DNA from: Martinezella rhizogenes
GTDB lineage: Bacteria > Pseudomonadota > Alphaproteobacteria > Rhizobiales > Rhizobiaceae
Assembly: GCA_013322215.1 (NCBI GenBank)
Contig: JAAMEZ010000021.1
Location: forward strand, 682,001-746,000
Direction of reading: 5' to 3'
DNA: 64,000 nucleotides
The notes under the pieces are model-generated. The model saw only the letters and a list, made by a program, of their open reading frames with translations, was not told the DNA's origin and made no database searches. Numbering within the stretch: the first letter of the stretch is position 1; every line of letters starts with the position of its first letter. Both the position numbers and the translations under genes were made by a program. Shown here in pieces: positions 1-64,000 of the stretch.

Positions 1-303
1 AAGATGGCAGCACTCTACAATGCAGGCGTCGATCTCGACCACATGGCGCTAGTCGTTCTCTTCGACCAGCAGCGGCATTTCTACCACGCCGTCCTGTCGG
101 TCTCCGTCAACGGCAACAACCTCATCCTCGACAACATGCGCGATGAGGTTTTGTCCGACAAGCGCATTGCAGAATATCTGCCGCTCTATTCGATCGTCGC
201 TGGCCGCGGCTATCTGCATGGCTCGCGCGATCCCCGTGCGCAAGCGGTTGCCGCCGCAATGCCGCTCGCCAAGGTGGTTCCCGGCGAAGGCGAGGTTCAC
301 TAA
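1..303 (+). CDS. LapG-like transglutaminase-type cysteine protease (BTLCP), 3' end
   Basis: The frame is open to the left edge, so this is the C-terminal part only. BTLCP proteases such as Pseudomonas LapG are periplasmic enzymes that cut the N-terminus of a large surface adhesin and release it from the cell; they are controlled by the c-di-GMP receptor LapD. Visible here are the histidine in YHAVLSV and the aspartate in LILDNM, which fit the His and Asp of the Cys-His-Asp triad. The catalytic Cys would lie upstream of the window. The ending LPLYSIVAGRGY is also family-like. The gene converges with a type I secretion operon that starts 75 bp away, which supports a role in adhesin control. The ATG at position 4 is internal, not the start. 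Confidence 0.8.
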   Translation, partial: KMAALYNAGVDLDHMALVVLFDQQRHFYHAVLSVSVNGNNLILDNMRDEVLSDKRIAEYLPLYSIVAGRGYLHGSRDPRAQAVAAAMPLAKVVPGEGEVH

Positions 304-377
304 CCGAACCCGCCGCCCAGGCTTACACCGAGACTTACCGGGGCCGAGTGTCACGTATAACGAAAGCGATGGCGCTC

Positions 378-1043
378 TCAGTAGACGGAAAGATAACCGA
401 TCAGCATCAACGCCTCGTGGGTCGGCGCCAACGCCAGATTGATCTGGCCCGTCAGCGATTGCGAGCCGAAGCCGATCTTGAAGCCAGTGTTCAGCGTCTT
501 GCCGCGATTGACCGATAGGACGGAGAGTACCTCCTGAATCTGGGTGTCAATCGACAGGCGTAACGTGCGCGCCGTCTGCTGGACATCATCGATCAGCGGC
601 AGGCGATGGCGCAGCATCTTCAGGAAAGCATCGTTGAAGAGCTTGATCCCACGCTCTTGCGTCAACACCACTGCAGGTGTCGGCGACGCCTGAAGGACGG
701 CGTTGAGATTGGTCAGCGACGCGACATGCTCGACGGCATCAAGGCGGCTCAGCGCCCATTTGAAGCTCAGCACGCGCAGCAGGGATGTGAGATTGCCGGT
801 TTCCGGCATTTCAGCCGCCGTATTGGAAACCAGGTCACCGATGCTGATGCCGCCGGCTTCCGACATCCGCCCGAGACCATCCCAATAAATACGCTCCAGA
901 CGAATACCGCGACGCTCGCCGCCGCCGGTTACGGCGCGGAAACGCGGCTCCAGCTCATCACCATCGACCGATGGCAAGGCTTCCTCCCGGACTATCATGG
1001 CAGTTTCGTCTTTCCCGGCTCCCTTGCGCATGACCGCCCTCAC
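378..1043 (-). CDS. Ribbon-helix-helix domain protein with PAS-like C-terminal half
   Basis: A protein of 221 residues, last gene of the type I secretion operon; its ATG overlaps the stop of the HlyD gene by 4 bp, so translation is probably coupled. Residues about 38-95 (ERRGIRLERIYWDGL, ISIGDLVSNTAAEMP, NLTSLLRVLSFKWAL) match the RHH_4 family (PF13467), a ribbon-helix-helix fold common in alphaproteobacteria. Residues about 105-221 (ASLTNLNAVLQASPTPAVVLTQ, IKLFNDAFLKML) resemble a PAS-like sensor region. It could be a DNA-binding regulator sensing an internal signal. Target and ligand are unknown. No signal peptide is seen. Confidence 0.8.
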   Translation of the reverse strand: MRAVMRKGAGKDETAMIVREEALPSVDGDELEPRFRAVTGGGERRGIRLERIYWDGLGRMSEAGGISIGDLVSNTAAEMPETGNLTSLLRVLSFKWALSRLDAVEHVASLTNLNAVLQASPTPAVVLTQERGIKLFNDAFLKMLRHRLPLIDDVQQTARTLRLSIDTQIQEVLSVLSVNRGKTLNTGFKIGFGSQSLTGQINLALAPTHEALMLIGYLSVY

Positions 1044-2344
1044 CGTTCCGTCAGCGCTTCGGAGCGCGCCTTGTTGATCGGCTTCATCAGATAGGTCAGG
1101 ATGGTCTTGCGGCCGGTCATGATCTCGGCCGAAGCCACCATGCCCGGAATAATCGGATAGTGCTTGCCGTCGCGCTCCAGCGCCGATTTGTCGGTCTTGA
1201 TGCGTACGAGGTAGTAGGTCTCGTTCTTGTCCTTTTCGACAAGGCTGTCGGCGGAGACGTTGACGACCTTACCGTCCAGAGCACCGAAGATCGAGAAATC
1301 ATAGGCCGAGATCTTGATGACCGCCGGCTGGTCGATGCGCACGAAAGCAACGTCGCGCGGCGAAATCTTCGCCTCGATCAACAGAGTATCCGCTGTCGGC
1401 ACGACACCGGCGATGACCTTGCCGGCGTCGACATAGGCGCCGATCGTGTTGACCTCCAGCGTATTGACGATGCCGTCGACCGGGGACCGGATATCCGTAT
1501 GCTTGACCCGATCAGATGCCCCGCGGATCGTCTCGTCGACGACGGAAAGTTCAGACAGTGCCTGTCCCTTGTCGGTCAGGGCCTGCTGGCGCAGCTGCAG
1601 CCCAAGGTCGGTAGCCTGTAATGTTGCCTCCTTGACGGCCGCCTGCAGGCGATCGAGGCTTTCGACATAGACTTTAAGCTGCCCTTGCAGGTCGACAAGG
1701 TCTCGCTGGACTTTGAGGACTTCTGTTTGAGCAACGAGCTTTTTCTCACCGAGCGGCCTCAGCAGATCATATTGCTTCTGGGCGCCGGCGATATTCTGCG
1801 TCAGGCGGTCTATGTTGGCGTGGGCTTCGTCCAGCTCGTTCTGATGTTGCTTCAGGCGCTGATCGAGAACATCGAGTTTGTTCTTATAGGAAGCGCGATC
1901 CGCTTCGAAGAGCTTTTCCTCGTTGTCGCAGACGTCTTTTGCGGTAGCAAGTATATCGGTCGGGCATACGAACTGTGCGTCGAAAGCACCCGCCTCCTCC
2001 AGAGCCAGACGCTCTACTTTGGCACCGAGCGCGCGGGCCTTGGCAACGGATTCGCCGAGTGTCGATGCCGTCGTTGTGTTGTCGAGCTGGACGAGAATAT
2101 CGCCCTTGTGGACGACCTGTCCGAGATTGACATTGATCTGCTGGACGATACCGGGCTCGGACGATTGTACGATCTGCGTCTTCGATACCGGTATCACCTT
2201 CCCCTCGCCGCGCGCGATCTCATCGATATCGGCGAAGGCCGCCCAGGCGATGAAAGCAACGATCATCAAGGCACAGAGGCCAAGGATCAGCCGGGCGAAG
2301 AGTGGGGGATTGTCGTGGATATTGCGGTGAGAGGCACTCATCAT
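1040..2344 (-). CDS. Type I secretion periplasmic adaptor (HlyD/LapC-like)
   Basis: A 434-residue membrane fusion protein. A short cytoplasmic N-terminus is followed by one TM helix (about residues 15-38, LFARLILGLCALMIVAFIAW). A biotinyl-lipoyl-like half motif (ARGEGKVIPVSKTQIVQSSEPG) follows, then a long coiled coil (about 95-260) and the C-terminal HlyD domain (RSPVDGIVNTLEVNTIGAYV). It bridges the inner-membrane ABC exporter and TolC so that an unfolded RTX-type substrate passes in one step. Length is normal for HlyD/LapC. The start ATG overlaps the stop of the ABC gene upstream, and its own stop overlaps the next gene, so the operon is tightly coupled. Confidence 0.93.
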   Translation of the reverse strand: MMSASHRNIHDNPPLFARLILGLCALMIVAFIAWAAFADIDEIARGEGKVIPVSKTQIVQSSEPGIVQQINVNLGQVVHKGDILVQLDNTTTASTLGESVAKARALGAKVERLALEEAGAFDAQFVCPTDILATAKDVCDNEEKLFEADRASYKNKLDVLDQRLKQHQNELDEAHANIDRLTQNIAGAQKQYDLLRPLGEKKLVAQTEVLKVQRDLVDLQGQLKVYVESLDRLQAAVKEATLQATDLGLQLRQQALTDKGQALSELSVVDETIRGASDRVKHTDIRSPVDGIVNTLEVNTIGAYVDAGKVIAGVVPTADTLLIEAKISPRDVAFVRIDQPAVIKISAYDFSIFGALDGKVVNVSADSLVEKDKNETYYLVRIKTDKSALERDGKHYPIIPGMVASAEIMTGRKTILTYLMKPINKARSEALTER

Positions 2345-4494
2345 TGCACCGCCTTGCGCTGCATCGCCTCGATGACTGCATTTTTCGGCCCATCGGCGAT
2401 GATGCGGCCCTTGTCGATGACGATCAGCCGGTCGACCAACTCCAACATGCTGTGACGATGGGTTGCCACCAGCAGCGTCGTTTGCGGGCCGAATGCGTGG
2501 GTCAGCCTGCTGATGAGATGACGCTCGCTCGCCAGATCCATCGCCCCCGACGGTTCGTCGAGGAAGACGATCTTCGGCCGGGTCAGGAGCAGGCGGGCAA
2601 TTGTCAATGCCTGCTTTTGGCCGTTCGAGAGGTTCGCACCGCGCTCGCCGACCGGCATGTCGAAACCGCGTGGGTGAAGGGCAACGAACTCTTCGACGCC
2701 GGTCATGCGCGAGACGGCCAGCAATTCCTCGTCGCTGGCGTCAGCCCGGCCGAGCAGCAGATTTTCCTTAACTGTGCCGGAGAACAGGTCCGACGATTGG
2801 CCGGCGACGGCCACGGCGGCGCGTACCTCAGCCACGTGATACTGACGTATATCGACGCCATCGATCAGGACGCGGCCGCTGGCCGGCTGAAACAGCCCGT
2901 CGAGAAGCCGACCGAGCGTCGTCTTGCCTGAACCGATGCGGCCGATGATCCCGATCTTTTCGCCAGGCGCAACCGTGAAGGACAGCTGATTGATGACCGC
3001 CTGGTCAGAGCCCGGATATTGGAAGGAAACGTTCTGGAAGCTGAATCCGCCGTTACTGATCTGCCGGTTGACGAAGCCGACGGTCGATGGGCGATCATCA
3101 GGCTGCTCCATGATCTTGTCGAGAATGCGCAGCGACATGGTGGCCTGGCGGAAGCGCGCCAACGTCATGGCGATCTGCCCGAAGGGCGCACCCGCACGGC
3201 TCGCCAGCATGACGGTTGCGACGATCGCGCCCATGGCGATTTTTCCGTCGGCAAATTCGTACGTACCCGCAACGACGATGAGCACGCTGACCATCTGCTG
3301 CAAGAACATCGTCATGTTCATGGCATTTGAAGAGATGTGTTTGATATCCTCGCTGGTGCGGCTCGAATATTTCGTCAGCTCCTGCCAGCGGCGCAGCATC
3401 GTTGCTTCGGCGCGCAGGCTCTTCAATGTCTCGATCGTCGAAATGGTCTCAACGAGCAGCGACTGGCGGCGCGATGCCTCATTCGTCGCGGTCGCCATGC
3501 GCTTGCCGATCTGGGCCTGGGCCACGAGGCCGATCGTCACTGAAAGGACGAAAGCGACGGCCGGAATGATCACGAGCCAGCCGGCGATCAAATAGATGAC
3601 GATCAGGAAGATCACGACAAAGAGGCTGTCGATCAGCACGCCGATCGTATTCGACGTGAAGAATTCGCGCACGAATTCATATTGCGTCACGCGGTTGGCA
3701 TATTCTCCGGTCGACATCGGGCGGGAGGCCAGCGTCGAATTGAGGATCTTGTCGAAGATCAGCTGCGACAGCCGCAGGTCCGCCTTGCGACCCGCATAGT
3801 CGATCAGCGATGCGCGCGCTGTCTTCAGCAGAAAATCGAAGAGATAGGCCAGCGAGATGCCGGCGGTCAGCACCCAGAGCGTGGGGAACGCCTTGTTCGG
3901 CAGGACCCGATCGTAGACGTTCATGGTGAAAAGCGGCGACGCCAGCGCGATGACGTTGATGAACAGCGCCGCCAGCATGACGCGGGCGTAGGTGCGCCAA
4001 TAGGGCACCAGCGCCGTTGCCAGCCAGTGCCGCTTCTCGATCTCCATCGCATGGCCGACGCGCGCTTCTTCCGAAGAGTTCTGATAATAGAGCGTGAAGG
4101 CAAATGCCGATTGCGGATTGAGCGCGGCGAGCTCCTCCCGCGTCAAACGGGTTGCCGTGCCCGCGACCGGTACAATATCGGTGACGTAAGAACCGCTTTC
4201 GGTCATTTCGAGCAATGGCAGAACGCCGCCATCAGCAAAGGTGACGATGGCGGGACAGTCGAAATTGCCGAGCCGGCAATCACGTTCCGTATGCTTCAGG
4301 ACTTGCAGACCGACGCGTTCCGAAAGCCGTTCGACATCGTCCAGCTCCATGGCTTCCAGAATTTCGTCCGGAACGCCCGAAAACAGTACAGTATCCGAGT
4401 TCGGGCGACCGTAAAACGCAGCGACCGATTTGAATGCCGACTTGAAAGTCTGCAGCGATACGCTCGCAGACACGTCAGGTGCTACGTTCAACAT
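2341..4494 (-). CDS. Type I secretion ABC exporter with permease and ATPase (LapB-like)
   Basis: A 717-residue half-transporter. The N-terminal ~150 residues are a C39-like domain without an obvious catalytic Cys-His pair, as in exporters of large adhesins and RTX proteins. Residues about 165-430 hold six TM segments. The ATPase domain shows Walker A GRIGSGKTT, the signature LSNGQ (Asn for the usual first Gly), Walker B IVFLDEP and the switch His in VATHRHS. It powers export of a C-terminally signalled protein through HlyD and TolC. The gene lies 29 bp downstream of tolC. No adhesin or RTX substrate gene is present in this window. Confidence 0.93.
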   Translation of the reverse strand: MLNVAPDVSASVSLQTFKSAFKSVAAFYGRPNSDTVLFSGVPDEILEAMELDDVERLSERVGLQVLKHTERDCRLGNFDCPAIVTFADGGVLPLLEMTESGSYVTDIVPVAGTATRLTREELAALNPQSAFAFTLYYQNSSEEARVGHAMEIEKRHWLATALVPYWRTYARVMLAALFINVIALASPLFTMNVYDRVLPNKAFPTLWVLTAGISLAYLFDFLLKTARASLIDYAGRKADLRLSQLIFDKILNSTLASRPMSTGEYANRVTQYEFVREFFTSNTIGVLIDSLFVVIFLIVIYLIAGWLVIIPAVAFVLSVTIGLVAQAQIGKRMATATNEASRRQSLLVETISTIETLKSLRAEATMLRRWQELTKYSSRTSEDIKHISSNAMNMTMFLQQMVSVLIVVAGTYEFADGKIAMGAIVATVMLASRAGAPFGQIAMTLARFRQATMSLRILDKIMEQPDDRPSTVGFVNRQISNGGFSFQNVSFQYPGSDQAVINQLSFTVAPGEKIGIIGRIGSGKTTLGRLLDGLFQPASGRVLIDGVDIRQYHVAEVRAAVAVAGQSSDLFSGTVKENLLLGRADASDEELLAVSRMTGVEEFVALHPRGFDMPVGERGANLSNGQKQALTIARLLLTRPKIVFLDEPSGAMDLASERHLISRLTHAFGPQTTLLVATHRHSMLELVDRLIVIDKGRIIADGPKNAVIEAMQRKAVQ

Positions 4495-4523
4495 GAAGTA
4501 CTATCCAATTCGGATCGTAACGA

Positions 4524-5960
4524 TTAACGAATCGGCTCGAGCAGATCGATCGGCAGGCCGGGCTTCTGATGCGAGTCGTATTTGGTATATCCGGGATCAG
4601 CCGTATTCGACGAAACAGCGAACTGATCACGGGCATAAGGCGTCGCCTGATCGACCGGCTTCAGCTTCATCGTCGACAACAGGCTGCCCGATGCCGCAAG
4701 GATCTTGTATTCGGCAAAGAGCGATGCGACTTCCGCCGTCTTGGCCAAAACCTCGGTGTTGAAGCGGGTATTCTGGGCATCCAATAGATCCAGCAACGAG
4801 CGCTGACCGACCTTAAATTGCTCGCGATAGGACGTCACGAGCTGAGCATTTGTCTTTTCCTGACCATCCAGGATGCGAGCCAGCTGTCCCTGGTTGGTGC
4901 GTTCGCTCCAGGCCGAGCGGACAGACTCGTCGACTTCACGGTAGGTCTGGCTCAGCGCGAAACGCTGTTCGGCCGCACGACGAACCATCTCCTGCTGATG
5001 GGCCGTATCGATGCCGCCGTGATAGAGGTTCCACTTGGCGACAACACCCACCTGGACGTCGCTTGTATTACCCTTGTTACCGTCGACATCGTCACCAATG
5101 CGGGCGCTGCCGACGAGGTCAAGTCGTGGCAGGAATGCAGACTTGGAACCGCGGACGTCGGCGTCTGCGGCATTGACATCAGCCTTGGCCGATGAGATCT
5201 GCGGATTGTTCTTTTGCGCGATGAAGACCGCGTCATCGAGCGTCTTCGGCAGGTAGCGGGACACTGAGGCGGGGCGATTGGCATTGCTGATCGGCTCGCC
5301 GACGACCTGAAGGAAACGGATCTTCGTCGCGTCGAGTTCCTTCTTTGCTTCCTGAAAGCGAGCATTGGCCGCCTGCAGGCGTTCACGGCCCTGAAGACGA
5401 TCGGCATCGGTGAGGGCACCGCCCTTGATGCTATCCTCGATGTTGCCAACCATCTGCTTATGGAAGGCAACATTCTTTTCCGCAGCCGCGACGATCTCCA
5501 TCTGCAGCTGATATTCAAGATAATCCTGAGTTACTTCGAGCGCCAAAGCTTCCGAGCGCTGTTGGACGCGAAAGGATGCACCGTCGACACGGGCCGCCTG
5601 CTTGTCCTTCTGCGCCTTGCGGTCGCCGCCGTCAAATAACGTCTGTGTAATAGTTAAGCTTACATCAGCGGGATTCAGGTAATCATTGGTACGCGACAGG
5701 GCTCCGGATGTAACATCCGACAGTCTACGGCGACCGTAGCCGGACTCAAGGTCAACCGATGGCAAGTAAAGCCCCCGCGCCTGGCGCAATTGAAACTCGG
5801 TTGCTTCCCGATCCTGCGCAGCCTGCATGATCTGGGGGTTGGTTTTCATTGTCTTTTCAATCGCCTGCTGCAATGTCATAGCGCCAGCAGAACCGCTTGA
5901 TAAAGAACTTATGGCCATCGAAATCCCGATTGCCGCCTTCAATCGCATCTTATAAGCCAA
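4524..5960 (-). CDS. tolC: TolC-family outer-membrane channel of the type I secretion system
   Basis: A 478-residue outer-membrane efflux protein. A signal peptide (about residues 1-27, ending SAGA) precedes two OEP repeats; MTLQQAIEKTMKTNPQIM and LPSVDLESGYG are typical. It would form the trimeric outer-membrane duct for the secretion system. The RND pump at 32041-36264 has no channel gene of its own and could use it as well. A TTG start at 5960 is chosen because GGAAGGGA lies about 8 nt upstream; ATG at 5948 is the alternative. First gene of the operon, with its promoter presumably in the AT-rich region beyond 5961. Confidence 0.9.
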   Translation of the reverse strand: MAYKMRLKAAIGISMAISSLSSGSAGAMTLQQAIEKTMKTNPQIMQAAQDREATEFQLRQARGLYLPSVDLESGYGRRRLSDVTSGALSRTNDYLNPADVSLTITQTLFDGGDRKAQKDKQAARVDGASFRVQQRSEALALEVTQDYLEYQLQMEIVAAAEKNVAFHKQMVGNIEDSIKGGALTDADRLQGRERLQAANARFQEAKKELDATKIRFLQVVGEPISNANRPASVSRYLPKTLDDAVFIAQKNNPQISSAKADVNAADADVRGSKSAFLPRLDLVGSARIGDDVDGNKGNTSDVQVGVVAKWNLYHGGIDTAHQQEMVRRAAEQRFALSQTYREVDESVRSAWSERTNQGQLARILDGQEKTNAQLVTSYREQFKVGQRSLLDLLDAQNTRFNTEVLAKTAEVASLFAEYKILAASGSLLSTMKLKPVDQATPYARDQFAVSSNTADPGYTKYDSHQKPGLPIDLLEPIR

Positions 5961-6280
5961 AACTACGTCCCTTCCCCAAACTATACTTTATAGATACACT
6001 TTATAAATCTTATTCACCTACAGACGTAGACGAAATCACGTCTATTTGTAAAATAGATTCACATTTAATCTCCTGAAACAGTTAATATCGGAGATCGCAA
6101 GCCTTTACGGCAGAAATCTATTGACTATTTTTGGACTATTCACAGTGACGATATCCATGTTGCATGATAGCAACAATTATAATATTCAACCAAACAGAGA
6201 ATTTACATGATGTAAGCTACCAATACGCGCTAGAAGGTAACTTAAAACACCAAGAAAAACTTAGAAATATTAGAAAGAAC
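5961..6280. other. AT-rich intergenic region upstream of tolC
   Basis: About 320 bp much richer in A and T than the flanking genes, with no convincing coding frame. It must contain the promoter of the leftward type I secretion operon. Several TATAAT-like stretches occur (for example around 6175-6185), but no pair of -35 and -10 boxes can be assigned safely. Confidence 0.5.
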
Positions 6281-6694
6281 TCATCGGCACACAAATTCGC
6301 CCGGATGCATGGGGGCACTGAACCGCAATCCGCCAACCATCGGGGACTGAGCAGGCCAAATCCTTTCTTGGATGTAGCCGTCCTGGCCAATGATCTGTAA
6401 ATCGGGCTTATTGTATCGGCTGCCGACGCAGGTCGCGTCCTTTCCAAGGGAGACAACGGCGCCGTCGAAGCAAGGATCTGCAGTGAACGATGTCTGCGTG
6501 TCGCCGTTGTTCGATCCGCTGGCGAATGTCGGAGCACCATCACTCTCAGGACGTTCTGACCATTGTCCTTGTCGCTTCGGGCCTGTCGCATGACGCACAA
6601 CGCACTCCATCGCACTATTCTGCGGCTCGCGCGCAACGGCAGTCCATCCGCAGAGGGTCAGTGCAGGTTGATCGACAGAGTAAATGGCAGCCAT
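6281..6694 (-). CDS. Hypothetical cysteine-containing protein, doubtful
   Basis: A possible 137-residue protein. The ATG at 6694 is preceded by GAAGGAA at a good distance, which is the main argument for a real gene. The product has five cysteines, no TM segment, and is rich in Gly, Ser and Pro (CGWTAVAREPQNSAMECVV, FASGSNNGDTQTSFTADPC). I recognise no family. The surrounding DNA is not typical of this genome's coding regions, so it may be an orphan gene or a decayed fragment. Confidence 0.35.
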   Translation of the reverse strand: MAAIYSVDQPALTLCGWTAVAREPQNSAMECVVRHATGPKRQGQWSERPESDGAPTFASGSNNGDTQTSFTADPCFDGAVVSLGKDATCVGSRYNKPDLQIIGQDGYIQERIWPAQSPMVGGLRFSAPMHPGEFVCR

Positions 6695-7627
6695 GTTACA
6701 AATTCCTTCGACACTGAAAGATGGGGCGGACCGAATCGCCCTACTGGCTTTCACCGTCGTAATCCGTCAATTGCCGAGACGCTAAGACCATCCACGTCAA
6801 CTGTCGCCGTCCATTTTTGATCAAACTAAGATTTTTGGATCTATCGCCTTGGAAGAACTTCAAAGCGCGGGCGGCTTGCGAGTATTAGCCGACAACAAAC
6901 CGCGTACCGTCGTGCAGGCGCGGTCGAGGATCATCAACTCCGACGCCCGCATCCCGCCCTATCTCGGTACCAAATCCACTGCATTTTGCTCTCGAGGCGA
7001 CCGGAACCAACGACCCCGCCGTTAGAGAAGCCAAGCGTTTCAAGTTCTTGAGCAGTGGAGTGCTCACCGAAAAGGTGCTCTCCAGTTTCAAGGCCCACCG
7101 CCCCGCAGTTCGTGCCAGAGGTCTTCCATGTAACTCGGCTACCGCATTCGCGGGAACCAAAGCCTCCTAGACGATCGACCACGTCTCCTGCGTCGTTCAG
7201 TTCCGTCACCCCCTCTTCAGGACTTGCAGTCCATTCCGCGTTAGCGTTCGCATATTCGATAACGAACACTGATTCCGGCGGCAGCACTGATCCGCCAGAC
7301 GGCCATAGCCTCTCGCCTGTGGCCCTTCGGGGAAGCTTGCGCACTTCGCATATCACACCAGCCTCTTGACATGTGGGATTTTTTCCCATTTATTAATTGA
7401 GCAAGGTTTCGAAACAATTTGATGCAAAAGCCGCCTTAACCACGTCGCGCTTAGCATTGATGGCGGGGTAATGATTAAGATTGATGGCGATTAGATATTG
7501 GATCGACGGCATGCTCACCAACGGCCCTCATCAACGGCCAAAATTTGCAGCATCCGCTCTCCATTAGCGATCAACACTCGGCCGCATACATCGCGGTGAC
7601 GCGAAGCAACCAAATTTGGCACCAGTT
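6695..7627. other. Gene-poor stretch between the secretion operon and the DUF6502 gene
   Basis: About 930 bp without a gene I can support firmly. Overlapping open frames occur on both strands, none longer than about 150 codons and none of a recognised family. The best candidate is listed separately at 6934-7389. The right end (7390-7627) is AT-rich, noncoding by eye, and should hold the promoter of the DUF6502/DUF5666 pair. No inverted terminal repeats or transposase fragments are evident. Confidence 0.45.
6934..7389 (-). CDS. Hypothetical protein, doubtful
   Basis: An open frame of 151 codons from an ATG at 7389. The product has no TM segment and contains acidic and Gly-rich stretches (SVFVIEYANANAEW, SPEEGVTELNDAGDVV, VGLETGEHLFGEHS) that look more protein-like than most chance frames here. 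No Shine-Dalgarno sequence is seen before the ATG, and another frame overlaps at 6885-7160, so a frameshifted remnant is possible. No function can be assigned. Confidence 0.25.
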   Translation of the reverse strand: MGKNPTCQEAGVICEVRKLPRRATGERLWPSGGSVLPPESVFVIEYANANAEWTASPEEGVTELNDAGDVVDRLGGFGSRECGSRVTWKTSGTNCGAVGLETGEHLFGEHSTAQELETLGFSNGGVVGSGRLESKMQWIWYRDRAGCGRRS

Positions 7628-8479
7628 ATGACGCAACAACGATCACGGCCTGTCATTTCCGACGCCGCATTGCAGCGTATGTTGGGAAAGGTTCTAAAAC
7701 CGTTTGTCCGCTTGTCTCTTGCGAGCGGATTGACATTCCCGACGTTCACAACGGTCCTTAAACGTTTGTACGTCGACGTCGCGGAAAAAGAATACGGGTT
7801 GCCGGATAAAAGACAAACTGACAGCAGGATCTCATTGATAACCGGTATCCATCGTAAGGATGTCAGTAAGCTGCGGGTTGGTGACATGCCTTTACCTGCA
7901 CCCCCACCACCGGTGTCGCGTACAAGTCGTATTATCGCCAGGTGGCTAGCCGACGCTCGTTACCTGGACGAAAATGGGACCCCGCGGGCATTGCCAAGGA
8001 TAGCGGAAGACGGCGCTGCCTCCTTCGAGACACTTGTCGAAGATGTAACGCGAGATTTGCGTCCTCGCGCTGTTCTCGATGAATGGCTGAACCGCGGAAT
8101 CGCAACATTGGATACTCATGACCGCGTCCATCTTGGAGCGGCAGCTATAGTTCCAGATTCTGGCGATAGCGCCAAGGAGCATTTTTTCGCCCGTAACATG
8201 CATGATCATGCTTCCGCAGCCGTTTTAAACATGCTGTCGGCGGATCCAGCGTTTTTCGAACGCGCGGTACATTACGATGGTATTTCACCGGAACTTGCGA
8301 AAAAGCTGAACGATATAAGCAGGGTGGAATCGATGAACCTGCTTGTTCGCTTAAATCGCCTCGCGAATGAAGAGGTCAAGGCTGATAAGGGAGGTCAAGC
8401 TCGCTGGATCACCGGTGCCTACATTTTCACTGAAGCCAAAAGCGATGCGGACCTTAACGATGTTGAGGATGATCAATGA
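7628..8479 (+). CDS. DUF6502 family protein
   Basis: A protein of 283 residues from the ATG at 7628; an in-frame TTG at 7616 would add four residues. The N-terminal half (LQRMLGKVLKPFVRLSLASG, FTTVLKRLYVDVAEKEYG, RQTDSRISLITGIHRKDV) matches the DUF6502 family as I remember it, probably a helical, winged-helix-like domain. No signal peptide or TM segment is present, so it is cytoplasmic. Its stop overlaps the start of the DUF5666 gene by 4 bp (ATGA), which implies a shared transcript and linked function. The biochemical role is unknown. Confidence 0.8.
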   Translation: MTQQRSRPVISDAALQRMLGKVLKPFVRLSLASGLTFPTFTTVLKRLYVDVAEKEYGLPDKRQTDSRISLITGIHRKDVSKLRVGDMPLPAPPPPVSRTSRIIARWLADARYLDENGTPRALPRIAEDGAASFETLVEDVTRDLRPRAVLDEWLNRGIATLDTHDRVHLGAAAIVPDSGDSAKEHFFARNMHDHASAAVLNMLSADPAFFERAVHYDGISPELAKKLNDISRVESMNLLVRLNRLANEEVKADKGGQARWITGAYIFTEAKSDADLNDVEDDQ

Positions 8480-9501
8480 CATCCATTCGCCTATATCGCC
8501 GGCACTTCTTGAAGCTTGCCTCTGTTTCGCCTGTCATTTTGGCTTCTCTTGCAAATGCGCAGGATTTGTCGCCGCCGATTGACCATGGAATTGGCGGCAC
8601 AGGCAACTCCTTGAAGAGTGGCGACGATCATGGCATCGGCGGAACCGGTGTTTTCGGGACGATAGAACGCTTTGGAAGCATTTATGTAAACGGTCATCGT
8701 ATCACCTATTCACCAGATGTACCCGTCTATGTTGATGGCATCCGGGCGAACACACGCGCGATGCGCTTGGGTCAAGTCGTAAGAGTAGCACTTGCTGGTT
8801 CGCTCACAAATCCGGCTGCTAGCGCCATCTACATTACAAGTGAGGTGACAGGCCGCGTTGAAAGCATCGATACGGATGGCCTTGTTGTGCTTTCGCAACG
8901 TATCGAATTGGCGCCGCAAACTTCATTGCCGAAATTGAAGCCCGGCATGATCGTGTCCGTTCACGGGATTCGCAAGCCGGACGGCGTTATCGTTGCAAGT
9001 CTGGTCGAGCGTCGCTCCCGTCGAACTCATTCATTGCTTCGAGGTGTGGCGACAAACGCGTCCGGTCGACTGAAAATTGGTGATCTTACGCTGGATCTCC
9101 CTTCCGACCACCTTGTAGGGCGGCGCGTTGTGGTTGATTTGGCTGATCGATCTGGGGACCTGCGCCTCCTTCGTGTCAGGGAAGAGGAGTTAATCCCGGG
9201 GCTTAACAACGGCAACATAAATGTTGAGACTTACGCAGAAAATGACGGTCACGCCGTCAACCTTGGCATCGGCATTACATTGAGCGGGGCTAAGGCCGCG
9301 CATCTTGCGTCTCGGTCTCATGTTTATCTGGATCTCGCAATCAGCGGAGGTGATTTCGTTTCGTCTCCGCGCCAAGCGGAGCATTTGGGACCAAATCCAC
9401 TTCAATCCAAACCACAAAATGAGGGACCTGCCCCTCAAGACGGGCCTCGGCACGGCGCTGGGCCAGAGAGATCAGACGGACCGGGGGGGCAACCAAGATA
9501 G
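8476..9501 (+). CDS. Exported DUF5666 domain protein with Tat-like signal
   Basis: 341 residues. The N-terminus YRRHFLKLASVSPVILASLANA has a twin-arginine pattern (RRxFLK) and a cleavage site near residue 29, so export by Tat is likely. Two copies of DHGIGGTG follow at about residues 36-58. The body has repeated beta-rich DUF5666 units (GTIERFGSIYVNGHRI, GRVESIDTDGLVVLS, GVATNASGRLKIGDLTLDL), an OB-like arrangement. The last ~45 residues are rich in Pro, Gly and Gln and probably disordered. It is translationally coupled to the DUF6502 gene. Function unknown. Confidence 0.82.
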   Translation: MTSIRLYRRHFLKLASVSPVILASLANAQDLSPPIDHGIGGTGNSLKSGDDHGIGGTGVFGTIERFGSIYVNGHRITYSPDVPVYVDGIRANTRAMRLGQVVRVALAGSLTNPAASAIYITSEVTGRVESIDTDGLVVLSQRIELAPQTSLPKLKPGMIVSVHGIRKPDGVIVASLVERRSRRTHSLLRGVATNASGRLKIGDLTLDLPSDHLVGRRVVVDLADRSGDLRLLRVREEELIPGLNNGNINVETYAENDGHAVNLGIGITLSGAKAAHLASRSHVYLDLAISGGDFVSSPRQAEHLGPNPLQSKPQNEGPAPQDGPRHGAGPERSDGPGGQPR

Positions 9502-9673
9502 TGCGGCTTGTTTTGAAGCAGACCGCCTACATGCCAAGCATGACCTTGTGCCGCGTAAAATAGCCAACGCAATCCATGTCATCAACAATGTGATGCCGGT
9601 TGAGCCATCCATGTTGTGTGAGAATGCACATTGAATCCGCCCATGAGGCACAATGACTTAGGAAGATAAGAGT

Positions 9674-10189
9674 ATGGAAGCTCCGCATAGAATGGACGCT
9701 GATAGCCAAGGCGAACCAGTTGATGTGATGACAAGATTGAAACTTGCTTGTGCCGAACTCAGCCAGGCGGTCGTTCTGGTAAGCGAGCAGCAAGGCACAA
9801 ATTCGCTAGGCATGCTGAAAAGACCGTTTCTGTACAGCGACGGTTATGCTCTGTTCGACCCCGCCTCGGTCGAGGAATTAGTTCGCAATCTCAGAGCCTG
9901 CTCTGAGGACCATGCAAGGGTGATTGCAAATATTGGGGATTGGATCTGCGACGGTGCCGTTCGATCGATTAGTCAACGTGTCAGCGCACTCGATGGTCTC
10001 GTCGCAACGATGAAGGCCCACGTTGAAAGCGCCCGCGAACGCCGGTGGCAAAATTTTTGCCTCCTCGCCGTTGGAGCCGCGGGATTTGTTATCGGGCTAA
10101 CAGTCGCCATTGGCCTTCTATACCTCGTTGCACCGGGCCACGATTTTAGACTCCTTGCTAGCCTCGTCGGCTCGACGCTGAGGTTTTGA
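9674..10189 (+). CDS. Hypothetical protein with C-terminal membrane anchor
   Basis: 171 residues. AGGAAGATAAGAG precedes the ATG at a good distance. The first ~120 residues are helical and include a likely coiled coil (LVRNLRACSEDHARVIANI, VSALDGLVATMKAHVESARERR). One TM helix follows (about 126-150, FCLLAVGAAGFVIGLTVAIG). The shape suggests a membrane-tethered coiled-coil protein. I do not recognise the family. It lies 172 bp after the DUF5666 gene on the same strand and may or may not be cotranscribed. Confidence 0.6.
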   Translation: MEAPHRMDADSQGEPVDVMTRLKLACAELSQAVVLVSEQQGTNSLGMLKRPFLYSDGYALFDPASVEELVRNLRACSEDHARVIANIGDWICDGAVRSISQRVSALDGLVATMKAHVESARERRWQNFCLLAVGAAGFVIGLTVAIGLLYLVAPGHDFRLLASLVGSTLRF

Positions 10190-10342
10190 CCAAGTTAAGG
10201 AACGTTGTTGGAAAATTGCGCCGGTGACTGACGACCCTGCCATTCCGCAATCGGCGCATTTGAAAGGGTTTCCGACGTAGTCTTGATTTGCCCAAAAGCC
10301 ATTATAGTACGGCAATCACTTACCGGGCGAAGGCGGGTTATA

Positions 10343-10540
10343 ATGTCTCGCAAGACTATTATAACCGATGACGTCCACGATGTTTTCGCATCTCTTTTCG
10401 AAGAGCGGCTGGGTCGGACGGCGCGACCCATTCGGTGGGCGCATGGTTTCGTATTGCTTCTGATGGCCACGATGATTGCTATCCTCGCACTCGTTGCCTT
10501 CATCGCGCTTCGAGGAGCACCCGCCTCCGGCCAGCGCTAG
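10343..10540 (+). CDS. Small single-TM hypothetical protein
   Basis: 65 residues from the ATG at 10343, with GGCGGG just upstream; an in-frame upstream start at 10283 is possible but unsupported. The N-terminal ~35 residues are charged and cytoplasmic (MSRKTIITDDVHDVFASLFE), followed by one TM helix (WAHGFVLLLMATMIAILALV). It overlaps the end of the convergent ABC ATPase gene by 4 bp. Together with the previous gene it forms a pair of small membrane-anchored proteins of unknown role. Confidence 0.5.
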   Translation: MSRKTIITDDVHDVFASLFEERLGRTARPIRWAHGFVLLLMATMIAILALVAFIALRGAPASGQR

Positions 10541-11616
10541 CAGAAGACATGTGCGGCGTCAGGATCGAACTCCAGATGCACATTATCGCCACGGCTCAAG
10601 CCCGAGATGGCTTCGTGGCCGAAGGGCAGCCGCACGGACAGGGTTTCGCCGGCAGCGATCCGCGTCGTCACATGCACATTGTTGCCGAGGAAGGTGATGT
10701 CGTTGACCGTCGCGCTGAGACCATTGCCGACACCCGCCTTGCGCCCGAGCCGGATGCGCTCGGGCCGCAGCATCAATGCCGCTTTGCTCCCCGAGGCCGG
10801 CCGGCCGTGGACCGGAATGCTGTTAAAGACAGTCTTGTCGCCGAGCGAGATCGTCGCCTGCCCGTTATCCGAGGACAGCAAGTGACAGGAGATGAAATCG
10901 CTGTCGCCGATGAATTCTGCCACGAAACGGGTGCGGGGATTGGCGTAGAGTTCCGGGCCTGTGCCGATCTGATCGATCACACCCTTGGAAAAGACAGCAA
11001 TACGATCGGACAACCGCAGCGCCTCCTCCTGATCGTGGGTCACATAGAGGATCGTCACTTCTGTCTGCTGATGGATTCTTTTGATCTCGTGCTGGATCTC
11101 CTCGCGCAGCTTCTTGTCGAGAGCCGACAGCGGCTCGTCCATGAGAAGCACGGGCGGATCGTAGGCGAGCGCCCTTGCGAGAGCCACGCGCTGCTGCTGG
11201 CCGCCCGACATCTGTGCGGGCTTGCGATCCTCGAAGCCTTCGAGCCGAACGAGGCGCAGCATTTCCTTGACCCGGCTATCGACCTCTGCCTTGGACTTGC
11301 GGCGGACCTTCAGCGGAAAGGCGATATTCTCTCCGACGGTCAAATGCGGAAACAGCGTGTAGCGCTGAAACACCATGCCGATATTGCGCTTGTGCGATGG
11401 CGTCGACAGCAGCGTCTCGCCGTTCAGCAGAATATCGCCCTTGGTCGGGTTCTCGAAGCCTGCAAGGATATAGAGTGTCGTGCTCTTGCCCGATCCGGAA
11501 GGGCCAAGAAAGGTCAGGAACTCGCCGCGCTGGACCTCGAGATTGACGTCGTGGACTGCGACGACGGGGCCATATTCCTTGCGGATGCCTTTGATCTTCA
11601 GGAAGGATTCGCTCAT
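10537..11616 (-). CDS. ABC transporter ATPase, polyamine/spermidine type (PotA-like)
   Basis: 359 residues. Walker A is GPSGSGKST, signature [13 protein letters not shown], Walker B PVLLMDEP and the switch His is in YVTHDQEEAL. The C-terminal ~120 residues form the TOBE/MOP-like regulatory domain usual for CUT1 and polyamine importers. The start at 11616 gives MSESFLKIKG and overlaps the permease stop by 4 bp. It energises the importer encoded by the three genes upstream. Last gene of the long leftward catabolic operon, and convergent with a small membrane protein gene. Confidence 0.92.
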   Translation of the reverse strand: MSESFLKIKGIRKEYGPVVAVHDVNLEVQRGEFLTFLGPSGSGKSTTLYILAGFENPTKGDILLNGETLLSTPSHKRNIGMVFQRYTLFPHLTVGENIAFPLKVRRKSKAEVDSRVKEMLRLVRLEGFEDRKPAQMSGGQQQRVALARALAYDPPVLLMDEPLSALDKKLREEIQHEIKRIHQQTEVTILYVTHDQEEALRLSDRIAVFSKGVIDQIGTGPELYANPRTRFVAEFIGDSDFISCHLLSSDNGQATISLGDKTVFNSIPVHGRPASGSKAALMLRPERIRLGRKAGVGNGLSATVNDITFLGNNVHVTTRIAAGETLSVRLPFGHEAISGLSRGDNVHLEFDPDAAHVFC

Positions 11617-12413
11617 GATTTCAGAACCTTGCGTACGATTGCGGCCAGCGTCATTAATGTGACCGTCAACAGAATGAGAAGCGTGGAGGCAGCGGCGACG
11701 ACAGGGGTCAAATCCTGCCTGAGCGTTGCCCAGACCTTGACCGGCAGGGTCTGCAATGTCGGGCTTGCCATGAAGATCGCCACGACCACCTCGTCCCAGG
11801 ATGTCAGGAACGAGAAGACGGCGGCCGAGAACAATCCGTGGCTGATGGCAGGCAGCGTCACCCTGATCTTCGCCTCGAGTGGAGAGGCGCCGCAAAGCAC
11901 GGCCGCATCCTCGATCGACTTGTCGAAGCCTTCAAGCGCGCCGGAGATCGACAGGATGGAAAAGGGCAGCGCCAGAACAAGATGGGACACCACGAAGCCG
12001 ATCAAAGTGCCCCCAAGGCCAATTCGCAGGAAGAAGGCATAAAGCGCCACGGCGAAGACGACGACGGGCAAGATCATCGGTGTGAGGAACAGCGCCTTCA
12101 GCGCATCGCGAAACAGGAATTTTCCGCGCACGAGGCCGAAGGAAGTCACCAGGCCGAGCAGCACCGAAAGCACGGTGACGATCGCGGCGATCTTGAAGCT
12201 GGTCCAGGCGGAAGCCAGCCATTGCGGATCGGAAAGCAGCTCCGCGTACCAGCGCCAGGTCCAGCCCGGCGGCGGAAAGATCAGCCATTGCGACGAGCCG
12301 AACGACAAGGCCGCAATGAACAGGATCGGCATCAAGAGGAAAGCCGCCGTCAGGACGGTGATGGCAAGCAGCACATATTTCCACCAGCCGAGACGATCGA
12401 AATTCAGCAGCAT
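11613..12413 (-). CDS. ABC transporter permease, PotC-like
   Basis: 266 residues with about six TM segments. The cytoplasmic EAA-type loop reads EDAAVLCGASPLEAKIRVTLP. It is the second membrane subunit of the polyamine-type importer; its partner permease gene ends one base before this start. Four-base overlap with the ATPase gene downstream. Confidence 0.9.
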   Translation of the reverse strand: MLLNFDRLGWWKYVLLAITVLTAAFLLMPILFIAALSFGSSQWLIFPPPGWTWRWYAELLSDPQWLASAWTSFKIAAIVTVLSVLLGLVTSFGLVRGKFLFRDALKALFLTPMILPVVVFAVALYAFFLRIGLGGTLIGFVVSHLVLALPFSILSISGALEGFDKSIEDAAVLCGASPLEAKIRVTLPAISHGLFSAAVFSFLTSWDEVVVAIFMASPTLQTLPVKVWATLRQDLTPVVAAASTLLILLTVTLMTLAAIVRKVLKS

Positions 12414-12414
12414 C

Positions 12415-13287
12415 TCAGCGTCCTCCTGTACTTTGAACGCCGAAGAATCTCAGCTGGACAGCATAGAGCGTCAACGTGACGACGAGCAGGACGAAGGCGG
12501 CTGCGCCACCCATGCCCCAATTGACCAGGGATTGCACGAACTGCGCGATGAGTTCGGCGAGCATCATGTTCGCCGTGCCGCCAAGCAGCGATGGCGTGAC
12601 GTAGTAACCGAGCGACATGACGAAGACCATCAATGCGCCCGCCATCATGCCCGGAGCGGCAAGGGGTAGCAGAACGCGGGTCAGGCATTGCAATCGGCTC
12701 GCGCCGCACAGCGCTGCTGCCTGCAGCACGGCCGGATCGATCTTCCTGATGACGCCGTAGAGCGGCAGGATGATGAACGGCAGCATGATATAGGTCATGC
12801 CGATCGTGACACCGGTGAGGTTGTTGACGAGGGCAAGCGGCTTGTCGATCAATCCGGCGCCGATCAGCATCTTGTTGATCAATCCCGTGCGCTGCAGAAG
12901 CACCATCCAGGCATAGGTGCGGGCGAGCAGGTTCGTCCACATCGAGAGAAGCAGGATCGCAAAGATCACCGAAGCCCATCGTGACGGCATGATCGCCAGC
13001 GTCCAGGCGACGGGAAAGCCGATCAAAAGCGATATGATGGTGACGAGGCCTGACACGATGAAGGTGTTGGCAAAAATCTTGATATAGGTCGCGGAGCCCA
13101 ACAGCTCTGCATAGTTGCCAAGGCCGAATGTCGGCTCCAGCACGCTCCGAAGGAGCAGCGCGATGACGGGAAATATGAAGAAGATCGCCACGAAGGCGAA
13201 AGCCGGCGCCACCTGCGCAAACCCCGTGGGCTTTGCCGCCTTGCGCGCCGGTGCGGCCTCGTCCGCAATATCCATATATGTCGACAT
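12415..13287 (-). CDS. ABC transporter permease, PotB-like
   Basis: 290 residues with six TM segments and the EAA loop LQAAALCGASRLQCLTRVLLP. The start at 13287 (MSTYMDIADEAAP) is chosen because GGTGGGAAGGAA lies just upstream; a longer in-frame extension to 13320 lacks such a site. With the next gene it forms the heterodimeric channel of the importer. It is separated from the binding-protein gene by a 111-bp gap that contains a strong hairpin. Confidence 0.9.
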   Translation of the reverse strand: MSTYMDIADEAAPARKAAKPTGFAQVAPAFAFVAIFFIFPVIALLLRSVLEPTFGLGNYAELLGSATYIKIFANTFIVSGLVTIISLLIGFPVAWTLAIMPSRWASVIFAILLLSMWTNLLARTYAWMVLLQRTGLINKMLIGAGLIDKPLALVNNLTGVTIGMTYIMLPFIILPLYGVIRKIDPAVLQAAALCGASRLQCLTRVLLPLAAPGMMAGALMVFVMSLGYYVTPSLLGGTANMMLAELIAQFVQSLVNWGMGGAAAFVLLVVTLTLYAVQLRFFGVQSTGGR

Positions 13288-13355
13288 GGCAATTCCTTCC
13301 CACCAGGGGCCTGATGACAACCACGGCTGCCGATAGGCCCGGATCTCGCATTGCC

Positions 13356-13380
13356 CCGCCGCGGATCTTATCCGCGGCGG
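13356..13380 (-). terminator. Strong hairpin between binding-protein and permease genes
   Basis: A perfect 11-bp stem (CCGCCGCGGAT and its complement) with a 3-nt loop lies 18 bp past the stop of the binding-protein gene. No T-run follows. In ABC operons such structures usually protect the 3' end of the binding-protein mRNA and lower expression of the downstream permeases. That role is inferred. Confidence 0.7.
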
Positions 13381-13398
13381 CCTAGTTGTCCTAAGAGC

Positions 13399-14409
13399 TT
13401 ACTTCGCCTGCCAGGCGTACCATCTCTTGCCGATCTCATCGCGGTTTGCGGCCCAGTAGCTCATATCGGCGTTGACCTGGCTTGCCGTCTGCTGGTCCGG
13501 CAGGGTCTTGGCCGTTTCGGGGTCCATCAGTTTCGCCGAGCCGAGATTGATCGGCGCATATCCGGTCGCCTTCGCCAGATCGGCCTGCGGCTGTGCCGAG
13601 GTCGCAAGCGCGATGAACTTCATCGCCGTTTCCAGGTTCGGCGCACCCTTGGGGATGACCAGAGAATCCGCCGCGGTGATGTTCTGGCTCCAGGACGTCT
13701 CCGTCTTGACGCCGCTATTGGCAAGCGCGGTCATGCGACCGTTCCAGAGACTGCCGAAGGGCGCTTCGGCCGACGCCAGAAGCTGCTGCGACTGCGCGCC
13801 GCTCGACCACCAGACGATATCCGACTTGATCGTATCGAGCTTCTTGAAGGCGCGGTCGAGATCGAGCGGATAGAGCTTGTCGGCGGGAACGCCGTCGGCG
13901 AGCAGCGCCGCTTCGATCACGCCAGGGGCGGACCATTTGTAGAAGGTGCGCTTGCCGGGGAATTTCTTCGTGTCGAAGAGATCCGCCCAGGTCTTCGGGC
14001 AGGCGCTGACGGCATCGGCATTGCATCCGATGACGAAGGAATAATAGAAGCTTCCGACCGAGTAGTCGCTGACGAAACGCGGATCGAGCTTGGATTTATC
14101 GATGACGGAAAAGTCCAGCTTTTCGAGCAGACCGGCCTTGCCGGCCTGCGCGGCGTAATCGCCCTCGACGTCGACGACGTCCCAGCTGACCTGGCCGGCT
14201 TCGACCATCGCTTTAAGCTTGCCGTAATCCGTCGGACCGTCCTGCATGACGCCGATACCGGTCTTTTCGGTAAACTGGTTGGCCCAGGCGACCTTCTGCG
14301 CATCCTGCGTCGTTCCTCCCCAGCTCGTGAAGACCATGGTATCGGCCTTGGCGGGCATGGATGCGGCCATCATTGCGGCAAAGGCCGCGAGTGCAATTCT
14401 TGCTTTCAT
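13399..14409 (-). CDS. ABC transporter substrate-binding protein, polyamine family (PotD-like)
   Basis: 336 residues with a Sec signal peptide (MKARIALAAFAAMMAASMPAKA). DTMVFTSWGGTTQDAQ is typical of the PotD/spermidine-putrescine and related periplasmic receptor group. The mature protein has the length usual for the family (about 315). The start at 14409 has GGACAAGGGAA upstream. Aromatic residues such as SDIVWWSS and SLWNGR probably line the site, but the ligand cannot be read from sequence. Given the neighbours, a guanidino compound, polyamine or N-heterocycle is plausible. Confidence 0.9.
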   Translation of the reverse strand: MKARIALAAFAAMMAASMPAKADTMVFTSWGGTTQDAQKVAWANQFTEKTGIGVMQDGPTDYGKLKAMVEAGQVSWDVVDVEGDYAAQAGKAGLLEKLDFSVIDKSKLDPRFVSDYSVGSFYYSFVIGCNADAVSACPKTWADLFDTKKFPGKRTFYKWSAPGVIEAALLADGVPADKLYPLDLDRAFKKLDTIKSDIVWWSSGAQSQQLLASAEAPFGSLWNGRMTALANSGVKTETSWSQNITAADSLVIPKGAPNLETAMKFIALATSAQPQADLAKATGYAPINLGSAKLMDPETAKTLPDQQTASQVNADMSYWAANRDEIGKRWYAWQAK

Positions 14410-14464
14410 GTTCCCTTGTCCTTGTTTTTCAGTCTTTGGAGGCATGCCTTATGCGGCCACCCGT

Positions 14465-14779
14465 TCACCCCAATGGGGAGAAACCGGCGGGCTTCATAAT
14501 CTTGTTTTCCGCTTGTTCGATCAGGTCGCGGATCTTCGGCAGGAAAGCCTGCCACTCGGGGTCCGCCGCCAGCCGTCCGCGCCGTGCTTCGCGATCGTCG
14601 AGGCTTGAATAGGCCCAGATGTGCACGATCTCGTTGATCACCCCGATTTCCGAATGGAAGTAGCCGACGAGATTACCGAGATGCGCCTTCTGGATCGCAA
14701 TTCCCTCTTCTTCCACGACCTTCAGATATTGCGGGATCGTACCGTTCTTCAGCCTATAGGTGCGGATCTCGTAAAACAT
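14465..14779 (-). CDS. NIPSNAP family protein
   Basis: 104 residues; a compact alpha+beta NIPSNAP (PF07978) domain with the typical start MFYEIRTYRLKNGTIPQYL and the motif VHIWAYSSLDDREARRG. Small bacterial NIPSNAP proteins have a dimeric ferredoxin-like fold and often sit in catabolic operons, sometimes next to monooxygenases; their reaction is usually unknown. It lies between the aldehyde dehydrogenase and the importer genes with short gaps, so it is part of the operon. Confidence 0.87.
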   Translation of the reverse strand: MFYEIRTYRLKNGTIPQYLKVVEEEGIAIQKAHLGNLVGYFHSEIGVINEIVHIWAYSSLDDREARRGRLAADPEWQAFLPKIRDLIEQAENKIMKPAGFSPLG

Positions 14780-14784
14780 CGGTC

Positions 14785-16257
14785 TCACCTCATGACGAAG
14801 GGATCGGGGATCGGCTCGTCCGACGTCCGCAACCAGATGGTCTTGGTGCGGGTATAGTCGAGCGCTGCGGCAAGGCCGCCTTCCCTGCCATGGCCGGAGA
14901 GTCCGAAACCGCCGAAGGGGGCGATCGGCGATACCGCGCGATAGGTGTTGACCCAGACGACGCCGGCGCGGATGCCCTTCATCAGGCGATGGGCGCGCGT
15001 AAGGTTCTGGGTGAAGACACCGGATGCCAGTCCGTAGCGGGTGTCGTTTGCCAATCTCAGCGCTTCGGCTTCCGTCTCGAAGGAGACAGCCGACAGAACC
15101 GGCCCGAAGAACTCCTCGGCCAGGGACGGCGAAGCGACACCGTCGCAATCGAGAATCGTCGGCTGGAAGTAATAGCCGGCGCCATCGGGCCTTTGCCCGC
15201 CGGTCATGAGTCGCGCACCGCTTTGAATGGACTTCTCGACGAGGGCCGCAACATGATCCTGCTGCCGCTTTGTGGCGAGCGGACCGACCTCGGTTGCCAT
15301 ATCGAGCGGCGAACCGATGCGGATCGCCTCGGCCTTGCGCGCGAGGATCGACAGGAAGGTGTCCTTGACGCTGGCCTCGACGATCAGCCGCGAGCCGGCC
15401 ACGCAGCTCTGGCCGGTCGCTGCGAAAATGCCGGCAACCTGAGCATTGGCGGCACTTTCGAGATCGGCGTCGGCAAAGACGATGAACGGTGATTTGCCGC
15501 CCAGTTCCAGCGATGTCGAGGCAAGGTTCTCGGCCGAGTTGCGGACGACGTGACGCGCGGTCTCCGGCCCGCCGGTAAAGGCGATATGCGCGACCTTCGG
15601 ATGCCGTCCGAGGGTCGCGCCGCAGGATGGGCCGAACCCGGTGATGATGTTGACGACGCCAGCTGGAAAACCGGCTTCATGAACCAGGCGCGCGAATTCC
15701 AGAAGCGGCGCCGGCCCGTCTTCCGAAGCCTTGACAACCATGGTGCAGCCGGCGGCCAATGCCGGGCCGATCTTGACGGCCGACAAGAAGAGCTGGCTGT
15801 TCCAGGGCACCACCATGGCGATGACGCCGACCGGCTCCCGGCGCAGCCAGACATCCATGTCCGGCTTGTCGATCGGCAGATAGGAGCCTTCGATCTTGTC
15901 GGCAATGCCGGCATAGTAGCGATAATAGTCGGCGACATAGGCAATCTGCGCAGAAGTCTCGCGAATGATCTTGCCGGTGTCGCGCGTTTCCAGTTCGGCG
16001 AGCTTTTGCGCATTGGCCGCAACCAGGTCGGCGAGCCTGTAGAGAAGCTTGCCGCGCTGCGTCGCCGTCAGTTTCGCCCAGGGGCTGTCGTAAAGCGCCT
16101 TTTCGGCGGCATTGACGGCGCGGTCGACATCGGCCTCGCGTGCTTCCGGCATCTCGGCCCAGACGTCGCCGGTCGCCGGATCGATGCTCTGGAAGCGGCC
16201 TTCCCCGTCCAGAAACTCACCGTCGATGTAATATTGGAAGCGCTGCATGACGTTCAC
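14785..16257 (-). CDS. NAD(P)-dependent aldehyde dehydrogenase
   Basis: 490 residues, full length for the superfamily. The catalytic Cys is in GQSCVAGSR, the general-base Glu in LELGGKSP, and the cofactor loop shows MVVPWN. It would oxidise an aldehyde produced by the upstream monooxygenase or amine-cleaving steps to a carboxylate. Overlap of 4 bp with the luciferase-like monooxygenase gene supports coupling. The start may be the ATG at 16257 or the one at 16248 (MQRFQYYIDGEF). Substrate not determinable; aminoaldehyde or betaine-aldehyde-like types are possible. Confidence 0.9.
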   Translation of the reverse strand: MNVMQRFQYYIDGEFLDGEGRFQSIDPATGDVWAEMPEAREADVDRAVNAAEKALYDSPWAKLTATQRGKLLYRLADLVAANAQKLAELETRDTGKIIRETSAQIAYVADYYRYYAGIADKIEGSYLPIDKPDMDVWLRREPVGVIAMVVPWNSQLFLSAVKIGPALAAGCTMVVKASEDGPAPLLEFARLVHEAGFPAGVVNIITGFGPSCGATLGRHPKVAHIAFTGGPETARHVVRNSAENLASTSLELGGKSPFIVFADADLESAANAQVAGIFAATGQSCVAGSRLIVEASVKDTFLSILARKAEAIRIGSPLDMATEVGPLATKRQQDHVAALVEKSIQSGARLMTGGQRPDGAGYYFQPTILDCDGVASPSLAEEFFGPVLSAVSFETEAEALRLANDTRYGLASGVFTQNLTRAHRLMKGIRAGVVWVNTYRAVSPIAPFGGFGLSGHGREGGLAAALDYTRTKTIWLRTSDEPIPDPFVMR

Positions 16258-17294
16258 TCCGCAAATGCCGGCATGACCTCGGCGATGAAGCGTTCGAGCG
16301 AGGCCTTCTTGCGCTCGAAGGACATGCCTGTGTCGATCCAGAAGGAATATTCGTCGTAGCCCATCGCTTCATATGTCTTTAGCCGGGCAATCACCGTCGA
16401 GGCGTCGCCGACGACATTGTTGCTGCGCATGACCGCATCCGACAGCATGGCGTTGGCGCGAATATCTTCTTCGGGAATGCGCTCGATCAGGCCCTGATGG
16501 ACCGGCTTCTCGTTCTTGAACCAGGCGAAGAAGTAATTGTAGTAGACACTGAGCTCGTGGGCGGCCCGCGCGATGTCGTCCTCGGACGAGCCGACATAGG
16601 TATGCCGCAGGAGCATGATCTTCGGCCGCTCGATATGCGTGTTCTTGGCGCAGGCATCGTTGAAACGTCCCATCAGCGCCTCGACCTCGTCATCGCCCTG
16701 CCAAAGCGGCGTCACCTGGACATTGCAGCCATTGGCAACGGCAAATTCATGCGAATTCGGGTCGCGCGCCGCAACCCAGATCGGCGGGTTCGGCTCTTGC
16801 AGCGGCTTCGGCGCCGAAGTCGTCGACGGAAATTTGAAGAACTCGCCATCATGGGCGTAGTCACCTTGCCAAATGCCTTTGACGGCAGGGATGAGCTCGC
16901 GCATGCGCTGGCCGGCACCCCAGGCGTCGAGACCCGGCAGCAACCGTTCATATTCGAAGGAATAGGCGCCGCGGGCAATACCGATATCGAGGCGGCCGTC
17001 GCAGATGATGTCGGCCATGGCGGCTTCACCGGCAAGCTTGATCGGATGCCAGAACGGCGCGATCACCGTTCCCGTTCCGAGTCTCGCTCTTGATGTCCGC
17101 CGGGCCAGATCGGCGATGGTCACGAACGGGTTGGGCGCGATGGTGAAGTCCATCCCGTGATGCTCGCCCGTCCAGATCGCGTGCATGCCGCCCTTGTCGG
17201 CGATCTCGCACAGCGCGACGAACTCGTCATAGAGGCTCTTATGCGTCTGGCTCGCGTCGAGGCGCTCCATGTGAACGAAGAGAGAGAATTTCAT
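16254..17294 (-). CDS. Luciferase-like (LLM class) flavin-dependent monooxygenase
   Basis: 346 residues with the bacterial luciferase-like TIM barrel; WTGEHHGMDF, RLGTGTVIAPFWHPI and LDIGIARGAY are typical. Such enzymes use reduced FMN and O2 to oxidise or cleave C-N, C-S or C-C bonds. The flavin reductase encoded directly upstream (4-bp overlap) is the likely source of FMNH2. RutA, which opens the uracil ring, is a known member, but this operon lacks the rest of the Rut set. The substrate is unknown. Confidence 0.9.
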   Translation of the reverse strand: MKFSLFVHMERLDASQTHKSLYDEFVALCEIADKGGMHAIWTGEHHGMDFTIAPNPFVTIADLARRTSRARLGTGTVIAPFWHPIKLAGEAAMADIICDGRLDIGIARGAYSFEYERLLPGLDAWGAGQRMRELIPAVKGIWQGDYAHDGEFFKFPSTTSAPKPLQEPNPPIWVAARDPNSHEFAVANGCNVQVTPLWQGDDEVEALMGRFNDACAKNTHIERPKIMLLRHTYVGSSEDDIARAAHELSVYYNYFFAWFKNEKPVHQGLIERIPEEDIRANAMLSDAVMRSNNVVGDASTVIARLKTYEAMGYDEYSFWIDTGMSFERKKASLERFIAEVMPAFAE

Positions 17295-18226
17295 GCTTGC
17301 ACCGCCTTCCCGGAAACCGGCCGCACCATGCCGGAGGTCTCGTCACCAAAATAGACCCCGAAATTGCCGATCTGGCTTTCCATTGCGAAGCGGGCGACGA
17401 TATCGGCCGTCGAGCTGGTCTTGAAGTGCGCCGCCTTCAAGGCATCCGGCTTCATGAACCTGCCCTCGCGCGGCTCGCCTTGCGAGGCGAAGGCGCGATA
17501 GACGATGTGATGATTGCCATCGCTCTTGCCTTCATAGACCGAGTACAGAAAGCCGACCGTGACCGAAAGACCAGTCAGCGCTTGCAGATACTGGCCGAGA
17601 ATGTCGGCGGGACTTCCTTCGCTGCCCTCGCAATTCGGAAGGGCAAGAACGTCATCGCCAAGCAGCAGGATTTCGCCATCGCGCTCGACGACCGCGCCCA
17701 GCTCGATATTGCCTTCCACGGCGGCGGAAACCGCCTTGCTCGCCAGGATCGGTGTGAAATAGCCACCGCGGGCATAGCCAAGACCGTTGCGGCCGCTATT
17801 GTCGAACGAGACGATGCGCCCCATCAGGACAACATGGTCGCCGGCCTCGATCACCTGTTCCATGGCGCATTCGAACCAGGCGGCGACATCGGCAAGGATC
17901 GGACAGCCATCCGCGCCTGAATTCCATTCGACCGCGGCGAACCTGTCTTCGACGGGCCGCGCAAACGTGTTGGAGACGGCCTTCTGCGTTTCCGACAACA
18001 CATTGATGGCAAAGTGTTTCGTGCTCGTCATGGCCGCGAAATTGCGCGAGGTCTTTGCCAGGCAGACAAGAAGAAGCGGCGGATCGAGCGACACCGACGT
18101 GAAAGAATTCGCGGTAAAGCCGAGCGGCAGGCCTGCCTCATCGCGCGCGGTCACGACCGTGACACCGGTCGGAAATGCGCCGAAGGCGTCGCGCAGTGCC
18201 CTTGGGTCGAAGTCTTGCGTCGTCAT
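17291..18226 (-). CDS. Flavin reductase with unusual C-terminal extension
   Basis: 311 residues. Residues about 1-165 are a flavin reductase-like FMN-binding split barrel (FGAFPTGVTVVTA, GFTANSFTSVSLDPPLLLVCL, FAINVLSE). Residues about 170-311 are an extra domain not found in the usual ~170-residue enzymes (LGQYLQALTGLSVTVGFLYSV, NHHIVYRAFASQG). Its pattern faintly recalls a degenerate Nudix fold. It should supply FMNH2 to the monooxygenase encoded next. The start at 18226 has GGGGAGGACG upstream. Overlaps of 4 bp occur on both sides. Confidence 0.87.
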   Translation of the reverse strand: MTTQDFDPRALRDAFGAFPTGVTVVTARDEAGLPLGFTANSFTSVSLDPPLLLVCLAKTSRNFAAMTSTKHFAINVLSETQKAVSNTFARPVEDRFAAVEWNSGADGCPILADVAAWFECAMEQVIEAGDHVVLMGRIVSFDNSGRNGLGYARGGYFTPILASKAVSAAVEGNIELGAVVERDGEILLLGDDVLALPNCEGSEGSPADILGQYLQALTGLSVTVGFLYSVYEGKSDGNHHIVYRAFASQGEPREGRFMKPDALKAAHFKTSSTADIVARFAMESQIGNFGVYFGDETSGMVRPVSGKAVQA

Positions 18227-19068
18227 CTTGCGTCCTCCCCGCATGAAAGCCACTCGGCAAGCAGCTCATTGACGATTTCAGGTGCCGTCAGGTTCACCAT
18301 ATGGCGGTGGCCCTCGACAATGCGCACCCAGCCTTTGGGTGCCGCCGCCGCCATCTGTTCGGCCATCAGCGGCGTCGAATTCGGATCGCCCGACCCGGTC
18401 AGGAACAGCGCAGGCGCGCTGACATCAGGCCAGCGATCGGCATAGGTCTCATCGCCGCCGGCAAAAGCCGCATAGGCCGTGGCATAGCCTTGTGGATCGA
18501 CAAGGCTCAGCCAGTTGCGGGTGAGCTCCCGTGCGACCGCGCTTTGAGCATCATCGCCAAACCAGCGCAGCAACGGTCCCTCCTTGTCGACGCCGACGAG
18601 CGGTATCGCCGCGGCGCGGGCAAGCACGGCCGCCTTGGCCTCGGGATCGCGACGATAGACGCCGTTGAGATAGGCGATCCGCTTGATCCGTTCGCCAAAG
18701 GTGGCAGCGGCCCCTCCGGCGACAAGCGCACCCATCGAATGACCGGCAACGTTGACCTTGCCGAGTTCCATCTCATCAAGGAAACCACCGAACCAGGCGA
18801 CGAAGGCTTGCAGCGGACTTCCCGCGGGCAATGCGACGCTTTCGCCATGCCCAGGCATGTCGACGGCGATGACGCGATGGCTTCCGGAAAATGCCTCGAT
18901 CTGTGGCGTCCAGGCTTCCAACCGCATGCCGACACCATGGATCAGAACCAGGGGCTCGCCTTCGCCGACCTCATGATAGGCAGTGCCGCCTATCGTGTGT
19001 TTGCGGAGCAAACCTTCCGTCTTCAGATGATCGGGCTTGCTCTGGTCCATGATTTCCATCGCCGGCAT
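18223..19068 (-). CDS. Alpha/beta hydrolase
   Basis: 281 residues. The nucleophile elbow GHSMG (about residue 112), an oxyanion motif LIHGVGMRLEAW, the acid in TGSGDPNS and the catalytic His in EGHRHMVNL are all visible. It is likely to hydrolyse an amide, carbamate or ester intermediate after the oxygenation step, as RutD-like and other hydrolases do in comparable operons. Three possible starts lie within 18 bp (19068, 19059, 19050). Confidence 0.88.
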   Translation of the reverse strand: MPAMEIMDQSKPDHLKTEGLLRKHTIGGTAYHEVGEGEPLVLIHGVGMRLEAWTPQIEAFSGSHRVIAVDMPGHGESVALPAGSPLQAFVAWFGGFLDEMELGKVNVAGHSMGALVAGGAAATFGERIKRIAYLNGVYRRDPEAKAAVLARAAAIPLVGVDKEGPLLRWFGDDAQSAVARELTRNWLSLVDPQGYATAYAAFAGGDETYADRWPDVSAPALFLTGSGDPNSTPLMAEQMAAAAPKGWVRIVEGHRHMVNLTAPEIVNELLAEWLSCGEDAR

Positions 19069-19083
19069 CCAGACACCCGATCC

Positions 19084-19686
19084 TTACACGCCGGCCGGAT
19101 TGGAGACGTCCTGTCCCAGATCCTTGAGGTCCTGGTAACGATCGCCGATGCGATGATGCGGCCGGCCGCCGACGGAGGCGCCGAGCGCCACAACGATCTC
19201 GTCGGCAGCGGGCGCATCGGGAACCGAGGTCTGGATCGTCAGATAATGCGAACGGCGGCCTTCGTCATTCTTGTCCATGAGCGGGATCATGATCGGCGCA
19301 TTGGCGGGACCACGCGTGTTGCAGAAGGCGAGATAGGACTTGGCGCCGACGGCATGGCGATAGTGATTGCCGAACCGCAGGGTGTGGATCAGCGCGGACG
19401 CATGTTCGATCTCGCCATCCAGACCGACGACCGCCGATTTGCCATAGGCTTCGACTGCTTCGCCCGATCCGACCGCGTCGATGATCATTTTGGTGAGCAA
19501 TTCGCCGAGGATAGGCGCGGCAGCATGAATTTCGGGTTTCAGATCGGCGACGAAACCACGACCGGCCCAGGGGTTTTTGACGATCGCACATGCCGAGAAG
19601 AGCTTTAACGGCGTAGCTGCTGCCTTCCCCCCTTCAACAAGCGTCGTTTCGATCTGCAGGACAGTTTTTCGGATCTGAAGGCTCAT
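19084..19686 (-). CDS. PF06684 'amino acid synthesis' family protein
   Basis: 200 residues, full length for the AA_synth family (PF06684), with VEGGKAAATPLKLFSACAIVKNP, GRGFVADL and EIEHASALIHTLRFGNHYR. Despite the family name no reaction is firmly established, and members recur beside luciferase-like monooxygenases and hydrolases. It is the first gene of the leftward block after a 352-bp regulatory gap that holds two candidate GntR operators, one just 29 bp before its start. No signal peptide. Confidence 0.85.
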   Translation of the reverse strand: MSLQIRKTVLQIETTLVEGGKAAATPLKLFSACAIVKNPWAGRGFVADLKPEIHAAAPILGELLTKMIIDAVGSGEAVEAYGKSAVVGLDGEIEHASALIHTLRFGNHYRHAVGAKSYLAFCNTRGPANAPIMIPLMDKNDEGRRSHYLTIQTSVPDAPAADEIVVALGASVGGRPHHRIGDRYQDLKDLGQDVSNPAGV

Positions 19687-19714
19687 GGCTCGCTCTCATC
19701 TAAGATTACGTATG

Positions 19715-19726
19715 ATGGTATGCCAT
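19715..19726. promoter_or_regulatory. Candidate GntR/FCD operator 1
   Basis: ATGGTATGCCAT, an inverted repeat ATGG/CCAT around a 4-bp centre, 29 bp upstream of the PF06684 start. FCD-type GntR regulators commonly bind short palindromes of this TGGT-N-ACCA class. Related sites occur at 19899 and before the gntR gene. Confidence 0.55.
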
Positions 19727-19898
19727 AATACTGTACTGTCAAGCAGCTTTGAGCGACCGGACTGAAAAACCTGCCGCGCACCAGAAATCATCAGCTATAA
19801 CAATGCCTTATTGATAGGCAGCAACAAGCGTTCGCAAAAGCGGTGCTTGTTCGCCGCATATCTTCAGCTATCGATGTTCCGCTTTTGTATTAGTTATT

Positions 19899-19910
19899 AT
19901 GGTATACCGT
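19899..19910. promoter_or_regulatory. Candidate GntR/FCD operator 2
   Basis: ATGGTATACCGT, with the core GGTATACC a perfect palindrome. It shares ATGGTAT with operator 1, 184 bp away. Its position in the same gap supports control of the monooxygenase operon by the GntR protein encoded at 20972-21667. Confidence 0.55.
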
Positions 19911-20038
19911 CACACCGAAAACATGGGAGAGTCAACCCGCTTCCCCAGGCAAACGACAATTTGATGAGGCATGACATCCACCGACATCATCCGGCATCGT
20001 GCAGACCGGCTCGCCACACGGCTGGATTTTCGCCGGCG

Positions 20039-20956
20039 TTACTCCTGGCGGACGATGGCACCGATCGCATTGACGACAATGCGCGCCGCGGTCAGGGCCG
20101 AAAGGCCGTCGATATCGGCCGGAGGATAGAGCTCCACCAGATCGAAGCCTGCAATCCTCGCCCGCCGACCAAGGCCAGCGATCAGGTCGATGACCTGCGT
20201 ATAGGTGAGACCGCCGGGCGTTCGTGCCGCCACACCCGGCATGATGCCGGGATCGATGCTGTCGCAATCCAGGGTCACGACGACCCGAGCGCCTTGCGGA
20301 ATATGCTGAAGAGCTGCCTCGACCCCTTGCGCATGGATGTCGCGGGCCGTGACAAAGCGGCTGCCATAGCGCTGCGCCGCCTCGACGTCGGCAGGACGAG
20401 CACTACCGACACTTCGCAGGCCCACCTGCACCATTCCGGCAACATGCGGCATCTCGCTTGCCCGGCGCATCGGGCTCGAATAGCCATAGCGCTCGCCATG
20501 CAGCTCATCGCGCCAGTCGATATGGGCGTCGATCTGCAGGATCCAGACAGGCCCCTCATCCGCAAAGCCGGCGATGAAGGGGATCGTGACGGAACAGTCG
20601 CCGCCAAGCAGGATCGGTACGGCCGGCAATGCCAGGACCTCGCGCATCTTCGCCTTAATCCGGTCCCGGTTGCCGGCATTGTCATGCATGACGGTCTCAA
20701 TGTTCCCCACGTCGATGCAGCAAACCGGCTTGCCATCGAAGAGCGGACCGCCGAGATCGAAATCCCAATGCTCGACGAGCGCGGCATCATCCTGGCTGGC
20801 AGCGCGGATCGCTCCAGCCGACAGGGCGTAGCCGCTGCTGTCCTTGCCGGGATAGGTGCTGCCGTGACCAGCGCTGAAGATCACCACACGCAGCAGGTGA
20901 CCATCGTCAAGGCGGTCCGAGAAGCCGAGAAAGGATGGGGAGGCAGTCATCTTCAT
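20039..20956 (-). CDS. Ureohydrolase (agmatinase/arginase family) with altered metal motif
   Basis: 305 residues. The fold is that of manganese- or nickel-dependent ureohydrolases, which split guanidino groups to urea and an amine. The second and third metal motifs are intact (IDAHIDWRDE and TLDCDSIDPGIMPG). The first reads GGDCS where agmatinases and arginases have GGDHS, so a metal-ligand His is replaced by Cys. That makes simple agmatinase activity doubtful and suggests another metal or substrate (guanidine, guanidino acid or an amidine). It lies 15 bp downstream of the gntR gene. The ATG at 20950 is an alternative start, with AAGG at better spacing. Confidence 0.88.
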   Translation of the reverse strand: MKMTASPSFLGFSDRLDDGHLLRVVIFSAGHGSTYPGKDSSGYALSAGAIRAASQDDAALVEHWDFDLGGPLFDGKPVCCIDVGNIETVMHDNAGNRDRIKAKMREVLALPAVPILLGGDCSVTIPFIAGFADEGPVWILQIDAHIDWRDELHGERYGYSSPMRRASEMPHVAGMVQVGLRSVGSARPADVEAAQRYGSRFVTARDIHAQGVEAALQHIPQGARVVVTLDCDSIDPGIMPGVAARTPGGLTYTQVIDLIAGLGRRARIAGFDLVELYPPADIDGLSALTAARIVVNAIGAIVRQE

Positions 20957-20971
20957 GGCCTTGGCGAGAAA

Positions 20972-21667
20972 TCAATCGATCGGTTGCCGCCCGGAAAGCA
21001 CGGCCTGGGCGATAGCGCTTGCGCTGGTGACATGATCCATCGCCGCCTGGTAGGCGCCATCGCCATCACCGCGCCTGATAGCATCGACGATACGCGCCAT
21101 CTGCGCCGGACCCTGGACATCGCGATTTTGCGTCTTGATCGTCATGGAGCGCAGGTGGTTGATGCGTACGGTCAGAAGATTGACGACGCCCCAGGCCACA
21201 TGGCGGTCAACCATGCTGAACAGCGTCTGATAGAAGGACGATGTGTGGGCAAGCACGCCCACCATGTCCTTCTCACGGTAGCTATGCTTTATATCCTCCA
21301 GCGACTTATCCAGGGCATCGGCGATCGCGGGATTGTTCTGCTCGGCGCAAAGCCGTGCCGCCATCCCTTCGAGTGCCGCACGGATCTCGTAGATCTGCTT
21401 GGCCTCGTCGTGATTGAGCTGGGCGACGATTGGCCCCTTGTTCGGAAGGTTGGCGACAAGACCTTCGGATTCGAGATGGCGCAGAACCTCGCGCACGATC
21501 GTGCGGCTGACGCCAAGCTGGGCGCAGAGATCGCGTTCCACCAGGCGGTCACCCGGACGGAAATAACCATTGATGATTGCCTCTCGCACCTTGTCGAGGG
21601 CAAGCTCCCGCAACGTCTTGGTCGGACGCTCCACGCGAATTGCGGCGCCGTGCGCATCATCATTCAT
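20972..21667 (-). CDS. GntR family regulator, FCD/VanR type
   Basis: 231 residues. A winged helix-turn-helix (about 15-80, ALDKVREAIINGYFRPGDRLVERDLCAQLGVSRTIVREVLRHLE in its typical order) is followed by the all-helical FCD ligand domain (QIYEIRAALEGMAARL, HVAWGVVNLLTVRINHLRS). FCD regulators sense small carboxylates or related metabolites, often with a bound metal. It is transcribed with the ureohydrolase and is the likely controller of the whole block. An operator-like sequence sits upstream (21689-21710), suggesting autoregulation. Confidence 0.9.
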   Translation of the reverse strand: MNDDAHGAAIRVERPTKTLRELALDKVREAIINGYFRPGDRLVERDLCAQLGVSRTIVREVLRHLESEGLVANLPNKGPIVAQLNHDEAKQIYEIRAALEGMAARLCAEQNNPAIADALDKSLEDIKHSYREKDMVGVLAHTSSFYQTLFSMVDRHVAWGVVNLLTVRINHLRSMTIKTQNRDVQGPAQMARIVDAIRRGDGDGAYQAAMDHVTSASAIAQAVLSGRQPID

Positions 21668-21688
21668 TTCCGCACCCTCGATCTTCGG

Positions 21689-21710
21689 ATACCATAATAT
21701 GGCCTACCAA
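21689..21710. promoter_or_regulatory. Candidate GntR/FCD operator before gntR
   Basis: The sequence ATACCATAATATGGCC contains ATACCAT, which reads ATGGTAT on the other strand like the two downstream sites, and is followed by ATGGCCTACCAA. It lies 22-43 bp before the gntR start, a good place for autoregulation. Confidence 0.45.
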
Positions 21711-21753
21711 AATCATCCATTGTCGAAATGAAGTCAATGCAGCAGAGCGCTCC

Positions 21754-22455
21754 TCAGAGCAAGGCCTGTTCGTGAATGCCGAAATGCTCCTTCAACACCT
21801 TCCAGCCTTTCGGCGTGACGTCAACGGCGCGGGACGAGGGCGACCGCCGTATGCAACCCTCCGCGAAAAGGAGGTTGGTCAAATGAACGCCAAGCGGTCC
21901 AGCAAGATGATGTTGGCGCTCCGTCCAATCGAGGCATTGCCGGGCAAGCCCGTAGCGCGTGGGTCTGATACTGGCCGTGTTCATGCCCATGCGGCCGAAC
22001 CACTCTGCACCAGCCGGCGTGAGTTCGAACCGCTTCCTTTCGGCCGCGATGAGGAACCCTTTCTCCAACAATCCATGGGTTACGGCAATCCCGACACGGC
22101 CAGCCAGATGATCGTAGCAGCAACGAGCGAACCGAAGCTTTTGCGCATCCCGGGTCAGCGGCTTTCGTCGCACGGGCTCCGTCGGACCGATCGAGGCCAG
22201 GGTCTCGAGCGCCAGCGCAACATGGGAGCCGGCGAGACGATAGTATCGGTGCCGCCCTTCGGTTTCCACAGTCAGCAGGCCGCCGACCAGCAACTTGCCC
22301 AGATGGGAACTGGCCGTCTGCGCCGTCACGCCGGCAGAATAGGCGAGTTCCCCGGCAGGTCGAGCCCGGCCATCGAGGAGCGCCGACAGCATGGCAACGC
22401 GTGCAGGATCGGCAATCAGAAAGGCAACAGCGGCTATATTCGGCTGGGTCGTCAT
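21754..22455 (-). CDS. ArsR-type winged-helix transcriptional regulator
   Basis: 233 residues. The N-terminal ~90 residues are an ArsR-like helix-turn-helix (IADPARVAMLSALLDGR, YSAGVTAQTASSHLGKLLVGGLL, GRHRYYRLAGSHVALAL). The C-terminal ~140 residues (RFARCCYDHLAGRVGIAV, FELTPAGAEWF) form the extended part found in larger ArsR relatives; they contain a Cys pair, but no standard metal site is evident. It is divergent from the metallophosphoesterase gene with a 129-bp gap, which it may control. SD: GAAGAGGCC. Confidence 0.85.
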   Translation of the reverse strand: MTTQPNIAAVAFLIADPARVAMLSALLDGRARPAGELAYSAGVTAQTASSHLGKLLVGGLLTVETEGRHRYYRLAGSHVALALETLASIGPTEPVRRKPLTRDAQKLRFARCCYDHLAGRVGIAVTHGLLEKGFLIAAERKRFELTPAGAEWFGRMGMNTASIRPTRYGLARQCLDWTERQHHLAGPLGVHLTNLLFAEGCIRRSPSSRAVDVTPKGWKVLKEHFGIHEQALL

Positions 22456-22584
22456 GTCTAGGCCTCTTCAAGTCAGGCAGCATCATAGCACCGAAATAGT
22501 TCGCATGTTTCGACACGCATCGAAGCATTGGGGCAGATTGCCGTCCTAGACTGAGCGCACAAGCAATTGCCACGGAACCGACCC

Positions 22585-23352
22585 ATGACCAAAGAAATCC
22601 TCGCCTTTTTCACCGACACGCATCTCGGTCAGAAGTTGGTCGCCAAGAGCGAAATTGCTGGCGACAAGATGGGTTATGAGGAGACACCGCAAGAGCACGA
22701 GCATCACCTGCGCGTGGTTCTCGACGACATCGCCCGCAAGGGCATTTCCAAGGTCGTCTTCGGCGGCGATATCGGCACGGCAAATTCGGTCGCGGGCTTT
22801 TTCGAACTCCTGCGCACTTATGCCTTCGATGTGTCGCTCATCCTCGGCAACCACGACACCTATGGCAATGTCGCGCCGTACCATGACATGGACGGCAATA
22901 TCGTGGCAGGGAGGCTGTGCTACTCGCAGCAAGATCTGCATCTGAAACGGATTTTTCTCGATACGTCCGACAACATCGTCGGCGACGGCCAGCGCAAGTG
23001 GCTCGCCTGCGAACTCGAAGGTGTGAAGCGGGCCGCGGTCTTTCTGCATCACCCGATCCTGCCGCTCGACACGCCGGTAGATCGAACCGGTGCCGCCCTG
23101 CGCGACCGGGATGAGGTCAGATCGCTTCTGATCGGCATGGACTGCCAGATATCCCTATTCTGCGGTCACTACCACATGATCGACGAAGCCCGGGACGCAA
23201 ACATCAGGCAATATGTCTCGCCGGCGGTCTCCTATCAGATCGTCAAGCAATCCGAACGTCTCAAGGCCGATACCGGGACGTTCGGCTATCGTATTCTGGA
23301 GATCGACGAAGAAGAGATCAAAACGCAGGTCGTCTTGTTTTCAAAAGCCTAA
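22585..23352 (+). CDS. Calcineurin-like metallophosphoesterase
   Basis: 255 residues. The full set of metal-binding motifs is visible: FFTDTHLGQ (DxH), FGGDIG, LGNHDTYG, FLHHPILPL and FCGHYHM. The protein is cytoplasmic (no signal) and of single-domain size, so it is probably a cyclic nucleotide or other phosphodiester hydrolase; the substrate cannot be told. The ATG at 22585 is chosen; a TTG at 22567 is in frame. Confidence 0.88.
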   Translation: MTKEILAFFTDTHLGQKLVAKSEIAGDKMGYEETPQEHEHHLRVVLDDIARKGISKVVFGGDIGTANSVAGFFELLRTYAFDVSLILGNHDTYGNVAPYHDMDGNIVAGRLCYSQQDLHLKRIFLDTSDNIVGDGQRKWLACELEGVKRAAVFLHHPILPLDTPVDRTGAALRDRDEVRSLLIGMDCQISLFCGHYHMIDEARDANIRQYVSPAVSYQIVKQSERLKADTGTFGYRILEIDEEEIKTQVVLFSKA

Positions 23353-23450
23353 AGCGGCTTAGCTTTTCACGGAAACTCCGAACCGCTCCATCTCTTTGCC
23401 TTTTGCAATTCCGGACGGAAAACCGCTACGCACTTTTCCTGGAATTGCTC
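23353..23450. repeat. RIME-like rhizobial intergenic repeat
   Basis: Directly after the phosphoesterase stop comes AGCGG...CCGAACCGCT, then a second palindrome with arms GCAATTCC (23405-23412) and GGAATTGC (23441-23448). The string GACGGAAAACCGCT and the two-palindrome plan fit my memory of the Rhizobium-specific intergenic mosaic elements, which are scattered in this family and can form hairpins in mRNA. A related single palindrome occurs at 28475-28508. The family call is from memory. Confidence 0.55.
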
Positions 23451-23553
23451 CAGGTGGCGCGTACAAGGAGCAAAAGCACTTTCACTTCAGAGCGATGACA
23501 CTATATCGTACCGCAGCACTGCGGAATCGCCAGTTGATTTGAAGGATATGACA

Positions 23554-24138
23554 ATGGGCGTGCTTTTCTCTCCAGAACTCACGGTTTGTGGCATTGAGGA
23601 GTTGCCCGATCAACGCGCGCGGAACGTTACCCACGTGCTTTCCCTCCTCGATCCGGAATATCCCGAGCTCGATGTCTTCCACTCCTATGCCAGGCATCAT
23701 CGCACGACGCTACGTTTTCACGATATCATCGCGACGGCTCCGGGGCGGGTGATGCCCCAGCCGGAACATGTCGAAGCGATCTTGAAATTCGGCGCCGAGT
23801 TTCAGACGCAGCAAGCCCCGGAGGCGTCGAGCCATCTGCTGGTGCATTGCCATATGGGCGTATCGCGCTCGACCGCTGCCATGCTGTCATTGATGGCGCA
23901 AGCAAATCCCGACGAGCCCGGCGAGAGCCTTTTTGCTCGCTTGGTAGCCATCCGCCCACAGGCCTGGCCGAACTCCCAGATGATCGGCTTCGCCGACAAG
24001 CAGCTCGGCCGGAACGGGGATTTGACCGCAGCACTTGCCCGTCACTATGGCCGGCAGATCAAGGAGCGGCCTGACTTTGTCGACTGGATGACGCATCTCG
24101 GACGTCAGGCGGAACTTAATATGGCGATCCCCGCGTAA
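23554..24138 (+). CDS. Tyrosine phosphatase-like (dual-specificity) protein
   Basis: 194 residues. The CX5R signature is in VHCHMGVSRSTAAM, with the general acid probably in the acidic stretch before it. It is a small cytoplasmic phosphatase of the kind annotated as protein-tyrosine-phosphatase in rhizobia; its true substrate may be a protein or an inositol or nucleotide phosphate. ATG at 23554 is chosen because GAAGGA lies about 7 nt upstream; ATG at 23548 and TTG at 23539 are in frame but too near or beyond that site. Confidence 0.82.
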   Translation: MGVLFSPELTVCGIEELPDQRARNVTHVLSLLDPEYPELDVFHSYARHHRTTLRFHDIIATAPGRVMPQPEHVEAILKFGAEFQTQQAPEASSHLLVHCHMGVSRSTAAMLSLMAQANPDEPGESLFARLVAIRPQAWPNSQMIGFADKQLGRNGDLTAALARHYGRQIKERPDFVDWMTHLGRQAELNMAIPA

Positions 24139-24205
24139 GGAGTACCTCTCCTGCCTGAGGACCGGCCGCCGGCACGACGGCCTGATTATACATCTTCTTC
24201 CGCCG

Positions 24206-24222
24206 TGACAGTTCCCTGACAG
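24206..24222 (+). promoter_or_regulatory. Direct repeat TGACAG-N5-TGACAG, candidate response-regulator site
   Basis: Two identical hexamers start 11 bp apart, one DNA helical turn, the arrangement bound by OmpR/PhoB-type response regulators. It lies about 265 bp before the binding-protein start, and an OmpR-type regulator is encoded downstream at 28566-29237. Confidence 0.5.
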
Positions 24223-24305
24223 GAATCGATGTCACCTTGGCTGCAATCTGTAGAGGACAGAGACGGCCGACTCATGAGCCGGCTAGCCATCGGGGAGGAG
24301 ATATC

Positions 24306-24332
24306 ATGAAAACCGCGCTCGGTCGCAACTAG
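24306..24332 (+). other. Mini-ORF (8 codons) with strong ribosome-binding site
   Basis: ATG at 24306 follows GGGGAGGAG by 6 nt and encodes MKTALGRN before a TAG stop. It may be a leader peptide of the importer mRNA or the relic of a former gene start. Nothing in the codons points to an attenuation signal. Confidence 0.35.
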
Positions 24333-24487
24333 CGCCTGTCATCCGGCATCCGTCGCCGGCCACCATCAGCCAATCACATCCTATTCACCGGCTTTCCGCG
24401 AGGAGAGCCGTGTCGTCCATGCGCGTCCCTAATTCAGGGACGCGGGCGGCAACCAAAACCATGCAGCAGTCAACGGGAGGGATTCAA

Positions 24488-25552
24488 ATGTCACTGCTAT
24501 TCAAGAAACTCAGCATCGCAGCCGCCATGGCGATTGGTATCAACGGCGCGGCCTTCGCGGCAAGCGAAGAGCTCATCGCCGCCGCCAAGAAGGAGGGCGT
24601 GATCGCCGTCTATGCCGCGACCGATCTGTCGCAGGCCCAGGCCCTGCTCGATGCTTTCACCAAGAAATATCCCGGCATCCGCATCGATTACAACGATATA
24701 GGCACCAATGGCGTCTACAACCGCATCATCTCAGAAGCTGCGGCCAGCCAGGTCGGCGGCGATCTCGTCTGGACGTCGGCGATGGACCAGACGGTCAAGC
24801 TGGCCGCCGACGGCTATCTCGCCTCCTATGCCTCGACGGAAATCGGCGCGCTGCCAAGCTGGGCCGTCTATGACAAGACCGTCTATGCCACCACGCTCGA
24901 GCCGATCGGCATGATCTACAATAAGCTCGCCCTCAAGGAAGATGAGGTTCCCCGCACCCGCGCAGCCCTGATCGAATTCCTTGGCAAGGCGGATGTTGCC
25001 GGCAAGATCGCCACCTTCGATCCGGAAAAGTCCGGCGTCGGCTTCATGATCCAGACGAATGATTCCAAGCAGCGCAGCGATTATTGGGATCTGGTCTCGG
25101 CCTTCGGCACCGCCAAGGGCAAGACCTATTCCTCGACGGGCTCCATGCGCGAAACGGTGGTTTCCGGCGAGAACGTGATCGCCTTCAACCTCATCGGCTC
25201 CTACGCGCTCGATTGGGTGAAGAGCGCTTCCAATCTGGGTGTCGCCTTCGGGCAGGATTATACGCCGGCCTTCTCCCGCGTCGCCGCCATCATCAAGAAC
25301 GCGCCACACCCGAACGCCTCTCAGCTCTTCCTCGATTTCATGCTGTCTCAGGAAGGCCAGAACGCTATCGCCTCGAAGGGCATGCCGTCGCTGCGCACCG
25401 ATGTCGACCAGGGCTACAACCTCAACACCATCAACGAGCTGGTCGGCGGCAATCTCAAGCCTATCGCACTCGACGACTCGCGCCTCGAATTCATGGACCC
25501 CATGAAGCGCCTCGACTTCCTCAAGAAGTGGCGCGGATCGGTCAAGAGCTGA
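24488..25552 (+). CDS. ABC transporter substrate-binding protein, Afu/Fbp type
   Basis: 354 residues with a signal peptide (MSLLFKKLSIAAAMAIGINGAAFA). It belongs to the large group that includes ferric-ion FbpA, sugar-phosphate AfuA, phosphoglycerate-related PgtC and aminoethylphosphonate receptors. KKEGVIAVYAATDLSQAQALL and DLVWTSAMDQTVKLAADG are typical. The adjacent tyrosine pair of FbpA is not evident, so iron is less likely than a phosphorylated or organic anion. The start at 24488 follows GGGAGGG. The sensor-type binding protein at 30615-31718 is a paralog. Confidence 0.88.
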   Translation: MSLLFKKLSIAAAMAIGINGAAFAASEELIAAAKKEGVIAVYAATDLSQAQALLDAFTKKYPGIRIDYNDIGTNGVYNRIISEAAASQVGGDLVWTSAMDQTVKLAADGYLASYASTEIGALPSWAVYDKTVYATTLEPIGMIYNKLALKEDEVPRTRAALIEFLGKADVAGKIATFDPEKSGVGFMIQTNDSKQRSDYWDLVSAFGTAKGKTYSSTGSMRETVVSGENVIAFNLIGSYALDWVKSASNLGVAFGQDYTPAFSRVAAIIKNAPHPNASQLFLDFMLSQEGQNAIASKGMPSLRTDVDQGYNLNTINELVGGNLKPIALDDSRLEFMDPMKRLDFLKKWRGSVKS

Positions 25553-25572
25553 CGCGGCGCCCAATCACCTGA

Positions 25573-25609
25573 GAGCATTCTCGCAGCCCGAACGGAAGCG
25601 GGAATGCTC
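25573..25609 (+). terminator. Hairpin between binding-protein and permease genes
   Basis: Arms GAGCATTCTCGC and GCGGGAATGCTC form a 12-bp stem with one G-U pair and a 13-nt loop, 20 bp after the binding-protein stop. No T-run, so it more likely stabilises the upstream mRNA or partly terminates transcription. Confidence 0.65.
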
Positions 25610-25642
25610 GAAAGCAACAACCATCAATAAGGAGGCACGCCG

Positions 25643-27409
25643 ATGTCGGCACCGTCGACACCAGTATCGACCCTGTCTCACGCCGGACGGCCAGCGGTTC
25701 ATTCGAACCAGACATTCACATCGATCCCGCAGCCGGCCAATGCCCTTGGCTTCAGGCGTATCGTCATCGGTCTGCTTGCCATCGTCGTGCTGGCGCCGAT
25801 CGTCCTCATCATCTATCAGAGCCTGCTCGACGGACCGTTCTTCGCGCCGAAAAGCAAGCTCTCCATCGAGGCCTATCGCTATATCCTGACTGACGAAATG
25901 TTCTATGACGCGCTCTGGAACACGGTCATCATGGCGGTCGGCATGGTGGCGATCGCGGTGCCGCTCGGCGCCGCGCTCTCCTTCCTGCTGACAAGGACCG
26001 ATGTCAAGTTTCGCAAGGCGCTTGAAGTCGTCGTCCTCGTGCCGATGTTCATTTCGGCAATCGTGCTCGCCTTCGGCTATACGGTTTCCGTCGGCCCGGC
26101 CGGCTTCCTCACCATGCTGTCGCGCGATATCTTCGGAGCGGCGCCCTGGAACCTCTATTCACTGACCGGGATCGTAATCGTCACCGGGCTTGCCCACGTG
26201 CCGCATGTCTATCTCTACGTCTCTGCCGCGATGCGCAACCTGCCCTCCGATCTGGAGGAAGCTGCACGGTCGATAGGCTCGCCGATCTGGCGCGTGTGCC
26301 TGGACGTGACGCTGCCAATGGTCCTGCCGGCTCTGGTCTTTGCGACCGCCCTTAATCTGCTGATCGGCTTCGAGATGTTCGGCGTTCCCTATGTTCTTGG
26401 CGACCCCAGCGGCATCATCGTTCTGACGACCTATGTCTACAAGCTCACGACGCTGTTCGGCGTGCCGACCTATCAGCTGATGGCCGTCGTCGTCGTCCTG
26501 CTCGTCCTGCTCACCCTGCCGCTCGTCGGGTATCAGCGACGCCTGCTGCGCCATAGCCGCCGCTATGCCGCTCTCGGAGGCAAGGGGGCGCGAACGACCG
26601 TGATGCGCCTTGGCCGGGCCGGCCAGATCGTCGCGCTCTCCTTCATCGGCTTCTGGCTCTTCGTGTCGGTGGCACTGCCGATCGGCGGCATCGTGCTGCG
26701 CGCCTTCGTCGATGCCTGGGGACAGGGCGTCAATCCGCTGGCGCATCTGACCGTCGCGCATTTCGCGACGCTGCTCGAAGTGCCGACCCTGTTTCGCGGC
26801 ATCGTCAACACGGTCATCCTGTCCGTCGTCGGCGGGGCGGCAGCGGTCGCGATCTATCTCGTGATCGGGCTTGCGGGACATCGCCACAGAGGCATGTCCA
26901 ACACCGTGCTCGACTATATGGTGCTCTTGCCACGCGCCATGCCGAGCCTCATCATCGGTCTTGCCTTCTTCTGGCTGTTCCTGTTCGTGCCCTTCCTCAT
27001 TCCGCTCAGAACGACGCTGATCAGCCTGTTTGCCGCCTATGTGATCGTCGGCCTTTCCTACGGCCTGCGCCTGCTGCAGGGCACGCTGATCCAGGTCAGC
27101 CCCGAGCTGGAAGAGGCCGCGCGCACCACTGGCGCGACCATCGGCCGGAGCTGGCGCGACATTGTCATCCCGATCATCCGGCCGGGTCTCGTGGGCGCCT
27201 GGGCGCTGATCATGATCGTATTCCTGCGCGACTACGCCACCGGCATCTATCTGATGAGCGCCGGCACCGAGGTCATCGGCTCTCTCATGATGGCGCAGCT
27301 CCAGTCCGGCGCCATGGATACGATCGCTGCCCTCGCCTTTGTCAGCATCCTTCTTACCGGCGGCGGCCTTGCCCTCGCCCTTCGTCTCGGAGCCAAGATC
27401 CATGACTGA
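25643..27409 (+). CDS. Fused ABC permease (two BPD modules)
   Basis: 588 residues with about 12 TM segments in two homologous halves. Each has an EAA loop: EEAARSIGSPIWRVCLDVTLP (first half) and EEAARTTGATIGRSWRDIVIP (second half). One-chain permeases of this kind are typical of FbpB/AfuB importers. TATAAGGAGG-like AATAAGGAGG precedes the ATG. The stop overlaps the ATPase start by 8 bp. Confidence 0.92.
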   Translation: MSAPSTPVSTLSHAGRPAVHSNQTFTSIPQPANALGFRRIVIGLLAIVVLAPIVLIIYQSLLDGPFFAPKSKLSIEAYRYILTDEMFYDALWNTVIMAVGMVAIAVPLGAALSFLLTRTDVKFRKALEVVVLVPMFISAIVLAFGYTVSVGPAGFLTMLSRDIFGAAPWNLYSLTGIVIVTGLAHVPHVYLYVSAAMRNLPSDLEEAARSIGSPIWRVCLDVTLPMVLPALVFATALNLLIGFEMFGVPYVLGDPSGIIVLTTYVYKLTTLFGVPTYQLMAVVVVLLVLLTLPLVGYQRRLLRHSRRYAALGGKGARTTVMRLGRAGQIVALSFIGFWLFVSVALPIGGIVLRAFVDAWGQGVNPLAHLTVAHFATLLEVPTLFRGIVNTVILSVVGGAAAVAIYLVIGLAGHRHRGMSNTVLDYMVLLPRAMPSLIIGLAFFWLFLFVPFLIPLRTTLISLFAAYVIVGLSYGLRLLQGTLIQVSPELEEAARTTGATIGRSWRDIVIPIIRPGLVGAWALIMIVFLRDYATGIYLMSAGTEVIGSLMMAQLQSGAMDTIAALAFVSILLTGGGLALALRLGAKIHD

Positions 27410-28463
27410 TCTCATCGTTCAAAACGTGCATAAGTACCTCGGCGGCCTGCACATCCTCCAGGGTGCCTCCTTTACCGCCAATCGCGGATCGATCGTGTCG
27501 CTGCTCGGTGCCTCGGGTAGCGGCAAGACCACCCTTCTGCGCTGCATCGCCGGTCTCGAACAGCCGGAAGTCGGCCAGATCAAGATCAGCGGCTCGGTGG
27601 TCTTCGACGGCGACAAGCGCGTTACCGTCGCGCCGGAAAGCCGCAATATCGGGCTGGTTTTCCAGTCCTATGCGCTATGGCCGCATCGCTCTGTCGCGGA
27701 AAACGTCGCCTACGGCCTGAAGCTCAGGGGCGTCAACAAGGCGGATGCGGAGAAGCGCGTTCTCGACACGCTCGGCAAGATCGGCCTCGGCCATCTGGCC
27801 GAACGTTATCCGGATCAGCTTTCCGGCGGCCAGCAGCAGCGCGTCGCCATCTGCCGCGCCCTCGTCTACGAACCGAAGATCCTGCTCATGGACGAGCCGC
27901 TGTCCAATCTGGATGCGAAACTGCGCGAAGAGGCTCGTTACTGGATTCGCAAGCTCGTTCTCGATCTCGGCATCTGCGGTGTGCTCGTCACGCACGATCA
28001 GGCCGAAGCACTGGCGGCTTCGGACAATATCCTGCTCCTGCGCAACGGAAAGGTTGCACAGGAAGGTCCGCCGCAGGATATCTATTCGAAGCCCTCGAGC
28101 TTCTACGTCGCCGATTTTCTCGGCGCGAACAATGTTGCCGCGGGGCGCATCAAACGCGATGGTCCTATAGCCAGCATCCATGGTAGCAACTGGCAGCTCG
28201 ATGGCGTGATGATGGGGGATGGGGCGGAAAGCGAAGGCAAGGCCGTCATCCGCGTCGAGCAGGTCGCCGTTCACGACCAGCCGGCACCTGGCCGCATCGA
28301 AATGCAGCTGGAGGCGTGCCTGTTCCTCGGCGACCGCTGGGAATACCGCCTGTCCTACGGCGATTTCAAGGCCAAGGCGTTCGGGCCGAAGCTGATGGCG
28401 GCAGGCACGGTCTGGGCGGAGATTCCGCGCGAGAGCGTGTGGCTGTATCCAGAGGCCGCTTAA
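27402..28463 (+). CDS. ABC transporter ATPase, FbpC/AfuC-like
   Basis: 353 residues. Walker A GASGSGKTT, Q-loop LVFQSYALWPH, signature [13 protein letters not shown], Walker B ILLMDEP and switch His VTHDQAEAL are all present. The C-terminal ~110 residues form a TOBE-type domain. The start at 27402 (MTDLIVQNVHKYLGG) overlaps the end of the permease gene. A palindrome follows the stop codon. Confidence 0.92.
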   Translation: MTDLIVQNVHKYLGGLHILQGASFTANRGSIVSLLGASGSGKTTLLRCIAGLEQPEVGQIKISGSVVFDGDKRVTVAPESRNIGLVFQSYALWPHRSVAENVAYGLKLRGVNKADAEKRVLDTLGKIGLGHLAERYPDQLSGGQQQRVAICRALVYEPKILLMDEPLSNLDAKLREEARYWIRKLVLDLGICGVLVTHDQAEALAASDNILLLRNGKVAQEGPPQDIYSKPSSFYVADFLGANNVAAGRIKRDGPIASIHGSNWQLDGVMMGDGAESEGKAVIRVEQVAVHDQPAPGRIEMQLEACLFLGDRWEYRLSYGDFKAKAFGPKLMAAGTVWAEIPRESVWLYPEAA

Positions 28464-28474
28464 AGCAGCAAGAA

Positions 28475-28508
28475 AGCGGTTCGGAGCTGCGTTCAGACCC
28501 GAACCGCT
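28475..28508. repeat. Palindrome after the importer operon, RIME-related
   Basis: Arms AGCGGTTCGG and CCGAACCGCT form a perfect 10-bp stem around a 14-nt loop, 12 bp after the ATPase stop. The string AGCGGTTCGGAG also occurs, reversed, in the repeat at 23353-23450. It may act as a weak terminator between the importer and the two-component genes. Confidence 0.55.
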
Positions 28509-28565
28509 CAAGAAAGGGAGGAATTTTGCGTCTGCAATTAACGAGGATCTGGCCAGGCGAGCGCC

Positions 28566-29237
28566 ATGCGCATTCTGCTCGTTGAGGATACGCAAGACGT
28601 TGGCGAGGCCATCTGCCGGCGCTTTCAGGCTGTCGGCCATACGGTCGACTGGCAGGTGAACGGCCGCGTCGCCGCCGAGATCCTGGCCTTCACGGACTAT
28701 GATCTCGTCATCCTCGACGTCATGCTGCCAGGGCTCGACGGCTTCGAAATCTTAAAGGAGCTGAGACGCGCCCGCGTGACGACGCCCGTTCTCATGTTGA
28801 CGGCACGGTCGGAGGTCGACGATCGTGTCGGCGCCCTCGACCTCGGCGCCGACGACTATCTCGTCAAGCCTTTCGACTTTCGCGAGCTTGAAGCCCGGGC
28901 CAGGGTGCTGCTACGCAGACGGAGCGGCGACGCGACCAACTTCGTCACCTGCGGCGACATCGTGCTTGATCGCACCAGCCGCTCGGTGAAAGTCGGCAAG
29001 CGTGAGGTTCAGCTGAAGCGCAGGGAGATGACGCTACTGGAAATATTTGCTTCGCGGCCCGGGCGCGTGTTCAGCAAGCAGGAGCTGCTCGACCAGCTCT
29101 ATGGCTTCGACGAGGCCGTTAGCGCCAATGCGATCGAGCTTTATGTCGGACGGCTGCGCAAGAAGCTCGAAGGGGCAAAGGCGCGCATCGTCACGCTTCA
29201 CGGCATCGGCTACCAGCTGGTTTCCGATGACGCTTGA
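28566..29237 (+). CDS. OmpR-family response regulator (TctD/QseB-like)
   Basis: 223 residues. The receiver domain (1-118) has the acidic pocket VEDTQD, the phospho-acceptor Asp51 in LVILDVMLPG, Thr in MLTARSE and Lys in LVKPFD. The winged helix C-terminal domain (about 125-220) ends with IVTLHGIGYQLV. It probably activates or represses the Afu/Fbp-type importer upstream, where a TGACAG direct repeat is found. The stop overlaps the kinase start by 11 bp. Confidence 0.92.
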   Translation: MRILLVEDTQDVGEAICRRFQAVGHTVDWQVNGRVAAEILAFTDYDLVILDVMLPGLDGFEILKELRRARVTTPVLMLTARSEVDDRVGALDLGADDYLVKPFDFRELEARARVLLRRRSGDATNFVTCGDIVLDRTSRSVKVGKREVQLKRREMTLLEIFASRPGRVFSKQELLDQLYGFDEAVSANAIELYVGRLRKKLEGAKARIVTLHGIGYQLVSDDA

Positions 29238-30618
29238 ACGCTCGCTTTTTGGCCGTCTGGCGGTCGTCATGTCGGTTCTCCTGACAGCCGGCGCGGGGGT
29301 GCTCATAACCGCAAGCTGGTATTCCGCGCGCACCGCGGCCGACGATGCCTATGACCGGGTTCTGGTCGGCGCAGCATTGCAGATCGCCGATGGCCTTGCC
29401 GTCCAGGAAGGCGCCCTGATCGTCGATCTGAGGGCGTCGGCATTCGAAATGCTGGGGCTGGCCGACCGCGACCGCATCTTCTATCGCATCCTCGATCCGT
29501 CGGGAAAGACACTCACCGGTCACCGCGACCTGGAAACTGACGTCGACCTCGCCACCGTTCGCCGGGAGCCGGTCCTAAGCTCCGGCCTTTATAAGGGCGA
29601 AGCGGTACGCATCGCGGTCGTCGGGCGAGCCCTCTCCGATCCGGCGGCCTCGGGCTGGGCACATGTGATCCTCGCCCAGACCGTCGAAGCGCGCCGGGCG
29701 CTGACGCATGAACTGACGCTCGGCGCCGCAATCACCATCGTCATCATGTGCTTCCTGGCGCTGGCGGTGATGATCCTCTCCATCCGCCAGGCGCTGCGAC
29801 CGGTCAACCAGTTGGGCGGAGCTCTTCGCCGCAGGGATCCGCAGGATCTGACGCCTCTTTCCGTATCGGTACCACGCGAACTTCGCCCCTTCGTCGGCTC
29901 CATCAATCATTTCATGGGTCGCCTCAACGAACGCGTCGTGCTGCTACAGCGTTTCATCGCAGATGCGGCACACCAGATACGGACACCGCTGACGGCACTT
30001 ACAGCTCAGCTCGACCTCTTGAACAATGACAAGCTGGACGAGGCAGACAGGCAGCATCTCGGACGCGTCCAGCAGCGCGCCGACGAGCTGGCGAGATTGA
30101 CCAACCAGCTCCTGAGCCATGCCATGGTCATCCACCGTGCCGAATCCGTGCAGCTCGAACCCGTCGATCTCAATGAAATCGCCAGGCGTGCCTTTCGCGT
30201 GGCAGTACCGATTACGGTCGACCCCGATATCGTCGTCTCCTTCGAAGAGGCCGATGTCGAGCTTGCCGTTCTCGGCGATCCGGTCAGCCTGCGCGAGGCA
30301 ATCGTCAACGTCATCGACAATGCTCTTCGCCATGGAACGCTCTCCAGGCTCGAAGTGCGGGTGCGCGATGCAGGCTCCCTTGCCCATGTCGAGGTCGAGG
30401 ATGACGGCCCGGGCATTCCTTCCGAAGAATGGCCGCGTGTCACGCAGCGCTTTCAGACATCGAAAGCCGGCGAAGGAAGTGCGGGGCTCGGCTTTGCCAT
30501 CGCATCGGAAGTCGCCGCCGCGCATGGCGGTGCACTGCAGTTTCGCGCCAAGGGCGAGGACGCGCACGGCTTCACCGTCATTCTTGCGCTTCCGCGCATT
30601 CACAGGGAGGGAAAATGA
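29227..30618 (+). CDS. Sensor histidine kinase (TctE-like)
   Basis: 463 residues. TM1 (about 8-30) and TM2 (about 165-188) flank a ~135-residue periplasmic domain of the TctE N-terminal type. Then follow HAMP, the H-box FIADAAHQIRTPLT, N-box NVIDNALRHG, G1 DDGPGIP and G2 GSAGLGFAI. It likely reads the ligand, possibly through the periplasmic binding protein encoded next, since the two genes overlap by 4 bp. The in-frame region upstream of 29227 overlaps the regulator gene and is not used. Confidence 0.92.
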   Translation: MTLERSLFGRLAVVMSVLLTAGAGVLITASWYSARTAADDAYDRVLVGAALQIADGLAVQEGALIVDLRASAFEMLGLADRDRIFYRILDPSGKTLTGHRDLETDVDLATVRREPVLSSGLYKGEAVRIAVVGRALSDPAASGWAHVILAQTVEARRALTHELTLGAAITIVIMCFLALAVMILSIRQALRPVNQLGGALRRRDPQDLTPLSVSVPRELRPFVGSINHFMGRLNERVVLLQRFIADAAHQIRTPLTALTAQLDLLNNDKLDEADRQHLGRVQQRADELARLTNQLLSHAMVIHRAESVQLEPVDLNEIARRAFRVAVPITVDPDIVVSFEEADVELAVLGDPVSLREAIVNVIDNALRHGTLSRLEVRVRDAGSLAHVEVEDDGPGIPSEEWPRVTQRFQTSKAGEGSAGLGFAIASEVAAAHGGALQFRAKGEDAHGFTVILALPRIHREGK

Positions 30619-31718
30619 AGCCACAGCTCCTCCTTGCGTCCTGGCTGGGGCTTGCAGCCTTTGCCTTTGCACCGACCTTGGCAACAGCCGTGGAAGGCAC
30701 GTCGAAGCTCTTCCCGGCGGTCAATGGCGAGACGGCCCGCCTGTCGATCCATGGCGCGGCCGATCTCCAGGCCATGGAGCCGTTGATCCGGGATTTTCAG
30801 GAAATGGCGCCGGATATTGCCATCGAATATTCCGACTATGTCACGAATGAGCTGCATCGGAAGGCGAGCGCCGCCTGCGAACAGAACACGCCGCTTGGCG
30901 ACCTCTGGCTTTCCTCCTCGCTCGATCAGCTCGTCAGCCTGGCCAACAACGGCTGCGCCTCGGCCTATCATTCATCGGAAACCGCCCAGGTGCCGAAATG
31001 GGCCAATTGGCGCGACGAGGTCTTCGGCTTCACCTTCGAGCCGGCGGTCTTCGTCTACAATGCGCGCTACGTGCCATCGAACGATGTTCCACGCACCCGC
31101 GCCGAGCTTGCCGATCTACTGCGGCGCAGGCTCGACTACTATGAGGGGCGGGTGGGTACCTTCGACATCAGGACGTCAGGCGTCGGCTATCTCCTCGCCT
31201 TCAGCGATGCTCGTCAGGCGACCGCGACCTATGGCCGCCTTCTCGAAAGCATGAGCCGCGCCGACGTGAAGGTCAGCTGTTGCACCGGGACCATCCTGCA
31301 GGAAATCGCCAGCGGACGGATCTACCTCGCCTATAACATGATCGGGTCCTATTCCTATGCGGCCGCTCAGGCCAATCCCGATCTCAGGGTCGTTATTCCA
31401 CGTGACTATACGCTGATCCTGAGCCGTGGCGTGTTGGTACCGAAGGTTGCGCAGCGGCCGGACCTTGCCAGGCGCTTTCTCGATTATCTCCTCTCCAAAC
31501 GCGGTCAGGACCTGGCGCGGCGCAAGGCCTTTTTCTTTGCCGAGAAAGGCAATATTCCCGAAGGGGTCGACGGCCCGTCGACCCTCGGCGAATTGAGCTT
31601 CGTTCAGCCGATCCGCATCGGCCCCGCATTGCTTGCCGCACAGGACGAAGCGCAACGGCGTCGCTTCATAGACGACTGGAGCCACTCGATGCTGAGCCAG
31701 CCGGCATCATCGCCCTGA
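30615..31718 (+). CDS. Periplasmic binding protein, probable co-sensor of the two-component system
   Basis: 367 residues with a signal peptide (MKPQLLLASWLGLAAFAFAPTLATA). It is a distant paralog of the transport receptor at 24488-25552: DVPRTRAELADLL matches EVPRTRAALIEFL, TFDIRTSGVGYLL matches TFDPEKSGVGFMI, and AYNMIGSYSYA matches AFNLIGSYALD. It carries four cysteines in two sites (AACEQ, NGCAS, KVSCC) absent from the transport receptor. It is encoded with the kinase rather than with the permeases, so a signalling role, as for PgtC-like proteins, is likely. Confidence 0.85.
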   Translation: MKPQLLLASWLGLAAFAFAPTLATAVEGTSKLFPAVNGETARLSIHGAADLQAMEPLIRDFQEMAPDIAIEYSDYVTNELHRKASAACEQNTPLGDLWLSSSLDQLVSLANNGCASAYHSSETAQVPKWANWRDEVFGFTFEPAVFVYNARYVPSNDVPRTRAELADLLRRRLDYYEGRVGTFDIRTSGVGYLLAFSDARQATATYGRLLESMSRADVKVSCCTGTILQEIASGRIYLAYNMIGSYSYAAAQANPDLRVVIPRDYTLILSRGVLVPKVAQRPDLARRFLDYLLSKRGQDLARRKAFFFAEKGNIPEGVDGPSTLGELSFVQPIRIGPALLAAQDEAQRRRFIDDWSHSMLSQPASSP

Positions 31719-32040
31719 GCAGGGAGACGATGCCATTCGCCTACCCGCCCTCACAAACCAAACCGGCGCGATGCGAATTCCGGTCGAGTGCGTTTCCGGA
31801 AAGCCTAGCTCACCACGACGATTACTGCTGTCGTAGCTTACGGATCATCAGACCAGAAAAGACGAAGCCCCCTGCGACATCGATATTCCGATCAGTTCCT
31901 CATCGCCCTCAGTGTCGTTCCTGTGCAACGTCATCGCTGATGCGAGCCGAGCAAGAAGCGACGTCTGCCATGTGTCTTGCGGCATCATAGGCAGACATGC
32001 TTCAACTCGATCATCGCACCGACTTCGCCGGCCGGCACAC
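31719..32040. other. Convergent intergenic region, nothing recognised
   Basis: 322 bp between the co-sensor gene and the end of the RND permease gene, which face each other. I see no coding frame, no T-tailed hairpin and no repeat that I can support. Confidence 0.5.
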
Positions 32041-35000
32041 TCAATGTGCAAGGGTCGGCTCTGCTTCTGTTTCCGGCGCATCCTTCTTGTGATGGTCGGC
32101 TGCGAGCAGCATGTAGACCGCGGGCACGACGAAGAGCGTGAACAGCGTTCCGATGGCAAGACCGGTGGCGATCACGAGGCCCATGTTGAAGCGGGCGGCG
32201 GCACCGGCGCCGGTCGCCAGGATCAGCGGCACGACGCCGAGAACCATGGCGCCCGTCGTCATCAGAATTGGCCGCAAGCGGATGCCGCAAGCGCCTTCTA
32301 TCGCTTCACGCTTGGTCTTTCCTTCGGCCTGTAGCGTGTTCGCCACCTCGACGATCAGGATGCCGTGCTTGCTGATCAGCCCCATCAGCGTCACCAGGCC
32401 GACCTGGGTATAGATGTTCATCGTCGCGCCGCCGATACCGAGGCTGATGAAAGCGAGTGCGCCTGCGATCGACATCGGCACGGAGACGAGGATGATGAAC
32501 GGGTCTCGGAAGCTGTTGAACTGCGCCGACAGGGCCAGGAACACGATGATCAGGGCGAGGGCAAAAGTGGTCGCCATGCCGCTCGATTCCTGCACGTACT
32601 GGCGCGACTGTCCGCCATAGTCGACCGAGTAGCCCTGTGGCAGCGTCCGCGCCGCGATCGACTTGAGCGTATTCAGCGCATCGCCGACGGCAACACCGGG
32701 CGCAGGCACGCCGGAGATCGTGGCCGAGTTCAATTGCTGGAAGTGCGCAACCGAGCGCGGCGTGGCCTGGAGTTTGGCAGTAGCGATCGCCGAAAGCGGG
32801 ATCTTGTTGCCGTTCACGTTTGCGATCGGATAGTTCATGATCTGATCGATGGTCTGGCGCGACCGTTGCTCGACCTGCGGGATAACCTGATACGAGCGGT
32901 TGTCGATACTGAAGTAGTTGACATAGCCACCGCCCAGCATGGAGGCGAGCGCCGAACCGACATTGTTCATGGACAGCCCGAGAGCCGAGGCCTTGCTGCG
33001 ATCAATCTGGATCGAATATTGCGGATTATCGACGTAAAGATCCTTCGTCAGGAAGATGAACTCGCCGGATTTCTGTGCTTCCTGCAGGAAGGCGGTGGAA
33101 ACCTCGTTGAGTTGCTCGAAGCCGCTGGTGCTGCCGATGGCGAACTGCACCGGCAGACCGCTGGCGCCGGGCAGCGGCGGTATCTGGAAGACCACGGACT
33201 GTCCGCCGGCGATCTTCGCCAAATCGGCCTGCACCAGTGGCTGCAGCTGATCGGCCGTTCTCGTGCGCTGATCCCAGGGCTTCAGCACCATGCCCTCGAA
33301 GGACGTGCCCGGCACCTCGACCTGCAGGGTCTTGTCGGTTTCGGGGAAACTGCGGAAGATCTTGGTGACCTGGTTGGAGTTGAGCAGCTTTTGCTGAAGC
33401 GTTGCATTGGGAGGGTTCGTTACCTGCGCGGCCAGGAAACCCTGGTCCTCGTTGGGAGCCAACTCGGTCTTGGCGCTGGTATAGAGGAAATAGATGCTGC
33501 CAAGCACGATTGCGGCAAAGACCAACGCCACCGGAACAGTATTCAGGCTGCCATGCAGCATGCGCACATAGGGCCGATGGATCTCCGAAAAGCGGCGGTC
33601 GATGAAATCGGAGATACGCTCTTCCCAACCGCTGCGATCGGTCAAATGCGGCTTCAGGATGCGCGAGCACATCATCGGCGTCAGCGTCAGCGCAATGATC
33701 ATGGACACGGTCACGGCGCCGACCAGCGTGAAGGCGAATTCCGTAAACAGGGCGCCCGTCAGGCCGCCCTGGAAACCGATCGGCACGTAGACTGCGATCA
33801 GCACCACCGTCATGGCCAGGATCGGCCCGACCAGTTCGTGCGCTGCATCCAGCGCCGCCCTCATGGGCGTCGATCCCTCTTCGATGTGGCGGTTGACGTT
33901 CTCGACCACGATGATGGCATCGTCGACCACAAGGCCGATCGCCAGCACCAGGGCAAGCAGCGTCAAAAGATTGATCGAGAAGCCGAAGATCAGCATCATC
34001 GCGAAGGTGCCGACCAGCGACAGAGGTATGGCGACGACGGGAATGGCGACCGATCGCGGCGAGCCGAGAAAGGCGAAGACCACGAAAATGACGATCACCA
34101 GAGCTTCGAGCAGGCTCTTCACGACCTCGTCGATCGAGGTGGTGACGAAAGTGCTGGAATCGTAGACGATGTAGCCTTCGAGGCCTTGCGGCAATTGCTG
34201 CTGGATGCTTGGAAAGACCGCTCGCACGCCGGCAATCACGTCAAGCAGATTGGCCGTCGGCGCGATCTGGATACCCATGAACACGCCGTCCTGCCCATCG
34301 AAGCCGATCTGGACGTCGGGATTTTGAGATCCGAGGGCAACGGTCGCGACATCCCTCAAGCGCACGATCGTGCTGCCGATCTGCTTGACCACCATTTCCC
34401 TGAATTCATCAGCCGAATGCAGGTCGGTCTGCGCGGTCAGCACCGTCTGCGTCATCTGGCCGCGCGTTGTGCCGATGCCGGAAATGTAGTTGTTGGCTCC
34501 GAGCGCGGTCCAGACATCGCCAGCCGACAGGCCATAGGCGGCAAGCTTGTCCGGCTGCAGCCAGGCTCTCAAGGCAAAGGTTCGCGCGCCGAGGATTTCG
34601 GCCGTCTGAACGCCGTTGACCGCCTGCAATTTGGGCTGGACGACGCGCGTCAGATAGTCGGTGATCTGGTTGCTGGCCAGAACGTCGCTTCGGAAGCCGA
34701 TATACATGGCGTCGATCGACTGACCGATGGAAACCGTCATGATCGGCTGCTGCGTGCCCGTGGGCAGCTGATTGAGAACGGAGGATACCTTGGCGTTGAT
34801 TTCGGTCATCGCCGCATCGGCGCTGTAGTTGAGCCGTAGGTTGACGGTGATCGTCGACGTGCCGCTGGTGCTCGTCGAGGTCATGTAATCGATGCCGTTG
34901 GCCTGCGCGATGGCGTTTTCGAGCGGCGTCGTGATGAAGCCGGCGATGACGTCAGGCGCCGCACCGGGATAGGTGGTCGTCACCGTGACGACGGCGTTCT

Positions 35001-35121
35001 GGGTTTGCGGGTACTGGCGCACGGTAAGCGAGCGGAACGACTGGTAGCCGATGACGATAATCAACGCGCTGACCACGAGAGCGAGAACGGGGCGCTTGAT
35101 GAAGATATCGGTGATATTCAT
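32041..35121 (-). CDS. RND multidrug efflux permease, HAE1 family
   Basis: 1026 residues, the usual length. Twelve TM segments and two large periplasmic loops are arranged as in AcrB/MexB. The proton-relay Asp pair is in AIGLVVDDAIIVVENV, and the N-terminus MNITDIFIKRPVLALVV is typical. It expels amphiphilic compounds from periplasm and inner membrane by proton exchange. Partner adaptor lies 9 bp upstream. There is no outer-membrane channel or regulator gene beside it; the tolC gene at 4524-5960 is a possible partner. Confidence 0.95.
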   Translation of the reverse strand: MNITDIFIKRPVLALVVSALIIVIGYQSFRSLTVRQYPQTQNAVVTVTTTYPGAAPDVIAGFITTPLENAIAQANGIDYMTSTSTSGTSTITVNLRLNYSADAAMTEINAKVSSVLNQLPTGTQQPIMTVSIGQSIDAMYIGFRSDVLASNQITDYLTRVVQPKLQAVNGVQTAEILGARTFALRAWLQPDKLAAYGLSAGDVWTALGANNYISGIGTTRGQMTQTVLTAQTDLHSADEFREMVVKQIGSTIVRLRDVATVALGSQNPDVQIGFDGQDGVFMGIQIAPTANLLDVIAGVRAVFPSIQQQLPQGLEGYIVYDSSTFVTTSIDEVVKSLLEALVIVIFVVFAFLGSPRSVAIPVVAIPLSLVGTFAMMLIFGFSINLLTLLALVLAIGLVVDDAIIVVENVNRHIEEGSTPMRAALDAAHELVGPILAMTVVLIAVYVPIGFQGGLTGALFTEFAFTLVGAVTVSMIIALTLTPMMCSRILKPHLTDRSGWEERISDFIDRRFSEIHRPYVRMLHGSLNTVPVALVFAAIVLGSIYFLYTSAKTELAPNEDQGFLAAQVTNPPNATLQQKLLNSNQVTKIFRSFPETDKTLQVEVPGTSFEGMVLKPWDQRTRTADQLQPLVQADLAKIAGGQSVVFQIPPLPGASGLPVQFAIGSTSGFEQLNEVSTAFLQEAQKSGEFIFLTKDLYVDNPQYSIQIDRSKASALGLSMNNVGSALASMLGGGYVNYFSIDNRSYQVIPQVEQRSRQTIDQIMNYPIANVNGNKIPLSAIATAKLQATPRSVAHFQQLNSATISGVPAPGVAVGDALNTLKSIAARTLPQGYSVDYGGQSRQYVQESSGMATTFALALIIVFLALSAQFNSFRDPFIILVSVPMSIAGALAFISLGIGGATMNIYTQVGLVTLMGLISKHGILIVEVANTLQAEGKTKREAIEGACGIRLRPILMTTGAMVLGVVPLILATGAGAAARFNMGLVIATGLAIGTLFTLFVVPAVYMLLAADHHKKDAPETEAEPTLAH

Positions 35122-35130
35122 CGCTACACC

Positions 35131-36264
35131 TCAGTTGGGATTTGCCGGGTTCGCATTAGGATCGTTCGACGGCTGCACCTCGTTGTTGATGATGACAGGC
35201 GAGCCGTTGTTTAGTTTCAGCTGGCCGGAGGTCACCACCACTTCGCCTGCGTTCAACCCTTTGGTCACCGAGATCTGATCGCCTCGCGCCTGCCCCGTGC
35301 TGACGAACTTCTGATTGGCGACGAGCTGCGGCTTTCCATCCGCGCCGTTGCCCTTGTCGGTCACCACATAGACGACATTGCCGTAAGGATTGATCGTGAC
35401 GGCGGTCTGCGGCAGGGAGATGTACTCTTTCGGCTCCCCGACCACCACCGTTATGTTGCCGAACATGCCAGGCAGCAGCTTGCGGTCGGCATTGGGGAAG
35501 GTTGCCCGGATGGTGATGTTGCGGCTCTGCGTATCCACCAGCGGGCTGATGGCCGTGATCTTGCCGTCGAAAGTCTGGTTACCATAGGCATCGACCGTTG
35601 CCGTCACCGCTTGTCCGACCTTCAGCTGCGACAGGGCCTGCTGCGGCATCGAAAAATCAAACTGGATCGGATCAAGCGACTGCAAGGTCACGACGGCCGT
35701 CCCGGCGGACAGATACTGGCCGAGGCTCACCAGCTTGATGCCGAGGTGGCCATCGAAGGGCGCGCGGATCGAATATTGATCGATCAACGCCTGCTGTGAC
35801 GCGACCTGCGCCTGCGCCGCCTTCCAGTTCGCCAGATCGCTATCGACCTGGCTTTGCGCGATGGTGTTGGCCTTGATCAGCCTGGAGTCGCGATCATAGG
35901 CGATTTGAGCGTTAGCCATCGTCGCCTTGTATTGATCCAACGTCGCGATCTGCTGATCGGCAAGCAGCTGCACGATAAGATCGCCCTTCTTGACGTCCTG
36001 GCCATCCTCGAAGCCGATCTTCTGGACGATGCCCTGGACCTGTGCAGAGAGATTGGCACCTTCGACGGCATTGAAGCTGCCGATCGACTGCAGTGTCGTC
36101 TGCCATGGACTCGTCGCCGCGGTAATTGTCGAGATGGTCTGCGGTGGCGACTTGAGATTAGCCAGATAAGCCGCAATCATGCGGTTCTTGAATGCCTGGA
36201 AGCCGAAGATCCCGCCAAGGATCAGGCCTATGATGATCAGCATGATTATCATGCGTTTTATCAT
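35131..36264 (-). CDS. RND efflux periplasmic adaptor (MFP)
   Basis: 377 residues. N-terminal signal anchor (IIMLIIIGLILGGIFGFQAF), lipoyl halves (GIVQKIGFEDGQDVKKGDLIVQL and SIRAPFDGHLGIKLVSLGQYL in order), a short alpha-hairpin, beta-barrel and membrane-proximal domain. There is no lipobox Cys, so it is held by its TM helix. First gene of the two-gene pump operon; an ATG five codons in is an alternative start. Confidence 0.92.
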   Translation of the reverse strand: MIKRMIIMLIIIGLILGGIFGFQAFKNRMIAAYLANLKSPPQTISTITAATSPWQTTLQSIGSFNAVEGANLSAQVQGIVQKIGFEDGQDVKKGDLIVQLLADQQIATLDQYKATMANAQIAYDRDSRLIKANTIAQSQVDSDLANWKAAQAQVASQQALIDQYSIRAPFDGHLGIKLVSLGQYLSAGTAVVTLQSLDPIQFDFSMPQQALSQLKVGQAVTATVDAYGNQTFDGKITAISPLVDTQSRNITIRATFPNADRKLLPGMFGNITVVVGEPKEYISLPQTAVTINPYGNVVYVVTDKGNGADGKPQLVANQKFVSTGQARGDQISVTKGLNAGEVVVTSGQLKLNNGSPVIINNEVQPSNDPNANPANPN

Positions 36265-36772
36265 GAGTGGTAACTCTACTCTTCAGGAACAGGTCGGGAG
36301 GAATTCTGATGGCGGTGGCGCGATAGGATTTCACGGCAATCCTCTCAGAAACCCGCCGATGCCCAAACAGTCGCAAGCACATGGTTCCCTGCGGCCAATC
36401 TCTATATGGAAAGCGACCATTATGGGGACTGACAGGCTCGATCAGCCAGATTCCTTGGCGAAGACGCTCGTCACGCAGTCGTGCGCTTCGCCCGCCGAAG
36501 ACTGCGCTGACCTTGCAATGATTCCAGCTGGCGGCGTTCCGTGTGGCCATCCTCTGTAAACCTCACCAGTCAAACGCCATTGGCCTGCCTCTGCATTCGA
36601 TCAAGGATAAGTTGTTATTATCCGATCCACAACAGCCGATTTCATATGCCTAGATCCATATTTAATGGAGTCTTGAATAAAAGCAATCATAGCCCCGCGC
36701 ACGACAGTCATCTCAAATCGCCATAGCATTGGCGACCTTGGATGGGGTGCGCTGGGCAAGCCGCTTCAGCCC
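36265..36772. other. Intergenic region upstream of the RND pump
   Basis: 508 bp between the pump adaptor start and the end of the VOC gene. It must hold the pump promoter. Short open frames occur but none has a ribosome site and protein-like composition. The part 36600-36720 is AT-rich. I see no TetR-like long palindrome. Confidence 0.5.
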
Positions 36773-37246
36773 TCAGCCACGCCGAGCCGCGTCGATCGCC
36801 GCCACATCGATCTTCTTCATGGTCATCATTGCATCGAAAGCCCGCTTTGCCTGATCGCCGCCCTCACGAAGCGCCTCCATCAGAATACGCGGCGTGATCT
36901 GCCAGGAAACGCCCCATTTGTCCTTGCACCAGCCGCATTCGCTCTCCTGGCCGCCATTGCCGACAATGGCGTTCCAATAACGATCCGTCTCTTCTTGATC
37001 CTCGGTATAGATCTGAAACGAAAAGGCTTCATTGTGTTTGAACACCGGACCGCCATTCAGGCCGACGCAAGCGACACCTGCAACCGTAAACTCGACGACC
37101 AGCACATCGCCCTGCTTGCCCTCCGGATAGTTTCCCGGTGCGCGGATGACGGCGCCCATGGTGCTGTCGGGAAAAGTCTCGACATAAAAATTGGCGGCGG
37201 CCTCTGCATCCTTATCGTACCACAAGCAAATCGTGTTCTTTGCCAT
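36773..37246 (-). CDS. VOC family protein (PhnB/3-demethylubiquinone methyltransferase-like)
   Basis: 157 residues. The vicinal oxygen chelate fold of the PhnB type is shown by NTICLWYDKDAEAAANFYVETFPDS, NGGPVFKHNEAFSF and GQESECGWCKDKWGVSWQITP. The molecular function of these proteins is mostly unknown despite the methyltransferase-like name. The start at 37246 has GGAGGACCAG upstream; longer forms reach into noncoding sequence. Confidence 0.85.
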   Translation of the reverse strand: MAKNTICLWYDKDAEAAANFYVETFPDSTMGAVIRAPGNYPEGKQGDVLVVEFTVAGVACVGLNGGPVFKHNEAFSFQIYTEDQEETDRYWNAIVGNGGQESECGWCKDKWGVSWQITPRILMEALREGGDQAKRAFDAMMTMKKIDVAAIDAARRG

Positions 37247-37480
37247 TACTCTGGTCCTCCTGCTCTCCGTTTCCCGTCTTTTTGAAATAGGCGCTAGATC
37301 GCATTTCTCCACCTCATGAACGCCATTTCGGCTGGGCAACGACCGGCTTCCTGTCGTAGCCTTGACATCCGACGGACCATTGAAGGGTTCAGACATGTCG
37401 GAATCGCGCTGCGAGAGATTGTGGCAAGGGCGCGAAAAAGCAGGCGTCTTTCGAGCCCGAAAAGCCGATTGGAGTTCACG

Positions 37481-38026
37481 ATGCTAGTCAACATAAGCGG
37501 ATGGCCAGGTGTTGGTAAGTTGACAACCGGACGCGAATTGCAGGCAATTCTGGGCGGAAAGCTGCTCGACAACCACACCATTTTGAATGTAGGGCGCGCT
37601 TTGGCCGAAGGCGGGACAGCGGAGTATTACGATTTAGTCCGCGCCGTCAGATCTGTCGCGTTCGCTGCAATTCTAAAACTGCCGCCAGCTCTGCCCATCA
37701 TTTTGACAAGCGTTGTTGCCCGCGGAGGATCGAACGGATTTCTTGAGGAAAATTGGCAAGCGATCATCGATCTCGCACAAGCGCGAAATTGCCCGCTCTT
37801 CTCCATTACGCTGACGTGCTCACCCGTCGAGAACGCTCGCCGCATCGCCAGCGAAGATCGCGGCAAGAGCGGAAAAAGTCGAAAGGCAGAGATTTTAGAT
37901 AGACTTGTCGTCGAACGCTCGCTTTTCGACGATGGGGCGACACATCGCACGACCATCGATAACACGACCTCGTCTCCCCGGGAGACGGCGCAACATATTC
38001 AAGATTGGATCAAGACTTTCCAATAA
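37481..38026 (+). CDS. P-loop kinase-like ATPase
   Basis: 181 residues. The Walker A motif at the N-terminus is GWPGVGKLTTGREL, with Leu then Thr after the Lys, as in several small AAA_33-type kinases. LLDNHTILN and PIILTSVVARGGSNGFLEENW follow. The C-terminal RRIASEDRGKSGKSRKAEILDRL is a basic, lid-like segment. It resembles proteins annotated as AAA family ATPases or chloramphenicol phosphotransferase-like kinases. The substrate is unknown. The ATG at 37481 starts exactly at the P-loop strand; upstream frame is noncoding. Confidence 0.75.
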   Translation: MLVNISGWPGVGKLTTGRELQAILGGKLLDNHTILNVGRALAEGGTAEYYDLVRAVRSVAFAAILKLPPALPIILTSVVARGGSNGFLEENWQAIIDLAQARNCPLFSITLTCSPVENARRIASEDRGKSGKSRKAEILDRLVVERSLFDDGATHRTTIDNTTSSPRETAQHIQDWIKTFQ

Positions 38027-38134
38027 GGTTCGGTGGTCATGATCGGCCAGCACGTTCAGCACGGCCTTCACACACCATGTCGGCCTGCCGCCCGATCACT
38101 TCGTGAAGCATTTGAATACGGAAGACGAAATCAT

Positions 38135-38662
38135 ATGAAGAACATCGGAACGCAGATCGAAACGCCACGGCTGCTGCTCCGTCCTTCGCTTCTGTCCGAT
38201 ACCGCCGCCCTATTCGAATTTCTGGGCGACAGGGAAGCCATGAGGCACACCCATGTGGACACGACACCTGCTGCCTGCCGTCGCAGGATTGCCGTTCACG
38301 AATGGCGCCGTCGATACGACGGATATGCACCCTGGACCGTCATCAGAAAGGATGATGCAAAAATCATTGGCTGGGGCGGCTTATACGACGATCCGTTTGA
38401 GCCAGGCTGGGGTTGCGAAATCGGATACTTTTTCCATCGGGAGGCCTGGGGATGCGGATATGCATCGGAGTTGGTCGCGGCAGCGTTGCATCGAGCAGAC
38501 AGTGAACTGCGGATAGGAGAAGTCCGCGCCTTTGCCCATCCTGAAAATGCAGCCTCAAGGAAAATCCTGGAGACGGCAGGCTTCAGGACGATTCACTTCG
38601 TCCCAGAGATGAACCGCTTGCTCTTTTCCAGACACAGACGCGAGGATAATGCAGCCGATTGA
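38135..38662 (+). CDS. GNAT family N-acetyltransferase (RimJ/RimL-like)
   Basis: 175 residues. IETPRLLLRPSLLSD at the N-terminus, WTVIRKDDAKIIGWGGL in the middle, and the acetyl-CoA region YFFHREAWGCGYASELVAAAL followed by AHPENAASRKILETAGF are typical of GNAT enzymes acting on protein N-termini or small amines. The start at 38135 (MKNIGTQ) is used. It is 108 bp after the P-loop gene and may share its transcript. Confidence 0.87.
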   Translation: MKNIGTQIETPRLLLRPSLLSDTAALFEFLGDREAMRHTHVDTTPAACRRRIAVHEWRRRYDGYAPWTVIRKDDAKIIGWGGLYDDPFEPGWGCEIGYFFHREAWGCGYASELVAAALHRADSELRIGEVRAFAHPENAASRKILETAGFRTIHFVPEMNRLLFSRHRREDNAAD

Positions 38663-38882
38663 AGCCAATGCAAGACGCATCTTCTGTCTGAAACGCACAG
38701 GCAGAACTCGTGAATGCCTAGCGGCTACATCACTCAAATCGGCGAGTTTAATGAGCAATTCCAACGACCTAGACGCCTCGACCGGACAAGGACAGTCGAG
38801 GCGTTGAACAATGCAGCGCAAAGCGGTAGCCGCAGATCAGGCCAGGGTCATTCCGCATGCGCATATTCAGCGAAAGCAAAGC

Positions 38883-39269
38883 CTAGTGGCGATCGTGGCC
38901 ATGACCGTGGTCGCCGCCATGATCTTGCGACGAGGTGGACGACGTCGATGGCGTGCTCACACCGACATTGCCTGAGTCAATCAGGTCGGCGGAGGATGCG
39001 GTGCGGTCAAGGAGTGCGTCGACGCGATTCAGATCTCCTTCGCATCGTCCCTCCTGCCGATTGTGATGGGCGTCCATCGCGGCGGAATAAAGTCCCATGG
39101 CTTCACTCTTCTGTTGGCCCGCCGGAGCATCACGCAACTCCGTTCCGGTCAACTGAAGACTTTCCACACAGCTCAACGCAGCGAAGCTTGGAACGGATGA
39201 GGTCGCAAGAGCGGCAAAGGTCGCTCCCAGGACAGCGAAAACGATCGTCGGTTTGGGCATTTTCAACAT
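38883..39269 (-). CDS. Small exported protein with His-rich tail
   Basis: 128 residues. A signal peptide (MLKMPKPTIVFAVLGATFAALATSSVPSFA) leads to a helical mature part with two cysteines (LSCVES and GRCEGD) that probably form a disulfide. The last 13 residues, DHGGDHGHGHDRH, could bind metal ions. GGAGG lies 5 nt before the ATG at 39269. A candidate Fnr/FixK box lies 125 bp upstream. Possible roles are periplasmic metal buffering or sensing. No family recognised. Confidence 0.7.
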   Translation of the reverse strand: MLKMPKPTIVFAVLGATFAALATSSVPSFAALSCVESLQLTGTELRDAPAGQQKSEAMGLYSAAMDAHHNRQEGRCEGDLNRVDALLDRTASSADLIDSGNVGVSTPSTSSTSSQDHGGDHGHGHDRH

Positions 39270-39910
39270 TGCAACCTCCATCAGGAGCGATTGCCGGTTC
39301 TGCCGAACAGGCATGATTTCCGATTTGTGAAAGCCCGGCGGTTTTCAGCAGCGCCGGCATCTTGCAGTCTGAACCGCTTGGGATAGGCCCGATATGATCT
39401 GGATCAATGCATTCAACCTTTCGGCTGCATCGATCTCAATAAATATGTCAGAAGTTGAATTTTCTCTTCGCCGCCAAGAAGGACGCAACTAGCCGCAGAG
39501 ATGATGTTTGGTCTTGGCCTATTACCCGCCGGGAGACGAGGCCATCGGCAGCTTAACCCTTGTTCCCAAAATGAAATTTCGTCTGATTAATTGCCGAAAC
39601 ACCGTGCACTTGGGCATGTCATCGTCCAATGGCATCTAGCTATTTTCTGCGTAATCTCTTGCCGTTGCATGGGTGCTAAACAGTTCATCACAACTGTTTC
39701 ACTAAGAAGTGCTTGGCTCGTGATACCGATCGTCCGCTGCTCGTTTTCCTGTTAATATATTGTAATATTTCAAGAAATTCTCAAATCTTCCCGAAAAGCG
39801 CTATCTGCTTCCCGCCAATTGTTAATCCGAGTTAAGTTTTCGAAAAATACTCTCCATTATAATATTCTCTCTAGGGGGTGTGTCGATCTCAAATTCTGAA
39901 GGCATCCTAT
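39270..39910. promoter_or_regulatory. Divergent control region between His-rich protein and Crp/Fnr gene
   Basis: 641 bp, AT-rich on the right half, without an acceptable gene. It contains an Fnr/FixK-like box at 39394-39408 and a TATAAT at 39858-39863, 48 bp before the Crp/Fnr start. No matching -35 box at standard spacing is clear. Confidence 0.55.
39394..39408. promoter_or_regulatory. Candidate Fnr/FixK box
   Basis: ATGATCTGGATCAAT contains TGAT-N4-ATCA, close to the TTGAT-N4-ATCAA consensus of Fnr, FnrN and FixK. It is nearer to the His-rich protein gene (125 bp) than to the Crp/Fnr gene (about 500 bp), so low-oxygen control of the former is the simpler reading. Confidence 0.5.
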
Positions 39911-40663
39911 ATGCCACATGATCTACTTTCACTTGACGGAAAGTCCGGTATCCCTTCTGCCCCGACAAACTGGAATACATATCATTTACCCTTGAATATG
40001 CCTTACTTGACTATGGGGAGAGGTGCCCTGGATGCCCTTGTCACCCGCAAACGTATCTGCATGAAGGGGTGCGATCTTATCCGCGAGGGAGAAGAAGGGC
40101 GAAACGCGTATTTGATCTATAGTGGTTGGGCTTGCTCTTACAGGCTCTTGCGTAATGGAACGCGACAGATCATCAATTTCCATGTTCCCGGAGATCTCCT
40201 GGGTATCAGGCGACTTCTTGCTTCCGATTGCGACGATAATCTTTGTGCCATAACCTGTATTGAGGTGGGAGAGATCGACATTGAGAGCCTTTTAACAGCA
40301 CTTTGTGCTGATAATTGCCTTGCCATATCCATCCTTTGGTCTGTCTTCCGGGACGAAGCCATCATAGCTCAGCATCTGGTTGATATCGGACGGCGCAAGC
40401 CGATCAATAGGACTGCTCATTTTTTTCTTGAACTTGGTGCCAGATTGAATCTCGCTGGCCTTGGCACGAGGACTGCATATGAATGTCCTTTGACGCAGTC
40501 ACTGATTGCCGATGCACTGGGGTTGACTGCCGTTCATTTCAATCGCGTTCTAAAGCAGCTGCGCGAGTTGAATGCCATGACATTTCATGAAGGACGCGTG
40601 GAGTTTATTGATAGCGGAAAGCTGGAGCATCTAGCCGATTTCAACTCGTCATATCTGCGATAG
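39911..40663 (+). CDS. Crp/Fnr family transcriptional regulator
   Basis: 250 residues. The cyclic-nucleotide-binding fold (about 40-150, GCDLIREGEEGRNAYLIYSG, INFHVPGDLLG) is followed by the Crp winged helix (about 165-240) with recognition region LTQSLIADALGLTAVHFNRVLKQLRE. This matches a large rhizobial subgroup with HxNRxLKxLR, not the ExxSR recognition helix of Fnr/FixK. The N-terminal Cys cluster of Fnr is missing, so it is unlikely to carry an Fe-S cluster. Targets unknown. ATG at 39911 is the best start. Confidence 0.88.
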   Translation: MPHDLLSLDGKSGIPSAPTNWNTYHLPLNMPYLTMGRGALDALVTRKRICMKGCDLIREGEEGRNAYLIYSGWACSYRLLRNGTRQIINFHVPGDLLGIRRLLASDCDDNLCAITCIEVGEIDIESLLTALCADNCLAISILWSVFRDEAIIAQHLVDIGRRKPINRTAHFFLELGARLNLAGLGTRTAYECPLTQSLIADALGLTAVHFNRVLKQLRELNAMTFHEGRVEFIDSGKLEHLADFNSSYLR

Positions 40664-40755
40664 CCAGTGTCTGGAGAATATCGACTGGTTGCTACCGACC
40701 GATATAGCATGGGCGGCCAAACCGCACACCGGGAGAGCGGTCCTTCGGACGCCGG

Positions 40756-41658
40756 CTAGGCTATCCCGGGCTTTCGATAGTCGATCCCGTTTGCTGCAAA
40801 TTGCTCCCGAAGCCATTTCGCCGCCGGGCCGGCCGGACGCTGCTTGTGCCAGACAAGCTCAAGCGCGACCGGATGCGCTCCTTCGTCGAATTGGAGCACC
40901 GGCGTCGCCAGTCTGGAAGCCAGTGGCGAATTCTCCAGAATATGGGCAGGGATCAGCGCCCATCCGATCCCCTGCTGCAGGATCTGCAAAATAACCCAGT
41001 GACTTTCGACCCACCATACTTCGGCGGCAACGCGCAAACGGTGAGTTTCCGTGCCGTCGCTTCGCTTCGTCACCATGATCTGACGGTGACGTTTGAGCTC
41101 CTCCCAGGTGACGGGAGCCTGCGCCAGGGGATGGTCGCGGCCGCAAACCAGAATGAGGGGAACCCAGCCGATCGTGTGAAAGCCGAGCATGGGCGGAAGA
41201 TCCTCCTGCCGCCACATCACGCCGAGATCGGCCTTGCCGTCGAGAACCAATCCGACGACGTCCTTGGTCGGCGGAAACAGCAGCTCCAGCTCGACATGCG
41301 GGAAGCGATCGGCAAAGGCAGCAAACAGCGCGCCGGTCGATGGCTCGGGGTACAATTCGTCGATCGCAACGACAAGCCGTGTTTCGACATGCTCTTCGAA
41401 GCTTCTTGCAACGCCGATCAAATGTTCGCGGCGGTCGAGAAGCAGCCTTGCCTCCGGCAACAGCCGCCTGCCCGCCGCAGTCAATGTCGGGTTTCTTGTC
41501 GCCCTGCTGAAAAGCTTGACGCCGAGATCGTCCTCCAGCGTCGAGACAAGCAGGCTTACCGCGGATTGCGCCTTGCGCAAACGCCGAGCCGCCGCCGAAA
41601 ACGAGCCTGCTTCGACGGCGATGACGAAGGCTTCCAATTGCTCGAGTGAAACCGCCAT
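40756..41658 (-). CDS. LysR family transcriptional regulator
   Basis: 300 residues. The N-terminal helix-turn-helix reads LEQLEAFVIAVEAGSFSAAARRL, and the C-terminal periplasmic-binding-like domain follows (VVAIDELYPEPSTGALFAAFA, MVTKRSDGTETHRL). It is divergent from the PACE efflux gene with an 84-bp gap, the standard arrangement for a LysR protein controlling its neighbour. Confidence 0.92.
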   Translation of the reverse strand: MAVSLEQLEAFVIAVEAGSFSAAARRLRKAQSAVSLLVSTLEDDLGVKLFSRATRNPTLTAAGRRLLPEARLLLDRREHLIGVARSFEEHVETRLVVAIDELYPEPSTGALFAAFADRFPHVELELLFPPTKDVVGLVLDGKADLGVMWRQEDLPPMLGFHTIGWVPLILVCGRDHPLAQAPVTWEELKRHRQIMVTKRSDGTETHRLRVAAEVWWVESHWVILQILQQGIGWALIPAHILENSPLASRLATPVLQFDEGAHPVALELVWHKQRPAGPAAKWLREQFAANGIDYRKPGIA

Positions 41659-41742
41659 CTATCCGAATTCCAGATACTATCTAACTTTACCTATATGAAA
41701 TAACAGATAGAAAGGCCGCCGACAACAACAGAGGACTTTGAA

Positions 41743-42177
41743 ATGCGTAGCTTCAAGGACCGCGTCCGGCATGCGGTCATGTTCGAACTCATCGGTCTGG
41801 CGATCTTTACGCCAGGCGCCGCCCTGCTGTTCGATCAGCCCCTCGAACATATGGGGATTGTCGGCATCATCTCCGCCACGGCGGCGACGGTGTGGAATTT
41901 CGTCTACAATGTCGGGTTCGACAAGGCGATGATGCGCGTCAGGGGCAGCGTACAGAAGACCATCCCGATCCGTATCGCCCACACGGCTTTGTTCGAAGCC
42001 GGCCTGATCGTCGTGCTCATTCCCTTCATCGCCTGGTATCTCGGGATCAGCCTGATGGCGGCACTGGCGATGGATATCGCGATCGTTGCGTTTTACCTGG
42101 TATATGCCTTCTTCTTCAACATCGCGTATGACCGCGTGTTTCCCATCGGGATACGGCCGATGCCACAGGCATCCTGA
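41743..42177 (+). CDS. PACE family multidrug/biguanide efflux transporter
   Basis: 144 residues in two tandem bacterial transmembrane pair domains, four TM helices in all. Glu15 in TM1 (MFELIGLAIFTPGAALLF) corresponds to the essential acidic residue of AceI, and the repeat ALFEAGLIVVLIPF has a second Glu. The conserved WNFVYNVGFDK motif is present. PACE proteins export chlorhexidine, polyamines or similar cations by proton exchange. Likely regulated by the divergent LysR gene. Confidence 0.9.
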   Translation: MRSFKDRVRHAVMFELIGLAIFTPGAALLFDQPLEHMGIVGIISATAATVWNFVYNVGFDKAMMRVRGSVQKTIPIRIAHTALFEAGLIVVLIPFIAWYLGISLMAALAMDIAIVAFYLVYAFFFNIAYDRVFPIGIRPMPQAS

Positions 42178-42313
42178 AGACCGGGGCCCCTCGTCTTGAA
42201 ATCTGACAGGCGCATCGCAGTAGTGCGCCAGCTTCAGCATGATGACTGGGCCGCGGACCTTCAACTACACATAGTGTAGGCGCATATTCCGCCGCCTGGC
42301 GCGCGCTCCATCA

Positions 42314-42349
42314 GCCTCTCGTCGGGAAAATACCCGGCGAGAGGCTTTT
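42314..42349 (+). terminator. Rho-independent terminator after the PACE gene
   Basis: Arms GCCTCTCGTCGGG and CCCGGCGAGAGGC make a 13-bp stem with one G-U pair and a 6-nt AAAATA loop, followed by TTTT. It ends PACE transcription 137 bp after the stop, and could also serve as an attenuator in the leader of the importer 115 bp further on. Confidence 0.8.
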
Positions 42350-42463
42350 CGGCACAAAGAAATAAATATGACTTTTTTCCTCTTGTTTGTGACCGGGCGG
42401 CAAGGCTATATCGCGCGGGCGCTTTCGTTCGATCGCGCTGACTATAGCCACCGGGATATTTTC

Positions 42464-43489
42464 GTGACCATATTGAAATCAGTTTTGACCATTTCAGCTC
42501 TTTGCGCGGCCCTCGGCTTTGCCGCAACGGCAGCTTCTGCCGCCTCCACCAGCTATCCGTTGACCATCGACAATTGCGGCACCAAGGTCACCTTCCAGAA
42601 GGCTCCGGAGCGCGCCATCGGGCTCGGACAGAATAGCGCCGAAATCCTTCTCCTGCTCGGCCTCGAGGGCAAAATGGCCGGCACGGCCTTTTGGCCGAGC
42701 AAGGTTCTGCCGCAACTCGCCGAGGCCAATACCAAGGTCAAACTGCTGACCGTCGAATTCCCGACTTTTGAATCGATCCTCTCTGAAAATCCTGATTTCG
42801 TCGCTGCCGCCCTGCCGAGCCTGATGGGGCCGAGCAGCAAGGTCGCCAAGCGCGAGGATTTCGAAAAGCTCGGCATCCCGACCTATCTATCGCCGAGCAC
42901 CTGCCTCAGCACCGCCGTGGTCAAGGATCAATATGGCAGCCGCGGAGAGCTTTGGAACATGGATCTCCTCTACAAGGAGATCGACGAACTCTCGCAGATC
43001 TTCGACGTGCCCGATCGCGGGCAGGCCTTGATCGCTGACTTCAAGGCCCGCGAAGCCGCGCTGCGCTCCACTGTTTCCAAGGATGGCAAGCAGCTCTCCT
43101 ATGTCTTCTGGTTTTCCAGCCAATCGCCCTCCTCCGACGCCTATCTCGGCGGCAAGAACAGCGCATCCGGCTTCATCGCCGATCTGCTTGGCGGCCATAA
43201 TGCGATTACGGCGGAAGCGGAATGGCCCACGCTCGGCTGGGAGAGCATCATTGCGGCCAACCCTGATGTCATCGTCGTCGCCAGCCTCGACCGCAATCGC
43301 TGGGAGCTCGACAAGCCGGAAGCCAAGATCAACTTTCTCACCACCGATCCCGCCGTCAGCCAGCTAGCCGCGGTCAAGAACAAAGCGATTGTCGTCATGG
43401 ACGGCCAGGCCATGAACCCGACCATCCGGACGATCTATGGCGCCGAGCAGGTCGCCCAGCAGCTCAAGGCGCTTGGTCTCCTGAAGTGA
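42464..43489 (+). CDS. Metal-chelate ABC transporter substrate-binding protein (FepB/BtuF type)
   Basis: 341 residues. A signal peptide (ILKSVLTISALCAALGFAATAASA) is followed by PLTIDNCGTKVTFQKAPERAIGL, the start of the TroA-like helical-backbone receptor fold used for siderophores, haem and cobalamin. EWPTLGWESIIAANPDVIVV is also typical. The ligand is unknown. The GTG at 42464 is used; TTG at 42473 is possible. The stop overlaps the permease GTG by 4 bp. Confidence 0.87.
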   Translation: MTILKSVLTISALCAALGFAATAASAASTSYPLTIDNCGTKVTFQKAPERAIGLGQNSAEILLLLGLEGKMAGTAFWPSKVLPQLAEANTKVKLLTVEFPTFESILSENPDFVAAALPSLMGPSSKVAKREDFEKLGIPTYLSPSTCLSTAVVKDQYGSRGELWNMDLLYKEIDELSQIFDVPDRGQALIADFKAREAALRSTVSKDGKQLSYVFWFSSQSPSSDAYLGGKNSASGFIADLLGGHNAITAEAEWPTLGWESIIAANPDVIVVASLDRNRWELDKPEAKINFLTTDPAVSQLAAVKNKAIVVMDGQAMNPTIRTIYGAEQVAQQLKALGLLK

Positions 43490-44526
43490 TCGATACATAC
43501 CGGACCCTGAAGCAGCTGGCCATTATCGGCCTGCTGCTTTTCGCCTCTCTCGCGGCGATCGGCCTGACGATCGGTGTCAGCGTCGGCATCGGTGATCTAC
43601 CGATCCCGCTTTCAACGACCTTCTACGCCATCACCAACAGGCTGGGATGGACGGGTATCGAACTTAACCGCATCCACGAAACGGTGATCTGGGACTATCG
43701 CCTCAGCCGGGCGTTGGTGGCCGCTTTCTGCGGAGCGGGCCTGGCGCTCTCAGGGGCGATCATGCAGTCGCTCCTTCGCAACCCTCTTGCCGAACCCTAT
43801 GTGCTCGGCATTTCGGCGGGTGCCTCGACTGGCGCGGTGGCCATCGTCATACTCAATATCGGCGCCGGCGCGGTTTCGCTTTCGGCGGGTGCCTTTGCCG
43901 GCGCGTTCGCAGCCTTTTTCTTTGTCGCTCTGCTTTCAAACGGCACACGAGGCGGCGCTGATCGTACCATCCTTGCCGGTGTTGCCGCCTCTCAGCTGTT
44001 CAACGCTGCGACCTCCTATGTCGTGACGACATCGGGAAACGCACAGCAGGCGCGGGATGTGATGTTCTGGCTGCTCGGCAGTTTCGGCGGCGTTCGCTGG
44101 CCGGAATTCATGCTGGTCGCGACCATTGTCGGCTTCGGGCTTGCGGTCTGTCTGCTCTATGCGCGCGTGCTCGACGCGTTCGCCTTTGGCGACGAAGCCG
44201 CCTCGTCTCTTGGCGTCAATGTCGGGCGGGCGCGGATCGGGCTCTTCGCATTGACTGCGATGATGACGGCGGCGATTGTCAGCATGGTCGGTTCGATCGG
44301 CTTTGTCGGCCTCGTCGTGCCGCACGCGGCGCGCTTCTTCGTCGGCCCACTCCATATCCGGCTGCTGCCAGCCTGCGTCATCGTCGGCGCGATCTTCATG
44401 GTGCTGGCGGACATCGCATCGCGCGCCCTCATCCCCCAGCAGGTTCTGCCGATCGGTGTGGTCACGGCACTGGTTGGCGTTCCCTTCTTCTCCATCATTC
44501 TCTACCGGTTCCAGCGCGCATCATGA
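43486..44526 (+). CDS. FecCD-family ABC permease
   Basis: 346 residues with about ten TM segments. GLALSGAIMQSLLRNPLAEPYVLGISAGASTG in order and SIGFVGLVVPHAARFFVG are hallmark motifs. It transports siderophores, cobalamin or haem with the receptor encoded before and the ATPase after. GTG start; ATGA overlap with the ATPase gene. Confidence 0.93.
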   Translation: MIDTYRTLKQLAIIGLLLFASLAAIGLTIGVSVGIGDLPIPLSTTFYAITNRLGWTGIELNRIHETVIWDYRLSRALVAAFCGAGLALSGAIMQSLLRNPLAEPYVLGISAGASTGAVAIVILNIGAGAVSLSAGAFAGAFAAFFFVALLSNGTRGGADRTILAGVAASQLFNAATSYVVTTSGNAQQARDVMFWLLGSFGGVRWPEFMLVATIVGFGLAVCLLYARVLDAFAFGDEAASSLGVNVGRARIGLFALTAMMTAAIVSMVGSIGFVGLVVPHAARFFVGPLHIRLLPACVIVGAIFMVLADIASRALIPQQVLPIGVVTALVGVPFFSIILYRFQRAS

Positions 44527-45284
44527 GCATCAAGGCCGACAACGTCATCTGGAAAATCGGCGCGAAGACCGTACTCGACGGGGTCTCTTTCGAGGCGCCC
44601 GCGGGCAAGATGCTCGGCCTGCTCGGGCCGAACGGCTCGGGCAAGACCTCGCTCCTGCGTCTGCTTGCCGGCCTAAAACGACCGAATTCCGGTCGCATCA
44701 CGCTCGAACAGAAGGATCTGCAGCGCATGTCTCGCAGTTCGATCGCGAGGCGCGTCGCCTTCGTCGAACAGCACAGCACCACAAACGCCAATCTCAAGGT
44801 CATCGATGTCGTAAAGCTCGGCCGGTTTCCGCATCGATCGATGTTTTCCGGCTGGACGTCGGCAGATGACGAGGCCGTCGAAGACGCTCTTGCGCGCGCC
44901 GGCATGAGAGAGAAACGCAACGACCAATGGCAGAGCCTGTCGGGTGGCGAAAAGCAACGCACCCACATCGCACGAGCCCTCGCTCAGGCGCCGAAAGAGC
45001 TGATCCTCGACGAGCCGACCAACCACCTCGATATCCAGCACCAGATCAGCCTGATGCGACTGGTTGCCGGCCTGCCGGTCACCAGCATCATCGCTCTTCA
45101 CGATCTCAACCATGCAGCCATGTTCTGCGATGAATTGATTATCATGCAGCAAGGCAGGATCGTCGCTTCCGGCACGCCGGAAGACGTGTTGACCGAAGAT
45201 CTGCTGAGGACCGTATTTGCTGTCGAGGCTAGGGTCGAAACCTCTCCCCACCACTCCCGGCCCCATATTCACTATCTCCGATGA
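44523..45284 (+). CDS. ABC transporter ATPase, FecE/BtuD type
   Basis: 253 residues. Walker A GPNGSGKTS, signature LSGGEKQRTHIAR, Walker B LILDEPTNHLD and switch His ALHDLNHA. The composition and length fit ATPases of siderophore or cobalamin importers. It ends 157 bp before the short-chain dehydrogenase gene. Confidence 0.93.
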   Translation: MSIKADNVIWKIGAKTVLDGVSFEAPAGKMLGLLGPNGSGKTSLLRLLAGLKRPNSGRITLEQKDLQRMSRSSIARRVAFVEQHSTTNANLKVIDVVKLGRFPHRSMFSGWTSADDEAVEDALARAGMREKRNDQWQSLSGGEKQRTHIARALAQAPKELILDEPTNHLDIQHQISLMRLVAGLPVTSIIALHDLNHAAMFCDELIIMQQGRIVASGTPEDVLTEDLLRTVFAVEARVETSPHHSRPHIHYLR

Positions 45285-45441
45285 CGGAGAAATCCGGAAT
45301 CGGTCCCTTGATTGGCCCTTGCCTCGCAATGGAACCGAGCGCATCTTTCGCAACACCCTCGACGGGTTCGCGGGCTTTGAACGACATCGGCAAAGGACCG
45401 CATCGGCGTTTGTTTTACGCCTGCGGCAGATGGGGGAATGC

Positions 45442-46209
45442 GTGACGGATAGGCTCAAGGGCAAGATTGCCATCATTTCGGGCGGTGCTACCGGCATGGG
45501 TGGAGCGGCTTCGCGCCTGTTTGCGGCGGAGGGCGCCAAGGTTGCGATCATCGACAGAAACGGCGATGCGGCGGCTGAAACCGTGCGCGAGATCCGCGCT
45601 GCCGGCGGCACGGCGGACCATTGGGTTGCCGATGTTTCCGACGAGGCAGCCGTCAATGCGGCGGTCAAGGGCATCGAGGATCGTTTCGGCGCGGTGACCG
45701 TGCTCTTCAATCACGCCGGCACCATCGTCATCAAGCCGTTCCTCGAAACGACGCTCGAGGAATGGGAATGGCTGCATGGCGTCAATGTCCGCTCGATGTT
45801 CCTCATGACCAAGGCGGTACTGCCGGGCATGATTGCTGCCGGTGGCGGCTCCATCGTCTGCACCTCGTCGATCTCGGCGGTCGCAGCAACTCCGATGGAG
45901 GTGCTCTATGACACGACGAAGGGGGCGGTTCACATGTTCGCCCGCGCCATTGCCGTTGAATTCCGAGATCGCAATATCCGCTGTAATGCCGTATGCCCGG
46001 GCTTCATTCGCACGCCGCATGGACTGCGTGAGGTGGCGGAGTTGCAGGCCCTCGGCGTCGATGTCTCGGACGAGGCAATTGCGGCGCAGCAGGGCCGGAT
46101 CGGCGAGCCCGAAGACGTGGCGCGCGCCGCCCTCTATCTGGCGTCGGATGATTCCAATTTCGTCAACGGCATCCATCTCTTCGTCGACAACGGCTTCACC
46201 GCCATCTGA
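45442..46209 (+). CDS. Short-chain dehydrogenase/reductase
   Basis: 255 residues. The Rossmann motif is SGGATGMGGAASRLFA, followed by the NHAG motif (NHAGT), catalytic Ser in TSSISAVAA and the YxxxK pair in YDTTKGAV. Classical NAD(P)-dependent sugar or alcohol dehydrogenase size. The GTG at 45442 is chosen because TGGGGGAA lies just upstream; an in-frame ATG at 45430 would add four residues. It precedes the ROK regulator and may belong to the sugar conjugate pathway. Confidence 0.9.
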   Translation: MTDRLKGKIAIISGGATGMGGAASRLFAAEGAKVAIIDRNGDAAAETVREIRAAGGTADHWVADVSDEAAVNAAVKGIEDRFGAVTVLFNHAGTIVIKPFLETTLEEWEWLHGVNVRSMFLMTKAVLPGMIAAGGGSIVCTSSISAVAATPMEVLYDTTKGAVHMFARAIAVEFRDRNIRCNAVCPGFIRTPHGLREVAELQALGVDVSDEAIAAQQGRIGEPEDVARAALYLASDDSNFVNGIHLFVDNGFTAI

Positions 46210-46328
46210 TCGCAAATAGCAGTGCATCGTCCGAGCAAGTCGATATTTTTCAATAGGATATGGCTGTCAATTTCGCAGCGCCGATGGTAAGGGAGCTTTA
46301 CGAATGACTTCACCGCCCCGGGTGCCCA

Positions 46329-47540
46329 TTGAGTACTGCTTGGCAACAGACCGGAATTGATGCGCCGCCGCTAACGGAGAGTGCGCGGGCCGTGCTGCGA
46401 ACCATTGCAAGCAACGGCCCCGCCACGAGACCGCAATTGAGCGCGGCGCTGATGTTTTCGAAGCCCACCATGTCGGCAGCCGTCAGCGAGCTTGAGCGGC
46501 ATGACCTGCTTGCGCCGGCCGGGATCAATCGCGGCTCGGTCGGTCGGACCTCCGTCACCTACGGTCTCGGCCCAAAGGCGGGCTTCGTCATCGGCGTCGA
46601 TTGCGGCACGACCCATATCAACGCGATCGCGCGGGGCCTCGATGGTGCGACGCTCACCACCGTCGAAATGCCGCTTGTCGACAAATCCGCTGACGAACGA
46701 TTTCTTCTGATAGAAGATGTCATCGCACGGTTGTTTTCGCAGTTTGAAACGCGGTCGACACCGCTGCGCGCAATCGCGATCGCCCTGCCGAACATCATTT
46801 CCGCATCTCTTGAAAGAATGTCCGGCCGTGAAGCCTTGATACCGGTTCTGGAGCGGCTGCAAGCCACCTATGGCGCGCCCGTACTGCTTGAAAACAACGT
46901 CAACTGCGCAGCCCTTGCCGAATATCACGAAGGATCGGCAAAGCAGTATTCCTTTGCGATCTACATGCAGATCGGCGTGAAGACCGGCATGGGCATCGTG
47001 CTGGATGGCCGGCTTTTCCGCGGCTTCAAAGGTGGCGCCGGCGAAATCGGCCACCTGCCCTTTCCGTGGTCGGAGCACGAGCGGCCGAAATGGCAGCAGG
47101 TGGAAACCTATATGGGATCTGCAGCCCTTCTGGAGCGTGCCGCAGCAAAATGGCCCGCCGGGGAAGGCACGCCGCCGAAGAGTACCAGCGAACTTTTTGC
47201 CCGCGTGGAGCAATCTCCGACTGCGCGCGCCATTGTCGAGCAGCATGCCCGCGATGTCGGGAACCTCGCTGCCGCCTGCGTTAGCGTGCTCGATCCGCAA
47301 CTGATCGTTCTTGGTGGCGGCGTCGGGCAAAACCCGCAATTGCTGCCCGGCGTCAGGGATGTGGTGAAGGAATTGTGCTGGCCGGTGGAAGTGGTCAATG
47401 GCCAGCTATCGAACCAGGCGACCGTTCTTGGCGCCGTGCGTCTCGCCATCGACTTTGCCATGGCGAGACTTTTGGGAGAGGAAGGCAAGACTGCCTTCCT
47501 CTATCCGAGCGCACTGACCATGGATCAGATCAACATCTGA
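46329..47540 (+). CDS. ROK family transcriptional regulator lacking the zinc motif
   Basis: 403 residues. An N-terminal winged helix (about 18-75, VLRTIASNGPATRPQLSAAL, SKPTMSAAVSELE) is fused to a ROK kinase-like domain (VIGVDCGTTHINAI, GVKTGMGIVLDGRLFRG, GGAGEIGHL). The usual CxCGxxGCxE zinc-binding motif after GEIGH is replaced by PFPWSEHERPKWQQVETYMG. NagC/Mlc-type regulators bind sugars or sugar phosphates. The only start compatible with the upstream stop at 46305 is the TTG at 46329, with a weak ribosome site. Its 3' end is 7 bp from the convergent SIS gene. Confidence 0.88.
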   Translation: MSTAWQQTGIDAPPLTESARAVLRTIASNGPATRPQLSAALMFSKPTMSAAVSELERHDLLAPAGINRGSVGRTSVTYGLGPKAGFVIGVDCGTTHINAIARGLDGATLTTVEMPLVDKSADERFLLIEDVIARLFSQFETRSTPLRAIAIALPNIISASLERMSGREALIPVLERLQATYGAPVLLENNVNCAALAEYHEGSAKQYSFAIYMQIGVKTGMGIVLDGRLFRGFKGGAGEIGHLPFPWSEHERPKWQQVETYMGSAALLERAAAKWPAGEGTPPKSTSELFARVEQSPTARAIVEQHARDVGNLAAACVSVLDPQLIVLGGGVGQNPQLLPGVRDVVKELCWPVEVVNGQLSNQATVLGAVRLAIDFAMARLLGEEGKTAFLYPSALTMDQINI

Positions 47541-47547
47541 GCAAGGC

Positions 47548-48555
47548 TCAAATATCGCGCTTGGTATCGGTCTGGCGGTAGCGGAATTCGCAGACCGGCA
47601 AGCCCGCATCTTCCGACAGCGTCGCAATCAGCAACTGCGCTGGGATGGCCTGCAAGATGGCATCGCCAATGCCTTCGGAGAAGGCCGGCACATGGATGAC
47701 GACGAGATTGTCACCATCCACGATATCGGTCCGCGCGGTGACGAGAACCGAGGGGATGCCGAAGCCGGCGAGATCCTGCGCAAGCTTGACCTCACGGCCA
47801 TTGCCGAAGAGCAGCACGCCGCTATCCCTGTCGTTCGGCTCCATCGGCCCATGAAGGAAATTCAGCGTATCCCAATCCTGAGCAGCGACGCGTGCGGCTT
47901 CACGCACGAGGAGTGCGGCATAGCCGGCCGTGCCCAACGCCGTGCCCGCGCCCACGCAATCGATAGATTTCTTGCCGGCCAGAAGCCTGGCCGCCTTATC
48001 GGCCCGAGCACGCGTCTGTTTCAGGACATCTTCGGCGCGGCTCGAAATTTCACTCCAATTCGTTCCCGATGAACGACCGGCCCTGTCGATGAGCAGAGCT
48101 GCGCTCAGCAACGATCCGAGATAGCTCGTCGTATTCGGACCGCTGTCAGCACCGCTTTCGCTTGCGATCATATGCTTCACGACCCGTGAAATCGGCGTGC
48201 CGTCTGCCTTGGCAATACCGTAGGATTGAACGCTCGGCCTAAGCTCCATGGCACGCGCCGGTTCTTCACTGCGCCCGGAAGCGGAAAAGGCGATGTAAGC
48301 ATCGCCGGCATCGACTGACGGGTCGTAGAGATCGGTGCCGGGCAAAGCGAACGCCCGCAAGCCCTGGGAGCGCATCTGCGCCGCGGCAACGACTGCCGCA
48401 TAAAGGCTTGCGCCGATACCGACAAGAACCGTCGATCCGCGCTTGACTGGCTCGAGATCGAGCGTTTCCAGCCGCTTGGAGACGGCATTGAAGCAGGTGT
48501 TGAGAGCAGCGGGCTGCAATGCGATCGCTTCGCGGTAGGGCACTCTGTCTGTCAT
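47548..48555 (-). CDS. Double SIS-domain sugar isomerase/deglycase-like protein
   Basis: 335 residues with two sugar isomerase (SIS) domains. The first has VLVGIGASLYAAVVAAA and the phosphosugar loop AFSASGRSEEP; the second has CVGAGTALGTAGYAALLVREAARV and WDTLNFLHGPMEPN. The layout is that of the GlmS isomerase half, AgaS and FrlB, which act on amino sugar phosphates or glycated amino acid phosphates. The start at 48555 has TGGA upstream with 7-nt spacing; ATGs at 48561 and 48567 are alternatives. Last gene of the kinase-importer operon. Confidence 0.85.
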   Translation of the reverse strand: MTDRVPYREAIALQPAALNTCFNAVSKRLETLDLEPVKRGSTVLVGIGASLYAAVVAAAQMRSQGLRAFALPGTDLYDPSVDAGDAYIAFSASGRSEEPARAMELRPSVQSYGIAKADGTPISRVVKHMIASESGADSGPNTTSYLGSLLSAALLIDRAGRSSGTNWSEISSRAEDVLKQTRARADKAARLLAGKKSIDCVGAGTALGTAGYAALLVREAARVAAQDWDTLNFLHGPMEPNDRDSGVLLFGNGREVKLAQDLAGFGIPSVLVTARTDIVDGDNLVVIHVPAFSEGIGDAILQAIPAQLLIATLSEDAGLPVCEFRYRQTDTKRDI

Positions 48556-48581
48556 GGTCATTTCCATCTGTTTGAAGGAGA

Positions 48582-48606
48582 GGCGGCCGAGCAGATAGCG
48601 GCCGCC
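48582..48606 (-). terminator. Hairpin between binding-protein and SIS genes
   Basis: Arms GGCGGCC and GGCCGCC form a 7-bp GC stem with an 11-nt loop, 19 bp past the binding-protein stop. There is no T-run. Same placement as hairpins in three other ABC operons of this window. Confidence 0.5.
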
Positions 48607-48624
48607 CCCGAAGATTGGCGGATA

Positions 48625-49512
48625 TCAATCCAGCTTCATGTAGTCGGCAAAGCGCGCGGCATCGTTGATGGTGACCTTGCCGAGCTTGTTTTCGCCAAGA
48701 CCCCATTTTTCGAAGATCTTGGCGTAGGAGCCATCGTCGATCATCGATTGCATCGCCGCGGCAAGCGCATCGCGCAGCTTCGGGTCATCCTTGCTGACGA
48801 GCATCGCCTGGTAACCAACGGCATACTGGGCACCGGTGATGAGTTCTAGCTTCTTGTTGCCCGCGGGCTGATGCTGAAGGCTGTAGGCCGCAACACCCGT
48901 CGTATCCATGGAAAGATCGACGCGACCGCTCTGCAGAGCGATCTTGATCTGATCGTTCGACGGGAACTGCATGACGTTGAGCGGCTTGTCGGCCGGGCAG
49001 AGCGTCTTTTGCTTGTCGAGGAGCTGAAGTGGTATCGAGCCCTGAACGGCGCCGGCGTTGAGCCCGCAGGCATCCTTCAGCTTGTGCACGCCCTTGGGAT
49101 TGCCCTCCAGCACGATGATGCTGGTGCCCTCAAGCATGTAGTTGACGACATCGACGATCTTTTCGCGTTCGGCGAAATCGCCGAAAGCGGACATGCCCAT
49201 ATCGAAGCGGCCGGCCTGGATGCCCGGAATGATGCTGGCGAACTGCGCCGGCACGTCGGTAAATTTTACGCCGAGGCGAGCGCCCATCTCATCGCGCAGT
49301 TCGCGCTCGAGACCGATGATCGTCTTGTTGTCTTCGCCGTAGAAATCGTAAGGCGGAGTCTGCGGCTCCGTCCCGACCTTGATCTCGCCCGCCGACTGGA
49401 TCTTTTCGGGCAGCATGGCGTGCAGCTTCTGGTCGACGCCATCAGCCCAAGCGGTAGAGCTTGCCACCAAGATTGCAGCGAACATGATTGTGAATTTGGT
49501 CTTCCCTGTCAT
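48625..49512 (-). CDS. Amino-acid-type ABC substrate-binding protein (family 3)
   Basis: 295 residues with signal peptide (MTGKTKFTIMFAAILVASSTAWA). The SBP_bac_3 fold shows IKVGTEPQTPPYDFYGEDNKTIIG, LEREL and RFDMGMSAFGDFAEREKIVDVV. It would bind a polar amino acid, opine or amino-sugar conjugate; the kinase and SIS genes favour a sugar-bearing ligand. AAGGGGAA lies upstream of the ATG. Confidence 0.9.
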   Translation of the reverse strand: MTGKTKFTIMFAAILVASSTAWADGVDQKLHAMLPEKIQSAGEIKVGTEPQTPPYDFYGEDNKTIIGLERELRDEMGARLGVKFTDVPAQFASIIPGIQAGRFDMGMSAFGDFAEREKIVDVVNYMLEGTSIIVLEGNPKGVHKLKDACGLNAGAVQGSIPLQLLDKQKTLCPADKPLNVMQFPSNDQIKIALQSGRVDLSMDTTGVAAYSLQHQPAGNKKLELITGAQYAVGYQAMLVSKDDPKLRDALAAAMQSMIDDGSYAKIFEKWGLGENKLGKVTINDAARFADYMKLD

Positions 49513-49576
49513 CGGTATTCCCCTTTTTTTCCTGGTGCACGTGAAGGACGTGCGGCCTCATTGCGGTGCCTGCCAG

Positions 49577-50365
49577 TCAGTGCATCCGTCTCAAAAACGC
49601 CTGAGTTCTTTCCTGCCTTGGATTGTCGAGCACCTCGCGCGCCGGCCCTTCCTCGACGACGACACCCTGATCCATGAACACGATCCGATCGGCGACCTCG
49701 CGGGCGAAGGAAAGCTCATGAGTGACGACGATCATTGTCATGCCATCGGCGGCAAGCTTGCGCATGACATTCAGCACCTCGCCGACGAGTTCGGGATCAA
49801 GTGCGGATGTGGGCTCGTCGAAAAGCATCAGTTTCGGGTTCATCGCCAGCGCTCTGGCGATCGCTACGCGCTGCTGCTGACCGCCGGAGAGCTGATAGGG
49901 ATAGGCGCTGCCGCGGCCTTCGAGATCCACCATCTTCAGAAGCTCGCGCGCCCGGCTCAAAGCCTCCTCGCGCGACTTTCCGCGATTGAGGATCGGTGGC
50001 TGAGAAATGTTCGTCAGCACGTCCTGATGGGCGAAAAGATTGAAGCGCTGGAACACCATGCCGATGTCGCGGCGCTGCACGGCAAGCTCCTTGCCGCTCA
50101 TCTCATGCAAGGCATCACCCCGCTCGTGATAGCCGATCAACTGGCCATCGACGAGAATGCGGCCGGCCGTCATTCGCTCGAGATGATTGATGCATCTGAG
50201 GAAGGTGGATTTTCCACTGCCCGACGGGCCGAGAAGGCAGACGACCTCGCCTTTGCTGACGGAGAGATTGATGCCCTTCAACACTTCGAGCGAGCCGAAG
50301 GATTTGTGCACGTCGATCGCCTCGACGATGGGCTTTGCTGCGGTCGATATCATGGGGATGCTCAT
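49577..50365 (-). CDS. Amino-acid-type ABC transporter ATPase (GlnQ-like)
   Basis: 262 residues. Walker [10 protein letters not shown], signature [13 protein letters not shown], Walker [13 protein letters not shown] and switch His VVTHELSFA are all standard. ATGA overlap of 4 bp with the permease gene. It energises the one-permease importer of this operon. Confidence 0.94.
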
Positions 50366-51228
50366 CCGTTTCTCCCTTCCGCGCGCATGAGGCGCAGAGC
50401 GCCTTGCACGAAGCCGGGCGCCTCGTGTGTCGACTTTCCAAGCCGGCGTTCGATGACGAGCTGGATGGCGGAAGCGATCGTGGTCATCACGAGGTACCAG
50501 ATGCTGGCGACGATCAGCAGTTCGATGATCAGGAAGTTCCGGGCGTAGATGTTCTGCGCACGCGTCAGCAGATCCTGGGCCGCGACGACGGAGACAAGAG
50601 AGGTCGTCTTCAGCATCGAGATCGTCTGATTGCCGATCGGCGGGATGATGACGCGCAGCGCCTGGGGGAAGATGATGCGCAGCATGGATTGGACCGGCGT
50701 ATAGCCGAGCGCCTTGGCGGCCTCCTGCTGACCATTGTCGACGGCGAGCAAACCGCCGCGAATGATCTCCGCCATATAGGCGGCTTCATTGAGGCTGAGG
50801 GCAAGAAGTGCTGCGATGAAGGCCGTAACGATCGAGTTGGTGTCGATGTGGACGGAACCGATATCGATGCTCGGAATGAAAAGCTGGATATTGAACCAGA
50901 AGATGATCTGGACCAGCAGCGGCGTGCCGCGGAAGAACCAGATATAGAGGCTTGCGAAACCGGATAGCACCGGATTGGATGCAAGCCGCATCGTGGCAAG
51001 GATCGCGCCGGCAACGATGCTGATGATCATCGACAACACGGTGAACAGGATCGTCAGCTTGATCCCATCCAGGATCGTATCGTCGAAGATATATTGCGGC
51101 ACCGCCGACCAGCTGATGTGGCGGCTGGTGCCGACCATGAATACAAGCAGCGCGACAACCGCGATCAGCAGGACAGCGATCACGCGCTGCCCCCAGTTTC
51201 GCGCGGGAATGATCTTCCGGGAGGTCAT
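50362..51228 (-). CDS. Amino-acid-type ABC permease (HisM/GlnP-like)
   Basis: 288 residues with about five TM segments. [32 protein letters not shown] carries the EAA loop region of polar amino acid permeases; only one permease gene is present, so the channel should be a homodimer. The start at 51228 overlaps the kinase stop by 4 bp and has GGAGAG upstream. Confidence 0.92.
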
Positions 51229-52178
51229 GCGGCTCTCCAATCATCGGCAGTTTTCAGCTCGCCGTCGATATGCGGCGGCGGCAAGGTGGCCGGCAGGTCA
51301 CCAAGGCTGAGCTTGCGGGCCAGTACCATCGCCCCCGCCACCGGCGGCTCGTTGAGAAGGGTCAGCGCCAGATCAGGCAGACGGTCACCAAGGGCCATCT
51401 TGAAGGCCGCGAGAAGCCGCGGCTGACGGGCAATGACGCCGCCACCGGTGACGACATCGCCACGCGGCGCACCGCGCCGGAGCAATTGCGCCGTGAGCAC
51501 GGCGAGTGCGGCACCCGCCTCTGTGATGACCTTGTCGGCATATCGTGAACCCGCATCTGCTGCGTCGAATACCAGCGGTGCAAGCCGGCCTATGCCGGCC
51601 GCCGATCCGATCTCGCCCAACGCCCGCCCGATCTCGATCGGCGACGATATGGCTAGGGCTTCGATGAGGCTCCGACCGAGGGGATCGAGCGGCTCCCCCT
51701 GGTCAAGCGCAAAGCGGATGGTCCGGGCTGCTTCCCGCACAAGACCGCTCGCACTTCCCTCATCACCCAGATACCAACCCCAGCCACCGGATGCGATCAT
51801 CCTGCGCGCGGCGTCGCGCGAGACCGCAATCGAACCGGTACCGCTGATGACGGAAATGCCGCTCGTCTTGCCCGCTGCCGGCAACAGCAGTTCGGAGTCG
51901 TTGAGAACCAGGACCGTGCCGGGCAAGTGCCGGGCAAGCCTTGTCTGCAGTGCAAGCCGATCCTCATCGCTGTCGCAGCCATGCGCACCGACGACCGTGA
52001 TCTTCGGCGTCGCTCCAGTCGTTGCGACAAGCAGCGAAACGAGCGCCTGCGCATCCGCATCATGATCGATGCGAGCGCGCCATTCCGCTGTGTAAACGAC
52101 CCTCTCGCCAACCGTCTCGCCACCCATCTCGGCGATGAGCTGCGTTTTGGTTCCGCCAATATCAATTCCAGCAATCAT
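51225..52178 (-). CDS. BadF/BadG-type sugar kinase (N-acetylglucosamine kinase-like)
   Basis: 317 residues. The ASKHA ATPase motifs are GIDIGGTKTQL, SVISGTGSIAVS and GGWGWYLGDEGSASGL, followed by VVTGGGVI. This pattern is typical of N-acetylglucosamine and related amino-sugar kinases. It would phosphorylate the imported ligand or its sugar part before the SIS protein acts. First gene of the operon, with a promoter and palindrome directly upstream. The start at 52178 (MIAGIDIGG) is clear. Confidence 0.87.
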   Translation of the reverse strand: MIAGIDIGGTKTQLIAEMGGETVGERVVYTAEWRARIDHDADAQALVSLLVATTGATPKITVVGAHGCDSDEDRLALQTRLARHLPGTVLVLNDSELLLPAAGKTSGISVISGTGSIAVSRDAARRMIASGGWGWYLGDEGSASGLVREAARTIRFALDQGEPLDPLGRSLIEALAISSPIEIGRALGEIGSAAGIGRLAPLVFDAADAGSRYADKVITEAGAALAVLTAQLLRRGAPRGDVVTGGGVIARQPRLLAAFKMALGDRLPDLALTLLNEPPVAGAMVLARKLSLGDLPATLPPPHIDGELKTADDWRAA

Positions 52179-52195
52179 GCGTCCCAATCCATTTG

Positions 52196-52212
52196 TTAGG
52201 CAACTTACCTAA
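52196..52212. promoter_or_regulatory. Candidate ROK operator upstream of the kinase operon
   Basis: TTAGGCAACTTACCTAA, a 17-bp palindrome with 8-bp half sites and a single mismatched pair. It lies 17 bp before the kinase start and next to the -10 box, so a bound repressor would block transcription. ROK regulators bind TTAGG/CCTAA-like palindromes, and a ROK gene sits at the other end of this cluster. Confidence 0.65.
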
Positions 52213-52217
52213 TTATA
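52212..52217 (-). promoter_or_regulatory. -10 box of the kinase operon
   Basis: TATAAT on the minus strand, touching the TTAGG/CCTAA palindrome. No convincing -35 hexamer is found at 16-18 bp, so an activator or extended spacing may be involved. Confidence 0.5.
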
Positions 52218-52392
52218 AGGGGAGCGCAAGCCTTATTTCGTGATCTTCGGATTGGTGGATGATCTCGATGCTGAATTGCCTGTGCCAAACTCCGGGCCTA
52301 AGCGAGTGCCGCAGGGCAGCCGAGTTCAAACGGGCACAACTGGGTTGGCCCAGGCCTCATCGGCAGGACCGACGGGTGTGATTGGTGATGGG

Positions 52393-53382
52393 TCACATGG
52401 CGAGTGCGTATGGCGCCTGCTCGGCCCGAAGATACGCAAGCGTTCGTGCAATCCCCTCCTCCAGACCGACCAGAGGGGTCAGTCCGTAGGAGCGTTGCAG
52501 AGCCGTGTCGCCGCAGCGGTAGAAGACACCTTCCGGATGGCTCGATCGCCCGGTGACGGCCGGCTGCCAGCCGATCTGCCGACTGATCGTCTCGGCCAGC
52601 TCGATGAAGGAAGTGGCAGTGCCGGTCGATAGATTGAGGCTTGCTCCGTCAGGAAGCAGCTCCCTCGTCTGCCAGATGAATTCGATGCAGTCCGAGATAT
52701 GGATAAAATCCCGGCACTGATGACCCGAACCCCATACAAAGACTTCGGACGCACCCTTTTCCGCAAGCAAGCGACGACAGATCGCCGGAAAAGGATAGGC
52801 AAGATCCTGATCCTCGCCATAGCCGCTGAACGGTCTGTAGGCGATGGCCCGCCGGCCGTAGCGCTCGACATAGAGCTTCATCAGATATTCGCCGGTCAAT
52901 TTTGCCCAGCCATAGCTGAGATCGGGGACACCGACCGCGGCGTCAAAATTGATCATATCCTCTGACAGCAGCCGATGATTGGCGACGGTCTGTAACGACA
53001 CCGGATAGGCCGCACTGGAGCTGAAGAATATTACCGAACCGGGCTTGGCGCGTGATGCCCACTGCCACAGTTCCGCATCGACCGCCAGATCCTCGGCGAC
53101 GTCGAGCGCGCGCGTCTCGAGCGTCAAGCGGCCGCCGACGAGGGCGGCCAGATGGAAGACATAGTCGAAGTGCTCCGGAGGGTGCGCGAAGAATGTCCGG
53201 CAATCCTCTTCGCAAAAGGTGAAGCGGGAACGCCGAAGCCGCTGCCACAGTTCCGGATGCAGTGCACCCGTTCCCGCGACCAGTGAATCGACGCAGACGA
53301 CATCCAAACCCTCCGCAAGAAGCCGCCGGACAAGATGCCGGCCTACGAAACCGCAACCACCAGTTACCAATGCGCGTGCCAT
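52393..53382 (-). CDS. NAD-dependent sugar-nucleotide epimerase/dehydratase
   Basis: 329 residues, extended SDR. The Rossmann motif is TGGCGFVGRHL, the active site Ser in FFSSSAAYP and the YxxxK in YGWAK. FHLAALVGG and GSGHQCRDFIHISDC are also typical. It probably changes the sugar of a nucleotide sugar for polysaccharide synthesis. The start at 53382 has GGGGGAGACA before it and overlaps the end of the glycosyltransferase gene by 19 bp. Confidence 0.9.
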   Translation of the reverse strand: MARALVTGGCGFVGRHLVRRLLAEGLDVVCVDSLVAGTGALHPELWQRLRRSRFTFCEEDCRTFFAHPPEHFDYVFHLAALVGGRLTLETRALDVAEDLAVDAELWQWASRAKPGSVIFFSSSAAYPVSLQTVANHRLLSEDMINFDAAVGVPDLSYGWAKLTGEYLMKLYVERYGRRAIAYRPFSGYGEDQDLAYPFPAICRRLLAEKGASEVFVWGSGHQCRDFIHISDCIEFIWQTRELLPDGASLNLSTGTATSFIELAETISRQIGWQPAVTGRSSHPEGVFYRCGDTALQRSYGLTPLVGLEEGIARTLAYLRAEQAPYALAM

Positions 53383-54605
53383 TGTCTCCCCCAACCACTA
53401 TGCAGAAAACCACCCCGTCCCAAATAGATGTCCACCATGCGGCGCCCCCATTCCGCTCTGCTCGGCGCGATACGGCGGCCAAGCGCCAATGCCCCTTCGC
53501 TCAGCTGTCGCATCAAGTGGTCGTCATCCGTCGCCACCAGTTTCTCGGCCAGCGAATCCGCATCGCCGCTATCGAATACCAGACCGGCACCATTCTCCTC
53601 GACCTCCGTCGCAATCAGCGCATTGCTGCTGACGATGACCGGGATGCCGGACATCAATGCCTCGGCCGCGACCAGGCCATAAGGCTCGGGCATGCGCGAC
53701 GGCATGACGAAAACGCGCGCTTTGCCAGCGATCTGCGTCACCTCTTCGTCGCTTAGCCAGCCAGGCACATAGCAATGCGGCAACAGCCGCTGCATCTCGG
53801 CAAGCAATGGGCCGCGCCCGATCAGCGTTGCCGTCCTGCCCGTCTTATTGAGCGCGTCCGCCAAGGTATGAACCCCCTTTTCCCAGCACATGCGGCCGAG
53901 GAAAACAGTGCGGCGGTTGCGCCACGCCTCGACCGGCGCCGGCGTCAATGGCTGTGTCGGCGTGCGCAATGTCGTGAAATGCCGGAAGGGGCCGGTGCGC
54001 AGAAACGCCTCCATGCTTTCATGCGCCAGGACGATAGCCACGCGGCTCCAAAATCCCTCGCCGACCCCCTGCTGCGTCAGGGTGCGACGGAAGCGCCAAA
54101 GCTTATGGAGATAGCTGCGCTTGTCGCAATTGGTCGTCAGGCAGGCGAAAGACAACGGCTTGATGTCGCAAACCTCGCCGCTGCGGAAATTGATAAGGCC
54201 GCCATTCGGGCAGGTCAGGAAGAAATCATGCGCCGTGACGATGACTTTGACCGGATACTTGGCGAGCGCGTAGAAGATCGAGGGCGAGAGGATCTGCGAC
54301 CAGCCGTGCACATGGACAACGGTTTCCTCATCCGATTCCCGAAGCAGGCCCTCCATCGCCTCATAGGCCCGCCGATTGTAGTTCTTCGCAAGGATATCGA
54401 CGGTCGCCGGGCCTTCCCGAAGGGGCCGTTCGCCGAGCGCCACCGTCCGGATACCGGCAAAGCGTGGCTTGAGGCCTTCGCCATCATCGCCGACCAGTAT
54501 GGCGCATGTCAGCCCGGCATCTCTGCTTGCCTCAAGACATTGCAGCGCCACCTTGGTTGCGCCGCCGCGAACGGTCGAAACATCATTGACAAGTATGAGA
54601 CGCAT
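53364..54605 (-). CDS. Family 4 glycosyltransferase
   Basis: 413 residues with GT-B fold. N-terminal VSTVRGGATKVALQCL, a Cys-containing insertion (LTCPNGGLINF, CDIKPLSFACLTTNCDKRSY) seen in capsule and exopolysaccharide GT4 enzymes, and the C-terminal donor motif EPYGLVAAEALMSGIPVIVS. It adds a sugar to a lipid-linked glycan in the cytoplasm. It forms a two-gene unit with the epimerase; no other polysaccharide genes are nearby. Confidence 0.9.
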   Translation of the reverse strand: MRLILVNDVSTVRGGATKVALQCLEASRDAGLTCAILVGDDGEGLKPRFAGIRTVALGERPLREGPATVDILAKNYNRRAYEAMEGLLRESDEETVVHVHGWSQILSPSIFYALAKYPVKVIVTAHDFFLTCPNGGLINFRSGEVCDIKPLSFACLTTNCDKRSYLHKLWRFRRTLTQQGVGEGFWSRVAIVLAHESMEAFLRTGPFRHFTTLRTPTQPLTPAPVEAWRNRRTVFLGRMCWEKGVHTLADALNKTGRTATLIGRGPLLAEMQRLLPHCYVPGWLSDEEVTQIAGKARVFVMPSRMPEPYGLVAAEALMSGIPVIVSSNALIATEVEENGAGLVFDSGDADSLAEKLVATDDDHLMRQLSEGALALGRRIAPSRAEWGRRMVDIYLGRGGFLHSGWGRQWHAHW

Positions 54606-54920
54606 GAGATCAGCAACTCGCCTGTGGCATTAACCAGGCGCAGCGAAAGAAACCGTCCTCTTACGTTTTGCGCCCGATACATAAAGCGCCCTAACGCACC
54701 AGCTTTTCAATTCATCCATTCGCACGAGAGCATCCCGCTTTCAGGTTGAATCCACAGGGTTCCATCGATGCAGGAGACGGAAATGCCGGTAGTACATGCT
54801 TACCGATCTATGCGCCTTCGCTTCGCTATTTGCTTGATTGCGGAGCGACGTCCGACAGACGGGATATGATCGCCATGTCAGGCGATCAGCCCTTGCAGCC
54901 AAATGTGAAGCCCGCCGCTC
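54606..54920. other. Intergenic region between GT4 and GH172 genes
   Basis: 315 bp with no supported gene. It holds the promoter of the glycosyltransferase unit and a hairpin after the GH172 gene (54867-54888). Composition is mixed, and short frames lack ribosome sites. Confidence 0.5.
54867..54888 (-). terminator. Hairpin after the GH172 gene
   Basis: Arms TGATCGCC and GGCGATCA form a perfect 8-bp stem with a 6-nt loop, 32 bp past the stop of the GH172 gene. No T-run follows on the minus strand, so it may only protect the mRNA end. Confidence 0.5.
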
Positions 54921-56117
54921 TCATCCCTTCGCCTTCTTGATCGCAATCTCCATTTCCTTGAATGGCCGGCGGAAGGTCGGCACGCGCTCCGTGACCTCGG
55001 GGAATGTGCCGAACGGCCTATGTGGCTCGGCCTGATACCAGAAGGCGACCGAGGAAATATCGTCGGAGCGGCGGTTGGCATGACCATGCTCGATCGTCAC
55101 GCGGATGCTCTTCTGGAAAATCGCCGGATCCTCGATATGCCAGCGATAGAGCGTCACGGGTTCGGTCCAGTTCGGACCACCGCCGGCGATGATGCCGTGA
55201 TAGGGCGCGCTATATTCCTGTGTCGGGCACCACGCCGTATTGAAATAGTCCTCCGTGCCGGTGCCGTGCAGCGTCGGCGGCCAGGCATCGTTGGCGCCGA
55301 GCGCGGATTCCGGCCGAGGCTCGATCAGCGCTGCCTTCGGCCCGATGCGCGGATCGGGCTTGCGCACGGTATCAGGCACGGAAAGCCCCTGCTCACCGTC
55401 GATGAAGATCATGTCATCGCCTTCGCCGTACCAGTCCCACACGTCGGAGCGACGGCGCGAATAGACGCTGTAGAGAACGCCGACATAATGACCGCGGCCC
55501 TCTGCCTCCAGGATCGTATAATTCTCTTTACCGTCGACATTCTCGCCGCCGAAGAGATATTCCTCGTTGGTGAGGCCTGCGTCGCTCATGCCCTGCGGCT
55601 GCGACTGGCGATACTGCGCGTGGAAGCGTCCCATGCCCTCTTCGAGCTCATCATGCAATTCGAGATCGACATAGTAGTAGAACAGCAGGTCGTGTTCGGC
55701 CTCGTTCGTCACCGTCAGCGTCATGTGCGAGCCGAACGGCATCGGGAAATAGCAGTTGAATGCCTTGCCGTCCTCCGGGCTCGCCTGCATCGGCAGACTG
55801 GCGTAGTTTGCCGTGCGGCCATGGCCCATGCCGAAGAAATCGCCGATCGGCGCCTCGATGCTCGGCTCCGTCTCGCCATCCCAATAGGCGCGCAGCACGA
55901 TCTTGCGCAGGAAATTCTCGCTCTCACAGGCAAGCGTCGCCCAGATATGGGTGATGATACCGGCACCCGAATGCTCCGCGATGATCTCGGTCTTTCCCGG
56001 CTCGATATGAAAGCGATCGTCGTTGCCGCCGGTGCGGTCATAGCTCGAAAAGCGGCGCGTCTTTGCTTCGCGCAGTTTTGCAAGCCCGCGCAGGGGTGAA
56101 AGGCCGAGATTGCTCAT
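54921..56117 (-). CDS. GH172 (DUF2961) family glycoside hydrolase
   Basis: 398 residues, a single DUF2961 domain (jelly-roll type) without signal peptide. RFSSYDRTGGNDDRF, GAGIITHIWATL, GDFFGMGHG and HGTGTEDYFNTAWCP are conserved family patterns. Characterised GH172 members act on difructose dianhydride I/inulobiose or on alpha-arabino- and fructofuranosides, and work as multimers. Cytoplasmic location and the upstream sugar importer point to intracellular cleavage of an imported oligosaccharide. Last gene of the operon. Confidence 0.88.
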   Translation of the reverse strand: MSNLGLSPLRGLAKLREAKTRRFSSYDRTGGNDDRFHIEPGKTEIIAEHSGAGIITHIWATLACESENFLRKIVLRAYWDGETEPSIEAPIGDFFGMGHGRTANYASLPMQASPEDGKAFNCYFPMPFGSHMTLTVTNEAEHDLLFYYYVDLELHDELEEGMGRFHAQYRQSQPQGMSDAGLTNEEYLFGGENVDGKENYTILEAEGRGHYVGVLYSVYSRRRSDVWDWYGEGDDMIFIDGEQGLSVPDTVRKPDPRIGPKAALIEPRPESALGANDAWPPTLHGTGTEDYFNTAWCPTQEYSAPYHGIIAGGGPNWTEPVTLYRWHIEDPAIFQKSIRVTIEHGHANRRSDDISSVAFWYQAEPHRPFGTFPEVTERVPTFRRPFKEMEIAIKKAKG

Positions 56118-56145
56118 GAAGGTCTCCTGTCTTGAATGAAGACGG

Positions 56146-56994
56146 CTATTTCAGGCCGCTGGTCTTCAGCGAATCCATGATCTGCCGCTGGAAAATCACG
56201 AAGAGAATGAGGGTGGGGATGGCGACGATGGTGGAGGCCGCCATCATGTAGTTCCAGGATGCCGAATACTGGCTTTTGAAATTGGCGATGCCGACCTGCA
56301 CCATCCAGAGGTTCGGATTGGAAGTGATGGTGAGCGGCCAGAGAAAGGAATTCCAATTGGCAAGGAAAAACAGGATGGCGAGCGCCGACATGATCGGCCG
56401 GCTCAAGGGCAGGATGATGCTCCAATAGATACGCCAGTATCCTGCACCGTCGATCACCGCAGCCTCCTCGATCTCGCGCGGCAGCGAAAGATAGTATTGC
56501 CGCAGCAGGAAAATGCCGAAGGCATTGAAGATTGCCGGCACGATCAGGCCCGCGTAGGAATTGATCATGCCCATTGCCTTGACGATGATGAAAAGCGGCA
56601 CGATCACGACCGGCAGCGAAACGAGAAAGGTCGAGAAGATCGCAAGGAAGATGATCTCGCGCCCGGGAAAGCGCAGGCGCGCCAGCGCATAACCCGCCAT
56701 GGTATGGAAGAACAGCGCGACGATCGTCACCGTCGCCGAGACGAAGAAGCTGTTGAGCATGTAGCGGATGAAGGGAACGCCGGTCAGCACATAGATGAAA
56801 TTATCAAGCGTCGGCGCTTCCGGTATCAGCGACGACGAGAAGGATTCGGCTGCCGGCTTGAAGGCGATCGATACCATCCAGAGCAGCGGAAACAGCGTCA
56901 TCAGTGCCAATATGGCTGATATCAGCATCCACAGGCAGCGCACCAGCGTGACCTGCGATCGCGCGAAATAGGCATTGGAAGCGTCATTCAGCAT
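56146..56994 (-). CDS. Carbohydrate ABC permease, MalG/LacG type
   Basis: 282 residues with six TM segments and the EAA loop EIEEAAVIDGAGYWRIYWSIILP. ILFVIFQRQIMDSLKTSGLK is the typical C-terminus of CUT1 permeases. The ATG at 56994 overlaps the other permease gene by 11 bp. Confidence 0.92.
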   Translation of the reverse strand: MLNDASNAYFARSQVTLVRCLWMLISAILALMTLFPLLWMVSIAFKPAAESFSSSLIPEAPTLDNFIYVLTGVPFIRYMLNSFFVSATVTIVALFFHTMAGYALARLRFPGREIIFLAIFSTFLVSLPVVIVPLFIIVKAMGMINSYAGLIVPAIFNAFGIFLLRQYYLSLPREIEEAAVIDGAGYWRIYWSIILPLSRPIMSALAILFFLANWNSFLWPLTITSNPNLWMVQVGIANFKSQYSASWNYMMAASTIVAIPTLILFVIFQRQIMDSLKTSGLK

Positions 56995-57928
56995 GATCGA
57001 AACGCCCTCCGCGCGTGACGGCAAAGAAGATCGCGGTGACAGCCATGAGAGCGATGACGAGGATGGACGACATCGCAGCGGCATAGCCGAAGGCACCGAA
57101 GGAGAAGGCCTGCTGGTAGATGTAGACGATCAGCACCGCCGTCGAATTGGCAGGCCCGCCCTTGGTCATGACATAGATGATGTCGAAGGCCTGGGCGCCG
57201 GCAACGGCAGCAACCATCGAGACCATGAAAACGAAGAAGCTGGTGGGTTTCAACAGCGGCAGCGTGATGTATCGGAAGCGTTTGACCGGTCCCGCACCGT
57301 CGATCATCGCCGCCTCGTAATATTCCTTGGGTATGTCCTGCAGTCCGCCGAGGAAGATCAGCATATAGAAGCCCATCAGGAACCAGACGCTGACGAGCAC
57401 GACCGTGATCAATGCGAAGTTCGGATTGCCGAGGAAGGAAATCGGGTTGAGGCCGAGGCTTGTCATGGTCTGGCCGACGACGCCGATCTTGTCGATCACC
57501 ATGAATTGCCAGACAAGGGCGACGACGACGAGGCTCACCATGTTCGGAGCAAAGAACATAGAGCGGATGACCGCATTGAAGCGATTGGTCTGCTGCACGA
57601 GAAGCGCCAGCCCCAGGCCCGTGACATAGAGCGACGGCACGAGCATGACGGCATAAAGGGCCGTCACCCTGGCTCCTTTCCAGAACAGGGGATCATGCCA
57701 CATGCGGATATAGTTCTTGGCGCCGACGAAATTGTAACCGCCGAAGCCGTTGACTTCGTAGACGCTCAGCACAAGCGACAGAAGCATCGGCACGCCGAGA
57801 AACAGAAAGAGGCCGAGCGCATCGGGCAGCACGAAGAGGTAGCCCGCGATCCATTCGCGATGGCGGGCAGAAAGGCCTCCGCGCCTGCCGTTTGCATGGC
57901 TTGTCGTCGCATCTGCAATTGTCGTCAT
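56984..57928 (-). CDS. Carbohydrate ABC permease, MalF/LacF type
   Basis: 314 residues with six TM segments and EAA loop YYEAAMIDGAGPVKRFRYITLP. Partner of the MalG-type subunit. No ATPase gene is found in this operon, so the pair must use a shared MsmK/UgpC-like ATPase encoded elsewhere, as is common for CUT1 systems. Confidence 0.92.
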   Translation of the reverse strand: MTTIADATTSHANGRRGGLSARHREWIAGYLFVLPDALGLFLFLGVPMLLSLVLSVYEVNGFGGYNFVGAKNYIRMWHDPLFWKGARVTALYAVMLVPSLYVTGLGLALLVQQTNRFNAVIRSMFFAPNMVSLVVVALVWQFMVIDKIGVVGQTMTSLGLNPISFLGNPNFALITVVLVSVWFLMGFYMLIFLGGLQDIPKEYYEAAMIDGAGPVKRFRYITLPLLKPTSFFVFMVSMVAAVAGAQAFDIIYVMTKGGPANSTAVLIVYIYQQAFSFGAFGYAAAMSSILVIALMAVTAIFFAVTRGGRFDHAE

Positions 57929-57950
57929 GATCTCGTCCCGAAAAGAGAGA

Positions 57951-57981
57951 CGGCCGCTTAAGCTGATAGCCGCAGCGGCCG
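57951..57981 (-). terminator. Hairpin between binding-protein and permease genes
   Basis: Arms CGGCCGCT and AGCGGCCG give a perfect 8-bp stem with a 15-nt loop, 10 bp past the stop of the sugar-binding protein gene. No T-run; probably a mRNA-stabilising or partial termination element. Confidence 0.6.
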
Positions 57982-57991
57982 GCGATTCTTC

Positions 57992-59344
57992 TTAGAGGAT
58001 CGGCGCGCCGCTATAGGAGCCGAGGAACGCGTCGAGCTGCTGCGAGGCGGAGGTCGCCGTCGCCTGGGGATCGGCGCCGCCGAGCTGCGTCTGCTGGATC
58101 GCATCGGAGATGATCTTGTAGACCTCCGGCGGCACGCGCGGTTCGGCACGAGCGCCCGGATAGACATCGGAGGCGAATTTGCCGATCATGCCGGTCTTGA
58201 AGGCATCGCCGCCGGCCGCGAGCGCGCTTTCGCGCGGAGGCATGTCGGACTTGCCCTTGGTGCACCAGTCGGCAACGCGCTGGACGGAGTCCTTTTCCTT
58301 GGAAGCCAGCGCCCAGGCGCAGAATTGCGCCGCTGCGTCCGGGTTCTTGCTCTTGGCATTGGCGACGAAGGCCCAGCCACCGCCGACGGTCACATATTTG
58401 CCGTTTGGCGGTGTCGGCAGGCGGAAGACGCCATATTTGAAATCCTTGGCATTGCTCTGCAATTGCGAGATGCCCCAGATGCCGACATTCTGGATGGCGC
58501 AATAGCCCGATGCGAGATTGGCAACCGTGTCGTTCGCACCGCTGCCCATGACCTGACGCGGGGCAGCGCCCGAATTGACGGCATCCTGCCAGAATTTCAA
58601 TGCCTGCACGGTGGCGGGGGAATCGAAGGCACTCTTGCCGTCCTTACCCTGAAATTCACCGCCACCTTGCCAGAGGAAGGGATACCAGGTGAAATTCTGA
58701 TAATAGCCCGGCTGGGTCTCGAACAGCACGCCGAAGCGCTTCGGCGTCGTCAGCTTCTTGGCAAGTTCGAGCAGGTCGTCCCAGGTTTTCGGAACATCGT
58801 TCTCGTTCAGCTTCGCCTCTTCGAAAGCCTTGACCGAATAATACATGGCCATCGGCTCGACTTCCATCGGAATGCCGTAGATCTTGCCGTCGACCATGCG
58901 GTTGGCAATCACGCTCTCCGGAAAATCCTCCTTGGCATCGATGTGGGGCGTCAGATCCTGCAGGACGCCGCCATTGTAATAACGCAGGAAATCACCCGGC
59001 GAGATGAGGAAGATGTCTGGCCCCTCGCCGGAGGCAAATGCGGTCGCGAGCTTCGGCCCGTTGATATACTCCGCGTTCGGCACATATTCGAGCTCGACCT
59101 TCTGCGGATGGCTGTCGTTCCAGGCCGCAACCGCCTTCTCGAACCAGTCGATCTGGCTCTGGACCGGGCCGCCCGGTGCGTAGAACTGCCAGAACTTCAA
59201 GGGTGCGCTCTGTGCGCGGACGGCCATGCGCGACACATAGGGAAACCCGCTCAGCCCGGCAGCCGCGCCGGCCGCGAGGATTGCACCGCCCTTGAGCACG
59301 CCGCGACGGGTTGCGGCGGTGATGAACTTATCCTTACCAGTCAT
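57992..59344 (-). CDS. Sugar ABC transporter substrate-binding protein with Tat signal
   Basis: 450 residues, family 1 solute-binding protein. The N-terminus has TRRGVLKGGAILAAGAAAG, a twin-arginine signal, with probable cleavage after VRAQSA. APLKFWQFYAPGGPVQSQIDWFEKA in its order and AFASGEGPDIFLISPGDFLRY are typical of CUT1 receptors. The ligand is probably a di- or oligosaccharide that the GH172 enzyme splits. GGAGGAAGTC precedes the ATG at 59344. Confidence 0.9.
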   Translation of the reverse strand: MTGKDKFITAATRRGVLKGGAILAAGAAAGLSGFPYVSRMAVRAQSAPLKFWQFYAPGGPVQSQIDWFEKAVAAWNDSHPQKVELEYVPNAEYINGPKLATAFASGEGPDIFLISPGDFLRYYNGGVLQDLTPHIDAKEDFPESVIANRMVDGKIYGIPMEVEPMAMYYSVKAFEEAKLNENDVPKTWDDLLELAKKLTTPKRFGVLFETQPGYYQNFTWYPFLWQGGGEFQGKDGKSAFDSPATVQALKFWQDAVNSGAAPRQVMGSGANDTVANLASGYCAIQNVGIWGISQLQSNAKDFKYGVFRLPTPPNGKYVTVGGGWAFVANAKSKNPDAAAQFCAWALASKEKDSVQRVADWCTKGKSDMPPRESALAAGGDAFKTGMIGKFASDVYPGARAEPRVPPEVYKIISDAIQQTQLGGADPQATATSASQQLDAFLGSYSGAPIL

Positions 59345-59405
59345 GACTTCCTCCCATTTTTCATCTTGCCGCCACCACACTCCTCCCGGGTGACGGTACC
59401 TCACT

Positions 59406-60410
59406 TCATGCGGTATCGAAGGCGTGCAGATTGCAGGGGATCACGTCCGAACGTGCTGGCCCCGCATAAGCTCCCGAAAGCCTCTCCAAAAGCATCTCGG
59501 TCGCGCGATGGGCAAGCAGCGACGGCGTGTTGCCGACCCTCGTAATCCGCGGCCTGACATATTCGAGCTGCGGCTGATCACCGAAGACGGCAATGCCGAT
59601 ATCCTTCGGAACATTGATGCCGCGGTCGAAGAAGGCGGCAAGCGCACCCGCCGCCATCAGATAGTTTCCGAAGAAAATTACCGAGGGCAGGTTGTCACCA
59701 TAGTTCGCCAGGAGCCAATCGACCGCCTCTTCCCCCGACGGGCCAAGATAACTTCCTTCCCGCCGCAATTCGGCAATCGGCTCGACGCCTTGGTCGCGCA
59801 GGCCCTGTTCGAATCCGGAAGCGCGCGCCATGGCTTCGGCGAAGAAGGAAGGCCCTGTCACATGTGCGATCCGGCGATGGCCCTTCTTGGCCAGATAGGC
59901 TCCCATCTGACGGCCGCCGCCGAAGTCGTCGATCTTGACGCTATCGACCGCCTTGTTGGGCAAATCGCCGATGAATACTGTGGGAAGGTCGATTTCGAGC
60001 AACGCATCGTGCATGCCGTGCAGCGCGAAATCGCCGACGATGAGGCCGTCGATGCGCCGGCTGCGGATCTGGCGGAGATAGTGCTTGCCGTGTTCCTGGG
60101 AATGCCCGCCGGGAACATCGGTATTGAAGATCAGGAGATCGACCCCGATCGCCTCGAGATCGGACTGCGCCGCCTGCACCATTTCCGGGTAGAAGGGGTT
60201 GCGGATATCCGGGATCAGCATGGCAACGAGATTGGTGCGGCCGGTCCTGAGGCTTTGAGCGAGCGGGTTCGGCACATAGCCAAGCTCCGCGATCGCCTCC
60301 TGGACGCGCTTGCGCAAGTCCGCCGACACACGGTCGGCGTGATTCAGCACATGCGACACAGTGGTCGGCGACACTCCGGCACGCTTGGCAACTTTGGCGA
60401 TTGTGGTCAT
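59406..60410 (-). CDS. LacI family transcriptional regulator
   Basis: 334 residues. The helix-turn-helix and hinge read IAKVAKRAGVSPTTVSHVLNHADRVS, followed by the sugar-binding domain (NLVAMLIPDIRNPFYPEM, RIDGLIVGDFALHG, GIAVFGDQPQLEYVRPRITRV). It is 61 bp upstream of the sugar-binding protein gene on the same strand and is preceded by twin operator-like palindromes at 60429-60468, so it likely represses itself and the operon. Confidence 0.93.
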   Translation of the reverse strand: MTTIAKVAKRAGVSPTTVSHVLNHADRVSADLRKRVQEAIAELGYVPNPLAQSLRTGRTNLVAMLIPDIRNPFYPEMVQAAQSDLEAIGVDLLIFNTDVPGGHSQEHGKHYLRQIRSRRIDGLIVGDFALHGMHDALLEIDLPTVFIGDLPNKAVDSVKIDDFGGGRQMGAYLAKKGHRRIAHVTGPSFFAEAMARASGFEQGLRDQGVEPIAELRREGSYLGPSGEEAVDWLLANYGDNLPSVIFFGNYLMAAGALAAFFDRGINVPKDIGIAVFGDQPQLEYVRPRITRVGNTPSLLAHRATEMLLERLSGAYAGPARSDVIPCNLHAFDTA

Positions 60411-60428
60411 CTGGGCACGCTACGGTAT

Positions 60429-60468
60429 TGTAAATCGATTTGCAAATGCTTTTGCAAATCGATTTACA
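60429..60468. promoter_or_regulatory. 40-bp perfect inverted repeat with twin LacI-type operators
   Basis: Arms TGTAAATCGATTTGCAAA and TTTGCAAATCGATTTACA are exact complements around a 4-bp TGCT centre. Each arm contains the palindrome AAATCGATTT with a central CG, the usual LacI-family operator form; centres are 24 bp apart. It lies 19 bp before the lacI start and also upstream of the rightward gene at 60616. Confidence 0.8.
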
Positions 60469-60615
60469 TATCAATTTCGTCAGCTGCGCCGCACATAATT
60501 TGTTCAAACACTACTACCCACCCTTGCCGGATTGGCCGGCTGAGCCAAATAGGGATTGTCGCCGCGCTTCCCTGAGTTGCAGGCGGCCAATGCCACCACT
60601 CGATCGCATCAGGCA

Positions 60616-61206
60616 ATGACCCCATCGGCTGTCAGCAAAGCGAACAAGGCGCTCTATACACGGATCATCGCCGGGATCGGCGGGCTTCTGGCAGGCGCGC
60701 TGTCGCTTGGATTTTCGATCTACGAAACCCGCACAGGAACGGAGGTGGCGCAGGTGGCACCCGGCAAACCCGTCAATGCGGGCCAGTGGCTGGTTACTCT
60801 CAATTCCGGCGGCATCGCCACCGAGACACCGGATGGCCGACGCCTTGCCGATGGCAAAAAAGCGCTGACACTCGATTTGACGCTTGAGAACATGACGGCG
60901 GAAAGCTCGAACCTGTATCGCGATACGCTGAAGCTCGAAAATGTCGCAAACCCGCCGCTCCCACAATTCTATCTTGTCCGTGACAATGATTTGCTTTGGG
61001 ATCTGCAGCCGATGATGCCGGAAAAGGTCAAGGTCGTCTGGCAGCTGCCCGCGACACAAACGCTCCCCAAAGTCCTGAACGTCGCGATCGTCGGAACCAC
61101 TTATAAGCCGAAGGACAATCTCTACGCCGCGCCGGGCTGGTTCAATCCGAATGACGTGGCGCGCGTCGGCTTGCCTCTTTCAGCAGCGCAAGGAGCAAAT
61201 CCTTGA
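60616..61206 (+). CDS. Membrane-anchored hypothetical protein, first of three
   Basis: 196 residues. One N-terminal TM helix (about 13-36, IIAGIGGLLAGALSLGFSIYE) anchors a periplasmic beta-rich domain (GQWLVTLNSGGIATETPDG, KKALTLDLTLENMTAESSNLY, TYKPKDNLYAAPGWFNP). The pattern of a domain describing 'ALTLDLTLENMT' strands resembles DUF4352-like immunoglobulin-type sandwiches, but I cannot name the family. The stop overlaps the TTG start of the next gene by 4 bp. ATG at 60616 is preferred over one 60 bp earlier. Confidence 0.7.
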   Translation: MTPSAVSKANKALYTRIIAGIGGLLAGALSLGFSIYETRTGTEVAQVAPGKPVNAGQWLVTLNSGGIATETPDGRRLADGKKALTLDLTLENMTAESSNLYRDTLKLENVANPPLPQFYLVRDNDLLWDLQPMMPEKVKVVWQLPATQTLPKVLNVAIVGTTYKPKDNLYAAPGWFNPNDVARVGLPLSAAQGANP

Positions 61207-61766
61207 TACGGCTCTTGCTTTCCTTATTGCTCGTCGGCGTCAGCGCCCTGCTTTTGGCCTTCCTGCAATCGACCACACCGAGCTACGCCGTCCTGACCGG
61301 CCCCATCGAGACCACCGGATTGCAGAAGGATACGGTGTCGAGCAAGACCTTCAGCGTCAAGGTCGCCAAGGTTTTACGCGCAAAGACGATCGCGTTTACC
61401 TCTTACGGCAAGCCGATTGAGCGGCAGACCGAAGGGGTTTGGCTGATCGTCAGTGTCGAGCTGCAGTCGAAATATGACACCATGGCCATCCAGGCCGCGG
61501 CAGTTGAGGGGGCTTCGGGCCGCTCCTACCGGCAGACCCATCGTGCAGACGGTGCTCCTCGCCTCATGCCGTCCAAGGATTTGCAGCCGGGCCTGCCGAC
61601 GACAGGTATCTTCATCTTCGAACTGCCGGAAGATGAAACAAGCAATATGACGCTGGTGCTTTCCAGGCAGCCCTCCCCTCAGCTGGATTCGGAAATTCGC
61701 GTCAAGCTCGACGGCGGAACCGTCGAAACGCGCGACCGCGTGGAGATCGGCAATAATGGCGTCTAG
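61203..61766 (+). CDS. Exported hypothetical protein, second of three
   Basis: 187 residues with a signal or anchor (IRLLLSLLLVGVSALLLAFLQ). The rest is a beta-rich domain with SKTFSVKVAKVLRAKTIAF, GVWLIVSVELQSKYD and LQPGLPTTGIFIFELPEDE, again like a DUF4352-type sandwich. TTG start at 61203 (TTGA overlap with the stop of the previous gene); overlap of 11 bp with the next gene. Function unknown. Confidence 0.7.
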   Translation: MIRLLLSLLLVGVSALLLAFLQSTTPSYAVLTGPIETTGLQKDTVSSKTFSVKVAKVLRAKTIAFTSYGKPIERQTEGVWLIVSVELQSKYDTMAIQAAAVEGASGRSYRQTHRADGAPRLMPSKDLQPGLPTTGIFIFELPEDETSNMTLVLSRQPSPQLDSEIRVKLDGGTVETRDRVEIGNNGV

Positions 61767-62328
61767 ACGGGAGAGACGGCTCTGGTTTGCATCCCTGCTT
61801 GGCCTGCCCATCCTGCTGGCGGGCAATTACGCCATCAACGCATGGCGCAATGCCGAGGATTACATCAAGCGAAACGAGCTGCGCGTCCGCAACGACGTCG
61901 GTGGGCAGACCTATGCCAAGGCCTCCTGGACACTCAACCAGGCAAGGGTGATCGGCGATGGGCGTGACGGGAAAATTACCTTTCCCGGTCAGATGCGCCT
62001 GGTGGTCGTAAGGCTGGCTGCGAAAGCCGAGGACGATGTCGGGCAATCCTGGGCTCAATGCAGCCTGACCCTGACGGACCCGAAGGGGCGTCGCTGGCAG
62101 CCCCTCAATTTCATTCTTTCCAAGGATCTCAGCCGCGACCTCGATCCACAAGCGACCCCCATCGATGGCTGCGATGCCGTATCCCGCCAGCCGCCGGCCA
62201 AAAGCGCAAGCACGCTCATGGAGGAAAAATTTGTCGTGCCGGCCGACGCAATCCCCTCTTTATCGGCACAGCTGAGTTTCGCTTCGACGAGGCCGGACGC
62301 CATATCCTTCCCGCTGCGGCTGAACTGA
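61756..62328 (+). CDS. Exported hypothetical protein, third of three
   Basis: 190 residues. N-terminal basic residues and a hydrophobic segment (LWFASLLGLPILLAGNYAINAW) anchor a domain with ITFPGQMRLVVVRLAAKAED and QSWAQCSLTLTDPKGRRWQPL. Two cysteines (AQCSL, DGCDA) may pair. It has the same plan as the two proteins before it, suggesting an old triplication or a three-part complex. It converges with the polytopic membrane protein gene (33-bp gap). Confidence 0.7.
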   Translation: MASRRERRLWFASLLGLPILLAGNYAINAWRNAEDYIKRNELRVRNDVGGQTYAKASWTLNQARVIGDGRDGKITFPGQMRLVVVRLAAKAEDDVGQSWAQCSLTLTDPKGRRWQPLNFILSKDLSRDLDPQATPIDGCDAVSRQPPAKSASTLMEEKFVVPADAIPSLSAQLSFASTRPDAISFPLRLN

Positions 62329-62361
62329 AGCAACTCCGTAAAAGCTGAGCCGCTCAAGGCA

Positions 62362-63657
62362 TCAGCTTCCGCCGCGGCGCCATTCCCGTCCTTGCGCGAA
62401 GCCGATTTCCAGAGCCGCGGCCAGCAGGCAAATCTTGATCGGCATGATAAGGACGCCATCGCCCGGCGCACTGGGATTGCCGAAGACGAGCGAAATGGCC
62501 TGCGCAATCATCTGCCACCAGGGCAGATCGTGCGGCCCGATCAGCCTGGAGGTGCTGTACCAAGCCCAAGCCGACCCCCAGTCCAACACCCGGTATAGCA
62601 AGATGACAGCAAGCATCAGCCCAAGACCGGAACCCAGGGTAAGTCCGACGCCCTCTGCGAGGGCTCTATAGCGCTTTGCCGTGCCCGCAATGAAATGCGA
62701 AACGAAGTCGCGGATCGCTTTCGGCAGCGACTGCCAGCGTGAAACCGCGCGCGCCAACCGGCCTTCCGTCAGCGGGCGTTCGCCATTGATGTCATAGCCA
62801 TAGACCAAAGCAGCAAGCGTCAGCCAAACCACGGGATAAAGAGCATAGAGGAACAGGCCGCGCATTTGCCTGGAAAGGGAAAGTGAAGCCTCCTCAGCCG
62901 TCGGCGGAAAAAGGGCCGCCGCCGCGGCATCGCCGACCGGATTGAGAAAGCCGAGGAAATGCCCGATCGTTTCGGGAAGCTTGGCGATCCAGGAGCGGAT
63001 GTCGTCTTGCCAGGTCGAAATGACAAAAAGACCGATGAAGGCCCAGTTCGCCTCGCAAACGACGATGATAACAGCCCAGATCGGAGCTTTCGATCGCTCA
63101 TGCATGAACTTGGCGAAGCGCCTGACCACCCAGGCAACGGCGACCGACACGAGGAGCCAGGCGCCGCTACCGAATTTCAGGGGGTTATAGTCTTCGCCAA
63201 ACAGCATCAGGTCGAGCGATAGCCGGGAATACTCTCGGACCGTATCGCCGAGAAAGCCCCAGGCGGCGTAGTAGGCAAAGAACGGCACGAGCGTCAGCGC
63301 GAGTATCGAGGTGAAGCCCGGCACTGCCGAACTGTCGCCGGTATCGGTTTCCGGCCGGGCGGCGGCAACGCGCGAGGCGGCGTCAAGCGACGGTAGTCCG
63401 GGCCGCACGGTCTCGAACAGCGCGACGATGATGACGAGTTTCAGAAGCACGACAAGGGCAAGCGTCGAAAGCCCCGCCAATGCATTCAGCCGGCCGATCA
63501 TGACGGCAAGTTCGTTGAGAAGCGAATTCCCGATCAATCCGAGCAGCCACAACGCCATCAACTGCGGCCAGAAGCGCCACAGCAGTTGCAAGGTGAGCGA
63601 TGGCAGCCGGAACAGAAGCCGGAGCGGCGGGCGGGTATCCTGGGAGAGAACCGTCAT
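62362..63657 (-). CDS. Polytopic membrane protein of unknown function
   Basis: 431 residues with about eight TM segments (for example LMALWLLGLIGNSLLNELAV, LALVVLLKLVIIVALF, LLVSVAVAWVV, GLTLGSGLGLMLAVILLY). A periplasmic or cytoplasmic loop of about 90 residues around STWQDDIRSWIAKLPETIGHF and RQMRGLFLYALYPVVW lies in the middle. No transporter or enzyme signature is recognised. The start at 63657 (MTVLSQDTRPP) is chosen; an extension to 63855 would precede it with non-protein-like sequence. Possibly the membrane partner of the three exported proteins facing it. Confidence 0.7.
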   Translation of the reverse strand: MTVLSQDTRPPLRLLFRLPSLTLQLLWRFWPQLMALWLLGLIGNSLLNELAVMIGRLNALAGLSTLALVVLLKLVIIVALFETVRPGLPSLDAASRVAAARPETDTGDSSAVPGFTSILALTLVPFFAYYAAWGFLGDTVREYSRLSLDLMLFGEDYNPLKFGSGAWLLVSVAVAWVVRRFAKFMHERSKAPIWAVIIVVCEANWAFIGLFVISTWQDDIRSWIAKLPETIGHFLGFLNPVGDAAAAALFPPTAEEASLSLSRQMRGLFLYALYPVVWLTLAALVYGYDINGERPLTEGRLARAVSRWQSLPKAIRDFVSHFIAGTAKRYRALAEGVGLTLGSGLGLMLAVILLYRVLDWGSAWAWYSTSRLIGPHDLPWWQMIAQAISLVFGNPSAPGDGVLIMPIKICLLAAALEIGFAQGREWRRGGS

Positions 63658-63748
63658 GACGGGCATAGTAGCAATCGAAACGACGGTAGCCAAGACGCTG
63701 TTCAGACCGGCAGACAAACGGATTTCCTGCGGCTGCCGCCGGAATCCA

Positions 63749-64000
63749 TCACACCTTTCGCATCTTTCGCCCGGCTCTGACACCGGCTGGTGCGACAACG
63801 GATGCACGTTTGACAAGCGAGCATTCGAGCTTGGTGATCTGATAGCGGCGCTCACGCGGTAAAACCGCGGTTTCCAGATGCTCGATCGCCCATTGCCCCA
63901 TGGCCATGTGGGGAAGAACCGACGTCGTCAGGGGCGGCACGAGATGGCGGCAGATGTCTTCATCGTCGTAGCCCATGACCGACATATCCTCCGGAATATG
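63749..64000 (-). CDS. LacI family regulator, C-terminal end (partial)
   Basis: The frame is open to the right edge; only the last 83 codons are in the window. IPEDMSVMGYDDEDICRHLVPPLTTSVLPHMAMG in its order, then YQITKLECSLVKRASVVAP, is the C-terminal half-domain typical of LacI regulators. The ATG at 63985 is internal. The rest of the gene and its target lie beyond the window. Confidence 0.85.
   Translation of the reverse strand, partial: HIPEDMSVMGYDDEDICRHLVPPLTTSVLPHMAMGQWAIEHLETAVLPRERRYQITKLECSLVKRASVVAPAGVRAGRKMRKV

What the first reader, a model, noticed from the sequence alone, without database searches (positions are those of the whole stretch)
45442..52178. Probable pathway for a sugar-amine or sugar-amino acid conjugate
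An amino-acid-type importer with one permease is cotranscribed with a BadF-type amino-sugar kinase and a double SIS protein, and accompanied by a ROK regulator and a sugar-dehydrogenase-like SDR. Fructoselysine and fructose-asparagine pathways combine a kinase and a SIS deglycase in the same way, but use other kinase families. The ligand could be an Amadori compound, an opine of the santhopine type or another glycated amine.
Basis: partly seen in the sequence, partly recalled or inferred. Interest (0 to 1): 0.65.

Follow-up and report, generated by a model that had tools for sequence, protein, structure and literature searches.

The report
Transport cassette for a sugar-amine nutrient
Soil and root bacteria related to Rhizobium carry a compact set of six genes, apparently with its own switch, that most likely imports a sugar joined to an amino acid (or an amino sugar), tags it with phosphate and splits it for food; the exact nutrient is still unknown.

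Summary
On the minus strand lie a BadF-family kinase, one amino-acid-type permease, an ATPase, an SBP_bac_3 receptor and a double-SIS protein; a ROK regulator converges on them. All 29 examined loci with this importer keep the five-gene order, in mostly unrelated surroundings; ROK is adjacent in 28. The SDR neighbours the cassette in 5 of 27 named relatives and is not part of it. A palindrome TTAG-N9-CTAA precedes the kinase in 29 of 30 sequences and is one of 5 in the 8.16 Mb genome. This looks like a self-contained, ROK-controlled import-phosphorylate-split unit.

The ligand is unsettled. For a sugar-amino acid conjugate: the importer type, an invariant carboxylate-type Arg in the receptor, and a separate glucosamine-type locus in the genome. 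Against an Amadori compound in particular: kinase and SIS protein are nearer to amino-sugar enzymes (MurNAc/GlcNAc kinases, GlmS, glucosamine-6-P deaminases) than to FrlB. An N-substituted glucosamine (Heyns compound), split to fructose-6-phosphate and an amino acid, would reconcile both. A free hexosamine is the main rival. New variant of a known kind.

The parts
52196..52212 (.). Probable ROK operator, TTAG-N9-CTAA palindrome, just upstream of the kinase start
   Evidence: Within 200 bases upstream of the kinase in 29 of 30 sequences (window plus 29 loci, one duplicate pair; L018 lacks it), about 0.004 hits expected in all from composition; only hit in the window; one of 5 places in the genome, 84 for the reversed control pattern
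51225..52178 (-). BadF-family sugar kinase (amino-sugar kinase-like)
   Evidence: PF01869 62.5 bits; nearest solved structure MurNAc/GlcNAc kinase 8zo3, E 6e-37 with the family profile; upstream TTG at 52187 also possible
50362..51228 (-). Single amino-acid-type ABC permease
   Evidence: PF00528, TIGR01726 above cut-off; upstream TTG start at 51240 also possible
49577..50365 (-). Amino-acid-type ABC ATPase
   Evidence: PF00005; best NCBIfam models TcyN, EhuA, GlnQ, all below their cut-offs
48625..49512 (-). SBP_bac_3 periplasmic receptor
   Evidence: PF00497 101.8 bits; R116, D203 and T204 invariant in 30 of 30 aligned sequences
47548..48567 (-). Double-SIS phosphosugar enzyme, proposed deaminase/deglycase
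   Evidence: PF01380; E223 and H239, 16 residues apart, invariant in 26 of 26 and aligned with a Glu and His of GlmS, FrlB and AgaS; model pLDDT 91.7, nearest folds GlmS and GlcN-6-P deaminases
46329..47540 (+). ROK-family regulator, convergent to the operon
   Evidence: PF00480 141.8 bits, and an N-terminal MarR-like hit of 25.3 bits, under its cut-off of 27; adjacent in 28 of 29 cassettes
45448..46209 (+). SDR-family oxidoreductase, local neighbour, probably not part of the cassette
   Evidence: PF13561; 96-98% identical neighbour in 5 of 27 named relatives only

Best explanation
A self-contained uptake-and-cleavage cassette for a sugar-amino acid conjugate. The receptor binds the ligand through its carboxylate end; the single permease (as a homodimer) and ATPase import it; the BadF kinase phosphorylates the sugar at C6; the double-SIS enzyme uses Glu223 and His239 to open the sugar and move a proton between C1 and C2, releasing the amino acid and a hexose-6-phosphate. 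ROK binds the palindrome before the kinase gene and lets go when the sugar or phosphosugar is present. The kinship of SIS protein and kinase suggests a 2-amino-2-deoxy sugar carrying the amino acid (Heyns type), giving fructose-6-phosphate; an Amadori compound, giving glucose-6-phosphate, is the other form (listed below as a sub-case). Shown here: gene content, conserved order, conserved Glu/His and receptor residues, conserved palindrome. Inferred: ligand, phosphorylation site, reaction products, ROK as the factor that binds the palindrome.
For: Conserved five-gene order plus ROK in mostly unrelated contexts. The receptor Arg that holds the alpha-carboxylate in amino-acid receptors (role recalled; R75 of GlnBP aligned) is R116, invariant in 30 of 30, and is also aligned in SocA of pAtC58, which is 29% identical (identified as SocA by its place beside repABC and its gene set). 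The eight nearest outside receptor loci that I opened (35-39% identical, of 43 such listed rows) all have amino-acid-type permeases: seven with a sugar isomerase/epimerase gene beside a second, by my reading opine-like, ABC operon, one with a sarcosine-oxidase-like flavoenzyme for secondary amines. SIS Glu/His pair conserved. The genome has an SMb21218 orthologue at 74% and another BadF-SIS-sugar ABC locus (my reading). Sister cassettes with one sugar-importer type carry a gene like the 3-hydroxy-D-aspartate aldolase BhcC in 13 of 24 loci (one such protein identified). In four loci of that type the SIS gene belongs to the window's SIS lineage while ROK (four) and kinase (the three that were in the kinase tree) do not, so the two cassette types probably feed similar phosphosugars to it. 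Precedent: SIS deglycases GfrE/GfrF split glucoselysine-6P and fructoselysine-6P to fructose-6P or glucose-6P and lysine (PMC12675984, passages).
Against: No ligand, growth or enzyme data. The amine-binding Asp of amino-acid receptors (D157 of GlnBP, recalled) aligns without gaps with Thr204; an invariant Asp sits one residue earlier, D203, so an alpha-amine contact is uncertain. The SIS profile scores NagB-II (5e-16) and GlmS (3e-15) above the deglycase-named 3eua (2e-8) and FrlB 8glr (4e-4); fold Z is 39 for GlmS, 37 for the Pyrococcus deaminase, 26.9 for FrlB. The kinase is of the MurNAc/GlcNAc kinase type. Outside receptors L143 and L144 lack equivalents of R116 and D203, and L145 has Tyr at D203, so kinship to them says little about the ligand. 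9 of 27 cassette genomes lack an SMb21218-like protein, so there the cassette could serve glucosamine. No further enzyme gene (asparaginase, oxidase, peptidase) is conserved with the cassette. PMC12675984 calls glucoselysine an Amadori compound and mentions Heyns products only as side products of its synthesis; that glucoselysine is a Heyns-type compound is my recollection.
Confidence: 0.4

Rival explanations
1. Catabolism of a free hexosamine (glucosamine, galactosamine, mannosamine or a close relative): import, 6-phosphorylation, deamination by the NagB-II-like SIS enzyme to a ketose-6-phosphate and ammonia.
For: Kinase nearest to MurNAc/GlcNAc kinases; SIS nearest to GlmS and GlcN-6-P deaminases; kinase plus SIS plus ROK plus ABC importer is the layout of the S. 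meliloti locus that I take for SMb21216-21221 (identified by layout, the record is not annotated), whose kinase is argued to be a glucosamine kinase from mutant fitness (PMC11378808, passages); 9 of 27 cassette genomes lack an SMb21218-like protein; the receptor's amine-binding Asp is not in its usual place.
Against: The window genome and 18 of 27 cassette genomes have an SMb21218-like SIS protein, 16 of the 18 at 66% identity or more; an amino-acid-type importer with an invariant carboxylate-type Arg is an odd choice for a sugar without a carboxylate; the Lys near the C-terminus of GlmS, SMb21218 and the C38 SIS protein (AKSV, TKVT, TKVV) is absent; three genomes hold this cassette and a sugar-importer version side by side.
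Confidence: 0.32
2. Sub-case of the best explanation: an Amadori-compound (fructosyl-amino acid) pathway working like Frl/Fra but with a BadF kinase, giving glucose-6-phosphate and the amino acid. Its share is contained in the 0.4 given above.
For: Same logic of importer, kinase and SIS protein; soc genes for Amadori compounds occur in Rhizobiaceae (PMC8262997, passages); receptor 29% identical to SocA; the C-terminal FRYR of the SIS protein resembles RRYY of FrlB more than the Lys motif of GlmS.
Against: SIS sequence and fold are closer to GlmS/NagB-II than to FrlB; no PfkB kinase; no amadoriase or Gfo/Idh gene as in soc.
Confidence: 0.16
3. The importer carries a free amino acid and shares an operon with an unrelated amino-sugar salvage pair.
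For: Most solved relatives of the receptor are named as amino-acid receptors.
Against: Order kept in 29 of 29 loci, with the importer genes between kinase and SIS genes; one palindrome precedes the whole gene row.
Confidence: 0.1

Closest known systems
Sinorhizobium meliloti glucosamine locus SMb21216-SMb21221
   Same: ABC importer, sugar kinase, SIS protein and ROK regulator in one cluster (locus identified by layout)
   Different: Kinase of PfkB type (my reading) and sugar-type ABC importer; its SIS protein gives only a 43-residue local match to the window's (E 0.07); the window genome carries a separate orthologue
frl / fra / gfr glycated-amino-acid pathways
   Same: Uptake, 6-phosphorylation and SIS-type cleavage; the Glu/His pair aligns in FrlB
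   Different: PfkB kinase (recalled) or PTS instead of BadF; SIS branch different; FrlR in E. coli (GntR family recalled) rather than ROK
NagK / NagB-II (SIS-type) amino-sugar catabolism
   Same: BadF-type kinase plus double-SIS deaminase; nearest solved relatives of both proteins
   Different: Amino-acid-type importer; no deacetylase gene; C-terminal segment differs from that of GlmS
soc (santhopine) locus of Agrobacterium pAtC58
   Same: SBP_bac_3 receptor (29% identical) with an amino-acid-type importer, for deoxyfructosyl-glutamine
   Different: FAD oxidoreductase and Gfo/Idh enzyme, LacI regulator; no kinase or SIS gene in the stretch

Membership tests
Frl/Fra/Gfr glycated-amino-acid deglycase pathway | SIS-fold enzyme with conserved general acid/base Glu and His | tested here: met
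   E223/H239 invariant in 26 of 26, aligned with FrlB and GlmS residues; catalytic role and GlmS numbers recalled
Frl/Fra/Gfr glycated-amino-acid deglycase pathway | PfkB kinase or PTS for 6-phosphorylation | tested here: not met
   Kinase is BadF family
Frl/Fra/Gfr glycated-amino-acid deglycase pathway | SIS protein nearer to FrlB than to GlmS/NagB-II | tested here: not met
   Profile: 8eol 5e-16, GlmS 3e-15, 3eua 2e-8, FrlB 8glr 4e-4; Z 39 GlmS, 26.9 FrlB. No entry named FraB was identified in the lists
Frl/Fra/Gfr glycated-amino-acid deglycase pathway | Cleaves a phosphorylated sugar-amino acid | not testable with these tools
   Needs enzyme assay
NagB-II-type amino-sugar deaminase | Nearest characterised SIS relatives are GlcN-6-P deaminases and GlmS | tested here: met
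   at only about 16-20% identity
NagB-II-type amino-sugar deaminase | Deaminates GlcN-6-P | not testable with these tools
   Needs enzyme assay
Amino-acid-type (PAAT) ABC importer | SBP_bac_3 receptor and HEQRo-type permease | tested here: met
   PF00497 and TIGR01726 over cut-off
Amino-acid-type (PAAT) ABC importer | Arg and Asp that hold the alpha-amino acid | tested here: inconclusive
   Arg met: R116 invariant in 30 of 30. Asp: the usual position aligns with Thr204, with an invariant Asp one residue earlier. Roles recalled from GlnBP
BadF-family sugar kinase | PF01869 over curated cut-off, with conserved ATPase motifs | tested here: met
   62.5 vs 31.5 bits; D9, G11-T15, D97, G116-S119 invariant in 16 of 16
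ROK regulator of the operon | ROK protein beside a conserved palindrome before the operon | tested here: met
ROK regulator of the operon | ROK binds that palindrome | not testable with these tools
   Needs gel shift
soc santhopine pathway | FAD oxidoreductase SocD and Gfo/Idh SocC with the receptor | tested here: not met
   Neither is in the cassette; both lie in the pAtC58 stretch

The most novel reading that the evidence does not exclude
The cassette is a pathway for Heyns compounds (N-(2-deoxyglucos-2-yl) amino acids, formed from fructose and amino acids): an amino-acid-type importer, a BadF kinase acting on N-substituted glucosamine, and a SIS enzyme from the glucosamine-6-phosphate deaminase side of the family that releases an amino acid instead of ammonia. 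It would be one branch of a wider kinase-SIS-ROK family in Alphaproteobacteria that has paired with at least three importer types.
Probability: 0.2. Interest if true: 0.65.

Novelty: new variant of a known kind. Interest (0 to 1): 0.46.

Why it matters
Glycated amino acids occur in decaying plant material and in plants, and few bacterial routes to them are known. A compact six-gene unit with one conserved palindrome gives a directly testable route, and the sister cassettes with other importers give a ready comparison set for finding the ligands of SIS enzymes that databases name only 'phosphosugar isomerase'.

Tried and rejected
First thought that the SIS protein had lost a catalytic Glu (the E of E-x-x-H-G-P). 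Counting on GlmS (numbers recalled) showed that this residue is not the catalytic one; the catalytic Glu aligns with invariant E223. Rejected; my first notebook entry still holds the error and the second corrects it.

First thought that D203 of the receptor is the amine-binding Asp of amino-acid receptors. On re-reading for this report, the usual position aligns with Thr204 and D203 is one residue earlier. I weakened the claim and lowered the best explanation from 0.45 to 0.40 for this, and raised the free-hexosamine rival from 0.30 to 0.32 (also Amadori sub-case 0.17 to 0.16, Heyns case 0.22 to 0.20, free amino acid 0.08 to 0.10).

First thought from memory that SMb21217 was a BadF kinase and a homologue. 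pSymB gave no BadF hit over the cut-off, and the protein reads as PfkB-type (my reading, not scanned). SMb21218 gives only a 43-residue match to the window SIS. Rejected as homologue, kept as an analogue. PMC4961836 (passages) predicted galactosamine, not glucosamine, for that locus.

SDR as part of the pathway: rejected on 5 of 27 and because the window's only TTAG-N9-CTAA lies before the kinase.

The receptor model was poor (pLDDT 66.9) and was not used. The FAD enzyme in L145 looked like an amadoriase but is nearest to monomeric sarcosine oxidase. The L143 receptor is not SocA. The epimerase of L143 gave no blastp match to FrlC at E 1e-3. A search for an operator shared by the kinase and ROK upstream regions found nothing consistent, so autoregulation of ROK is not supported.

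Literature: searches with Amadori/Rhizobium/deglycase terms (15 of 21 listed), BadF with glucosamine kinase and SIS (1 listed), Heyns with GlcN-6-P deaminase (10 of 164 listed) and BhcC with sugar ABC (2 listed) showed no paper whose title or abstract start describes this gene set; only open-licence papers are held and most hits were seen as listings.
Full report
What is there. The window lies in an 8.16 Mb genome; the nearest named relatives by the SIS protein are Rhizobium tropici, lusitanum, multihospitium and dioscoreae strains, 91-93% identical. The minus strand carries, in order, a BadF-family kinase, one amino-acid-type ABC permease, its ATPase, an SBP_bac_3 receptor and a double-SIS protein; the plus strand carries an SDR and a ROK regulator whose end meets the end of the SIS gene. 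All frames are intact.

It is a real unit. Relatives of the SIS protein were found in 11 of 297 genomes of the order, the own genome included, and in 121 stretches of named genomes, of which the best 80 were kept. Among the 90 loci examined (L017-L106), 29 have the amino-acid-type importer; all 29 keep kinase-permease-ATPase-receptor-SIS, and 28 keep the convergent ROK gene (in L018 the contig ends beside the SIS gene). L017 and L048 are the same contig, so the distinct count is 28. Gene calls around the 27 named loci L027-L053 show no other gene family recurring beside the cassette except among close relatives (my own gene caller, so single calls are rough). The six genes thus sit as a block in different surroundings, in Rhizobium, Phyllobacterium, Brucella, Skermanella, Inquilinus and Arboricoccus. 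The SDR is adjacent only in L027-L030 and L036.

Regulation. The 200 bases before the kinase hold TTAG-N9-CTAA in 29 of 30 sequences including the window; L018 lacks it; about 0.004 hits were expected in all from base composition. The window has one site, 52196-52212. The whole genome has 5 places, against 84 for the reversed control pattern. Of the 61 sister-cassette loci scanned (L019-L026, L054-L106), 5 hold the exact pattern (L024, L026, L054-L056), by position near the start of the sugar-importer operon or between that operon and the SIS gene. With the adjacent ROK gene this points to one local regulator for the operon. Binding was not tested, and no matching site was found before ROK.

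The SIS protein. Glu223 and His239, 16 residues apart, are invariant in 26 of 26 and align with a Glu and His of E. coli GlmS, FrlB and AgaS (the GlmS numbers E488 and H504 and their role are recalled). The predicted structure is confident (pLDDT 91.7, pTM 0.92). Nearest folds are GlmS (Z 39.0, rmsd 2.5, 335 aligned) and Pyrococcus GlcN-6-P deaminase (37.1, 2.6, 320), then NagB-II (33.4, 2.6, 312) and FrlB (26.9, 2.6, 288). The family profile gives NagB-II 5e-16, GlmS 3e-15, the unnamed SIS protein 9otr 1e-8, the deglycase-named 3eua 2e-8, FrlB 8glr 4e-4. So the enzyme sits on the amino-sugar side of the family, though at about 16-20% identity. One feature points the other way: the C-terminal segment reads FRYRQTDTK, without the Lys found in GlmS, SMb21218 and the C38 SIS protein, and closer to RRYY of FrlB.

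The kinase. With the family profile the best solved relatives are a MurNAc/GlcNAc kinase (8zo3, 6e-37), an archaeal hexokinase (2e2n, 3e-25) and human GlcNAc kinase (4e-13). This suggests an amino-sugar-like substrate.

The receptor. R116, invariant in 30 of 30, aligns with the Arg that holds the alpha-carboxylate in glutamine-type receptors (alignment; role recalled). The usual amine-binding Asp aligns with Thr204; an invariant Asp, D203, sits one residue earlier. So a carboxylate contact is likely and an alpha-amine contact is uncertain. SocA of pAtC58 (receptor for deoxyfructosyl-amino acids; identified by its place beside repABC and its gene set) is 29% identical over 235 residues and keeps the Arg. 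As a solved structure SocA (5l9o) ranks behind generic glutamine-type receptors. Among 603 plasmid records with a match, 7 have their best place at 80% or more and 596 under 60%. I opened eight of the 43 listed rows outside the cassette: seven have one amino-acid-type permease, a sugar isomerase/epimerase gene and a GntR regulator beside a second ABC operon (opine-like by my reading) with an Xaa-Pro peptidase gene; one (L145) has permease, ATPase, a sarcosine-oxidase-like flavoenzyme and a LacI regulator. Three of these receptors were aligned: L143 and L144 lack equivalents of R116 and D203, L145 keeps the Arg and has Tyr at D203. This kinship is only a hint.

Other amino-sugar routes in the genome. 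The S. meliloti locus that I take for SMb21216-21221 (by layout; the record is not annotated) has a kinase that reads as PfkB type, an SIS protein, a sugar ABC importer and ROK. SMb21217 is argued to be a glucosamine kinase from mutant fitness (PMC11378808, passages); another paper predicted galactosamine for the locus (PMC4961836, passages). The window genome has an SMb21218 orthologue at 74% and a further locus with a BadF kinase, a GlmS/AgaS-like SIS protein and a sugar ABC importer (importer and neighbours by my reading). Of 27 genomes with the cassette, 18 have an SMb21218-like protein and 9 do not. In three genomes (Rhizobium sp. BK313, Rhizobium sp. P38BS-XIX, R. lusitanum JHI1118) the cassette coexists with a sister cassette that has a sugar importer. 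This lowers, but does not remove, the case for free glucosamine.

A wider family. The kinase-SIS-ROK core is shared by sister cassettes with at least two kinds of sugar importer. One kind (24 loci, L020 and L101 being one contig) has a gene like 3-hydroxy-D-aspartate aldolase BhcC in 13 of 24; the one such protein scanned scores 668.7 bits against a cut-off of 690 for BhcC and matches solved BhcC at 6e-170. None of the 29 amino-acid-importer loci showed it within the fetched stretch. One Mesorhizobium cassette (L111) holds a gene over the cut-off for 3,5-dioxohexanoate:acetyl-CoA acetone transferase. A Klebsiella plasmid has ROK, SIS, BadF kinase and a YfcC-family protein. In the SIS tree (quick method, 85 rows) the SIS proteins of L054, L055, L056 and L108 fall inside the window's lineage (starred branches force two changes of importer type for the group), while ROK of these four and the kinases of L054, L056 and L108 group with their own sugar-importer type (FastTree). 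An SIS gene of this lineage therefore seems to work with either importer, which suggests similar phosphosugars. The trees contain long branches, so this is moderate evidence.

Reading. The cassette most likely imports, phosphorylates and splits one compound. A sugar-amino acid conjugate explains the importer type, the carboxylate-type Arg, the redundancy with a glucosamine locus and the amino-acid enzyme in sister cassettes. The enzyme kinships favour an amino-sugar core. A Heyns compound, an N-substituted glucosamine, would satisfy both; the Gfr system shows that SIS deglycases can split glucoselysine-6-phosphate (PMC12675984, passages; that paper calls glucoselysine an Amadori compound, and its Heyns-type structure is recalled). 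Free hexosamine remains a serious rival, and an Amadori compound is possible.

Noticed in passing
window 54921-60410: A DUF2961 protein (277 bits), two sugar-type ABC permeases, a sugar receptor and a LacI-type regulator look like another operon, perhaps for an oligosaccharide (all but DUF2961 named by reading the sequence).
   Followed up: no
window 42368-45284: What reads as an iron-siderophore-type ABC importer (receptor, permease, ATPase) lies directly upstream of the SDR gene; also beside the cassette in L029, L030 and L036.
   Followed up: no
L054, L055, L056, L108: Cassettes whose SIS gene belongs to the window's lineage while ROK, importer and (where present) kinase belong to another: apparent exchange of the SIS gene.
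   Followed up: yes
L026:10501-11655 and 12 other loci of the same importer type: A gene like 3-hydroxy-D-aspartate aldolase BhcC recurs beside kinase-SIS-ROK cassettes with a sugar importer; its role there is unexplained.
   Followed up: partly
L109:5985-16807: Klebsiella plasmid with two neighbouring sugar-amine-type modules: ROK, SIS, BadF kinase, YfcC family; and LacI, SIS, fructoselysine-kinase-like PfkB, amino-acid ABC importer.
   Followed up: partly
L051: A genome labelled Mycobacterium sp. KBS0706 carries a cassette whose SIS protein groups with those of Inquilinus; the label may be wrong.
   Followed up: no
L111:3930-4862: A gene over the cut-off for 3,5-dioxohexanoate:acetyl-CoA acetone transferase (557 bits, cut-off 430) inside a Mesorhizobium sugar-importer cassette.
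   Followed up: partly
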